Below, in pieces: positions 1 through 64,000 of a stretch of 64,000 nt of DNA. Where the stretch lies: assembly GCA_963678705.1 (NCBI GenBank), contig OY783208.1, forward strand, positions 17,991,486-18,055,485, read 5' to 3'. Origin of the DNA: Panorpa germanica (lineage: Eukaryota; Arthropoda; Insecta; Mecoptera; Panorpidae). The notes below the pieces were generated by a model. The model saw only the letters and a list, made by a program, of their open reading frames with translations, did no database searches and had not been told where the DNA came from. The stretch's first letter is position 1. The number at the start of each line of letters is the position of its first letter. The translations under genes were made by a program, and so were the position numbers.

Positions 1-960
1 TGGCAAAATGGTTGCGTCAAATAAGTTGTCTCGCGGGGGTTTGTTGCGCCTCCTAAGGTGGCGGATCGAGGAAGCCCGCTAGCTTGGTGGAGAGTGTTAA
101 ACTACATATCACACACACACTCGTATGCGTAGCTGTTGTATAAACGAGATGACAAATCTACGGACGTGGCGTACAATGCATTAGAATTTTATATAACGTT
201 GTATCACTTTAATTAACTAGAGAAAATGCCATTTTTAGTTCCAATAGCATCCACTTGTTGTTGTTCATTTATTCAAGGCGACTTAGTGCTTATTGTTGCG
301 GGTGTTTAATTGGAACAAACATTACTTTTTAAAGCTGTACCTTGATCCATACTTTTTCAGTTATTTTTTTAAAATTTGTTTTCATTTCTTATCTGAATTT
401 TATAAATTTAATTTTGTTTTTAATTTTATTCAAAAAAAATATTTCTATGATTTAAATTAAATAGGGATTCTTGGAAATAGTAATCCATAATAATTGTCAA
501 CCATATCAAGAAATTCTACAATTTCTGCTAATTAGTTGGTATTAATTGGGTACATCATGAGGCACTGCTGTACTTAGAACATTCAATGCCGCATTATGAT
601 CTCCAGTGCCGTAATAGGAGAACACCCAATATGTCCAATTCTTGACCACGGTCTGGACTCTTTGCAACACTTTTACAAACTGCTTCGATGTTTTGTGTTT
701 AACGACGGTCAAAGTATCTCAGATCACTAACTGGTTCAAGTCTCCTTGAATTTCTTAAATAAATTCTTCACAGTCGCTTAATTTAAATCACAGTTTGAAT
801 CATAATTTGCACAAACGTTGCGAATTGTAACAGCCAAGTCTTCATTATGATTAAAACATTACTTAATAATGAAAACATAAGAAATTTTAGTAATAATTCA
901 TTAAACGGACATGACGGCAAATATTGAAAATATTAAAAAAAACATGTTTCTTGATTTAAC
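1..960 (+). repeat. Upstream segmental-duplication block (copy 1)
   Basis: This block matches 45985-47600 nearly base for base, starting at TGGCAAAATGG and running through the GC-richer stretch TCTCGCGGGGGTTTGTTGCG. The second copy differs mainly by a roughly 630-bp inverted-repeat element inserted at 46478-47109. Internal pieces recur elsewhere: the stretch around 170-330 at about 5830, 16740, 22390 and 46150, and the stretch around 565-950 at about 26330 and 47200. It lies upstream of zinc-finger gene 1, as its partner lies upstream of zinc-finger gene 5. I see no convincing coding capacity. A short (AC)n run sits near 110. Confidence 0.8.
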
Positions 961-1589
961 CTTAACTTTATTGAGAGGTTTATACATAAATTATAAATTT
1001 GGAATAAGATGTTGTATTATAATAAAATAAAGCTTAAATCAGTCGTTGAATAAATATTCAAGTTCATAAATCCCGCTAATACTATTTGAACGTTCCACAA
1101 TTGAATAAACCTCCCTCCACGTTTCATTACCGCAAAAAAAACAGAAAACCGAATAATCATTATTTTGACAGCTCATTGAAAAGGTAAGGACAACTAATTG
1201 TATTTGCAACTAATTCAATGAATATTTTACGAAAATAAACGGCTACAAATTTTTGATAAAAGTTGCTAGGTTATTACATAATACTCTATTATATTTAAAT
1301 GAATTTTAATTTTTAATAAATAATTACTGCTTTCATAGAGCAAGAAACTAAAAGTTAGTGGTTCATTGATTTAAGTGGTTGAGGGCTTGCTTTTGATAGG
1401 AACTTTATTTACTTAATGTTTAAGCATAAATTTCTTACAGAATAGTTTTGACATTAATTTTACTTTACTTTATTTGTTTTTATTATGTCACAAGGTTTTG
1501 TTTCATTTCTTAATCTTTTCAGATTTATTTCTTTTAACATTGATTTTTATTTTATAAATAATTTATAAATTCAATTTTTTTGTTTTTAG

Positions 1590-2665
1590 TAAACTTCTCA
1601 ATTGTTCTACATATAATGGAGGATTCTAAATCCGAACAAATAAAGCTAGAAGTTGATGTTGGATTAACTGAACCAATAGACATGGAAAATTTAAACGGAG
1701 ATATCAAAATAGAAGTAGAAGAAGGACGCATCGTCAAAGAAGCAGCGCTATATGATGAAATAAAAACAGAATTTAAAGAAGAACCAGAATATAGTACAGA
1801 TGAGACTACACATTTACCCCGTGATGATTACTTCATAAAGCTTGAAGTTCCAGAGCAACAACGTCAAAGTGAAATGAATAGGAAGATGAAGCCTTATATC
1901 TGTGATGTATGTAACAAATTGTTCGACACTAAGGGAGAAATCATAAAACATTTGCGTGTACATTCAGCAAAGAAACTACATTCTTGTAATACATGTAGTA
2001 AAATATTTGCTAATTCGTCAAATTTAAAACGACATAAAAACACACATTCAGTTTTAAATCCATTTTCTTGCGACAAATGTAGTAGAACGTTCTCTAATTC
2101 ATATAATTTAAAACGACATAAAAACACACATTTAGCTGTAAAACCTTTTTCTTGCACTGAATGTAGTAAAACGTTTAGTCAATCAATTCAATTAAAACAT
2201 CATAAAAACACACATTTAGATGTAAAACCATTTGCTTGCGATGAATGTAGTAAAACGTTTAGTCAACCAATTCAATTAAAACATCATAAAAACTCACATT
2301 TAGGTCTAAAATGTTTTTCTTGTGACTTATGTAGTAAAACTTTCAGTCTACTATCTAATTTAAAACAACATAAAAACACACATTTAGGTGTGAAACCTTT
2401 TTCTTGCGACGAATGCGGTAAAACTTTCAGTCTACTATCTAATTTAAAAAAACATAAAAACACACATTTAGGTGTAAAACCTTTTTCTTGCGACGAATGC
2501 AGTAAAACGTTCAATCGCTTATCGAATTTAAAAGAACATAAAAACACACATTTAGATGTAAAACCATTTTCTTGTGACGTATGTAGTAAAACGTTTAGTG
2601 CATCATCACATTTAAAACGACATAAAAAAACACATTTAGTTGCAGAACCATTGGTTAAATTATAA
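1590..2665 (+). CDS. C2H2 zinc-finger protein, gene 1 (9 fingers, open)
   Basis: The coding start is taken as ATG 1616. A splice acceptor (TTGTTTTTAG) ends at 1589, so 1590-1615 is the end of the 5' UTR, and the same ATG context is shared by all six paralogues. The 349-residue product has an acidic N-terminal domain (about residues 1-85) with IKLE, IKIE, IKTE and FKEE motifs, then nine fingers of the C-x2-C-x12-H-x3-H form. Linkers are of the L-D/G-V-K-P-F type rather than TGEKPF. Predicted DNA-contact positions (-1,2,3,6) vary along the array, for example NSNR, QIQH, LSNQ and ASHR. It ends in the family tail EPLVKL. It is presumably a nuclear DNA-binding protein; the target is unknown. All nine fingers have complete zinc ligands. 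Confidence 0.85.
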
Positions 2666-4490
2666 CCAAGTCTCTTATGATGTGCGTTTTACTCCATGAT
2701 AGAACCGTATTTGAATTTTACATTCATGGTTCCTGATTATGCTGGCTCTATAATAATAGGAAATTATCTTTATTTTAAATATATTCATAAGTTGTAAATT
2801 ATGAATTACAAATTATGTATTTGTAAATGTATTTATGCTATTTAAGTGCTAATAACTTTCAAAAGTTGAAGCACTAAAAATAAATATTAAAAGAATAATA
2901 ATAGCAATAGGAAATGTGTCGCTGCTAAAGCAATACGTTTATGCAGTATCAATCAATTTTATCAGCATTAAACCGCTTTATATCTCGACGTGGAAAACCT
3001 ACAACCATATTGTTAAGTACACAATCTTAAAAAAATTAAAATATTAATAATAATAAAACTAAGTTTAACTTTAAAAAATCAATACAATTTTATGTTTCAA
3101 AATTAGCTAAAATCTAATTCATTTTTCATATACATATATTCTCTGTGTTCCGAATTTTTTTCATAAATAAATAATTCTATTTATTTTACCATTTCGATTT
3201 CGTTGACTGATGTTGGATGTTATATTATTGAAGGATTTGGTTTGAGATTGAGAATTAGGAAACAAAAGCAAGATTTATAAGAAATGACCGAAGAAAAATT
3301 CTGAAGTAAAGATATGAGTTTTAGAAGTCTGATAGTAGAGACTTATCATCATGTTTTGATTGTATCACCCGGCGTTGTCCGTATGTTTAATTTAGTTAAT
3401 AAGTGTGTACTGTGAGTCTATGTCGTAACAATTACCTACATCTACAAACTACTTATAAGTATAAAGTCTTAAAGAAATAATTTTACATTCAATAAGAATA
3501 ACATATGCTGCTAATGTCTAAGCAAAATATTCATTTAAAAATATAATAAATATTAAGTTAAACCTGCGTATTTTCTTGTATTTTAGTCGAGTCTATACAA
3601 ACCGTATTCTGACCTAATTTTACCAATACGAGTTGTTGTTCCTGGTGGTTAAATCAAGGACCCTTTTTCGTTTAGTTGTAACATTCATTGATATTTGAGG
3701 TGTACGTCTTGAAATTAATCTTAAGTTGTGGTGACTACAGTTCGTAACACATTCAGTTGTAAATTCAATAAATAATAATCATAGTAGTTCAAGTGATCGT
3801 CTTTTATAAAATCATTGTTTAATATCAAATGCGTATATCAAGACTCAAATATTAGATGATCTGAAGAAATAATATTTTTACAGCACGTATATTCATTTTT
3901 ATAAATAGCTACAAATTGTGACCCCGACAATAATGGAAATAGCTCGAGTAACAGTAAAAATTCCAACATTTTGGCAAAAAATGTTTAAGTATGGTTCAGC
4001 CATATTGAAACACAATTTATATTAACCAACATCACTATATTTTGTCATCACTCGACAGCGAGATAGCCGATTTGTGAGTGACCTAATAAATAATCCATTG
4101 ACAGCTACACCCTATAATGACATAAAAACCAGATTATTAGTCAGAGATCAGAGTCAGACCAAAAAAGCTAAAAAAAACTTCTCACAGGACTAGAACTAGG
4201 GGACAAACGCCCTTTACATTTCTTAAGAGAAATACAAGAATTGGCTGGACACCAAATTCAAGAAATTTTTTTAAGAATAATGTTTGTGCAACATTTACCA
4301 GAAAAGATTAGTTTAACATTAGTCAACTGCAAAGAAAGCCTGGAAAATGTCGCGTCAATGGTAGAAAATATGATGCAAGCAGCGGATCCAAGAAGTCAAT
4401 GCGTTTGTGATAATTCTAGCACACTGGACAAAGATAATTTAAGATGTATGGAGAAACAAATAGCGGAATTAAAGCGGAGCTAAAGATGAA
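2641..4490 (+). repeat. Downstream segmental-duplication block (copy 1)
   Basis: The 3' flank of gene 1 recurs after gene 2 (about 19205-21070), gene 3 (about 24800-26165, truncated) and gene 6 (about 51930-53133, truncated). Shared landmarks include TTATATCTCGACGTGG, ATCACCCGGCGTTGTCCG and TCAAGGACCCTTTTTCG. The block starts with the 3' UTR, where candidate AATAAA signals occur near 2879, and ends with a gag relic. Apart from that relic I see no coding sequence. The shared flanks show that these genes were duplicated together with several kilobases of DNA, not retroposed. Confidence 0.8.
3930..4483 (+). pseudogene. Retrotransposon gag relic (copy 1)
   Basis: A degraded gag-like reading frame starts near ATGGAAATAGCTCGAGTAAC (about 3931). 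The last part stays open from about 4190 to 4483 and includes LRIMFVQHLPEKISLTLV and VASMVENMMQAAD. Known Ty3/gypsy-type gag proteins of arthropods have a similar helical segment (a QRLP-like motif followed by a helix with a repeated D/M pattern), so I assign it by family resemblance. Upstream codons are interrupted by frameshifts and stops, for example around 4000-4180. No pol sequence follows. The same relic sits at 20510-21059, so it was copied with its host segment rather than inserted twice. Confidence 0.6.
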
Positions 4491-4674
4491 TAATATTTAT
4501 TAATCAAAGCACTAACCGTATTGAAGTTTTAGTCTATTTATTTCTTCATATGAATAACTATTGTTGCAGACTTCAAAAAGTAGAATTCCATTTAGTTTTA
4601 TACCCCTGACCATCCCTAACGAAGAATAACATCCCTTCAAACGAACTCTTAAACAATTCTGGTGGTAGCGTTAG

Positions 4675-5349
4675 TAATGAGCTTGTGTCCTCATTTTTTT
4701 AGTGGTCGATTTTTCAATTGTTGATTGAAATTGATGTTAATAAATGTGTATTGGCGTGTCTATTTTATCAAATATCTAAATATTGACGGAGATATAGCAA
4801 TTAAAAGTTTGAATTGAAGTTGACGTGAAATGCATTTTATACGTCAGTTATTTGTTGAGTAGGTCAGTGCTGTGGTAATGTTCTGTAGCTGTTGGTAGTC
4901 AAATAATCAAGTCAAATCAAAGAATTATAAGTTTTTATTTTATTTAACCCTGCTAAGGCAGACATAATATTGGAATTTAAGTGTTCCTTGAAATAGCTGT
5001 AAATAATATTTGTTATTTTGATATATAAATACATATAGCAGAGATCTATGAGCTGTAAGGTTAGTAACCTGTAAACTTGTCAGAGTTCTGTCAAGAATAT
5101 AAATCTTTTATGCTCTGTTGTATAAAAGTGAAACAACATAGCGGTTGTAACGTTACATGTCTTGGAATGTTGTACAACGTTAAATCACTTTAATAATTAA
5201 AGAGACAAAATCAGTTTTTTAATTGTTAATATCTCTTAACATATAAGGACTTATTAAAAAATAATTGAACATTTGAGGTTCTAGTAACCCACTTTATCAA
5301 TATATAGTACACTTTTGTAGAAATTAAGACATAGGACACATGCCCATTA
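4675..5349 (+). mobile_element. TAATGGGC-ended inverted-repeat element, copy 1
   Basis: The left end reads TAATGAGCTTGTGTCCTC and the right end AGGACACATGCCCATTA, an imperfect terminal inverted repeat of about 17 bases. The 675-bp body has no coding capacity, which fits a non-autonomous DNA transposon (MITE-like). Copies occur in both orientations in this window. It is carried inside a segmental duplication, its twin being at 21252-21928. A TA dinucleotide lies at both ends, but the target duplication cannot be fixed from this copy alone. Confidence 0.65.
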
Positions 5350-6375
5350 GTTAGTTTCTTCCAGTTTCTTTGTTGTAATACTTTGATAGTTTTGTTAAAT
5401 TTTACATGTTGTTTGGTTTTAATACAGCAATAAAAAAACCGTAATATGGAATAGTGTTCAAAGAAATTGTAAGTTGTTTTTATCTACATATAATTATTTT
5501 CTGATGTAGTGAAATGTTTGGTTATCCAGTATTAATTATTAAATTTTTAGGGCCCCCTAATAGTAAACGGGTTGGTCTGAAGACGAAATCTTATGCAATA
5601 AAAATCTTTATTAATTTTTTATGTTTGTACTGCAATTTTAAAAATAAACAATTGTACACAAAAACGGTTGTTGTAAAATTGTTTATTGGTAAGAATTAAT
5701 TCTCAAAGAAAAAAATTGCATTATAAGAAATAGAAAGGTAACAAATAAAAAACGAAACCTTTTTTTAAATAAACTTTAAATTATTGCTCTCTCACAGTTA
5801 CATCTATTAAAGTCTTGATGGGAAATCTACGGATGTGGCGTACAATGCATTGGAATTTTATATACCGTTGTATCACTTTAATTAAACAGAGAAAATGCCA
5901 TTTTTAGTTCCAACAGCATGCACTTGTTGTTATTCATCTACACAAGGCGACTTAGTGCTTATTGTTGCAGGTATTTAATTGGAACAAACATTACTTTTTA
6001 AAGCTCTACCTTTATCCATACTTTTTCAGTTATTTTCTTAAAATTTGTTTTCATTTCTTATCTGAATTTTATAAATTTAATTTTGCATTAAAAAGAAATA
6101 ATTTTGTGATTTAAATTAAATAGGGATTCGTAGTTTAACTAAGCAAAAGCAACTCTTCCAGTTCAGGGACTACCGTCGTAGTTTAACTAACTGGGTACAT
6201 CATGCGAGAGTAGAAATATATAAAGTGTTCAACTGAGCATAATCGACGGCTAAAGTGTTTTAGATCACTAACTGATTCAGTCTCTGTGAATTTCTAAATT
6301 AATTTTTTCAGTCGCTTAATTTTATTCACAGTTTGAACCATAATTTGCATAAACGTTGTGAATTGTAACTACTTG
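5350..6375 (+). repeat. Segmental-duplication block with GGGCCCC landmark (copy 1)
   Basis: This matches about 16305-17250 and 21929-22930 and, for its middle part only, 45500-45690. Landmarks are TTTAGGGCCCCCTAATAGTA and TACAATGCATTGGAATTTTA. A 61-codon open frame (5514-5699) is present in two of the copies but has no recognisable features, and I do not treat it as a gene. The block stops abruptly near 6370, in sequence that precedes zinc-finger genes elsewhere, but here no gene follows. Confidence 0.75.
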
Positions 6376-6959
6376 TAAAATTTGGTTGGAAAAAAAGTGT
6401 CAATATCTTCCAAGCTGGAGCAGTTGGCTTTACATTTTAGACAAGAGTTTATAGAAACATTATTCAGGATCACATAACAAAAAATTTTTTAAAAAAAGTT
6501 AAGATTTGTAGCAACAGGAGTGAAAAGACTGTCACAGGGTGCAGATTTTCTTGATTTTTTTTAAATGCCAATAATTTTTAAAATATTCAAATTAGAATTT
6601 TTTTAATATTTTTCTGATAACTGTTATGACTTGGCCTATAACCCACTACCGGCTTGACGTCGATTTACGGGATACCCCATATATGGAATACAAAAGGAAT
6701 ATCATATATCTTAACTTTAATATTATTAATTTTTTATTATACTTTGTAAATAAATCTTTATATGAATAACGATTAGATTGTTTAAATTATATTTTTTTTT
6801 ATATCGATATTGATACATACAATACGTTTTGGTTGTATATCCGGACTACAATGCGTGACGTCATAAACTCATTGTTGTACATAGGTGGTGTTGGTAAAAC
6901 TCCTTTTAACTTAAACAACAAATATGTATTAGGTCGAAGTAGGTGGTAATTCTTAATGT
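6376..6959. other. AT-rich intergenic stretch, nothing recognised
   Basis: This is not shared with the other duplication blocks as far as I can see. I find no convincing reading frame, RNA gene or element ends. Confidence 0.5.
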
Positions 6960-7539
6960 GTCTTAATTTCTATAAAAGTGTACTATATATTGATAAAGTA
7001 GGTTACTAGAATCTCAAGTTAGGAGATATTAACAATTAAAAAAGTCATTTTGTCTCTTAAATTATTACAGAGATTCAACGTTGTACACATTCGAAGTGCA
7101 TGTGACATCACAATCCTTGTGTAAGGCTACCAACCTTACAGCTCATATATCTCTGCTATATGTATTTATATATCAAAATATCAAATATTATTTACAGCTA
7201 TTTCAAGAAACAATCAAATTTCAATATTATGTTTACCTTAGCAGGGTTAAATAAAATAAAAACTAATTATTCTTTGACTTGATTATTTGACTACCAACAG
7301 CTGCAGAACATTACCACAGCACTGAGCTACAAATAACTGACGTTAAAATGCATTTCACGTCATACAAATATGGTCGACCATTTCTAGCGCTAAAACTACA
7401 ATTCAAACTTTTAATTGCTATATCTCCGTCAACATTTAGATATTTAATAAAATAGACACACCAATACACAATTATTAACGTCAATTTCAATCAACAATTG
7501 AAAAATCGACCACTACAAAATGAGGACACAAGCCTATTA
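6960..7539 (-). mobile_element. Inverted-repeat element, copy 3 (opposite orientation, worn left end)
   Basis: It runs from TCTTAATTTCTATAAAAGTG (about 6960) to TGAGGACACAAGCC (7522-7535). It is the reverse of the element at 4675-5349 and contains the same internal landmarks (GACCATTTCTAGCGC and CTGACGTTAAAATGCATTTC in this orientation). The left terminal repeat has decayed; the right one is intact. Confidence 0.6.
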
Positions 7540-8827
7540 TAATATTACATGTATGAATAATTAAATAAAGATGTCAATTGTCAAATCATTTTTTAATTTG
7601 TCGCAGCATTATAAAAAATACAGATGTACAGATGCACAAAAATTGTTGAAATTTGTGATTATTCGTAGCACAAAATTTAGACCATTTTTGCGGATAATTG
7701 CACAAATGTTAAATGCATACGTGAAGTGAAATTAATCACCAAAATGGTCAATAAAAATGAAATAAATCAAAACATGATAGAATGGAAATTTTAAAGTGAG
7801 TGGCGTCACAGTTTCTGCATTCTGTTCTTCCTTAAAATGTGCACCATCTGACATTGAATTTTCATTTCTCTTTTATTGTTGGATGTATTATGTTGTTCAT
7901 AACTTCCATGCAGCTTGATTTTCTAAAACAAAATTTATGTATTATTAGAACTATAGTACCAAAGCTATAAATATTTATGACGGAGTCAATTTGACTGTTG
8001 CAACAGAATAAAAGTGATATTAGAGAGAAGATCCTATAAAAGAAAAGGAATGGCGCTGGAGAAGATAGAAAGAAAACAGGAGGAAAGTTCAGAGAACAAT
8101 CTATAGTTATTAACATGTCTTCTTAGTGTGTATGATTTGAATTCAAAAAAATAATTCATAATTTCATTTCAAAATTTAATTCCATTTTCAAATTGAAATA
8201 TTTAACTCGCTCTATAATAAAATAATTTTTTTATGTAAATTAACTAAAAAGATATATTTTTCTCAATAAAATATAATTTCTATTTAATTTTCAAAAGTTA
8301 TGCGGTATTTGATAAACTTTTTCTCAATACATGTGAATTCTTTTTTCGATTTGTCAATTAGGTACCAAAGTTAGCCTATTTATAAAATTTCAACTTTCAA
8401 ACCCCGTCGGGAAAAACACTCCAGTACCCCCAAAAAAATCTTCTTAATTTTGATTTTTTTTATTAATTATATAATAAATTATTATTAAATACAACATTTG
8501 AACTTTCCGCAAAGGTCTCAAACGGGCCCCTAATAGTATCAACGCCCCTTTTTCAATTTCTAAAGTTTGAAATATGTTAGCATTGAATACCTTAATACAT
8601 TTGCAAAATTTCAACTTTCTATCTTTTACGAATTAAAAGTAATACAGCAAAAAATAAATTATAATATATAGCTTTTCCAAAGTTACGGGCTTCCAGGAAA
8701 TTCAGGGGAAAATCTGAGGACGCAAAAAGTCTTACAATTCTCTCTACAAATAGACCGTTTTGAAGAAAATGCGCAAATTCTCAGTAAACAATTAGGTGAA
8801 GTGTCCTGTATTGTGTAGTTTCTATAA
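7540..8827. other. AT-rich intergenic DNA, no gene seen
   Basis: Only short spurious open frames occur. A 15-base match to the duplication-block landmark (GGGCCCCTAATAGTA) lies near 8524 and may be a remnant of the same repeat. Confidence 0.5.
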
Positions 8828-9133
8828 CTATTGCACTTCAATTATAGTTCGCATAAACTTTATCTTCATTTGTATTCCGACAGGTGGATTGGTTTCGCCA
8901 TTTGTAGCCGAAAAAATAGACATTTCATTTGACGACTGTGAGAAACTGAACTGCAAATGAACTCTTTCATGACACAAAAATCATAAGCATCTTCAATATG
9001 ATAGCAAAGTGACTCCAAAATGTTTACTGGGATAAAAGTTCACTTTGAACATTAGAATATAGAAGGATTCCTCACCTCTAACATTTGGCAGTTGGTTTGA
9101 TCTTCTTCACCATCCATCTTCATCATCTTCATC
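8828..9133 (-). CDS. Possible two-exon minus-strand gene fragment, product unknown
   Basis: On the minus strand, an acceptor-like TTTGTAG precedes an exon at 9133-9076. It contains ATG at 9132 and ends in GAG with donor GTGAGG. A 125-bp interval then ends in the acceptor CATTTGCAG, followed by 8950-8828, which is open in the matching phase for 40 codons to a TAG stop. Read this way it gives about 59 residues (starting MKMMKMDGEEDQ, ending MRTIIEVQ). I recognise no domain. The last 100 or so bases recur on the + strand near 26200-26285, so this may be part of a repeat rather than a host gene. The splice signals and phase agreement are seen; the gene call is inference. Confidence 0.25.
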
Positions 9134-9320
9134 CTACAAATATATTAAAAAAAAACATTAAAAAGATATTCACTGTTAGTAGTAAATGACGTATTAAACA
9201 CACACCCTCGTATGTGATTCTATTGTATAAAAAAAATGTAAAATCGTCGGATGTGATGTACCATGTATTAAAATTCTGATCCCTTTAATAATTAAAGAGA
9301 ACAAAATGACTATTTTAATT

Positions 9321-9391
9321 GTTATCATATTCTCAAACCTTTATAATATTTGGTCTGAATTTTGTGAAAGAAGGTTTGAGAATATGATAAC
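9321..9391. repeat. Perfect 20-bp inverted repeat (hairpin)
   Basis: The arm GTTATCATATTCTCAAACCT (9321-9340) is exactly complementary to 9372-9391, with a 31-base loop. It lies just left of an inverted-repeat element copy. Its right arm begins a stretch of about 60 bp that recurs directly at about 10051-10115, on the far side of that element. Confidence 0.85.
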
Positions 9392-9438
9392 AAACGTTTT
9401 TCCGGTGGTCTATATAACAGGCGTTTTTACAGCAAAAC

Positions 9439-10035
9439 AATGGGTTTGTTTCCTATGTATTAATTTCTATAAAAGTGTACTATATATTGATAAAGTGGCT
9501 TACTAGAACCTCAAATGTTCAATTATTTTTTAATTTCTCCTTATATGTTAAGAGATATTAACAATTAAAAAAGTTATTTTGTCTCTTTAATTATTAAAGG
9601 GATTCAACGTTGTACTCATTCCAAGTGCATGTGACATCACAATCCTTGTGTAAGGTTACCAACCGTACAGCTCATAAATCTCTGCTATATGTATTTATAT
9701 ATTAAAATATCAAATATTATTTACAGCTATTTCAAGGAACAATAAAATTCTAATACTATGTCTGCCTTAGCCGGGTTAAATAAAATAAAAACTGATTATT
9801 CTTTAATTTGACTTGATTATATGACTACCAACAGCTACAGAACATTACCACAGCACTGACCTATTCAACAAATAACTGACGTTAAAATGCATTTCCACGT
9901 CATACAAATATGGCCTACCATTTCTAGCGCTAAAACTACAATTCAAACTTTTAATTGCTATATCTCCGTCAATATTTAGATATTTGATAAAATAGACACG
10001 CCAATACACATTTATTAACATCAATTTCAATCAAC
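9439..10035 (-). mobile_element. Inverted-repeat element, copy 4 (truncated end)
   Basis: It starts CAATGGGTTTGTTTCCTATG and follows the family through TATCTCCGTCAATATTTAGA, but stops near 10035 before the expected AGGACACA end. It is bracketed by a direct repeat of about 60 bp (9380-9440 and 10051-10115, both containing GGTGGTCTATATAACAGGCG). This bracketing suggests insertion into a duplicated sequence, or a composite element. Confidence 0.6.
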
Positions 10036-10484
10036 GATAAAGGATAAAACGAGAATATGATAAAAACTGTTTGTCTGGTGGTCTATATAACAGGCGCTTT
10101 TACAGGAGAACAAATTAAATCGAATAAATTTAACTAACATATACAATTTCAGAAATTAAAGTTAAATTTTGTTAGCTAATTTTAATGCTGATAAACAGCA
10201 GTTAGTAGTTTCTTATATTAAGTGCGCAGCATTATTACATTGATACTTTGGTCTCATAAAAAATGTCTTTTAACAGGTATTGTCAGATTACGGGCATTAT
10301 ATTAACAGACGACTCTTCAAATGCCTATATTTTCTAAATTACGCTGTGTAAGTTTACCCAAAACTATTAGCCGCCCTAAAATAAAGGGTAAAATAAATCC
10401 CATACCCTGGAGCGGGCAAATATAACATAATTTAGAAAATACATGCCTCTTCAAAATCGTCAGTATTAACAGAAGACAACTTAC
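10036..10484. other. Intergenic or possible intron, no clear content
   Basis: It contains the second copy of the 60-bp repeat and a pair of facing 12-13 base arms (TTTTCTAAATTA near 10327 and TAATTTAGAAAA near 10428). If the exons at 10485-10858 are real, this would be downstream intron sequence. Confidence 0.4.
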
Positions 10485-10858
10485 GAATATTATTGGAGAC
10501 GTAGCCATATCACGAGTTTCAAATATGATTGGCGATAAACTTCTATCAGCAACAGAAGGATTACATGTTGTTCCTTTACTTATAAAATTGAAAGAACCAG
10601 GTATAGTCTGAATTCCAATTGAACTAGTTTGTTTTTTAATCAATTGATATGGTTGGCTTAGAACAGGGCCTTGTGACGCCATGCCTTTTAAAGGACCTGC
10701 AACTAAATATTTAAAAGACAAATATTAAATTTTAAATAAATTACGAATAAAATATAAAATCCTTAAGATTAATTTACCTTGTACAGACAACCTTGTAGGA
10801 CCTGTAGTTGATGAGTTGCTTTCATAATAGTCAATATATCCAGGTGTGCTACTATACA
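10485..10858 (-). CDS. Possible pair of internal exons, minus strand, unknown protein
   Basis: Two open segments have matching splice signals. Exon 10858-10778 (81 bp) follows a T-rich tract and AAG, and ends with donor AAG/GTAAAT in phase 1. Exon 10702-10485 (218 bp) follows ATATTTAG, is open throughout in the compatible phase, and ends with donor TTC/GTAAGT. The predicted peptide runs through STPGYIDYYESNSS and then PLKGMASQGPVLSQPYQL, rich in Ser, Pro and Gly. I do not recognise it. No start or stop is seen; flanking exons are missing or lost. The frame does not join directly to the possible exon at 9133. It may be a relic of a host gene caught between duplications. Confidence 0.3.
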
Positions 10859-11120
10859 CTTAAAAAAAAAATAGAAATAGAACAATCATTTTCTTTTTTA
10901 TAGAAGAAAGTGTACTATGCCTTTAATAACTCGATTTATAGATAAATTTAATTTTTCTTTGCAAATTATTTTTATTAAAAATGGGTGGCCGAGGTAATTA
11001 GGTCGTAAAATCAACTTATAAATAACAAATAAACTTATTCCATGACTGGCAAAGAATTCTAACTCACCATATGATAAACAAATATACCAACCGTATAACA
11101 AACAAATCTACAAAAAACAC

Positions 11121-11729
11121 AATGGGCTTGTGTCCTACGTCTTAATTTCTATAAAAGTGTACTATATATTGATAAAGTGGGTTACTAGAACCTCAAATGT
11201 TCAAATATTTTTTAATAACTCTTTAAATGTTAGGAGATATTAACAATTAAAAAAGTCATTTTGTCTCTTTAATTATTAAAGGGATTCAACGTTGTACACA
11301 TTCCAAGTGCATGTGACATCACAATCTCTGCTATATGTATATATATATATATTAAAATATCAAATATTATTTACAGCTATTTCAAGGAACAATAAAATTC
11401 TAATATTATGTCTGCCTTAGCAGGTTTAAATAAAATAGAAACTTATTATTCCTTGATTTGACTTGATTATTTGACTACCAACAGCTACAAAACATTACCA
11501 CAGCACTGAGCTACTCAACAAATAACTGACGTTAAAATGCATTTCACGTCATACAAATATGGCCGACCATTTCTAGCGCTAAAACTTACAATTCAAACTT
11601 TTAATTGCTATATCTCCGTCAACATTTAGATATTTAATAAAACAGACACGCCAATACACATTTATTAACATCAATTTCAATCAATAATTGAAAAATCGAC
11701 CACTAAAAAATGAGGACACAAGCCGATTA
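11121..11729 (-). mobile_element. Inverted-repeat element, copy 5
   Basis: Ends read AATGGGCTTGTGTCCTACG and TGAGGACACAAGCCGATT. It is about 609 bp with no reading frame of note. It belongs to the same family as 4675-5349 but is inserted in the other orientation. It lies 88 bp from the LTR of the retrotransposon. Confidence 0.65.
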
Positions 11730-11817
11730 TTATAGATTGAGAAACGAAAAGAAAGGCTGCAGATACTGGGAAAATAGAGAGAAAGGATGTGCAAGGTGTG
11801 CTTGCACATAAAGTATT

Positions 11818-11937
11818 TGTAGCATATTTGAATATCACTTTTATTGTTATCATTTGTTTTCATAAATTAATCAAAGTATACATAATATATATGTATGATG
11901 TATGACATATCAAAGTATGTCATTCACAGACACTACA
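11818..11937 (-). repeat. LTR (3' LTR of the minus-strand element), 120 bp
   Basis: It matches 16169-16304 apart from a roughly 16-base internal deletion after TTTGAATA and a few substitutions. Ends are TGTAG and CTACA, short inverted repeats typical of LTRs. The adjacent 11938-11960 is the polypurine tract in element orientation. Confidence 0.85.
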
Positions 11938-12069
11938 TCTTTCCCCCTTTTTTTTTTTTAAATACAATTTTTCGATATACAAAATTTCTTAAACAATATA
12001 ACATTAATTTTAAACTTCAATTAACATAATGTGCATATTCTCTTTTTTTTTTTTTTTTTTTTTAAAACA

Positions 12070-13482
12070 CTAATATCTTATAAACTCTTGAAACTTCGCT
12101 GGTACTTTTTTCTCTCGTTTTGACCTCCTAGGTATAGTGAAAGGGCTTGGGGGCGATCTTTCCAATTGCCTCTGCACTCCTTGCTCGATGTCACATGCTT
12201 TGTTTGTAGCAGCTGTTGATAGTGTAACCAGACCACTTGATTGAGAGACCTGGTCGGTATATGTATATGGCTCCATATATGTTTTGAAATGTGAAGCATT
12301 TCTTGATTTTATGACACGTTCATGATTTTTTGCTGTAATTTGGCTTCCTTTTCTTTCTATTACTTTTTCTGGCTTTGTATAATAGCCTCTTTCTTTCTCT
12401 TTCTTTCTCCATACCCAGTCGTCTTTCTGTATGTTAGAATATTTTGCTCTTCTTCTTTTATCTTGATATTCTTTTCCTTTCTGTTTTATTTCACCGTCTC
12501 GTTTCCTTACTTCTTCTTTTGTCCAACCTTTGGATTTTTTCTTTATTTCTGGAATCTTTGTTCTTATTTTCCTTAAAAAAAACAATTCAGCGGGTGGAAC
12601 TCCGGTTATAGTGTGAGGTGTGTTTCTATAATGTAAAAGATATGTTTCCAATTCTTTTCTCCAGTTTAAACGTTGTGTGAAAGAAATGTCAAGAATTTTC
12701 TGGATGCTTCTATTTTGACGCTCCACACCACCATTTGCTCTAGGCCAATAGAGAGTGGTGAATTTTATATTAACATCATTTAAATTACAAAATTGTTTAA
12801 ATTCTTTACATTGAAACTGTCTTCCTTGATTCACCGTTACTGATTTTGGTAGTCCATACCTTCCAAATAATTTATTTAGTTTTTCAATTGTCTTTTCTGC
12901 TGTAATTCTTTTCATAACTGCTACTTCAATAAATCTACTGTAGTAATCATATACGACCATTAGATGTTCTCCTGTTTTAACTGGTCCCTTAAAATCTACA
13001 GAAATTTCTTCCCAAGGTCCTACAGGTAGCTTTCTTCGTATCATTGGTTCTGGTATTGATGAGTCTTGAACAATTTGACAACTTGCACATCGTCTAACTC
13101 TCTCTTCTACCTCTTGATCCATATTTGGCCAATAAACTTTTCCTCTAAGTTTCTTTTTCATTTGTACAATGCCTGGATGCCCTTCATGAGCTAGTTCAAG
13201 TGTTCTCATTCTTAATTGATTTGGTATTATTATTCTGTCATTTCGTAAAATAATTCCATTGCTCTCACTTAATTCATTTTGTATTTTCTTAAATGTCTCT
13301 GGACAATCTTGCATGTTTCCTTCTGTGAGGCATTCTCTGACTTTTATTAGTTCTTCATCCGTTTCAATAGATTGCAAAATTTCTTTAATTGTCAATGCTT
13401 TTGGTATATTATGGTCTATAATCATTCTAATGTATTCATCACTTCCTTTAAAAACTTCAGTTACATTTTTCTGAATCTTCAA
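12070..13482 (-). pseudogene. Retrotransposon integrase region of pol (inactive)
   Basis: This 470-residue open frame starts inside pol and is not a free-standing gene. It carries an HHCC-type zinc-binding region (AHEGHPG, then RRCASCQ), followed by an integrase core with VDFKGP (first Asp) and GGVERQNRS (Glu). The expected second-Asp motif (D-N-G) reads VNQGRQF, so a catalytic Asp is lost. The C-terminal part is lysine- and arginine-rich. It would have inserted element cDNA into the host genome; with the Asp gone and the pol frame broken upstream, this copy cannot be active. Confidence 0.8.
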
Positions 13483-13767
13483 AAGTCTTGATAGTGGATC
13501 TGCAATATTTTCTTTTCCTGGAATATGTTCTGCTTCATAAGCATAAGATTGTAATCTTAATAACCATCTTTGTATTCTTGGAATTGGTTTATCTTGTTTT
13601 AATATGAATTCTAGTGGTTTATTATCCGTTAATAGCTTAAAAGTTCTTCCATAAATGTATGTGTGGAGCTAAAGCTTCTTTTTCTAACTGTGAGTATCGC
13701 TTTTCTCTTTTCGAAAGACTCTTACTGGCAAAACATATGACTTTACCTTCTTGAATTAAGACAGCTC
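13483..13767 (-). pseudogene. RNase H remnant of pol
   Basis: Between the reverse transcriptase and integrase frames, minus-strand codons still resemble the gypsy RNase H region (FASKSLSKREKRYSQLEKEA, then LLTDNKPLEF), but in different frames. There is a 1-bp shift in a T run near 13775 and a missing piece of about 25-30 bp near 13665, where the conserved segment after the KEALA-like motif is absent. This break separates integrase from reverse transcriptase. Confidence 0.65.
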
Positions 13768-14646
13768 CTAAAAACCAACTGGACTCGCATCTGAGATAAT
13801 TTGTGTTGGAACATCTGACTTGTAATACCCGAGTATTTTCTCATCACTTATTATTTCTTTGATTTTATCTAAACTGTCTTGTTCTTTTGTTCCCCAAACA
13901 AACTTTGCATTATTTAAAGTAAATTTTCTTAAAGGTTCTGAAATTGTAGACAAATGCGGTATGTATCTTCCCACAAAATTAACTAAACCTAAAAAACTTT
14001 TCACTTCATTTTTGTTTGTTGGCGTTCTAAATTCTTTTACTGCAATTACCTTATCTTCTGAAGGTTTAACTCCATCTTTTGTTATTAAATGTCCCAAGAA
14101 CTTAACTTGTTGTTTATCAAATTGGCATTTCTTTGTATTTAATTCTAAACCTGCTTCTTCCAATACTTTAAATATTTTTCTTTCATGCTTCATCAGCTCT
14201 TCTTTTGTAGACGCATGTATCAGACAATCATCTATATAGCAACAATAGTTTTCACATTTTCCATCAATTAATATTTTTTCTATTGTTCTCTGAAATATTT
14301 CCGGTGAACAATTCATTCCCATTACTAATCTTTTAAAAACATAGGTATGTTTAGGTCCCATGAAAGCTGTTATATATTTACTTTCATCATCTAATTCTAA
14401 ATGATAAAATCCATTTTTAAGATCAATTACTGTGAACCATTTACTGTTTCCTATTTCTCCCAAAAAATCTTCTAGTATAGGTATCGGATGCTTTTCCATT
14501 TTTATCGCTTTATTTACTTGTCTTAGATCTATACAAATTCTGACTGTGCCATCTGGTTTTGGAACCGGTACAATTGCTGAATTCCAACTTTGAACTCCTG
14601 TAACTACTTCAATTATATCAGTTTTCTCCATTTCATCCAGTTTCAT
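13768..14646 (-). pseudogene. Reverse transcriptase domain of pol
   Basis: The 292-codon frame contains the standard gypsy reverse transcriptase series: VPVPKPDGTVRICIDLRQVN, FTVIDLKNGFYHLEL, FQRTIEKIL, the catalytic YIDD box in CYIDDCLIHA (about 14215-14250), and KFLGHLITKDG. The domain looks complete and its motifs are intact. It is cut off from the protease frame (which ends at 14681) by a frameshift; coding similarity in this frame extends upstream of the ATG through PYRRPPLSLRKK. It would copy element RNA into DNA in cytoplasmic particles if the polyprotein were whole. Confidence 0.85.
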
Positions 14647-14680
14647 TTCTACTTTTTTTCTCAGCGACAGTGGTGGTCTC

Positions 14681-15580
14681 CTATATGGTATATAACATGG
14701 CTGAACCTCTTTGTTTATGGGTAGTTTTATTTTTATTCCTTTTGTCTGATTCGATTCTGTTTATATTTAATCCAATTTTCAAAACACCTAATTCTTTTGC
14801 TGTTTCTTTTCCTAGAATTGCTTCTCCTAGTTCTTTTGTTACATATATTTCTGTTGTTACGACTCTATTTCCTACAGTTATATCAGTTTCAACTTTACAT
14901 AAAATTTCCAGTGGCTTCTTTGATCCGTATGCATACAACTTCTTTTCAACTTGTGTTGTTTTATTTCTTATTTGTACTCCTTGTTGCTTCAACTTTTTCC
15001 ATGTCCTTTGATCAATTACACAGCAACTACTCCCTGAGTCGACCAACATTTTTATTTCTACTCCTCCTACTGAAACATTCGATTTATCATCTTTACTTTT
15101 ATATTGCGAAATTCCTCTTATTATGAATAAATTTTCATCACTCTCTGTTTCATTTTCATTTTCCATTTCGTCGTAGGTTTCATTCTGTACCCATTTTTCT
15201 TCTTTAGTTCTACAAACTTTAGCAAAATGTCCAATTTTTCCACAGTTTACACATTTGGCTCCTTTTGCAGTGCATTGAGGATCTCCACCAAAATGTCCCA
15301 CTCTACCACATCGATAGCAGCTTTTACTTTTTGACTCCCATCTGTTTGTCTTATGTCTACCTACGCCTGACCCAACTTTATCTTTTTCTTTTGAATAATT
15401 GTTTCTTAACCGGTTTATATGCGATGGTCCTGACTCTTTTGAAAAATGTGCCATTGTCAAGTCTAAATTTTCTAATGTTTTACCAATTTGGTTTACTTCA
15501 TCTAATTTCACTTTACCTTTTTGAAGTAACTTTCTTCTTAGCTCGACTGATTGACAACCTGTTATTATTTGATCTACCAA
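14681..15580 (-). pseudogene. gag C-terminus, zinc knuckles and aspartic protease
   Basis: This frame continues the C-terminal part of gag; similarity begins upstream of the ATG, near 15655, with YIARLRIQAKL. It has two CCHC-type knuckles, CYRCGRVGHFGGDPQC and CVNCGKIGHFAKVC, then a retropepsin-like aspartic protease with the DSGSSCCVID active-site motif (about residue 175). Two knuckles followed by a protease, without an intervening stop, resembles the K02A2.6-like gypsy group. A frameshift near 15670 separates it from the gag N-terminus. Confidence 0.8.
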
Positions 15581-15648
15581 CTGATCATCTAAATTGTCAC
15601 CAAATTCACATAACTTAGCCTGTATTCTTAATCTAGCAATATACTGTT

Positions 15649-16035
15649 CTAATGTTTCATCAGGATTTTGTTAAAAACGTGTCTTTCATATGTGGTATTA
15701 GACTGACCTATATAATGTTCATCTAGAGCTAATAACATTATTTCATATCTCAATCTTGGTTTATTTTCCTCAAAAGCAGTTTTTTCATGCGTTGTAGCTG
15801 TACCTGGTAATTGCGATGGTTCTAATTTTTCATCTGGCAGAGAATAATAAACGTCTTGCACTTCCATTCCTGCACAGTGCAAAAAAATATTCTTTATACG
15901 TGTATAATCAGTTACTCCAGCCGCATCAATATAGTGTTGAAATGCTCTCTTCCACCTTTTCCATTCTTTACCACAATTTGATTTATAATTTGCTGGCAAA
16001 AAGGGTTGTATGCCCATCAATTCTAAATTAGACAT
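15649..16035 (-). pseudogene. gag N-terminus of the retrotransposon
   Basis: It begins at an ATG about 134 bp inside the 5' LTR and reads 128 residues (MSNLELMGIQPFL, then GKEWKRWKRAFQHYIDAAGV). It resembles the N-terminal gag of gypsy elements, with the W-x-x-W-x-x-x-F pattern. The frame ends early because of an apparent 1-bp deletion in the AAC-AAA stretch near 15670. The expected continuation is present in the next frame. Confidence 0.75.
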
Positions 16036-16168
16036 GTTTTATCACTTTTATGTTTCGTTATTTTATATGCTCACTTTTATGTCGTTCTATTTTATCCTTA
16101 TTTTCAGTTTATCCTTATTTAAGTCAATCCTTATCTTTTTTTTTTTTTTAATTTATCCTCGTCGCCAT

Positions 16169-16304
16169 TGTAGCACATTTGAATATTAGTTTATTGTATC
16201 ACTTCTATATTGTTATCATTTGTTTTTCATAAATTAATCAAAGTATACATAATACATATGTATGATGTATGACATATCAAAGTATGTCATTCACAGACAC
16301 TACA
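16169..16304 (-). repeat. LTR (5' LTR of the minus-strand element), 136 bp
   Basis: This is the partner of 11818-11937 and keeps the roughly 16-base segment missing there. The adjacent inner bases 16152-16167 are the candidate primer-binding site. The outer side continues directly into the TACATGTTGTTTGG landmark of the duplication block, as at 5401. Confidence 0.85.
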
Positions 16305-17250
16305 TACATGTTGTTTGGTTTTAATCAGTTTTAATACTGCATTTAAAAAACCGTAATATGGAATAGTGTTCAGAGAAATTGTAAGTTGTTTTTATCTACA
16401 TATAATTATTTTCTGATGTAGTGAAATGTTTGGATATCCAGTATTAATTATTAAATTTTTAGGGCCCCTAATAGTAAACGGGTTGGTCTGAAGACGAAAT
16501 TTTATGCAATAAAAATCTTTATTAATTTTTTATGTTTGTACTGCAATTTTAAAAATAAACAATTGTACACAAAAACGGTTGTTGTAAAATTGTTTATTGG
16601 TAAGAATTAATTCTCAAAGAAAAAAATTGCAGTATAAGAAATAGAAAGGTAACAAATAAAAAACGAAACCTTTTTTTAAATAAACTTTAAATTATTGCTC
16701 TTCCACAGTTGCATCTATTAAAGTCTTGATGGGAAATCTACGGACGTGGCGTACAATGCATTGGAATTTTATATAACGTTGTATCACTTTAATTAAAGAG
16801 AGAAAATGCCATTTTTAGTTCCAACAGCATCCACTTGTTGTTATTCATCTACACAAGGCGACTTAGTGCTTATTGTTGCGGGTGTTTAATTGGAACAAAC
16901 ATTACTTTTTAAAGCTGTACATTTATCCATACTTTTTCAGTTATTTTCTTAAAATTTGTTTTCATTTCTTATCTGAATTTTATAAATTTAATTTTGCATT
17001 AAAAAAAAATAATTTTGTGATTTAAATTAAATAGGGATTCGTAGTTTAACTAAGCAAAAGCAACTCTTCCAGTTCAGGGACTACCGTCGTAGTTTAACTT
17101 TATAAAGTGTTCAACTGAGCACAATCGACGGCCAAAGTGTTTTAGATCACTAACAGATCCAGTCTCTGTGAATTTCTAAATTAATTTTTTCACAGTCGCT
17201 TAATTTTATTCACAGTTTGAACCATAATTTGCATAAACGTTGTGAATTGT
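16305..17250 (+). repeat. Segmental-duplication block with GGGCCCC landmark (copy 2)
   Basis: It matches 5400-6370 and 21975-22930. It resumes exactly at the LTR edge, so the left neighbour expected from the other copies is missing. It leads into the upstream region of zinc-finger gene 2. Confidence 0.75.
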
Positions 17251-18070
17251 AACTACTAAGCCTTCACTATTTTTAAATTGTTACTTAATAATGAAAATAC
17301 AACTAATTTTAATGATAATTCATTAAACGCACATGACGGCCAATATTGAACACATTTAAAAAAAATGTTTCTTGGTTAAATGATTAAAAAGACAAAAATT
17401 ACACTGTTAATGGGATTATGAACTTCAATTTTATTGAGAGGTTTACATAAAAATTTAAAAGTACTTTGAAAAAATATATTGTATTACAACAAAATAAAGT
17501 TGACATCAGTCGTCGTATAAATATTCAAGTTCAAAAATCCCGCTAAAATTATTAAAACAGCACCAAAGGAATACTCCGTCCTCGAACCATAAACGTATTT
17601 AAAATAAAGAAAACTGAAATATCTTTATTTTGACAGCTCATTGAAAAAGTTTTACTCAGTTCATCTTATTCTATTAATATTTAATGAATATAAACGGTTG
17701 CAGATTTTTAAGAAAAGTGTCTCAATTGGTAAATTAATATATAAATGCATAATATCTTATTACATTAAAATAAATTTTTATTTTCCGTACTTAATTACTT
17801 CATATTTTAGGGAGTAAAATACTAAAAATTAAAATGGTTATTGCCTTAAGGGTTTTAATCTTGCCTTTTATATAAACTTTATTTATTTAGTTAATGTTTT
17901 ACAAAGCATACATTTACTACAGAAAGGCTTTTACATTAATTTAACTTAACCTCTGTTATTTATTTCTATTATGTAACAAGGTTATGTTTCGTTTCCTAAA
18001 CAGTTCAGACTTATTTTTTCTGACAGAGATCTTATTTTTTTGTGGCTAAATTTAATTTATTTGTTTTTAG

Positions 18071-19232
18071 TAAAGTTCAAATTGTTCTACATATAATGGA
18101 GGATTGCACATTAGAACAAATAAAGCTAGAAGTTGATGTGAGATTAACTGAACCAATAGACATGGAAAATTTAAACGGAGATATTAAAATAGAAATAGAA
18201 GAAGGACGAGTCGTCATAGAAGCAGCACTATGTGATGAAATAAAAACAGAATTTAAAGAAGACCCAGAATATAGTACAAATGAAGCTACACATTTTCCCC
18301 GTGATGACTACTTTATTAAACTGGAAGTTCCAGAGCCACAACTTCAAAGTGAAGTGAATACGAACCTGCAGCCTTATATCTGTGATGTATGTAACAAATT
18401 GTTGGACACTAAGGGAGAAATCAGAAAACATTTGCGTGTACATTCAGCAAAGAAACTACATTCTTGTAATACATGTAGTAAAATATTTGCTAATTCGTCA
18501 AGTTTAAAACGACATAAAAACACACATTTAGGTGTGAAACCATTTTCTTGCACTGAATGCAGTAAAACGTTTAGTCAACCAATTCAATTAAAACATCATA
18601 AAAACACACATTTAGGTGTGAAACCTATTTCTTGCGACGAATGCGGTAAAACTTTCAGTCTACTATCTAATTTAAAAATGCATAAAAATACACATTTAGA
18701 TATAAAACCATTTGCTTGCGACGAATGCAGTAAAACGTTTAGTGGATCAGCACAATTAAAACGACATCAAAAAACACATTTAGATGTAAAACCATTTTCT
18801 TGCGATGTATGTAGCAAAACGTTTAGTCAATCAATTCATTTAAAACAACATAAAAACACACATTTAGATGTGAAACCTTTTTCTTGCGACGAATGCGGTA
18901 AAACTTTCAGTCAACTATCTAATTTAAAAATGCATAAAAACACACATTTAGATATAAAACCATTTTCTTGCGATGTATGTAGCAAAACGTTTAGTCAATC
19001 AATTCAATTAAAACAACATAAAAACACACATTTAGGTATAAAACCATTTTCTTGCGACGAATGTAGCAAAACATTCGTTCGCGTATCGCATTTAAAACAA
19101 CATAAAAACACACATCTAGATGTAAAACCATTTTCTTGCGACGAATGCAGTAAAACGTTTAGTAGATCATCACATTTAAAACGACATAAAAAAACACATT
19201 TAGTTGTAGAACCATTGGTTAAATTGCGTTAA
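18071..19232 (+). CDS. C2H2 zinc-finger protein, gene 2 (10 fingers, open)
   Basis: The acceptor TTGTTTTTAG ends at 18070, and the family ATG is at 18096, giving 378 residues. The acidic N-terminal domain (MEDCTLEQIKLEVDV, then IKIEIEE, IKTEFKEDPEY, FIKLEV) is followed by ten C2H2 fingers with complete ligands, 28-residue spacing and LDVKPF/LGVKPF linkers. The final tail is VVEPLVKLR. Fingers 6 and 8 are almost the same and fingers 4 and 7 are similar, suggesting an internal duplication of a finger block. It is a likely nuclear DNA-binding protein with unknown targets. It is the longest undamaged member here. Confidence 0.87.
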
Positions 19233-21070
19233 TATGCGTTTTACTCCATGATAGAACCGTATTTGAATTTTACATTCATGGTTCCTTATTTTGCTGGATC
19301 TATAATAATAGGAAATTCTCTTTATTTTACATATACATTCATACGTTGTAAATTATGAATTTATGAATTATAATGTATATATGCTATTTAAGTGGTAATA
19401 ACTTTCAAAAGTTGATGCATTAAAAATAAATATTAAAAAAATAATAATAGCAATAGGAAATGTTTCGCTGCTAAAGCAATACGTTTATGCAGTATCAATC
19501 AATTTTATCAGCATTAAACCGCTTTATATCTCGACGTGGAAAACCTACAACCATATTGTTAAGTACACAATCCTTAAAAAATTAAAATATTAATAATAAT
19601 AAAACTAAGTTTAACTTTAAAAAATCAATACAATTTTATGTTTCTAAATTAGCTAAAATCTAATTCATTTTTTATATATATTCTCTGTCTTCCGAATTTT
19701 TTTCATAAATAAATAATTCTATTTATTTTACCATTTCGATTTCGTTGACTGATGTTGGATGTTGTATTATTGAAGGATTTGGTTTGAGATTGAGAATTAG
19801 GAAACAAAAGCAAGATTTATAAGAAATGACCGAAGGAAAATGCTGAAGTTGTGATATGAGTTTTAGAAGTCTGATATTAGAGACTTATCATCATGTTTTG
19901 ATTGTATCACCCGGCGTTGTCCGTGTGATTAGTTAATAAGTGTGTACTGTGAGTCTATGTCGTAACAATTATCGTTATCTACAAATTATTTATAAGTATA
20001 AAGTCTTAAAGAAATAATTTTACATTCAATAAGAATAACAAATGCTGCTAATGTCTAAGCAAAATATTCATTTAAAAATATAATAAATATTAAGTTAAAC
20101 CTGCGTATTTTCTTGTATTTTAGTCGAGTCTATACAAACCGTATTCTGCGGTGTTTTAAAGTGAATTATAAATCAACGTAAATAATTATATTAATTTTAC
20201 CAATACGAGTTGTTGTTCCTGGTGGTTAAATCAAGGACCCTTTTTCGTTTAGTTGTACCATTCATTGATATTTGAGGTGTTCGTCTTGAAATTAATCTTA
20301 AGTTGTGGTGACTACAGTTCGTAACACATTCAGTTGTAAATTCAATAAATAATAATCATGGTAGGTCAAGTGATCGTCTTTTATTAAATCATTGTTTAAT
20401 ATCAAATGCGTATATCAAGACTCAAATATTAGATGATCTGAATAAATAATATTTTTACAGCACGTATATTCATTTTTATAAATAGCTACAAATTGTGACC
20501 CCGACAATAATGGAAATAGCTCGAGTAACAGTAAAAATTCCAACATTTTGGCAAAAAATGTTTAAGTATGGTTCAGCCAAATTGAAACACAACTTATATT
20601 AACCAACATCACTATATTTTGTCATCACTCGACAGCGAGATAGCCGATTTGTGAGTGGCCTAATAAATAATCCATTCACAGCTACACCCTGTAACGACAT
20701 AAAAACCAGATTATTAGTCAGAAATCAGAGTCAGACCAAAAAAGCTTAAAAAAACTTCTCACAGGACTAGAACTAGGGGACAAACGCCCTTTACATTTCT
20801 TAAGAGAAATACAAGAATTGGCTGGACACCAAATTCAAGAAATTTTTTTAAGAATAATGTTTGTGCAACATTTACCAGAAAAGATTAGTTTAACATAAGT
20901 CAACACCAAAAAAAGCCTGGAAAATGTCGCGTCAATGGTAGAATATATGATGCAAGCAGCGGATCCAAGAAGTCAATGCGTTTGTGATAATTCTAGCACA
21001 CTGGACAAAGATAATTTAAGATGTATGGAGAAACAAATAGCGGAATTAAAGCGGAGCTAAAGATGAATAA
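19233..21070 (+). repeat. Downstream segmental-duplication block (copy 2)
   Basis: It is homologous to 2660-4490 with small indels, for example an extra segment near 20150-20195 (GCGGTGTTTTAAAGTG) that is absent from copy 1 but present in copies 3 and 4. It ends with the second gag relic. Confidence 0.8.
20510..21059 (+). pseudogene. Retrotransposon gag relic (copy 2)
   Basis: This is a near-duplicate of the relic at 3930-4483. It is more damaged: the codon after SLT becomes a stop (ACATAAGTC near 20893). It has the same breakpoints as copy 1, so it arose by segmental duplication. Confidence 0.6.
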
Positions 21071-21251
21071 TATTTATTAATCAAAGCACTAACCGTATTG
21101 AAGTTTTAGTCTATTTATTTCTTCATATGAATAACTATTGTTGCAGACTTTAAAAAGTAGAATTCCATTTAGTTTTATACCCCTGACCATCCCTAACGAA
21201 GAACAACATCCCTTCAAACGAACTCTTACACAATTCTGGTGGTAGCGTTAG

Positions 21252-21928
21252 TAATGGGCTTGTGTCCTCATTTTTTTAGTGGTCGATTTTTCAATTGTTG
21301 ATTGAAATTGATGTTAATAAATGTGTATTGGCGTGTCTATTTTATTAAATATCTAAATATTGACGGAGATATAGCAATTAAAAGTTTGAATTGAAGTTGA
21401 CGTGAAATGCATTTTATACGTCAGTTATTTGTTGAGTAGGTCAGTGCTGTGGTAATGTTCTGTAGCTGTTGGTAGTCAAATAATCAAGTCAAATCAAAGA
21501 ATTATAAGTTTTTATTTTATTTAACCCTGCTAAGGCAGACATAATATTGGAATTTGAGTGTTCCTTGAAATAGCTGTAAATAATATTTGTTATTTTGATA
21601 TATATATATACATATAGCAGAGATCTATGAGCTGTAAGGTTAGTAACCTGTAAACTTGTCAGAGTTCTGTCAAGAATATATCTCTTTTATGCTCTGTTGT
21701 ATAAAAGTGAAACAACATAGCGGTTGTAACGTTACATGTCTTGGAATGTTGTACAACGTTAAATCACTTTAATAATTAAAGAGACAAAATCAGTTTTTTA
21801 ATTGTTAATATCTCTTAACATATAAGGACTTATTAAAAAATAATTGAACATTTGAGGTTCTAGTAACCCACTTTATCAATATATAGTACACTTTTGTAGA
21901 AATTAAGACATAGGACACATGCCCATTA
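21252..21928 (+). mobile_element. Inverted-repeat element, copy 2
   Basis: Ends are TAATGGGCTTGTGTCCTC and AGGACACATGCCCATTA, a 17-base terminal inverted repeat with a single mismatch. It is the cleanest full-length copy (677 bp). It is the segmental-duplication twin of 4675-5349. No coding frame. Confidence 0.75.
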
Positions 21929-22930
21929 GTTAGTTTCTTTGTTGTAATACTTTGATAGTTTTGTTAAATTTTACACGTTGTTTGGTTTTAATACAGCAAT
22001 AAAAAAACCGTAATATGGAATAGTGTTCAAAGAAATTGTAAGTTGTTTTTATCTACATATAATTATTTTCTGATGAAGTGAAATGTTTGGTTATCGAGTA
22101 TTAATTATTAAATTTTTAGGGCCCCCTAATAGTAAACGGGTTGGTCTGAAGACGAAATCTTATGCAATAAAAATCTTTATTAATTTTTTATGTTTGTACT
22201 GCAATTTTAAAAATAAACAATTGTACACAAAAACGGTTGTTGTAAAATTGCTTATTGGTAAGAATTAATTCTCAAAGAAATAAATTGCAGTATAAGAAAT
22301 AGAAAGGTAACAAATAAAAAACGAAACCTTTTTTTAAATAAACTTTAAATTATTGCTCTCCCACAGTTGCATCTATTAAAGTTTTGATGGGAAATCTACG
22401 GACGTGGCGTACAATGCATTGGAATTTTATATAACGTTGTATCACTTTAATTAAAGAGAGAAAATGCCATTTTTAGTTCCAACAGCATCCACTTGTTGTT
22501 ATTCATCTACACAATGCAACTTAGTGCTTATTGTTGCTGGTGTTTCATTGGAACAAACATTACTTTTTAAAGCTGTACCTTCATCCATACTTTTTCAGTT
22601 ATTTTCTAAAAATTTGTTTTCATTTCTTATCTGAATTTTATAAATTTAATTCTGCTTTTAATTTTATTAAAAAAAATAATTTTGTGATTTAAATTAAATA
22701 GGGATTCGTAGTTTAACTAAGCAAAAGCAACTCTTCCAGTTCAGGGACTACCGTCGTAGTTTAACTAACTGGGTACATCATGCGAGAGTAGAAATATATA
22801 GTGTTGAACTGAGCATAATCGACGACCAAAGTGTTTTAGATCACTAACTGATCCATTCTCTGTGAATTTCTTAATTAATTCTTCACAGTCGCTTAATTTA
22901 AATCACAGTTTGAACCATAATTTGCATAAA
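21929..22930 (+). repeat. Segmental-duplication block with GGGCCCC landmark (copy 3)
   Basis: It is the same sequence as 5350-6370 and 16305-17250, and leads into zinc-finger gene 3. The spacing from gene 2 to gene 3 (5.7 kb, ATG to ATG) is probably the basic duplication unit. Confidence 0.75.
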
Positions 22931-23761
22931 CGTTGTGAATTGTAACTACTAAGCCTTCACTATTTTTAAAACGTTACAATAATGAAAATGCAATAAATTT
23001 TAATAATAATTCATGAAACGCACATGACGGCCAATATTGAAAACATTTAAAAAAAATGCTTCTTGGCTTAATGATTAAAAAGACAAAAAATACACTGTTA
23101 ACGGGCTTATAAACTTCAATTTTATTGAGAGGTTTACACAAAAATTAAAAAGTACTTTGAAAAAATGTATTGTATTAAAACAAAATAAAGTTGACATCAG
23201 TCGTTGTATAAATATTCATGTTCATAAATCCCGCTAAAACTATTAAAACAGCACCAAAGGAATACTCCGTCCTCGAACCATACACGCATTTAAAATAAAG
23301 AAAACTGAAATATCTTTTTTTTTGACAGCTCATTGAAAAGGTTTTATCAGTTCATCTTATTCTATTAATATTTTATGAATATAAACGGTTGCAGATTTTT
23401 AAGAAAAGTGTCTCAATTGGTAAATTAATATATAAATGCATAATACCTTATTACATTAAAATAAATTTTTATTTACCGTACTTAATTACTTCATATTTTA
23501 GGGAGTAAAATACTAAAAATTAAAATGGTTATTGCCTTAAGGGTTTTAATCTTGCCTTTTATATAAACTTTATTTATTTAGTTAATGTTTTACAAAGCAT
23601 ACATTTACTACAGAAAAGCCTTTACACTAATTTTACTTAACCTCTGTTATTTATTTCTATTATGTAACAAGGTTTTGTTTCGTTTCCTAAACACTTCAGA
23701 CTTATTTTTTCTGACAGAGATCTTATTTTTTTGTTGGAAAATTTAATTTATTTGTTTTTAG

Positions 23762-24835
23762 TAAACTTCAAAATTGTTCTGCACATAATGGAGGATTGCA
23801 AATTAGAACAAATAAAGACAGAAGTTGATGTGCGATTAACTGAACCAAAGGAAACAGAAAATTTAAGCAAATTTGTGGAAAAGAAGTAAAAGAAGAACGT
23901 ATCGTCAAAGAAGCAGCGCTATGTGATGAAATAAAAACAGAATTCAAAAAAGAACCAGAATATAACTCAGATGAAGCTGCACATTTACTGCGAGATGTTT
24001 ACCTCATTAAGCTTGAAGTTCCAGAGCAACAACTTCAAAGTGAAATGAATACGAACCTGAAGCCTTATATTTGTGATGTATGTAACAAATTGTTGGACTC
24101 TAAGGCAGAAATCAAAAAACATTTGCGTGTACATTCAGCAAAGAAACTACACTCTTGTAATACATGTAGTAAAATATTTGCTAATTCGTCAAATTTAAAA
24201 CGACATAAAAACACACATTTAGACGTAAAACCATTTTCTTGCTACGAATGTAGTAAAACATTTAGTCTATTATCAAATTTAAAACAACATAAAAACACTC
24301 ATTTACTTGTAAAACCATTTTCTTGTGACGTTTGTAGTAAAACATTCAGTTGTTCTTTGGGTTTAAAGCAACATAAAACTAGACATTAAGTGAAATGCCA
24401 TTCTCTTGCAATGAATGCTGTAAAACGTTTAGTCTATCATATGATTTAAAACGACATAAAAACACACATTTAGGTCTAAACCCATTTTCTTGCGACCAAT
24501 GCTGCAAAACGTTTAATTATCCACATCATTTAAAACAACATAAAAACACACATTTAGATGTAAAACCATTTGCTTGCGATGTATGTAGTAAAACGTTTAG
24601 TCAACCAATTCAATTAAAACGACATAAAAACACACATTTAGGTCTAAACCCATTTTCTTGCGACCAATGCTGCAAAACGTTTAATTATCCACATCATTTA
24701 AAACGACATAAAAACTCACATTTAGATGTAAAACCATTTGCTTGCGATGAATGTAGTAAAACGTTTAGTCAACCAATTCAATTAAAACGACATAAAAAAA
24801 CACATTTAGTTGTAGAACCATTGGTTAAATTATAA
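23762..24835 (+). pseudogene. C2H2 zinc-finger pseudogene, gene 3 (two frameshifts)
   Basis: The acceptor and ATG (23788) are intact, but a 1-bp deletion relative to gene 4, near 23876-23884, produces a stop at 23887 after 33 codons. The finger frame resumes downstream (open from about 24045) with four fingers. A second 1-bp deletion in the linker of the fourth finger (CATAAAACTAGACAT) gives a stop at 24387, and five more fingers follow in another frame to 24835. Ligands in the fingers are otherwise complete, so loss looks recent. The tail EPLVKL is that of genes 1, 2 and 6. Base-calling errors could explain the indels, but both are outside long homopolymers. Confidence 0.8.
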
Positions 24836-26165
24836 CCAAGTCTCTTATGATGTGCGTTTTACTCCATGATAGAACCGTATTTGAATTTTACATTCATGGT
24901 TCCTGATTATGCTGGCTCTATAATAATAGGAAATTCTCTTTATTTTAAATATATTCATAAGTTGTAAATTATGAATTTATGAATTACAAATTATGTATTT
25001 GTAAATGTATTTATGCTATTTAAGTGCTAATAACTTCCAAAAGTTAAATAAATATTAAAAAAATAATAATAGCAATAGGAAATGTGTTGCTGCTAAAGCA
25101 ATACGTTTATGCAGTATCAATCAATTTTATCAGCATTAAACCGCTTTATATCTCGACGTGGAAAACCTACAACCATATTGTTAAGTACACAATCCTAAAA
25201 AAATTAAAATATTAATAATAATAAAACTAAGTTTAACTTTAAAAAATCAATACAATTTTATGTTTCAAAATTAGCTAAAATCTAATTCATTTTTCATATA
25301 TATTCTCTGTGTTCCGAATTTTTTTCATAAATAAATAATTCTATTTATTTTACCATTTCGATTTCGTTGACTGATTTATATATATATATATATATTATAT
25401 ATATATATATATATTATTGAAGGATTTGGTTTGAGATTAAGAATTAGGAAACAAAAGCAAGATTTATAAGAAATGACCGAAGGAAAATGCTGAAGTAAAG
25501 ATATGAGTTTTAGAAGTCTGATAGTAGAGACTTATCATCGTGTTTTGATTGTATCACCCGGCGTTGTCCGTATGTTTAATTTAGTTAATAAGTGTGTAAT
25601 GTGATTCTATGTCGTAACAATTACCTACATCTACAAACTACTCATAAGTATAAAGTCTTAAAGAAATAATTTTACATTCAATAAGAATAACAAATGCTGC
25701 TAATGTCTAAGCAAAATATTCATTTAAAAATATAATAAATATTAAGTTAAACCTGCGTATTTTCTTGTATTTTAGTCGAGTCTATACAAACCGTATTCTG
25801 CGGTGTTTTAAAGTGAATTAAAAATCAACGTAAATAATTATATTAATTTTACCAATACGAGGTGTTGTTCCTGGAGGGAGGTTGAATCAAGGACCCTTTT
25901 TCGTTTAGTTGTAACATTCATTGATATTTGAGGTGTACGTCTTGAAATTAATCTTAAGTTGTGGTGACAACAGTTCGTAACACATTCAGTTGTAAATTCA
26001 ATAAATAATAATCATAGTAGGTCAAGTGATTGTCTTTTATAAAATCATTGTTTAATATCAAATGCGTATATCAAGACTCAAATATTAGATGATCTGAATA
26101 AATAATATTTTTACAGCACGTAGTATTCATTATTATAAATAGCTACAAATTGTGACCCCGACAAT
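24836..26165 (+). repeat. Downstream segmental-duplication block (copy 3, truncated)
   Basis: It follows the pattern of 2660-3935 and then leaves it near 26165, just at the start of the gag relic. A (TA)n microsatellite at about 25377-25420 replaces the sequence GATGTTGGATGTTATATT found in copy 1. Confidence 0.75.
25377..25420. repeat. (TA)n microsatellite
   Basis: Two runs of alternating TA are separated by a TATTAT interruption. They lie inside a duplication block and are absent from the other three copies. Confidence 0.9.
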
Positions 26166-26560
26166 AATGGACAATAATGTGACTCCAAAATGTTTACTGG
26201 GTACTAACGAAGATAAAGTTGATGCGAACTATAATTGAAGTGCAATAGTGATAGAAACTTCACAATACAGGACACTTCACCTAATTGTTTACTGGGCATC
26301 ATGTGAGACCAGAACTTTTGCGTGCGCTGCACTATTGTATTTGGAACATTCAATGCCGCATTATGCGCTCTTGTGCCGCAATTGTGGAACATCAAATATG
26401 TCCAATTCTTGACCACGGTCTGGACTTTTCGCATCACTTTTACAAACTGCTTCGATGTTTTGTGTTAAACGACGGTCAAAGTGTCCCAGATCACTAACTG
26501 ATCCAGTTTCCTTGAATTTCTTAATTAATTTCTTCACAGTCGCTTAATTTAAATCACAGT
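26166..26560 (+). repeat. Composite repeat: exon-like fragment plus upstream block
   Basis: The part at about 26175-26300 matches the reverse complement of about 8770-9010 (the possible terminal exon ending MRTIIEVQ). The part at about 26330-26560 matches 565-800 and 47200-47440 (landmark CATTCAATGCCGCATTATG). Spurious 70-77 codon frames on both strands are not treated as genes. Confidence 0.6.
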
Positions 26561-27407
26561 TTGCACTATAATTTGCACAAACGTTGCGAATTGTAACTGC
26601 CAAGCCTTCACTATGCTTAAAACATTACTTAATAACGAAAACAACAAATTTTAGTAATAATTAATTAAACGGACATGACGGCAAATATTGAAAGCATTTG
26701 AAAAATATGTTTCTTGGCTTAATGATTAAAGAGACAAAAAATACTCTGTTAATGGGCTTGTGAAGTTCAATTTTATTGATAGGTTTGCACATAAATTAAA
26801 AAATACTTTGAAAAAAGATATTGTATTACAATAAAATATAGTTTATATCAGTCGTATAAATATTCAAGTTTATAAATCCCGCTAAAGCTATTTAAACAAC
26901 AGCAAAGAAATACTCCGTCCTCGAACCACAAAACCCATTTAAAATAAAGAAAACTGAAATATCTTTATTTTGACAGCTCATTGAAAAGGTTTTACTCAGT
27001 TCATCTTATTCAATTAATATTTTACAAAAATAAACGGTTGCCGATTTTTGAGAAAAGTGTCTGAGTTAGTAAATTAATATATAAATGTATAATACCCTAT
27101 TATATTAAAATGTTTTTTTTATTTATTATTACTTTATATTTTAGGGAGAAAGAAACTAAAAATTAAAATGGTCATTGCCTTAAGTGTTTTAATCTCGCCT
27201 TTTATATGAAATTTATTTATTTAGTTAATGTTTTACAAAGCATACATTTATTACAGAAATGCTTTTAAGTTAATTTAGCTTACCCTCTGTTATTTATATT
27301 TATTATGTCACATAGTTTTGTTTCATATCTTAAACACTTTAGATTTATTTTTTTTAATATATATTTCTCATCTTTTTGGTGCAAGAATTTATTTTTTTCC
27401 TTTTTAG

Positions 27408-28288
27408 TAAACTGCACAATTGTTCTACATATAATGGAAGATTGCAAATTAGAACAAATAAAGACAGAAGTTGATGTGGGATTAACTGAACAAATAGAAA
27501 CAGAAAATTTAAGCAAAGATATGGAAATAGAAGTAAAAGAAGACGGAAAACAAGTAGCGCTATGTGATGAAATAAAAATAGAAATTAAAAGAGAAGAAGA
27601 ATATAGTTCAAATGAAGCTACACATCTACCCCGAGATGACTACTTTACTGAGTATGCAGTTTCAGTGCAACAACTTCAAAGTGAAATAAATACTAACCTT
27701 ATATGTATGCATTATATTTGTGATGTATGTAACACATTGTTGGACAGTAAGACAGAAATCATAAAACATTTGCGTGTACATTCAGCAAAGAAAGTACATT
27801 CTTGTAATACAAGTAGTAAAATATTTGCTAATTCGTCAAATTTAAAACGACATAAAAACACACATTCAGTTTTAAATCCATTTTCTTGCGACAAATGTAG
27901 TAGAACGTTCTCTAATTCATATAATTTAAAACGACATAAAAACGCACGTTTAACTGTAAAACCATTTTCTTGCACAGAATGTAGTAAATCGTTCAATCAT
28001 TCACATCATTTAAAACAACATAAAAACACACATTTAGTTGTAAAACCATTTTCTTGTGACGAATGTAGTAAAACATTCAGTCAATCTATTCAATTAAAAT
28101 TACATAAAAATAGACATCTGGATGTAAAGCCATTTTCTTGTAATGAATGTAGTAAAACATTTAGTCAATCATCACATTTAAATTTACATAAAAACACACA
28201 TTTAGATGTAAAACCATTTTCTTGCAATGAATGTAGTAAAATGTTCAGTCAATCAGATTTATTAAAACGTCATAATTGTCTCATTTAG
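27408..28288 (+). CDS. C2H2 zinc-finger gene 4, first reading frame, leading into the array
   Basis: The acceptor CCTTTTTAG ends at 27407 and the ATG is at 27434. The 284-residue frame has the acidic N-terminal domain (IKTEVDVGLTEQIE, then EIEVKED, IKIEIK) and seven fingers. Finger 2 has lost its second Cys (CNTS), finger 3 its last His (KNAR), and finger 7 is broken by the deletion that turns the codons for HKMSH into HNCLI-stop at 28286-28288. After the stop comes the 16-kb array. A shortened protein with four intact fingers (1, 4, 5, 6) could still be made, but the very long 3' part would make the mRNA a nonsense-mediated-decay candidate. I read it as a decaying gene whose 3' exon expanded. 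Confidence 0.6.
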
Positions 28289-31200
28289 TTGTAAAACCAT
28301 TTTCTTGCGACGAATGTAGTAAATCGTTCACAAGATTAAATCAATTAAAACTACTTAAAAACACACATTTAGTAGTAATACCATTTTCTTGCGACGAATG
28401 TAGCAAAATGTTCAGTCAATCAGATTTATTAAAACGTCATAATTGTCTCATTTAGTTGTAAAACCATTTTCTTGCGACGAATGTAGTAAATCGTTCACAA
28501 GATTAAATCAATTAAAACTACTTAAAAACACACATTTAGTAGTAATACCATTTTCTTGCGACGAATGTAGTAAATCGTTCACAAGATTAAATCAATTAAA
28601 ACTACTTAAAAACACACATTTAGTAGTAATACCATTTTCTTGCGACGAATGTAGTAAATCGTTCACAAGATTAAATCAATTAAAACTACTTAAAAACACA
28701 CATTTAGTAGTAATACCATTTTCTTGCGACGAATGTAGTAAATCGTTCACAAGATTAAATCAATTAAAACTACTTAAAAACACACATTTAGTAGTAATAC
28801 CATTTTCTTGCGACGAATGTAGTAAATCGTTCACAAGATTAAATCAATTAAAACTACTTAAAAACACACATTTAGTAGTAATACCATATTCTTGCGACGA
28901 ATGTAGTAAATCGTTCACAAGATTAAATCAATTAAAACTACTTAAAAACACACATTTAGTAGTAATACCATTTTCTTGCGACGAATGTAGCAAAATGTTC
29001 AGTCAATCAGATTTATTAAAACGTCATAATTGTCTCATTTAGTTGTAAAACCATTTTCTTGCGACGAATGTAGTAAATCGTTCACAAGATTAAATCAATT
29101 AAAACTACTTAAAAACACACATTTAGTAGTAATACCATTTTCTTGCGACGAATGTAGTAAATCGTTCACAAGATTAAATCAATTAAAACTACTTAAAAAC
29201 ACACATTTAGTAGTAATACCATTTTCTTGCGACGAATGTAGCAAAATGTTCAGTCAATCAGATTTATTAAAACGTCATAAGATGTCTCATTTTGTTGTAA
29301 AACCATTTTCTTGCGACGAATGTAGTAAATCGTTCACAAGATTAAATCAATTAAAACTACTTAAAAACACACATTTAGTAGTAATACCATTTTCTTGCGA
29401 CGAATGTAGCAAAATGTTCAGTCAATCAGATTTATTAAAACGTCATAATTGTCTCATTTAGTTGTAAAACCATTTTCTTGCGACGAATGTAGTAAATCGT
29501 TCACAAGATTAAATCAATTAAAACTACTTAAAAACACACATTTAGTAGTAATACCATTTTCTTGCGACGAATGTAGTAAATCGTTCACAAGATTAAATCA
29601 ATTAAAACTACTTAAAAACACACATTTAGTAGTAATACCATTTTCTTGCGACGAATGTAGTAAATCGTTCACAAGATTAAATCAATTAAAACTACTTAAA
29701 AACACACATTTAATAGTAATACCATTTTCTTGCGACGAATGTAGCAAAATGTTCAGTCAATCAGATTTATTAAAACGTCATAATTGTCTCATTTAGTTGT
29801 AAAACCATTTTCTTGCGACGAATGTAGTAAATCGTTCACAAGATTAAATCAATTAAAACTACTTAAAAACACACATTTAGTAGTAATACCATTTTCTTGC
29901 GACGAATGTAGTAAATCGTTCACAAGATTAAATCAATTAAAACTACTTAAAAACACACATTTAGTAGTAATACCATTTTCTTGCGACGAATGTAGTAAAT
30001 CGTTCACAAGATTAAATCAATTAAAACTACTTAAAAACACACATTTAGTAGTAATACCATTTTCTTGCGACGAATGTAGTAAATCGTTCACAAGATTAAA
30101 TCAATTAAAACTACTTAAAAACACACATTTAGTAGTAATACCATTTTCTTGCGACGAATGTAGTAAATCGTTCACAAGATTAAATCAATTAAAACTACTT
30201 AAAAACACACATTTAGTAGTAATACCATATTCTTGCGACGAATGTAGTAAATCGTTCACAAGATTAAATCAATTAAAACTACTTAAAAACACACATTTAG
30301 TAGTAATACCATTTTCTTGCGACGAATGTAGTAAATCGTTCATAAGATTAAATCAATTAAAACTACTTAAAAACACACATTTAGTAGTAATACCATTTTC
30401 TTGCGACGAATGTAGCAAAATGTTCAGTCAATCAGATTTATTAAAACGTCATAAGATGTCTCATTTTGTTGTAAAACCATTTTCTTGCGACGAATGTAGT
30501 AAATCGTTCACAAGATTAAATCAATTAAAACTACTTAAAAACACACATTTAGTAGTAATACCATTTTCTTGCGACGAATGTAGTAAATCGTTCACAAGAT
30601 TAAATCAATTAAAACTACTTAAAAACACACATTTAGTAGTAATACCATATTCTTGCGACGAATGTAGTAAATCGTTCACAAGATTAAATCAATTAAAACT
30701 ACTTAAAAACACACATTTAGTAGTAATACCATTTTCTTGCGACGAATGTAGCAAAATGTTCAGTCAATCAGATTTATTAAAACGTCATAAGATGTCTCAT
30801 TTTGTTGTAAAACCATTTTCTTGCGACGAATGTAGTAAATCGTTCACAAGATTAAATCAATTAAAACTACTTAAAAACACACATTTAGTAGTAATACCAT
30901 TTTCTTGCGACGAATGTAGCAAAATGTTCAGTCAATCAGATTTATTAAAACGTCATAATTGTCTCATTTAGTTGTAAAACCATTTTCTTGCGACGAATGT
31001 AGTAAATCGTTCACAAGATTAAATCAATTAAAACTACTTAAAAACACACATTTAGTAGTAATACCATTTTCTTGCGACGAATGTAGTAAATCGTTCACAA
31101 GATTAAATCAATTAAAACTACTTAAAAACACACATTTAGTAGTAATACCATTTTCTTGCGACGAATGTAGTAAATCGTTCACAAGATTAAATCAATTAAA

Positions 31201-31726
31201 ACTACTTAAAAACACACATTTAGTAGTAATACCATTTTCTTGCGACGAATGTAGTAAATCGTTCACAAGATTAAATCAATTAAAACTACTTAAAAACACA
31301 CATTTAGTAGTAATACCATTTTCTTGCGACGAATGTAGTAAATCGTTCACAAGATTAAATCAATTAAAACTACTTAAAAACACACATTTAGTAGTAATAC
31401 CATATTCTTGCGACGAATGTAGTAAATCGTTCACAAGATTAAATCAATTAAAACTACTTAAAAACACACATTTAGTAGTAATACCATTTTCTTGCGACGA
31501 ATGTAGTAAATCGCTCACAAGATTAAATCAATTAAAACTACTTAAAAACACACATTTAGTAGTAATACCATTTTCTTGCGACGAATGTAGTAAATCGTTC
31601 ACAAGATTAAATCAATTAAAACTACTTAAAAACACACATTTAGTAGTAATACCATTTTCTTGCGACGAATGTAGCAAAATGTTCAGTCAATCAGATTTAT
31701 TAAAACGTCATAATTGTCTCATTTAG

Positions 31727-34700
31727 TTGTAAAACCATTTTCTTGCGACGAATGTAGTAAATCGTTCACAAGATTAAATCAATTAAAACTACTTAAAAAC
31801 ACACATTTAGTAGTAATACCATTTTCTTGCGACGAATGTAGTAAATCGTTCACAAGATTAAATCAATTAAAACTACTTAAAAACACACATTTAGTAGTAA
31901 TACCATTTTCTTGCGACGAATGTAGTAAATCGTTCACAAGATTAAATCAATAAAACTACTTAAAAACACACATTTAGTAGTAATACCATTTTCTTGCGAC
32001 GAATGTAGTAAATCGTTCACAAGATTAAATCAATTAAAACTACTTAAAAACACACATTTAGTAGTAATACCATTTTCTTGCGACGAATGTAGCAAAATGT
32101 TCAGTCAATCAGATTTATTAAAACGTCATAATTGTCTCATTTAGTTGTAAAACCATTTTCTTGCGACGAATGTAGTAAATCGTTCACAAGATTAAATCAA
32201 TTAAAACTACTTAAAAACACACATTTAGTAGTAATACCATTTTCTTGCGACGAATGTAGTAAATCGTTCACAAGATTAAATCAATTAAAACTACTTAAAA
32301 ACACACATTTAGTAGTAATACCATTTTCTTGCGACGAATGTAGTAAATCGTTCACAAGATTAAATCAATTAAAACTACTTAAAAACACACATTTAGTAGT
32401 AATACCATTTTCTTGCGACGAATGTAGTAAATCGTTCACAAGATTAAATCAATTAAAACTACTTAAAAACACACATTTAGTAGTAATACCATTTTCTTGC
32501 GACGAATGTAGTAAATCGTTCACAAGATTAAATCAATTAAAACTACTTAAAAACACACATTTAGTAGTAATACCATTTTCTTGCGACGAATGTAGCAAAA
32601 TGTTCAGTCAATCAGATTTATTAAAACGTCATAATTGTCTCATTTAGTTGTAAAACCATTTTCTTGCGACGAATGTAGTAAATCGTTCACAAGATTAAAT
32701 CAATTAAAACTACTTAAAAACACACATTTAGTAGTAATACCATTTTCTTGCGACGAATGTAGTAAATCGTTCACAAGATTAAATCAATTAAAATTACTTA
32801 AAAACACACATTTAGTAGTAATACCATTTTCTTGCGACGAATGTAGTAAATCGTTCACAAGATTAAATCAATTAAAACTACTTAAAAACACACATTTAGT
32901 AGTAATACCATTTTCTTGCGACGAATGTAGTAAATCGTTCACAAGATTAAATCAATTAAAACTACTTAAAAACACACATTTAGTAGTAATACCATTTTCT
33001 TGCGACGAATGTAGCAAAATGTTCAGTCATTCAGATTTATTAAAACGTCATAAGATGTCTCATTTAGTTGTAAAACCATTTTCTTGCGATGAATGTAGTA
33101 AATTGTTCACAAGATTAAATCAATTAAAACTACTTAAAAACACACATTTAGTAGTAATACCATTTTCTTGCGACGAATGTAGTAAATCGTTCACAAGATT
33201 AAATCAATTAAAACTACTTAAAAACACACATTTAGTAGTAATACCATTTTCTTGCGACGAATGTAGTAAATCGTTCACAAGATTAAATCAATTAAAACTA
33301 CTTAAAAACACACATTTAGTAGTAATACCATTTTCTTGCGACGAATATAGCAAAATGTTCAGTCAATCAGATTTATTAAAACGTCATAATTGTCTCATTT
33401 AGTTGTAAAACCATTTTCTTGCGACGAATGTAGTAAATCGTTCACAAGATTAAATCAATTAAAACTATTTAAAAACACACATTTAGTAGTAATACCATTT
33501 TCTTGCGACGAATGTAGTAAATCGTTCACAAGATTAAATCAATTAAAACTACTTAAAAACACACATTTAGTAGTAATACCATTTTCTTGCGACGAATGTA
33601 GTAAATCGTTCACAAGATTAAATCAATTAAAACTACTTAAAAACACACATTTAGTAGTAATACCATTTTCTTGCGACGAATGTAGTAAATCGTTCACAAG
33701 ATTAAATCAATTAAAACTACTTAAAAACACACATTTAGTAGTAATACCATTTTCTTGCGACGAATGTAGCAAAATGTTCAGTCATTCAGATTTATTAAAA
33801 CGTTATAAGATGTCTCATTTAGTTGTAAAACCATTTTCTTGCGATGAATGTAGTAAATCGTTCACAAGTTTAAATCAATTAAAACTACTTAAAAACACAC
33901 ATTTAGTAGTAATACCATTTTCTTGCGACGAATGTAGTAAATCGTTCACAAGATTAAATCAATTAAAACTACTTAAAAACACACATTTAGTAGTAATACC
34001 ATTTTCTTGCGACGAATGTAGTAAATCGTTCACAAGATTAAATCAATTAAAACTACTTAAAAACACACATTTAGTAGTAATACCATTTTCTTGCGACGAA
34101 TGTAGTAAATCGTTCACAAGATTAAATCAATTAAAACTACTTAAGAACACACATTTAGTAGTAATACCATTTTCTTGCGACGAATGTAGCAAAATGTTCA
34201 GTCAATCAGATTTATTAAAACGTCATAATTGTCTCATTTAGTTGTAAAACCATTTTCTTGCGACGAATGTAGTAAATCGTTCACAAGATTAAATCAATTA
34301 AAACTACTTAAAAACACACATTTAGTAGTAATACCATTTTCTTGCGACGAATGTAGTAAATCGTTCACAAGATTAAATCAATTAAAACTACTTAAAAACA
34401 CACATTTAGTAGTAATACCATTTTCTTGCGACGAATGTAGTAAATCGTTCACAAGATTAAATCAATTAAAACTACTTAAAAACACACATTTAGTAGTAAT
34501 ACCATTTTCTTGCGACGAATGTAGTAAATCGTTCACAAGATTAAATCAATTAAAACTACTTAAAAACACACATTTAGTAGTAATACCATTTTCTTGCGAC
34601 GAATGTAGTAAATCGCTCACAAGATTAAATCAATTAAAACTACTTAAAAACACACATTTAGTAGTAATACCATTTTCTTGCGACGAATGTAGTAAATCGT

Positions 34701-35498
34701 TTACAAGATTAAATCAATTAAAACTACTTAAAAACACACATTTAGTAGTAATACCATTTTCTTGCGACGAATGTAGCAAAATGTTCAGTCAATCAGATTT
34801 ATTAAAACGTCATAATTGTCTCATTTAGTTGTAAAACCATTTTCTTGCGACGAATGTAGTAAATCGTTCACAAGATTAAATCAATTAAAACTACTTAAAA
34901 ACACACATTTAGTAGTAATACCATTTTCTTGCGACGAATGTAGTAAATCGTTCACAAGATTAAATCAATTAAAACTACTTAAAAACACACATTTAGTAGT
35001 AATACCATTTTCTTGCGACGAATGTAGTAAATCGTTCACAAGATTAAATCAATTAAAACTACTTAAAAACACACATTTAGTAGTAATACCATTTTCTTGC
35101 GACGAATGTAGCAAAATGTTCAGTCAATCAGATTTATTAAAACGTCATAATTGTCTCATTTAGTTGTAAAACCATTTTCTTGCGACGAATGTAGTAAATC
35201 GTTCACAAGATTAAATCAATTAAAACTACTTAAAAACACACATTTAGTAGTAATACCATTTTCTTGCGACGAATGTAGTAAATCGTTCACAAGATTAAAT
35301 CAATTAAAACTACTTAAAAACACACATTTAGTAGTAATACCATTTTCTTGCGACGAATGTAGTAAATCGTTCACAAGATTAAATCAATTAAAACTACTTA
35401 AAAACACACATTTAGTAGTAATACTATTTTCTTGCGACGAATGTAGCAAAATGTTCAGTCAATCAGATTTATTAAAACGTCATAATTGTCTCATTTAG
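31727..35498 (+). repeat. Long higher-order repeat period (about 3.77 kb)
   Basis: The block beginning with a 418-bp subunit (three A units with a 1-bp deletion in the third, CAATAAAACTAC, then A, then B) at 31727-32144 recurs at 35499-35916. Both are followed by blocks containing the 755-bp arrangement A4-B-A3-B (32648-33402 and 36504-37258). The shared private deletion shows that a multi-kilobase part of the array was duplicated. Confidence 0.7.
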
Positions 35499-37902
35499 TT
35501 GTAAAACCATTTTCTTGCGACGAATGTAGTAAATCGTTCACAAGATTAAATCAATTAAAACTACTTAAAAACACACATTTAGTAGTAATACCATTTTCTT
35601 GCAACGAATGTAGTAAATCGTTCACAAGATTAAATCAATTAAAACTACTTAAAAACACACATTTAGTAGTAATACCATTTTCTTGCGACGAATGTAGTAA
35701 ATCGTTCACAAGATTAAATCAATAAAACTACTTAAAAACACACATTTAGTAGTAATACCATTTTCTTGCGACGAATGTAGTAAATCGTTCACAAGATTAA
35801 ATCAATTAAAACTACTTAAAAACACACATTTAGTAGTAATACCATTTTCTTGCGACGAATGTAGCAAAATGTTCAGTCAATCAGATTTATTAAAACGTCA
35901 TAATTGTCTCATTTAGTTGTAAAACCATTTTCTTGCGACGAATGTAGTAAATCGTTCACAAGATTAAATCAATTAAAACTACTTAAAAACACACATTTAG
36001 TAGTAATACCATTTTCTTGCGACGAATGTAGTAAATCGTTCACAAGATTAAATCAATTAAAACTACTTAAAAACACACATTTAGTAGTAATACCATTTTC
36101 TTGCGACGAATGTAGTAAATCGTTCACAAGATTAAATCAATTAAAACTACTTAAAAACACACATTTAGTAGTAATACCATTTTCTTGCGACGAATGTAGT
36201 AAATCGTTCACAAGATTAAATCAATTAAAACTACTTAAAAACACACATTTAGTAGTAATACCATTTTCTTGCGACGAATGTAGTAAATCGTTCACAAGAT
36301 TAAATCAATTAAAACTACTTAAAAACACACATTTAGTAGTAATACCATTTTCTTGCGACGAATGTAGTAAATCGTTCACAAGATTAAATCAATTAAAACT
36401 ACTTAAAAACACACATTTAGTAGTAATACCATTTTCTTGCGACGAATGTAGCAAAATGTTCAGTCAATCAGATTTATTAAAACGTCATAATTGTCTCATT
36501 TAGTTGTAAAACCATTTTCTTGCGACGAATGTAGTAAATCGTTCACAAGATTAAATCAATTAAAACTACTTAAAAACACACATTTAGTAGTAATACCATT
36601 TTCTTGCGACGAATGTAGTAAATCGTTCACAAGATTAAATCAATTAAAACTACTTAAAAACACACATTTAGTAGTAATACCATTTTCTTGCGACGAATGT
36701 AGTAAATCGTTCACAAGATTAAATCAATTAAAACTACTTAAAAACACACATTTAGTAGTAATACCATTTTCTTGCGACGAATGTAGTAAATCGTTCACAA
36801 GATTAAATCAATTAAAACTACTTAAAAACACACATTTAGTAGTAATACCATTTTCTTGCGACGAATGTAGCAAAATGTTCAGTCATTCAGATTTATTAAA
36901 ACGTCATAAGATGTCTCATTTAGTTGTAAAACCATTTTCTTGCGATGAATGTAGTAAATCGTTCACAAGATTAAATCAATTAAAACTACTTAAAAACACA
37001 CATTTAGTAGTAATACCATTTTCTTGCGACGAATGTAGTAAATCGTTCACAAGATTAAATCAATTAAAACTACTTAAAAACACACATTTAGTAGTAATAC
37101 CATTTTCTTGCGACGAATGTAGTAAATCGTTCACAAGATTAAATCAATTAAAACTACTTAAAAACACACATTTAGTAGTAATACCATTTTCTTGCGACGA
37201 ATGTAGCAAAATGTTCAGTCAATCAGATTTATTAAAACGTCATAATTGTCTCATTTAGTTGTAAAACCATTTTCTTGCGACGAATGTAGTAAATCGTTCA
37301 CAAGATTAAATCAATTAAAACTACTTAAAAACACACATTTAGTAGTAATACCATTTTCTTGCGACGAATGTAGTAAATCGTTCACAAGATTAAATCAATT
37401 AAAACTACTTAAAAACACACATTTAGTAGTAATACCATTTTCTTGCGACGAATGTAGTAAATCGTTCACAAGATTAAATCAATTAAAACTACTTAAAAAC
37501 ACACATTTAGTAGTAATACCATTTTCTTGCGACGAATGTAGTAAATCGTTCACAAGATTAAATCAATTAAAACTACTTAAAAACACACATTTAGTAGTAA
37601 TACCATTTTCTTGCGACGAATGTAGCAAAATGTTCAGTCATTCAGATTTATTAAAACGTCATAAGATGTCTCATTTAGTTGTAAAACCATTTTCTTGCGA
37701 TGAATGTAGTAAATCGTTCACAAGATTAAATCAATTAAAACTACTTAAAAACACACATTTAGTAGTAATACCATTTTCTTGCGACGAATGTAGTAAATCG
37801 TTCACAAGATTAAATCAATTAAAACTACTTAAAAACACACATTTAGTAGTAATACCATTTTCTTGCGACGAATGTAGTAAATCGTTCACAAGATTAAATT
37901 AA

Positions 37903-39160
37903 TTAAAACTACTTAAAAACACACATTTAGTAGTAATACCATTTTCTTGCGACGAATGTAGTAAATCGTTCACAAGATTAAATCAATTAAAACTACTTAA
38001 AAACACACATTTAGTAGTAATACCATTTTCTTGCGACGAATGTAGTAAATCGTTCACAAGATTAAATCAATTAAAACTACTTAAAAACACACATTTAGTA
38101 GTAATACCATTTTCTTGCGACGAATGTAGTAAATCGTTCACAAGATTAAATCAATTAAAACTACTTAAAAACACACATTTAGTAGTAATACCATTTTCTT
38201 GCGACGAATGTAGTAAATCGTTCACAAGATTAAATCAATTAAAACTACTTAAAAACACACATTTAGTAGTAATACCATTTTCTTGCGACGAATGTAGCAA
38301 AATGTTCAGTCATTCAGATTTATTAAAACGTCATAAGATGTCTCATTTAGTTGTAAAACCATTTTCTTGCGATGAATGTAGTAAATCGTTCACAAGATTA
38401 AATCAATTAAAACTACTTAAAAACACACATTTAGTAGTAATACCATTTTCTTGCGACGAATGTAGCAAAATGTTCAGTCATTCAGATTTATTAAAACGTC
38501 ATAAGATGTCTCATTTAGTTGTAAAACCATTTTCTTGCGATGAATGTAGTAAATCGTTCACAAGATTAAATCAATTAAAACTACTTAAAAACACACATTT
38601 AGTAGTAATACCATTTTCTTGCGACGAATGTAGTAAATCGTTCACAAGATTAAATCAATTAAAACTACTTAAAAACACACATTTAGTAGTAATACCATTT
38701 TCTTGCGACGAATGTAGTAAATCGTTCACAAGATTAAATTAATTAAAACTACTTAAAAACACACATTTAGTAGTAATACCATTTTCTTGCGACGAATGTA
38801 GTAAATCGTTCACAAGATTAAATCAATTAAAACTACTTAAAAACACACATTTAGTAGTAATACCATTTTCTTGCGACGAATGTAGTAAATCGTTCACAAG
38901 ATTAAATCAATTAAAACTACTTAAAAACACACATTTAGTAGTAATACCATTTTCTTGCGACGAATGTAGTAAATCGTTCACAAGATTAAATCAATTAAAA
39001 CTACTTAAAAACACACATTTAGTAGTAATACCATTTTCTTGCGACGAATGTAGTAAATCGTTCACAAGATTAAATCAATTAAAACTACTTAAAAACACAC
39101 ATTTAGTAGTAATACCATTTTCTTGCGACGAATGTAGCAAAATGTTCAGTCATTCAGATT
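37903..39160 (+). repeat. 840-bp higher-order repeat
   Basis: The pattern B-A-B-A7 (10 units, 840 bp) is present twice or nearly so. The same CAA-to-TAA nonsense change occurs at 37900-37902 and 38740-38742, and the B units with the Gln-to-His change (FSHSD) start at 38302 and 39142, exactly 840 bp apart in each case. Confidence 0.85.
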
Positions 39161-42100
39161 TATTAAAACGTCATAAGATGTCTCATTTAGTTGTAAAACC
39201 ATTTTCTTGCGATGAATGTAGTAAATCGTTCACAAGATTAAATCAATTAAAACTACTTAAAAACACACATTTAGTAGTAATACCATTTTCTTGCGACGAA
39301 TGTAGCAAAATGTTCAGTCATTCAGATTTATTAAAACGTCATAAGATGTCTCATTTAGTTGTAAAACCATTTTCTTGCGATGAATGTAGTAAATCGTTCA
39401 CAAGATTAAATCAATTAAAACTACTTAAAAACACACATTTAGTAGTAATACCATTTTCTTGCGACGAATGTAGTAAATCGTTCACAAGATTAAATCAATT
39501 AAAACTACTTAAAAACACACATTTAGTAGTAATACCATTTTCTTGCGACGAATGTAGTAAATCGTTCACAAGATTAAATCAATTAAAACTACTTAAAAAC
39601 ACACATTTAGTAGTAATACCATTTTCTTGCGACGAATGTAGTAAATCGTTCACAAGATTAAATCAATTAAAACTACTTAAAAACACACATTTAGTAGTAA
39701 TACCATTTTCTTGCGACGAATGTAGTAAATCGTTCACAAGATTAAATCAATAAAAACTACTTAAAAACACACATTTAGTAGTAATACCATTTTCTTGCGA
39801 CGAATGTAGCAAAATGTTCAGTCAATCAGATTTATTAAAACGTCATAATTGTCTCATTTAGTTGTAAAACCATTTTCTTGCGACGAATGTAGTAAATCGT
39901 TCACAAGATTAAATCAATTAAAACTACTTAAAAACACACATTTAGTAGTAATACCATTTTCTTGCGACGAATGTAGTAAATCGTTCACAAGATTAAATCA
40001 ATTAAAACTACTTAAAAACACACATTTAGTAGTAATACCATTTTCTTGCGACGAATGTAGTAAATCGTTCACAAGATTAAATCAATAAAAACTACTTAAA
40101 AACACACATTTAGTAGTAATACCATTTTCTTGCGACGAATGTAGCAAAATGTTCAGTCAATCAGATTTATTAAAACGTCATAATTGTCTCATTTAGTTGT
40201 AAAACCATTTTCTTGCGACGAATGTAGTAAATCGTTCACAAGATTAAATCAATTAAAACTACTTAAAAACACACATTTAGTAGTAATACCATTTTCTTGC
40301 GACGAATGTAGCAAAATGTTCAGTCAATCAGATTTATTAAAACGTCATAATTGTCTCATTTAGTTGTAAAACCATTTTCTTGCGACGAATGTAGTAAATC
40401 GTTCACAAGATTAAATCAATTAAAACTACTTAAAAACACACATTTAGTAGTAATACCATTTTCTTGCGACGAATGTAGTAAATCGTTCACAAGATTAAAT
40501 CAATTAAAACTACTTAAAAACACACATTTAGTAGTAATACCATTTTCTTGCGACGAATGTAGCAAAATGTTCAGTCAATCAGATTTATTAAAACGTCATA
40601 ATTGTCTCATTTAGTTGTAAAACCATTTTCTTGCGACGAATGTAGTAAATCGTTCACAAGATTAAATCAATTAAAACTACTTAAAAACACACATTTAGTA
40701 GTAATACCATTTTCTTGCGACGAATGTAGCAAAATGTTCAGTCAATCAGATTTATTAAAACGTCATAATTGTCTCATTTAGTTGTAAAACCATTTTCTTG
40801 CGACGAATGTAGTAAATCGTTCACAAGATTAAATCAATTAAAACTACTTAAAAACACACATTTAGTAGTAATACCATTTTCTTGCGACGAATGTAGTAAA
40901 TCGTTCACAAGATTAAATCAATTAAAACTACTTAAAAACACACATTTAGTAGTAATACCATTTTCTTGCGACGAATGTAGCAAAATGTTCAGTCAATCAG
41001 ATTTATTAAAACGTCATAATTGTCTCATTTAGTTGTAAAACCATTTTCTTGCGACGAATGTAGTAAATCGTTCACAAGATTAAATCAATTAAAACTACTT
41101 AAAAACACACATTTAGTAGTAATACCATTTTCTTGCGACGAATGTAGTAAATCGTTCACAAGATTAAATCAATTAAAACTACTTAAAAACACACATTTAG
41201 TAGTAATACCATTTTCTTGCGACGAATGTAGTAAATCGTTCACAAGATTAAATCAATAAAAACTACTTAAAAACACACATTTAGTAGTAATACCATTTTC
41301 TTGCGACGAATGTAGCAAAATGTTCAGTCAATCAGATTTATTAAAACGTCATAATTGTCTCATTTAGTTGTAAAACCATTTTCTTGCGACGAATGTAGTA
41401 AATCGTTCACAAGATTAAATCAATTAAAACTACTTAAAAACACACATTTAGTAGTAATACCATTTTCTTGCGACGAATGTAGTAAATCGTTCACAAGATT
41501 AAATCAATTAAAACTACTTAAAAACACACATTTAGTAGTAATACCATTTTCTTGCGACGAATGTAGTAAATCGTTCACAAGATTAAATCAATTAAAACTA
41601 CTTAAAAACACACATTTAGTAGTAATACCATTTTCTTGCGACGAATGTAGTAAATCGTTCACAAGATTAAATCAATTAAAACTACTTAAAAACACACATT
41701 TAGTAGTAATACCATTTTCTTGCGACGAATGTAGCAAAATGTTCAGTCATTCAGATTTATTAAAACGTCATAAGATGTCTCATTTAGTTGTAAAACCATT
41801 TTCTTGCGATGAATGTAGTAAATCGTTCACAAGATTAAATCAATTAAAACTACTTAAAAACACACATTTAGTAGTAATACCATTTTCTTGCGACGAATGT
41901 AGCAAAATGTTCAGTCATTCAGATTTATTAAAACGTCATAAGATGTCTCATTTAGTTGTAAAACCATTTTCTTGCGATGAATGTAGTAAATCGTTCACAA
42001 GATTAAATCAATTAAAACTACTTAAAAACACACATTTAGTAGTAATACCATTTTCTTGCGACGAATGTAGTAAATCGTTCACAAGATTAAATCAATTAAA

Positions 42101-43800
42101 ACTACTTAAAAACACACATTTAGTAGTAATACCATTTTCTTGCGACGAATGTAGTAAATCGTTCACAAGATTAAATCAATTAAAACTACTTAAAAACACA
42201 CATTTAGTAGTAATACCATTTTCTTGCGACGAATGTAGCAAAATGTTCAGTCAATCAGATTTATTAAAACGTCATAATTGTCTCATTTAGTTGTAAAACC
42301 ATTTTCTTGCGACGAATGTAGTAAATCGTTCACAAGATTAAATCAATTAAAACTACTTAAAAACACACATTTAGTAGTAATACCATTTTCTTGCGACGAA
42401 TGTAGTAAATCGTTCACAAGATTAAATCAATTAAAACTACTTAAAAACACACATTTAGTAGTAATACCATTTTCTTGCGACGAATGTAGTAAATCGTTCA
42501 CAAGATTAAATCAATAAAAACTACTTAAAAACACACATTTAGTAGTAATACCATTTTCTTGCGACGAATGTAGCAAAATGTTCAGTCAATCAGATTTATT
42601 AAAACGTCATAATTGTCTCATTTAGTTGTAAAACCATTTTCTTGCGACGAATGTAGTAAATCGTTCACAAGATTAAATCAATTAAAACTACTTAAAAACA
42701 CACATTTAGTAGTAATACCATTTTCTTGCGACGAATGTAGTAAATCGTTCACAAGATTAAATCAATTAAAACTACTTAAAAACACACATTTAGTAGTAAT
42801 ACCATTTTCTTGCGACGAATGTAGTAAATCGTTCACAAGATTAAATCAATTAAAACTACTTAAAAACACACATTTAGTAGTAATACCATTTTCTTGCGAC
42901 GAATGTAGTAAATCGTTCACAAGATTAAATCAATAAAAACTACTTAAAAACACACATTTAGTAGTAATACCATTTTCTTGCGACGAATGTAGCAAAATGT
43001 TCAGTCATTCAGATTTATTAAAACGTCATAAGATGTCTCATTTAGTTGTAAAACCATTTTCTTGCGATGAATGTAGTAAATCGTTCACAAGATTAAATCA
43101 ATTAAAACTACTTAAAAACACACATTTAGTAGTAATACCATTTTCTTGCGACGAATGTAGTAAATCGTTCACAAGATTAAATCAATTAAAACTACTTAAA
43201 AACACACATTTAGTAGTAATACCATTTTCTTGCGACGAATGTAGTAAATCGTTCACAAGATTAAATCAATTAAAACTACTTAAAAACACACATTTAGTAG
43301 TAATACCATTTTCTTGCGACGAATGTAGTAAATCGTTCACAAGATTAAATCAATTAAAACTACTTAAAAACACACATTTAGTAGTAATACCATTTTCTTG
43401 CGACGAATGTAGCAAAATGTTCAGTGATTCAGATTTATTAAAACGTCATAAGATGTCTCATTTAGTTGTAAAACCATTTTCTTGCGATGAATGTAGTAAA
43501 TCGTTCACAAGATTAAATCAATTAAAACTACTTAAAAACACACATTTAGTAGTAATACCATTTTCTTGCGACGAATGTAGTAAATCGTTCACAAGATTAA
43601 ATCAATTAAAACTACTTAAAAACACACATTTAGTAGTAATACCATTTTCTTGCGACGAATGTAGTAAATCGTTCACAAGATTAAATCAATTAAAACTACT
43701 TAAAAACACACATTTAGTAGTAATACCATTTTCTTGCGACGAATGTAGCAAAATGTTCAGTCAATCAGATTTATTAAAACGTCATAATTGTCTCATTTAG

Positions 43801-44309
43801 TTGTAAAACCATTTTCTTGCGACGAATGTAGTAAATCGTTCACAAGATTAAATCAATTAAAACTACTTAAAAACACACATTTAGTAGTAATACCATTTTC
43901 TTGCGACGAATGTAGTAAATCGTTCACAAGATTAAATCAATTAAAACTACTTAGAAACACACATTTAGTAGTAATACCATTTTCTTGCGACGAATGTAGT
44001 AAATCGTTCACAAGATTAAATCAATTAAAACTACTTAAAAACACACATTTAGTAGTAATACCATTTTCTTGCGACGAATGTAGTAAATCGTTCACAAGAT
44101 TAAATCAATTAAAACTACTTAAAAACACACATTTAGTTGTAAAACCATTTTCTTGCGACGAATGTAGTAAATCGTTCACAAGATCAAATCAATTAAAACA
44201 ACATAAAAACAAACATTTAGTTACAACACCATTTTCTTGTGGTTTATGTAATATATGTTTCTCAACTGCAGGTACTCTAAAGAGACATCAAAAACGTAAT
44301 TTACATTAG
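43801..44309 (+). pseudogene. 3' end of zinc-finger gene 4 after the array
   Basis: After four last A units comes a finger with complete ligands (CSKSFTRSNQLKQHKNKH), then a terminal finger CGLCNICFSTAGTLKRHQKRNLH and a stop at 44307-44309. The same final finger ends gene 5, so genes 4 and 5 share a C-terminal type unlike the EPLVKL tail of genes 1, 2, 3 and 6. No ATG starts this frame; it is the displaced tail of gene 4. Confidence 0.75.
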
Positions 44310-45984
44310 GTTGAGTAAGTCGTTTTTACATATCCTAACTTATTCCTATTAGTTTTACTGTATAAAGTTTATTGAATAAATATTGGTAGAACGACAAAGG
44401 ACCCTGAACCGATTTTATGTGGTAAGGGACATCCTTTTCTTCTTAGTTAATTCCGTTAATGGTTTGTACTACATATTTAGATGTAAAATAATAATTTATC
44501 TATATATAAGGAATGATGTAGATCTGCAGAGGGTTAGGGGGTATATATACAGATTGGAGCTTAACAAAAGAAGACAGTCTTATTTCAAAACTCAATAACC
44601 ACACTTTAAAACTAAAATTCAAAAGTAGTTTAAGTACCTTAATAATTGTAAAAGAAAGTTAAAACATAAATTTTTGATACTTCGGCGTTCTCTCGGAGAG
44701 CCCGAATAAATTCACGATAAACTAATTGGTAACTCTGTTATATGTAATTTTAAGATATTTTTTCTGTTTAACTTTATTTTATTAATATATTGTTTTTAAA
44801 TGTGTGTTTGTTTTTTTATCATGTCAGTAATATATCCTTAATTTTCCTATGTCCAATGTGCATTGCGTAACTCTAGATTCCGGTAAATAATTATTATTCT
44901 TATTAATGTTTTTGAGACACTTGTACGCTTTGTATTGAACGCAAAACTGTCTGAGATCGGACCGAATCAATAGTTATATTTAACTGTTTTGGTTTTTTTT
45001 GTTATTAATGTTCATTATTTTATTAGCTGCTTTCCTAATTTACAGCTCATATTTAAATTAGGTGGCGCTGGGAAATAACGTTTTAAAAATTAGATAAAAT
45101 ATAAAGTAAAGAAATTTAAATAGTAAATATAAATAAGGACTCATCCCGCAACAACACCATATCCTGTTGCTGTCTTATCCTTTAGCTTTTTCTGATTTTT
45201 TTACACAATTAATAGACGCCTCAGGCAATATGCTCGTTGTCAATTTAACTACCCCTTGAATAACATACCCCATACTCCAACTGACTTATACTCCATCTCT
45301 TAAAACTAAATCAAACCTTATATTGATTCAACATTTAACTATATTCAATTAATTTGTATGTAACTAATTGTTTTTCATTTGTGAACTAATAACCATGTAT
45401 TCTAAATAAAAGAAGACATCATGGTTTTATTTCTCCGAGGACATCCTTGTCCACTGTCTTCTGAGATCATCTGCTGCTATTTTTTATTATCGTGTTTTAA
45501 TTACTACATTTTTAGGGCCCCTTGAGGGTAAACAAGTTGGTCTGATTACGAAATCTTCACGAAATAAAAATCTTTATTACTTTTAATAGTTTTTGATGTT
45601 GGTACGGCAATTTTAAAAATAAACAATTGTACACAAAAACAGTTGTTGTAAAATTGTTTATTGGTAAGAATTATTTCTCAAAGAAATAAATGTTTATTCT
45701 TAAAAATACCATCGTTGATGTGACGTCCGATGCTTTGACAACATTCCTGGAATCTCAGATGAAGGTTTCAAATAACTTTATGAAGAAGAGGTCTGGAAAT
45801 CGACGAAATTTTCACTCGCTTTTATTATTAAACTAAATGATAAATTATATTATATGTTTTATAAAAACGTTTATTTATTTTTACTTTGTATTCTTCGGAC
45901 ATAATAACTATTTTAATCTTCTAAGATGCAAATCAAGAAGAAAATTTAATATTTATTGAACTACAAATTATCTATTACATTTAT
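44310..45984 (+). other. 3' flank of gene 4 and intergenic DNA
   Basis: Parts of 44310-45470 match the 3' flank of gene 5 (49578-50150), for example AAGTCGTTTTTAC and AAAAGAAGACATCA. The stretch 45500-45690 is a partial copy of the GGGCCCC-landmark block. I see no gene. Short open frames such as 44383-44598 lack support. Confidence 0.5.
44375..44380 (+). promoter_or_regulatory. Candidate poly(A) signal AATAAA
   Basis: It lies 66 bp after the stop of the gene 4 tail. A paralogous AATAAA in the same context (TAAATATTGGTAG follows) lies after gene 5 at 49652-49657. Conservation between the two supports a role in 3' end formation. Confidence 0.4.
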
Positions 45985-47600
45985 TGGCAAAATGGTAGCG
46001 TCAAATAAGTTGTCTCGCGGGGGTTTGTTGCGCCTCCTAAGGTGGCGGATCGAGGAAGCTCGCTAGCTTGGTGGAGAGTGGTAAACTACATATCACACAC
46101 ATACACTCGTATGCGTAGCTGTTGTATAAACGAGATGGAGAATATACGGACGTGGCGTACAATGCATTAGAATTTTATATAACGTTGTATCACTTTAATT
46201 AAAGAGAGAAAATGCCATTTTTAGTTCCAATAGCATCCACTTGTTGTTGTTCATTTATTCAAGGCGACTTAGTGCTTATTGTTGCGGGTGTTTAATTGGA
46301 ACAAACATTACTTTTTAAAGCTGTACCTTCATCCATACTTTTTCAGTTATTTTCTTAAAATTTGTTTTCATTTCTTATGTGAATTTTATAAATTTAATTT
46401 TGTTTTTAATTTTATTCAAAAAAAATATTTTTATGATTTAAATTAAATAGGGATTCTTGGAAATAGAAATCCATTAAAATGGGCTAGTGTCCTATGTCTT
46501 AATTTCTATAAAAGTGTACTATATATTGATAAAGTGGGTTACTAGAACCTCAAATGTTCAAATATTTTTTAATAACTCCTTATATTTCAGGAGATATTAA
46601 CAATTAAAAAAGTCATTTTGTCCTTTTAATTATTAAAGGGATTCAACGTTGTACACATTCCAAGTGCATGTGACATCACAATCCTTGTGTAAGTTTACCA
46701 ACCTTACAGCTAATAAATCTCTGCTATATGTATTTATATATCAAAATATCAAATATTATTTACAGCTATTTCAAGGAACAATCAAATTTCAATTCTGCCT
46801 TAGCAGGGTTAAATAAAATAAAAACTTATTATTCTTTAATTTGACTTGATTATTTGTTTACCAACAGCTACAAAACATTACCACAGCACTGACCTACTCA
46901 ACAAATAACTGACGTTAAAATGTATTCACTTCATACAAATATGGCTGACCATTTCTAGCGCTAAAACTACAATTCAAACTTTTAATTGCTATATTTCCGT
47001 CCACATTTAGATATTTAATAAAATAGACACGCCAATACACATTTATTAACATTAATTTCAATCAACAATTGAAAAATCGACCACTAAGAAATGAGGACAT
47101 AAGTCCATTGTCAACCATATCAAAAGTTCTACATTTTATGCTAATTAGTTGGTATCAATTGGGCACATCATGCGAGAGCAGAACTTTATGAAGTGTTGAA
47201 CTGTGCGAGGCACTGCTGTACTTGGAACATTCAATGCCGCATTATGCTCTCTTGTGCCGTAATTGGAGAACATTCAATATGTCCAATTCTTGACCACGGT
47301 CTGGACTCTTTGCAACACTTTTACAAACTGTTTCGATGTTTTGTGTTAAACGACGGTCAATGTGTCTCAGATCACTAACCGGTACAGTCTCCTTGAATTT
47401 CTTAATTAATTTCTTCACAGTCGCTTAATTTAAATCACAGTGTTGGCCTTAATTTGCATAAACGTTGCGAATTGTAACAGCCAAGCCTTCATTATGCTTA
47501 AAACATTACTTAATAATGAATACAACACATTTTAGTAATAATTCATTAAACGGACAGGACGGCAAATATTGAAAATATTTAAAAAAAACATGTTTCTTGG
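45985..47600 (+). repeat. Upstream segmental-duplication block (copy 2)
   Basis: It is homologous to 1-960 at the start of the window, with an inverted-repeat element (46478-47109) inserted. It leads into zinc-finger gene 5 as its partner leads into gene 1. Confidence 0.8.
46478..47109 (-). mobile_element. Inverted-repeat element, copy 6 (with empty-site comparison)
   Basis: Ends are AATGGGCTAGTGTCCTATG and TGAGGACATAAGTCCATT. The homologous position in copy 1 of the block (about 475-510, GGAAATAGTAATCCATAATA then TTGTCAACCATATC) lacks the element, while here the same two flanks are about 640 bp apart. This is direct evidence that the family transposes, and that this copy went in after the block was duplicated (or was lost from the other). 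Confidence 0.75.
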
Positions 47601-48295
47601 CTTAACGATTAAAAAGACAAAAAAATTACTCTGGTAATGAGCTTGTAATCCTCAAGTTTATTGAGAGATTTACACATAAATTATAAATTTGGAAAGAGAT
47701 ATTGTATTATAACAAAATAAAATTTAAATCAGTCGGGGTAAGAATATTTAAGTTCAAAAATCCCGCTAAAATTATTTCAACATCCAGAAATGAATACTCC
47801 CACGATTAATAACCTCATAAAATCTTAAACCGAAATATCTTCATTTTGACAACTTAAATAAAAGGGTAAGGTCAAATAACTGTATTTGCAACTAATTCAA
47901 TTAATATTTTACTAAAATAAACGCTGCAGATTTTTTATATAAGTTTCTAAGTTAATACATAATACGCTATTATATTTAAATGAATTTTAATTTTTATAAA
48001 TAATTACTTTATATTTTATAGAGTAAGATACTAAAAGTTAGTGGTTCATTGATTAAGTGGTTGAATCTTGCTTTTAATAGGAACTTTATTTACTTAATGT
48101 TTTAGCATAAATTTCTTACAGAATAGTTTTTACATTAATTTGACTTAATTTCATTTATTTTTATTATGTCACAAAGTTTTGTTTCACTTTTTACTCTTTT
48201 CAAATTTATTTCTTTAACCAAAATTTTTTATTTTATAAATAATTTATAAATTTAATTTTTTTGTTTTTACTAAACTTCAAATTGTTCTACATATA

Positions 48296-49577
48296 ATGGA
48301 GGACTGCAAATTAGAACAAATAAAGCTAGAAGTTGATGTGGGATTAACTGAACAAATAGACCCGGAAAATTTAAACGGAGATATTAAAATAGAAATAGAA
48401 GAAGGACGAGTCGTCATAGAAGCAGCGCTATATGATGAAATAAAAACTGAATTTAAAGAAGAACCAGAATATAGTACAGATGAAGCTACACATTTACCCC
48501 ATGATGACTACTTTATTAAACTGGAAGTTCTTGAGCAACAACTTCAAAGTGAAATTAATACGAACGTGAAGCCTTATACCTGTGATGTATGTAACAAATT
48601 GTTGGACACTAAGGGAGAAGTCAGAAAACATTTGCGTGTACATTCAGCAAAGAAACTACATTCTTCTAATACATGTAGTAAAATATTTGCTAATTCCTCA
48701 AATTTAAAACGACATAAAAACACACATTTAGGTGTAAAACCTTTTTCTTGCTACGAATGCAGTAAAACATTCAGTCTATCATCTTATTTAAAACAACATC
48801 AAAACACACATTTAGATTTAAACCCATTTTCTTGCAATGAATGTAGTAAAACGTTTAGTGGATCATCAGAATTAAAACGATATAAAAACACACATTTAGA
48901 TGTAAAGCCATTTTCTTGCGATGAATGTAGTAAAACGTTTAGTCAACCAATTCAATTAAAACTACATAAAAAATACACATTTAGGTTTGAAACCATTTTC
49001 TTGCGACGAATGTAGTAAATCGTTCACAAGATCAAATCAATTAAAACTACATAAAAACACACATTTAGTTATAAAACCATTTTCTTGCGACGAATGTAGC
49101 AAAATGTTCAGTCAATCAGATTTATTAAAACGTCATAAGATGTCTCATTTAGTTGTAAAAACATTTTTTTGCAATGAATGTTATAAAACGTTCAGTCAAT
49201 CAATTCAATTAAAACAACATAAAAATACACACTTAGGTGTGAAACCATTTTCTTGCGACGAATGTAATAAATCGTTCACTAGGTCAAATCAATTAAAGCA
49301 CCATAAAAAGACACATTTAGTCGTAAAACCATTTTCCTGCGACGAATGTAGTAAAACGTTCAGTCTATCATCTAATTTAAAACGACATAAAAACACACAT
49401 TTAACGTTAAAACCTTTTTCTTGCGACGAATGCAGTAAAACGTTCAGTGAATCAATTGTATTAAAACGACATCAAAACACACATTTAGGTGTAAAACCAT
49501 TTTGTTGTGGGTTATGTAATAAATGTTTTTCATCTTCTAGTTCTTTAAAGAAACATCAAAAACGTAATTTACATTAG
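48296..49577 (+). pseudogene. C2H2 zinc-finger pseudogene, gene 5 (holds the array's progenitor pair)
   Basis: The ATG at 48296 opens 239 codons. An extra A in a run of A (48968-48973) shifts the frame in finger 5, giving a stop at 49013-49015. The finger frame continues from about 48987 to a stop at 49575-49577. There are twelve fingers in all. Finger 2 lacks its first Cys (HSSNTC) and finger 4 has Tyr for His (KRYKNTH). The upstream acceptor reads TTTTTAC instead of TTTTTAG. Fingers 6 and 7 (CSKSFTRSNQLKLHKNTH and CSKMFSQSDLLKRHKMSH) are the single-copy equivalents of array types A and B, with all ligands present. The single insertion alone could be a sequencing error, but acceptor and ligand losses agree with decay. 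Confidence 0.75.
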
Positions 49578-50214
49578 GTTAAGTAAGTCGTTTTTACCGT
49601 TCCTAACATAACTTGTGTTTATATTTGCATTACTTTTTCTATATGAAGCTTAATAAATAAATATTGGTAGGAACAAAGGACCCTGTAACGTTTTTATGTG
49701 GTATGGGACATTCATTTCTTCTTAGTTATTTCATTTATTGTTTTGGTTCATTATTCATACTACATGTTTAGACGTAAAATATCGTAGTGTTCCTTACTAA
49801 AACATCTAAACCGTGGACAAAACAGAAATACGTCAGCAGTGTGTCTTACACTGTTTGTAGTTGTTGTAATGTCTTGTCGTTGTCTTTTCCTTTAGTTTTC
49901 TCTGGTTTATGTTACACAATTACTCAATTAATTTTACTCTATTTAACTACCTCACCTGGCTTCTAACTGGCTCATCTATTAAAACTAAATTAATTATTAA
50001 ACAAATACAAATCAAACCTTATTCTAATTGAACATTTAACTATATTCAATTAATTTGTATGTAACTAATTGTTTTTCATTTGTGAACTAATAAATGTGAA
50101 TTCTAAATAAAAGAAGACATCAAGGTTTTATTTCTTCGAGGACATCCAAGTCAGGACATCGGTGTATTAATATTTAAGGTTTTAAATTATTCCCTACAAC
50201 TGTATTGGAAATAG
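49578..50214 (+). other. 3' flank of gene 5
   Basis: It is homologous to the 3' flank of gene 4 as far as about 50150, and contains the AATAAA candidate at 49652. No coding sequence is seen. Confidence 0.5.
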
Positions 50215-50500
50215 TAATGGGCTTGTGTCCTATGTCTTAATTTCTATAAAAGTGTACTATATATTGATAAAGTGGGTTACTAGAACCTCAATTGTTCAAT
50301 TATTTGTTAATAACTCCTTATATGTTAAGAGATATGAACAATTAAAAAAATCATTTTGTCTCTTTAATTATTAAAGGGATTCAACGTTGTATACATTCCA
50401 AGTGCATGTGACATCACAATCCTTGTGTAAGGTTACCAACCTTACAGCTCATAAATCTCTGCTATATGTATTTATACATATCAAAATATATATTGATATT
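50215..50500 (-). mobile_element. Inverted-repeat element, copy 7 (truncated)
   Basis: It begins TAATGGGCTTGTGTCCTATG and follows the family for about 280 bp. Near 50490-50515 it switches into the upstream region of a gene 5-like unit (matching from about 47675). The junction is a duplication breakpoint inside the element. Confidence 0.65.
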
Positions 50501-51129
50501 ATTAGATATTTGATATTACACATAAATTATAAATTTGGAAAAAGATATTGTATTATAACAAAATAAAGTATAAGTCAGTCGGCGTAAGAATATTCAAGTT
50601 TGAAAATCCCGCTAAAACTATTTCAACATCCAGAAATGAATACTCCCTCCACGATTAATAACCTCATAAAATATTAAAAACCGAAATATGTTCATTTTGA
50701 CAACTTAAATACAAGGGTAAGGTCAAATAACTGTATTTGCAACTAATTTAATTAATATTTTGCTAAAATAAACGCTGATAAAAAGATTCTTGAGACGCTT
50801 GATAAAAGTTTCTAAGTTAATACATAATACCCTATTATATTTAAATGAATTTTAATTTTTATAAATAATTACTTTATATTGTAAGATACTAAAAGTTAGT
50901 GGTTCATTGAATTAAGTGGTTGAATCTTGCTTTTAATAGGAACTTTTTTTACTTAATGTTTTAGCATAAATTTCTTACAGAATAGTTTTTACATTAATTT
51001 GACTTAACTTCATTTATTTTTATTATGTCACAAAGTTTTGTTTCACTTTTTACTCTTTTCAAATTTATTTCTTTTAACAAAATTTTTTATTTTATAAATA
51101 ATTTATAAATTTAATTTTTTTGTTTTTAG

Positions 51130-51952
51130 TAAACTTCAAATTGTTCTACATATAATGGAGGATTGTAAATTAGAACAATTAAAGCTAGAAGTTTATGTGG
51201 GATTAACTGAACCAATAGACACGGAAAATTTAAACGGAGATATCAAAATAGAAATAGAAGAAGGACGAGTCGTCATAGAAGCAGCACTATGTGATGAAAC
51301 AAAAACTGAATTTAAAGAAGAACCAGAATATAGTACAGATGAAGCTACACATTTACCCCATGATGACTACTTTATTAAACTGGAAGTTCTTGAGCAACAA
51401 CTTCAAAGTGAAATTAATACGAACGTGAAGCCTTATACCTGTGATGTATGTAACAAATTGTTGGACACTAAGGGAGAAGTCAGAAAACATTTGCGTGTAC
51501 ATTCAGCAAAGAAACTACATTCTTCTAATACATGTAGTAAAATATTTGCTAATTCGTCATCTTCAAAACAACATAAAAACACACATTTAACGTTAAAACC
51601 ATTTTCTTGCGACGAATGTAGTAAAATGTTCAGTCGATCATATGATTTAAAACGACATAAAAACACACATTTAGGTGTGAAACCTTTTTCTTGCGACGAA
51701 TGCAGTAAAACTTTCAGTCTATCATCTACTTTAAAACGACATAAAAACACACATTTAGATGTAAAACCATTTTCTTGCGACGAATGCAGTAAAACTTTCA
51801 GTCTATCATCTACTTTAAAACGACATAAAAACACACATTTAGATGTAAAACCATTTTCTTGCGACGAATGCAGTAAAACGTTTAGTGGATCATCACAATT
51901 AAAACGACATAAAAAAACACATTTAGTTGTAGAACCATTGGTTAAATTATAA
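51130..51952 (+). CDS. C2H2 zinc-finger protein, gene 6 (6 fingers, open)
   Basis: The acceptor TTGTTTTTAG ends at 51129, and the ATG is at 51155 in the conserved context, giving 265 residues. The N-terminal domain is nearly the same as in gene 5. Six fingers follow. Finger 2 lacks its first Cys (HSSNTC), a change shared with gene 5, and probably does not bind zinc; fingers 4 and 5 are identical in sequence, a fresh finger duplication. Linkers are LDVKPF/LGVKPF/LTLKPF and the tail is EPLVKL. So the 5' half is gene 5-like, while the 3' tail and 3' flank are gene 1/3-like, which suggests a recombinant. It is likely a nuclear DNA-binding protein. Confidence 0.83.
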
Positions 51953-53133
51953 CCAAGTCTCTTATGATGTGCGTTTTACTCCATGATAGAACCGTATTTG
52001 AATTTTACATTCATGGTTCCTGATTATGCTGGCTCTATAATAATAGGTAATTCTCTTTATTTTAAATATATTCATAAGTTGTAAATTATGAATTTTTGAA
52101 TTATGAATTATGTATTTGTAAATGTATTTATGCTATTTAAGTGCTAATAACTTTCAAAAGTTGATGCACTAAAAATAAATATTAAAAAAATAATAATAGC
52201 AATAGGAAATGTTTTCCTGCTAAAGCAATACGTTTATGCAGTATCAATCAATTTTATCAGCATTAAACCGCTTTATATCTCGACGTGGAAAACCTACAAC
52301 CATATTGTTAAGTACACAATCTTAAAAAAATTAAAATATTAATAATAATAATACTAAGTTTAACTTTAAAAAATCAATACAATTTTATGTTTCAAAATTA
52401 GCTAAAATCTAATTCATTTTTCATATATGTTCTCTGTGTTCCGAATTTTTTTCATAAATAAATAATTCTATTTATTTTACCATTTCGATTTCGTTGACTG
52501 ATGTTATATTATTGAAGGATTTGGTTTGAGATTAAAAATTAGGAAACAAAAGCAAGATTTATAAGAAATGACCAAAGGAAAATGCTGAAGTAAAGATATG
52601 AGTTTTAGAAGTCTGATAGTAGAGACTTATCATCATGTTTTGATTGTATCACCCGGCGTTGTCCGTATGTTTAATTTAGTTAATAAGTGTGTAATGTGAT
52701 TCTATGTCGTAACAATTATAGTTATATACAAATTACTTATAAGTATAAAGTCTTAAAGAAATAATTTTATATTCAATAAGAATAACAAATGCTGCTAATG
52801 TCTAAGCAAAATATTCATTTAAAAATATAATAAATATTAAGTTAAACCTGCGTATTTTCTTGTATTTTAGTCTAGTCTATACAAACCGTATTCTGCGGTG
52901 TTTTAAAGTGAATTAAAAATCAACGTAAATAATTATATTAATTTTACCAATACGAGTTGTTGTTCCTGGAGGTTGAATCAAGGACCCTTTTTCGTTTAGT
53001 TGTAACATTCATTGATATTTGAGGTGTACGTCTTGAAATTAATCTTAAGTTGTGGTGACAACAGTTCGTAACACATTCAGTTGTAAATTCAATAAATAAT
53101 AATCATAGTAGGTCAAGTGATCGTCTTTTATAA
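51953..53133 (+). repeat. Downstream segmental-duplication block (copy 4, truncated)
   Basis: It follows 2660-3815 closely and stops at TAAAATCAT, next to an AT-rich palindrome. It is the last trace of the duplicated zinc-finger unit in the window. Confidence 0.75.
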
Positions 53134-53232
53134 AATCATATAAATTTTATAATATTTTATAATATATAATATATATTATATAATATATAATTATATAATA
53201 TATAATATAATATAATATAAAATTTTATAAAA
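53134..53232. repeat. AT-only palindromic tract
   Basis: About 100 bases are almost purely A and T. They can fold back on themselves (ATAAATTTTATAAT at the left, ATAAAATTTTATAAAATAT at the right, TATAATATATAAT units between). The tract marks the edge of the segmental duplication. Confidence 0.8.
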
Positions 53233-56200
53233 TATAGTACACTTTTATAGAAATTCTTCAAGGACATCAAATTCTTTTAAAAAGTGGAGAATTTCGCTGT
53301 TAAAATATTTATACATGTAGTATGGGTAACATGCGTTCCAGGCGTAATTAGTGTTATATAGGTTTTCTATTCTTATCAATGTTAACACCCTTTCTGCGCT
53401 ATATATTTCTAATGAAATCACTTGCTGACATATATTCTATTAGTTTCATTACCAAATAAGATTAGTTAACAACCTTTTAGACGCCATCTTCAATACTTTC
53501 AGATGTTGTCAGGCATCAATATCTTTCAATTTGAAAAGTGACAGTTCTATATAAAATTCTCACTTAAAAAATGTCGTCTATCTGACGAACTAGTTAATAT
53601 GTGCATAAAAACAACGGTACTTACCATTTTAAAATTAATTATAAATTAGAAAATACTTTAATAATAAATAAAACTAATAAATAATCATAATAATAACTAA
53701 TTTAGAATTTACATATAAAAACTATAATTACTACTATGAAAATGTCAGAAACCTACCTCGACATATCGAGTACAACAATTGTAAATTAAACTGTTTTGAT
53801 TGGTTGGATTATAAGGTTAAATAACTCACTATTAGAATCGTTCTGGATGTCGTTCATAGATGGCGATAGTTTGTATATGGTTTGATTGTCTTTTTATTAA
53901 GCATATATTCGATAATGTTTTTTGACGACACAGTTAATATATAATTATTTCTATAATTACTACATGATAAAATAACATTTAAATAATACTTTGTAATATA
54001 ATTTTCATAAATAAATATCAAGAAATGAGCCATTGACAAAAGTTTCATATAGGTGTCCCTCATAACTCTTCACTGGATTATTTGAAATCAAAAAACCAAA
54101 ATGATTTCATTAGTTGATAAGTTTCTGCAGGACACCCTGTTAAGTAACTCGACAGCGTTACCTACTATTTATGTAAAGAAAGAGTGTGCAAAATTTCATT
54201 GCGGATCGGTGCAGTAGATTTTGAGCTAGAAAGGACACGCAACTCTGATAAAGCTAAGTGTGAGAAAAACGCGTTTAAAAGTTTTAAAGAAAGACGAAAC
54301 CAGACCAGAGAGGTGAAGACTTAAAAGTCTATATCTCCGACAGTTTTACTCCAATCGACTTCTAATTTTCACATAATAAACTTAATATGTTGTACAATAA
54401 TATAAATATAAAAAAAATAATGAAAAAAAGTGGAAACCTCGAGATATTAAAATCTACTCTTATAATTATCGTAAAACAATTTGTAGTGAAGTTAACAAAT
54501 TGAAAGGGACAGCATCTTACGTCCCCTTAAATATAAGATGTTGGAAAGAGAAAGAATTTGATGTATGAATATACCTACAGCCCCTGAAGGTTATGCAACT
54601 TATATAACTCGATAATCAATTATACGTGATGCAAACTTACAATACTTTTGACAAATTCATTTAAATAAAATAAAAGTGAGGTTATGACAGTGACTTGTTT
54701 ACTATAACATAAATACTTGATAAAAATTGTTAATGATGGGAAATAAACGTTCTGAGCATTGCAGGTTATTTTTTAATGTCAAAATCGTCAACGCATAATC
54801 GAAGCAAATATTCGAACCCGAGCCCACAACCTCATCGAGTATATATTTGATTTGCAGCAAACTTCAAATCGTCTAAAGTCACGGCTACGACCTCAGAAAC
54901 TCGAGGAAGTTTCATCACTTCATAAATTCTACTTCAAGAATAATGTTAAGGTTGATTACACATTCCAGGACGAATCTCTTAACTCGTGTTGAAGAGAGAT
55001 GGACTGGAAAGGGGGGGGGGGGTCGTTATTTAAGCTAGTATATTGATCGCATTCAAGGAAACGGTTTGATGAAGAATATTAAACCGAACATAAATTTCTA
55101 CTAAGTTTATTATGAAAAACATTTAACAGTTAGACATCTAGCGGTAGGAAATAAAAGGACTGTAAAAATGCACTATTCAAATTTGACAGGTCCGAATTCG
55201 TTTATACTTTATCTGATTTAAATAACAACGAAAACTATCTCTATACTTTTATATTAACATATTTCGTAAACTTCCTAATTAATAATAAGAAAAATAGAAA
55301 TATATCTAAATTTAACAGCAAAGAAGCAAACCAAAAACTAATTCAAAGATTTGTTAAAGTAAACTAATCATTAAACTAGTTTAATGATTAGGAAAGCTTG
55401 TAAATAGCTAAAAACATAATGTACAAAAATGTAATTGTTTGACAGTTTGTTAAGAATAAGAGTGTAAACAATGTTAAATATCTAAAATGTAAATGATACG
55501 TTTATATATTTCTCCAATAGATGGCAGTCATTATCATTCTTAGCTGTCAACAATATATATTTACTGATAACAATAGTTATTATTAAAAGAATACTATAAT
55601 TTGTTTAAATACCATTGTTAGTTCACTAGAACAGTTATATTTGTTAGTAATAACACATATTTAACCAATTTAATAAAGCTAGATCCTTGCAAATAGATAT
55701 TTTATTTAAGAAATGACATATACTAGTTTTTAGACAAAGTATATGTGTGAACTTAAGCTTATTGAACACAAATTGCAAAATATAATCATTTGTTAAGTAT
55801 TACAATTTACTTTTTAAAGTTATAATACATATACATCTTTAATGCAATGATTATTTGTTACATAAACATCAGATTGTATTACTAAATGAATGATTAATTT
55901 TTTGAAGAAATCTATAAACAAAAACCCGCTGATGAATTAAGTATGATATAAAAACAAATTGTAAATACCTACTCTACATATCCCTGAGATATGAATACCT
56001 AGTATCATAGAACGAATAAATTAGTATCACGTCATTTAGAACACTCTTACTCCGTCAGATTTATTATATCTCATAGTTTTCATTAGTTAAAACAAATTAA
56101 TTAAAAAGAGACAGAGAATATTAAATTAATTGCCTCGCTTTCCTTGTCTCTCTTAAACCTTACATACAATGGTATTTAATTGAAGGTACACTGTTAAAAA

Positions 56201-56507
56201 TAGTATACAATGTAAAAGAAATTAATAATATTACATTTTAGTTTTTGATTTCACCTATTGGTTGTGAACCATACTAAACAATATTGATAAAGTAGGTTAT
56301 CAGGGATCAAATAATTTGTTAATTCAAATATTATGTCTTGATGTTATAGAGATAGACACTTCAAATAATCAGCTGATAATTAAAAACAAATCTTAGAAGT
56401 AAATAACGCGAGTTTATAGATATCATTGCGCCTGAATGTAATGCAACTCAAGTCACACTACAAATAGAACACTTAGGAATCAAATTTGCCGCGTTACAAA
56501 CATAGAC
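53233..56507. other. Intergenic DNA, mostly single-copy
   Basis: No supported gene. A run of 12 G lies at 55011-55022. About 60 bases near 54722-54785 (TTGTTAATGATGGG, then GAGCATTGCAGGTTAT) recur near 56968-57035. The 69-codon frame at 53854-54063 on the minus strand has no recognisable features. Confidence 0.5.
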
Positions 56508-56965
56508 AATGGGCTTGTGTTCTCATTTTTAGTGGTCCATTTCTCAATTATTGATTGAAATTGATGTTAATAAATGTGTATCGACGTGTCTATTTTATTA
56601 AATATCTAAATGTTGACGGAGATATAGCAATTAAAAGTTTGAATTGTAGTTTTAGCGCTAGAAATGGTCGGCCATGTTTGTATGACGTGAAATGCATTTC
56701 ATACGTCAGTTATTTGTTGATTAGGTCAGTGCTGTGGTAATGTTTTGTAGCTCTTGGTAGTCGAAATAATCAAGTCAAGTCAAAGAAAAATAAGTTTTTA
56801 TTAAATTTAACCCTGTTACGGCAGACTTAATATTAAAATTTTAATGATCCTTGAAATAGCTGTAAATAATATTTGATATTTTGGTATATAAATACATATA
56901 GCAGAGATTTATGAGCTGTAAGGTTGGCAGCGGTTGTGACGTCACATGCATTTAGAATGTGTACA
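56508..56965 (+). mobile_element. Inverted-repeat element, copy 8 (truncated right end)
   Basis: It starts AATGGGCTTGTGTTCTCA and matches the family through TTGACGGAGATATAGC and AAGGTTGGCAGC. It ends near 56965 in sequence repeated at 54720. It is the only copy of this family outside the zinc-finger cluster that keeps a terminal repeat. Confidence 0.6.
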
Positions 56966-58436
56966 AAAATTGTTAATGATGGGTAATAAACGTTCTGATA
57001 CGTTCACACTGAGCATTGTAGGTTATGTTTTAATGTCCGAACATGCCCGAAGCTACTTCGGACGCTTTGATGTGTTTTATTTTATCTCTTTACTTATGAC
57101 AGATGTTTTAGGGATCTTCTTTTCAGCGTCAGCTGTTTGTGCTGTTAAGGGCATGTCTTTCATCATCAAGATAATTCATTTGTTGGCAGACCAAGGTTAC
57201 TAACAAATTTCTAATATTATGAACGTTGCGAACAAAGATAAATAAACAAAATTAAGCATCAAAAGATGCTTTAAAATTATGCGGGAACACAGACATTCAG
57301 CGCTTTCTAAATTAAGATATTTACAAAAATATAAGCGCTAAAAATAAGATTTTCTGCATTTCTTGAGATGAAAGAAGATTATAATAGCAACCTGTCCTAA
57401 ATTCATGGACAACTTTTTCTAAATTTTTGACGCTGTTATGTTCTAAAATAAAAACCTGCTTCATTACATTTTAAATTTCTACGCCATTCTAACTTTATGC
57501 GACCTTTTGATAAGTCAACAAAATATATTATTCATTTTAATTTGAATTTTAACTTAAGTTTTGACTTATTTCTTGAAACATATTTTTCATTTTTGTCTTA
57601 GTTATATAATTAAGTCGGAATTTAACAAATTTTTGTAAGAGGGTCATATCACTCAACAATTGGTATTTATTACGCGTTTACTTATTCCTACTCCGGCTCT
57701 GCGAGTTCTGTCACAAAACACACAATTATTCGTTTCCATGTTACAACATTTTCTCCGCGGCAGTTCAGGAATATGAATCCGTTAAATATTCAAACTTTTA
57801 TCAAATTGCAACAAATTTATTAAACTGAAAATAAGACATTATACTTAAACTAGTAAAATATTTTAGAACTTTTGCTGTAATTAAGGTAGTTGTGCCGCAA
57901 CACTAACTTCTATATCTGTCCTACTCTTTCTAATACACGTTCTATATTTAAGTTAACTTTTTTACGGTAATGTTATGTCAGATTACATTAAGAAAAAAAA
58001 TTCGTTTGACATAAATTTACGTTTTTTATCGTTAATTAAACTTTTTATTTATTTTACATTTATTTATTGAAAGTGTAACAATATTATGTTAAAAGCTAAT
58101 ATCTGCTGGAAGTCGATTTGTGACCTTTTACCTTCGAGTAAGATATTTAAGAGGAAGAATCGGGTACACGAGTTGGACATGGCGCCACTCAAAAAACGCT
58201 GTTGTGCCGTTGACAACAAATTGACCGTCCACTGATCACGTGATTCGGCGATGATCTCAATTCTGTAAACTGTTGCTCAATTCTTTAATCATTTATTTCT
58301 TAATTTCCCTAATTTCTATACTAACAAACATTCTGTTCTTATCACTCTGACGTTATCCGCGTGACCTCTCACCTTGTTTACGCGAATATTTGCAGTTTGA
58401 ACCAGTTTATCATCCGTCAATTCGACTATAAGATGC
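56966..58436. other. Intergenic DNA upstream of the sushi/fibrinogen gene
   Basis: No supported gene. The 85-codon frame ending at 57203 overlaps the element remnant and lacks features. The last few hundred bases are richer in G and C than the rest (for example 58170-58260), as expected near a promoter. Confidence 0.45.
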
Positions 58437-58442
58437 CTGGAC
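58437..58442 (+). promoter_or_regulatory. Candidate TATA element (TATAAG)
   Basis: It sits 75 bp upstream of the ATG at 58517, at a spacing that would allow a short 5' UTR starting near 58470. There is no experimental evidence; TATA-like words are common in AT-rich DNA, although this one is in a more GC-balanced stretch. Confidence 0.3.
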
Positions 58443-58516
58443 CAACTGGCCTAACGACAATTACAAGTGAACGCGATAAAGTGAAAGACAAAATAATCTA
58501 GTACAGAAAAACCAAA

Positions 58517-61500
58517 ATGTTGAAATTTTTTATAATATTAGTGTGGTGCCAGACAGGGATGCAGTCAGGTAAGTTCTAATTTTTGTTTTTATTTTTACAA
58601 TCGATATTCTTAAACACCAGTAAATCTATGAATTATATTTTTTCAGAGCAATTTAAAGTAAAATAAATAACCAAAAAGAAGAAGAAGAACAACCCGTAGT
58701 ACGCAATTTAGAAATAAAAGTTATTTAACTAAATCCGCTAAACACAAAGTGTCTTAAACATTAACAATATAAGCTTAAATTTAGGTAACATTTTACTTAA
58801 ACGAAACTTGGTAATATTTAAGTTTGTTTTTCTGATTGCAAAGGCACGAAACGTCATTTCATGATTTTAATAATCCACCAATAAATGTTTCATCATTCGT
58901 GTAGCAATAAACAAGTCAATTGAACATTAAATTTGAATAACATTTTCTACATAAAACGTAATTTTTAAAAATGTGCAAATAATTTAAATGGGTTACAAAA
59001 ATTTTTGTTAATTATTCGATATAGCTGCCACTTTTGTTTTTCACTTTGTAAAAAAACTGCTGCATTTTTGTATGTTTCATTATGCTTATTGTATTCTCAA
59101 AACATGTCAAAATCACTACGTAATATTTATTTTACCACTTTTTATTAAGAAATAGAAGATATTGAGAGTTAAAGTTGACCAAAAAATGTGATATTTGACA
59201 TTTTACACATAATTTCGTTAATATTGGCCAGTGTAATACTTACTTCCCAAGATTCAAAGCAACTATAAAAATATGTGATGGGTTTGAATATATGATAAAA
59301 TAAATTTACAAATGGTTTAAATGGTTAAAAAGCGCGGTGCTTTTAAATACTTAATTTTACATGTTTCTAATTTAGTAATTATATAGATGTAGAGCGCCGC
59401 GCTTTTTTTTTATACCAAAATCGTCTTTTCTTATAACAAAATTTTTTTTCTCACTTTAAATCTCTTTAAATACATATAATTTATATATTATTAGTATATA
59501 TATTATATATACATATATTACTTTTACTATTAAGTTTTCTTGTAAGGAAAAAGTAATGAGCGACAAGAATTTAGCAGTTATTAAAGGGAGACAGAAGAGT
59601 CCATTTTCTCATTGTTGATGCTTTGACAAAATGACGATAAATGAAATAAATGAAAACATATATATTTCAAAATATCATATTTTCTCTTAAAATTGTCTTC
59701 TTTCATAAAATATACAGCCAGTATATAAATTATTACATTTTTAAACCATATGGTACGAATCCTAGTGAAATGATTTGGTTTGAATCTAAATAAGCCAGTA
59801 TTATGCAAAAAATCTGTCAATTGATACACATAAATGTGGTGACATAACCTCAATTTTGAAATTTTTACTTTAACCCTCAATATCTTCTATTTCTTGATAA
59901 AAAGTGGTAAAATAAATATTACGTAGTGATTTTGTAATGTTTTGAGAATACAATAAGCATAATAAAACATACAAAAAAGGAGTAGAAAACTCTTACAAAG
60001 TGAAAAACAAAAGTGGCAGCTATATCGAATAATTAAACATTAACTTTCTAATTGTTTGGAAAGCTAAACTTTTAATTGTTTAACTTCATAATTGTTTTCT
60101 GTTTAAAATTAATTAAATGTCACAATTACTACATTGATGATTACGTTTATTAGATATCAATTTTATTTACTTTAGTTTTTTAGTTTTAAAATGTTAAATA
60201 TTCTGTTCTTACACAAAGAAATCTTTTAGCCTTGTCTCTGGTCGTTGTACTCAACTTCTGTGTGTACAAGTTGCATTTTTTTTTTCAGTTTCTTGCAACG
60301 TTCAACATACCTCCGGCTCTCTTCCTCAGTATTATTCGTAAGTACCATGAAGTGAGATAAAACTCTCACTCAATTTATTATATCATTAACAACTTGTTCC
60401 AGTAGTATTTTGTGCTTCCAAATTGATTATTTGCACCAGACTTTAATTGCTTAATAACCAAGCATTGAGAATTGAAATAAATTAAACTTCTTGCTACACT
60501 GCAACTAACTTTAATCCAGAAAAATTCATTTAACTTGCAGAAGCTGTACTTTGCCAGAATTCCCAAAGAACGGACGTTACACAGTTCTGGGGGCCCCCGC
60601 TGACACACATCCTGGAGCACTTGTACCCATTTCAACAGTAATTCAGTACAACTGTGACGTCGGCTACGTATCATATTCACATTCCATGGCTGTTTGCATT
60701 GATGGCACATGGGACACGCAATTTACAAAATGCCAGAGTAAGTTAATGCCCTAAAAGGAAAAGAACAAATTTGTTGGGACTAAAACTACTTTATTTCAAT
60801 ATATTCCAGGAACGGCAACATGTCCCTTGCCAACAAATACAGCGCATGGAAGCTATGTACTCTCAGGTTGTGGTTGCCCTTTGGTTCAGGGCACAGAAGT
60901 TCCTAATTGGTCCACAGCCATTTATTCCTGTGACGCAACTTTTGAGATCGTAGGAAATAAAACAGCTCTATGTTATAACGGATTATGGACCACAGAGCCT
61001 CCTCAGTGCCAAAGTAGGTAACTCCCGAGGACCACTACCAGCAGAGAATCTGTTCTGGCCTCGTGTTAAACTTTCCAACATGCAAATCTCATCTAACTAC
61101 CTAGTGCAGGCAATTACCCAATTCTTTACACTTTTAATAAAAACGAATATTTTTAACAGAAACTACCGCCTGCGTTGTTCCGGATGCACCTGCAAAGGGC
61201 AGCTACTCGATCCTTGGCTCTCAGGATGCTCCAGTTGCAGGATCAACGGTTAAGGAAAATCAAGTTTTGCTCTATGATTGTCCTGCACCAAATATCTTGC
61301 AAGGAGGACCCGTCATCTACTGCAGAAATGAGAATTGGCTGCCAGAGATTCCCAGTTGCATAAGTGAGTTAAAAACAACTTGGAATTCGTAATAATTTGT
61401 TTGTGACAAGTAGTCAACCTAAATTGTTTGCAATGTACTTTTATTGAAGGTTTATGAACATTTCTCTTCATTTTCAGGCAACAAACCCTGCAGTTCCAGT

Positions 61501-62973
61501 TAACGGTAGAATAATCAATCCTGTGGGTGATGTGGATCATTTACTTCCGGGAATTCAAGTTCCTAGTTTGACTGGTGTTGAATATTCCTGCGACGCAACG
61601 TTTGAGCTCACTGCAACTGCAAGTATCTCCTGCTACGATGGATCATGGTCATCAGAGTCCCCTCAATGTCAGAGTAAGTTCTCTCCAAAGTTAACCATCA
61701 GTTAACTTACTGATCTTCTTGTTATACACGTTTAGTTAATGTTGGATTAAATAATTACCCCTGTCTTTAAAAACTTTGAATGCTTTTGACAGGAAATACG
61801 AACTGCATCTTGCCGGATCTTCCTGTAACGGGCAGTTACTCGATTGTTGGATCAGTGGAAGCTCCAGTACCTGGTGCTACCATTGCAGAAAACAAAGCCT
61901 TGCGCTACAACTGCACAACAAAGAACACAGGCCTCACAGAGCAGGTCATCGTCTGCTCTGATGGAAAATGGCTGCCAGGTCCCGTGGAATGTTTTGGTGA
62001 GTGAAACAGTAAACTTAGTGATCGCAGTTCGTCTGTTTGGTTGATTAGTCAGGACATCTGCATTATCTGCATCAACGTTAATTTATTAAATAAAGAATTA
62101 CCAGGAATTTCCATGACTTTAGAGGATATTGCTCGCAACGCTGCAGTGATGGCAAATTTAAATGTCTTAAGTTATGTGAATCCACCCATACGCCTCGAAT
62201 AACCAAAATGACTTAATTACAGATACGCCTGCAGATTGTGGAGATATCCTAAGCAGTACATCCGGTATTTATACAATACAACCTACAATGGAGAGTGAAC
62301 CGTTTGAGGTCTTTTGTGATCTGACATTGGCCGGACAGAAATGGACAGTAAGTTGTTTTTAACACAGTTGAAACATATATTAAGATTTATTTAAAAGTAA
62401 AATCAATTACTTAATGTATTGCATTCTGTGACTCAATTTATTGCTTTTGTAATCATGGAATAATCTTTCTTAATAGAATTACAAATCGCCTTGGACATTT
62501 ACAGCCTTAAGATAATCCTTTCAAGGATTAAATGCATTTATAGTATCTTTAGAAATACTTTAGGTAAAAACAATTTATGTCCTTATTTCAGGTGATACAA
62601 CAGAGACTGAATGGGGAAGTAAACTTCAATAGAAATTATGCAGAGTACAGTGACGGATTCGGCGGCAAAACTGACAGTCATTGGCTTGGGCTCAAACACA
62701 TCCATGAGGTAGATTAGTTTGTATTTGTTAACAACATTTCAACGTCATCAATTACCTTGGAAGTTAGCAGTCTGTTGCTGTCAACACTCAGAAGAAATGG
62801 ATTTCATAATGACTTGTATTCGTTGCAGATCACAAAAGGAGGACACCATGAGGTGTACGTTGAGCTGGAGGCGCATAATGGAACCAAGGCGTACGCCCGT
62901 TACGAGACCTTTATCGTCGGCTCTTCCAGTACTGGATTCCAGCTGACAATTAGCGGTTACAGCGGAACTGCCG
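58517..62973 (+). CDS. Secreted sushi (CCP) / fibrinogen-related domain protein, 3' end not in window
   Basis: Exons read by splice signals and phase: 58517-58568 (signal peptide, MLKFFIILVWCQTGMQS), 60289-60337, 60541-60737 (CCP1), 60810-61013 (CCP2), 61160-61363 (CCP3), 61480 or 61496-61673 (CCP4), 61793-61996 (CCP5), 62223-62347, 62592-62708 and 62829-62973. Phases join correctly, apart from the problem in CCP4. CCP2, 3 and 5 are each one 204-bp phase 1-1 exon with four core Cys and a conserved Trp. The last three exons encode a fibrinogen C-terminal domain (ADCGDILSSTSGIYTIQP, WT-VIQQRLNGEVNFNRNY, WLGLKHIHE). The distal part with the calcium site and last Cys pair is not visible. It is likely an extracellular recognition protein, perhaps immune, by family analogy. 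CCP4 lacks its first Cys. Confidence 0.8.
59012..60032. mobile_element. TTAA-flanked foldback element in intron 1
   Basis: Long inverted arms (59012 to about 59175, and about 59868 to 60032) begin TTATTCGATATAGCTGCC and end with its complement. The arms are roughly 165 bp and mostly matched over their length. TTAA lies directly outside both ends (59008-59011 and 60033-60036). TTAA target duplications are typical of piggyBac-type transposition, so this may be a non-autonomous relative, but no transposase frame is present. It sits between exon 1 and exon 2 of the sushi/fibrinogen gene. Confidence 0.75.
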
Positions 62974-64000
62974 GTTAGTGCAATTAGTTTTGTGTTCTAC
63001 TCTAACTCCAGTCCTGCCCTGAGTTTTATAATTTTCTAGATTACAAAATATTTACTTTTTACGCAAAATAAAGTTTCTTGTTGTTAAGAATCAACAGATG
63101 CATGACCATACAGAACGTGAGCATATTAACGACAACTTTGACGCCATTTTGAATATTTCTGGTAGTTTCTGACGGTTGACATTAATACATTCCCTTCACA
63201 CTAGATACAGTTCTACAGACCATTTATTTGGAGTCAAGTCAATTCTGCCGGACTATAAAGTCCAGTGGTTTTCAATCAGACGCCATCACACAAATGGAAG
63301 AACCAGTTAGGGCCAACCACGTTAATCCAAATTATTTAAATAAATATTTAAAAAAGAAACAGAGCTGGACTGAGTGTCATCAGATAAAATGCAGAAAAGC
63401 ATTGGCGTACATTGTATTTTGAGCATTGGGTACATGACTGCACATTATGACCTACCTGGACCTGGACTGCCTTCTGCATTGTAACTAGGGAAGACAATCC
63501 CTGGATGCGGGATCCCGGGATCGCGAATATGTTTCGGGATTGTATTTCCTAATTGTAGCCGACTCCAGCCGTACGGGCCATGAAGAGCGCAAATTACGAG
63601 TTTCCAACGGACTGAGATATCTGGTGATAAGTTTAAAGGGCCACGTTGTGAGCCATGCCTTAATAAGTCGCAATATTCCAGGAGAAATTAACAATTAAAA
63701 CAGTTCTTTTTGTCCCTTCAATCGTTTAAGGGATCAACATTTATAAAAAACCACAAATCCAATGACGTCACGTCAGTTTCATGCCCTCTTCCTTTCTATG
63801 AACTGACGAACTGATGAAACTAACAGAAAATAATTCACAACCCAATTGTTTTAAAATTATGTCCCCCTCCCATCACTAGACAAACCGGCAACACCGAGTA
63901 TTAGGAGTTGATAACAAATAAACTTAACACATAACACACTTTGTGACGTGAACGTGTTATTAAATGTTAAATTATTGATTAAGTAATGTGGTTAACACGT
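62974..64000. other. Downstream sequence with an element remnant, no further exon recognised
   Basis: I looked for the distal fibrinogen-domain exon and found none before the window ends, so it lies further on or has been lost. About 63675-63770 (AATTAACAATTAAAACAGTT, then TTTAAGGGATCAAC and TGACGTCACGTCAG) resembles the inner part of the TAATGGGC-ended element family. Open frames here have no recognisable features. Confidence 0.5.

Follow-up and report, generated by a model that had tools for sequence, protein, structure and literature searches.

Described finger arrays and the Panorpa locus

The closest described system is PRDM9, whose zinc-finger array is, in the sections of the two papers cited here, a coding minisatellite with an 84-bp unit equal to one C2H2 finger; the array evolves by repeat-number changes, conversion, and concerted evolution, is most variable centrally in mouse, and belongs to a gene reported as non-functional in dogs, wolves, and coyotes (PMC3890296, PMC3213085). 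In insects, the ZF271-like genes of Oncopeltus, compared in the cited section with aphid APEZ, are a lineage-specific C2H2 expansion, with clusters of recently duplicated tandem genes that contain many finger-plus-linker repeats as well as frame-disrupted pseudogenes (PMC6444547). The locus analyzed here, in a 64,000-nucleotide stretch of the Panorpa germanica genome (contig OY783208.1; hereafter, the window), shares with PRDM9 the one-finger unit of 84 bp and the turnover of repeats, and with the ZF271-like expansions the tandem duplicates, finger repeats, and broken-frame pseudogenes. It differs in scale and state: against the 12 PRDM9 fingers of the cited laboratory strain and the 3-45 repeats per protein in Oncopeltus, one Panorpa array has 190 units, out of frame, and another has 350, mostly in frame. 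Satellite and macrosatellite DNA is arranged head-to-tail, is homogenized, duplicates block-wise, and carries variation that looks neutral. The Panorpa array has this same organization, but as one 16-kb locus inside a gene. We regard it as probable that the locus is a runaway finger exon that has become a pseudogenized coding minisatellite and is turning into a satellite-like array.

In protein searches, the N-terminal part (residues 1-112) of the open paralog beginning at 18,096 matched none of 52 candidate proteins at E <= 0.001, and generic finger proteins dominated the matches of the full paralog. Among 108 giant proteins of 1,328-3,548 aa, drawn from candidates of about 1,320-4,200 aa only (larger known arrays may exist), the maximum was 53 C2H2 motifs in one protein, and none had a finger present more than twice. 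A zinc-finger exon turned satellite was not found in the open-access literature searched with our imperfect phrasing, and we do not claim its absence from print.

Structure of the array and of the gene that carries it

The array locus lies 18.0 Mb along its 24.8-Mb contig. TRF reported a tandem array at 27,842-44,239 with a period of 84 bp, 195.6 copies, and a score of 25,486; counted by anchor, 195 units occupy 27,881-44,232, of which 166 measure 84 bp and the other 29 measure 83 bp. Unit classification and a repeat-run test delimited a near-identical core of 190 units on the + strand (28,217-44,147; 161 units of 84 bases and 29 of 83), which comprises 146 units of type A, 15 in-frame units of type B, 27 units of an 83-bp version of B (b), and two other 83-bp units; this copy number comes from one assembly. 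The count agrees with the original description of about 190 near-identical 84-bp units flanked by the two ends of a single C2H2 gene. The unit arithmetic given there is exact, in that the b-type stops ending at 28,288 and 43,800 are separated by 15,512 bases, or 185 x 84 minus 28.

Like a satellite, the array is long, homogeneous, and head-to-tail. A units differ from one another by a mean of 0.6% per site, and the array edges are abrupt, with diverged edge units around the homogenized core; the last array-like unit (44,148-44,231, + strand), beyond the core, keeps its first histidine. Among 188 core units, the longest run that recurs exactly (runs of three or more unit types being considered) spans 13 units; when the order of the units was shuffled 60 times, the mean was 5.55 and the maximum 9. 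This 13-unit block, at 37,606-38,697 (+ strand) with an exact and overlapping second copy at 38,446-39,537, is a recent multi-unit duplication.

Upstream of the array, the 5' flank (26,322-27,433, + strand) is shared with the paralogs by sequence identity, and over 26,322-27,840 the gene is 76-86% identical to the other gene copies. From the ATG at 27,434, 284 codons are open (27,434-28,288, + strand), encoding an acidic N-terminal part and seven fingers, until the stop at 28,286-28,288 in the first b unit (28,217-28,299, + strand), the first frameshifted unit, closes the frame. The start and the acidic domain stand as originally described; of the seven fingers, only four are intact on our reading of the sequence, the other three being damaged by (i) a Cys-to-Ser change, (ii) a His-to-Arg change, and (iii) truncation by a frameshift. 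Pfam placed zf-C2H2 far above its cut-off both here and in the open paralog that starts at 18,096; in both, the fingers follow each other at intervals of ~28 residues, as in C2H2 poly-zinc-finger proteins; zinc-finger families only were listed for the 284-residue frame. At the other end, a terminal degenerate finger and the gene end (44,232-44,309, + strand), common with the gene at 48,296, were confirmed in the 3' frame, including the stop at 44,309. Between these ends, the array is no longer coding: over 27,301-44,400, each + frame contains 469-538 stops and each - frame 454-500, and the longest open stretch is 395 codons, so that no frame crosses the array, as had been predicted. The gene is thus a disabled copy beside open paralogs, in the manner of a duplicated (unprocessed) pseudogene.

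It is unlikely that the short 284-residue protein (27,434-28,288) still works, with the array being no more than an extremely long 3' UTR or else removed by splicing. The open 5' frame with its acidic part and zf-C2H2 matches would suit such a product, and removal of the array by splicing would be compatible with the sequence, but damage affects three of the seven fingers in this frame. The N-terminal dN/dS of the array gene (0.61-1.22 in seven comparisons) reaches at least 0.85 in five of the seven, which would speak against a working protein, although the measure does not discriminate: the other 21 comparisons range over 0.08-1.27, the value of 1.27 coming from one pair of open genes. Because the values of the array gene and the open genes overlap, we rejected dN/dS as proof of pseudogenization.

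Unit variants and loss of the code

As fingers, the array units fall short in both zinc ligands and frame. The first zinc histidine is present in 0 of the 146 A units, being replaced by Leu in 145 and by Phe in one, and 29 of the 190 units in the core are one base short. In the 27 b units, a net one-base loss accompanied by a stop results from an AAGATG-to-AATTG change, which is common to all of them, is accompanied by linked substitutions, and is not a homopolymer slip. Sequencing error was therefore rejected as the cause of frame loss for the b class, but it could account for the remaining two 83-bp units, which carry a second, different deletion. Nonsense variants have also been amplified, L16* to five copies and Q15* to two. 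Programmed frameshifting was rejected, since it would be needed at 29 units, in addition to passage through nonsense codons.

The distinct changes among A units comprise 5 synonymous and 13 non-synonymous ones, against a neutral expectation of 5.4 synonymous; new changes in the array units thus look neutral at the level of sequence, in a sample (n=18, plus 4 in B) with which weak constraint is still compatible. That broken variants were copied onward, together with the neutral-looking new changes, indicates that amplification went on in non-coding DNA, and the absence of the first histidine from all A units places damage before or alongside most of the amplification. The earlier proposal is supported in that a C2H2 coding exon became a long, homogeneous tandem array evolving like non-coding DNA; that amplification outran selection is not fully supported as the sole order of events.

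Paralogs, a probable seed pair, and a second array

The window contains five further C2H2 genes on the + strand: three are open (1,616-2,665; 18,096-19,232, 378 aa, by ORF and Pfam; and 51,155-51,952, 265 aa), one is broken in its N-terminal part, by reading, and in one finger (23,788-24,835), and the neighboring paralog (48,296-49,577), which has the same kind of terminal finger as the array gene, is split into frames at 48,296-49,015 and 48,987-49,577. Together with the array gene this makes six copies, three of them broken, and the expectation that ordinary polyzinc-finger genes keep their frame is thus not fully borne out.

This neighbor contains adjacent A-like and B-like fingers (48,996-49,163, + strand), with the first histidine present in the pair. 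The A-like finger matches the common A unit at 79 of 84 positions and the B-like finger matches 13 of the 15 B units at 82 of 84, real units being used for the comparison, as the B consensus is a composite equal to none of them. The pair as a whole agrees at 161 of 168 bases with the most similar A-B pair actually present in the array, whereas the surrounding gene bodies are only about 77-80% alike. We suggest that this pair probably shows the form of the seed dimer. Since the units at 19,131 and 51,854, also in different genes, likewise match at 82 of 84 positions, the neighbor's match is no unique mark of exchange, which, if it occurred, could have run either way between neighbor and array. 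The exact A unit did not occur in 20 other loci (about 145 kb).

A second finger array, in a related C2H2 gene on the same chromosome, comprises 350 units, 346 of them with intact ligands. Its frame is interrupted only at four runs of A7, where other units carry A5 or A8, and 129 fingers lie in one open frame. A close paralog has about 24 units, and over the 148 N-terminal codons compared the two genes are separated by 3 synonymous changes and 1 non-synonymous one. Turnover of one-finger tandem units, as in a coding minisatellite of the PRDM9 type, is seen both in the block repeats of the 190-unit array and in the different unit numbers of these recent paralogs; the at most 10 distinct changes of the 350-unit array, 1 of them synonymous, are too few for a test of selection. 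Large finger arrays thus arose at least twice on the chromosome, and the 190-unit one lost its code. Tentatively, the finger exons of this species' C2H2 clusters may be a recurrent nursery of tandem-repeat DNA, producing independent runaways of which some go on coding awhile and others become satellite-like.

Near-identical repeats are liable to collapse or expansion in assembly, and the four A7 breaks of the second array are of a type that long reads can introduce in error. We nevertheless consider it unlikely that an assembly artefact explains either the number of units or the loss of frame in the 190-unit array: the window is without N bases, the b frameshift lies outside homopolymers in 27 units with linked substitutions, there are nonsense substitutions too, and a different second array is present on the same chromosome.

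A proposed model for the runaway exon

The runaway exon probably arose as follows. The starting point would be a C2H2 gene in a tandem cluster with fast turnover, its fingers lying in one exon that is by nature a coding minisatellite of 84-bp units. An adjacent A and B finger, of the form that the neighbor still shows at 48,996-49,163, would then have been amplified, one to about twelve units at a time. Block duplications, a homogenized core, and diverged edges are observed; unequal exchange or conversion is the molecular process that we infer. Most of the amplification would have followed the loss of the first zinc histidine from the A unit. In its course one B unit would have acquired the net one-base loss and the stop, and the spread of this version would now close the frame at the first unit of the array, although the frameshift there could instead have arrived late by conversion. 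Afterwards, the exon would have behaved as non-coding tandem DNA, its stops and frameshifts copied like other variants, and the remaining product would be at most a 284-residue remnant. The 350-unit array would be another runaway, at a stage with most of its code surviving.

That the array was instead kept for a new non-coding role, such as a small-RNA source, a heterochromatin seed, or a binding platform, seems very improbable: the one observation that would favor it is the array's length and homogeneity, and turnover alone yields homogeneity. As for the name, the proposed term satellite-like fits in that the array evolves like non-coding tandem DNA; only one locus has been shown, and pseudogenized coding minisatellite is therefore the safer term.

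Implications

The birth of new satellites is rarely caught in the act. Here, one chromosome holds short coding arrays, a 350-unit, mostly in-frame array, a 190-unit out-of-frame array, and a probable seed pair. The loci also carry a warning, in that annotation pipelines may miss or mis-predict finger arrays of this kind. On the tentative nursery reading, and if the in-frame 350-unit array is translated, its gene would encode a repeat-binding giant whose near-identical fingers, in their hundreds, would recognize a short repeated DNA sequence. Together, these loci make it possible to ask directly whether finger number is limited by selection on the protein or by recombination alone.

The cluster and its expanded member

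A C2H2 zinc-finger gene is present six times in the window (G000:C5:17,991,486-18,055,485, in a genome of 464 Mb and 249 contigs), always on the + strand, with an acidic N-terminal part ahead of fingers spaced at 84 bp according to tandem repeat finder (TRF). Three of the copies, starting at 1,616, 18,096, and 51,155, have an open frame; two, at 23,788-24,835 and 48,296-49,577, have a broken frame without large expansion; and the frame of the copy starting at 27,434, the array gene, is also broken. N-terminal dN/dS is 0.61-1.22 in the seven comparisons involving the array gene and 0.08-1.27 in those without it (n = 21); on the whole, the array gene's values lie above those of the other genes, with overlapping ranges. 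Elsewhere in the window, a retroelement at 12,070-15,580 on the - strand has integrase, reverse transcriptase, protease, and zinc-knuckle matches in several frames, and an open frame at 61,454-61,705, within a G+C-richer stretch, resembles a sushi/CCP exon. A short dispersed repeat, which looks like a small mobile element, is present in both orientations in copies ∼84-96% alike (4,671-5,377; 7,018-7,544; 9,428-10,038; 11,094-11,734; 21,248-21,942; 46,478-47,112; 50,215-50,489; and 56,505-56,966), as well as near the second array described below.

In the array gene, TRF reports 195.6 copies of an 84-bp period at 27,842-44,239, and counting by anchor gives 195 units, of which 166 have 84 bases and 29 have 83; both counts come from one assembly. 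The original prediction, that a zinc-finger exon had turned into a 16-kb satellite-like array, came with the arithmetic 185 x 84 - 28 between 28,289 and 43,800, which is exact against the anchored units and stop positions. The core, 28,217-44,147, comprises 190 units, namely 146 of type A, 15 of type B (84 bp), 27 of type b (83 bp), and two other 83-bp units, and is flanked by four diverged units before it and one after. Except for those two, core units differ by at most 3 bases from their class reference, whereas units outside the core are 8-21 bases off; the edges of the core are therefore abrupt. Type A units differ by a pairwise mean of 0.6% per site, with 111 of them identical, and the exact A unit was absent from 20 other loci searched.

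Loss of coding capacity within the array

Type A (FSCDECSKSFTRLNQLKLLKNTHLVVIP) is mostly open; its first zinc histidine is, however, absent in all 146 units, being replaced by Leu in 145 and by Phe in one, and this loss would have preceded nearly all of the expansion. The commonest type B sequence (FSCDECSKMFSHSDLLKRHKMSHLVVKP, 10 of 15 copies identical) belongs to a class in which the zinc ligands are present in every unit bar one (H19Y). Type b is a unit of the B kind in which AATTG stands for AAGATG; the resulting frameshift leads to a stop, and the frame of the array gene closes after 284 codons at the first such unit (28,217). Because B and b coexist, the frameshift probably dates from the expansion, when more than one B unit was present. 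Further lesions were copied inside the array: L16* in five units, Q15* in two, and another deletion in two. The distinct A-unit changes comprise 5 synonymous and 13 non-synonymous ones, two of the latter being stops (neutral expectation, 5.4 synonymous and 0.6 stops), and all four B-class changes, scored against a composite reference, are non-synonymous (0.6 synonymous expected). These near-neutral counts, together with the copied stops and deletion, indicate that copying proceeded without visible regard to the protein.

Growth and probable seed of the array

The longest run of units to recur exactly has 13 members (37,606-38,697 and 38,446-39,537); when unit order was shuffled 60 times, the longest such run averaged 5.55 units and never exceeded 9. 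No two B-type units (B or b) are neighbors, and successive ones are spaced by 4, 5, or 2 units in 29 of 41 pairs. Both the repeated run and this spacing point to block duplication, through unequal exchange or conversion.

The gene at 48,296 carries an A-like finger directly 5' of a B-like finger (48,996-49,163). The former retains the first histidine and shares 79 of 84 bases with the common A unit; the latter agrees with most B units (13 of 15) at 82 of 84 bases; and the nearest real A-B pair in the array (41,631) has 161 of 168 bases in common with the whole. This pair is probably the surviving seed form of the array. As it is more alike than the bodies of the two genes (∼80% identity 5' and ∼77% 3'), it could be the product of exchange between them. 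Against exchange, an 82/84 match also occurs between the units at 19,131 and 51,854 of another gene pair, although their surroundings are 91% identical, unlike those of the probable seed pair.

A second array on the same chromosome

A zinc-finger search, in which 150 of 16,093 candidates were scored, led to a second array in a related C2H2 gene (C5:16,670,393-16,700,067), mostly in frame. TRF reports 351 copies there, and anchor counting gives 350 units: 295 with 84 bases, 51 with 87, and four with 86. Frame and ligands are intact in 346 of the 350 units, and 205 units are identical. In the 87-bp units, A8 replaces A5 and adds an in-frame lysine; the four 86-bp units have an A7 run, versus A5 or A8 in the other units examined, and interrupt the frame, leaving stretches of 3,812, 2,596, and 3,272 codons as well as short ones, the longest spanning 129 fingers. 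As assembled, the second array thus has no end-to-end open frame.

A close paralog (from C5:15,592,862) has ∼24 units in a single 805-codon frame. Over the 148 N-terminal codons compared, 3 synonymous changes and a single non-synonymous one separate the two genes, which are 93.8% identical across 4.7 kb aligned; they are therefore recent duplicates whose finger number differs ∼15-fold. Given its homogeneous core, growth of the second array from ∼24 units may account for this better than finger loss in the paralog.

Relation to known systems

Among 108 proteins (1,328-3,548 aa) matched with the second array, none exceeded 53 C2H2 motifs, and in none was the same finger found more than twice. 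Oncopeltus ZF271-like genes are described as having 3-45 repeats in tandem clusters, with probable pseudogenes among them (PMC6444547); mouse Prdm9 arrays, as coding minisatellites of 84-bp units that evolve in concert (PMC3890296); and Prdm9 itself is reported to be non-functional in dogs, wolves, and coyotes (PMC3213085). Judged by its sequence, the array in the window is real and unusual, and appears to be a pseudogenised, runaway coding minisatellite that is satellite-like in its behavior.
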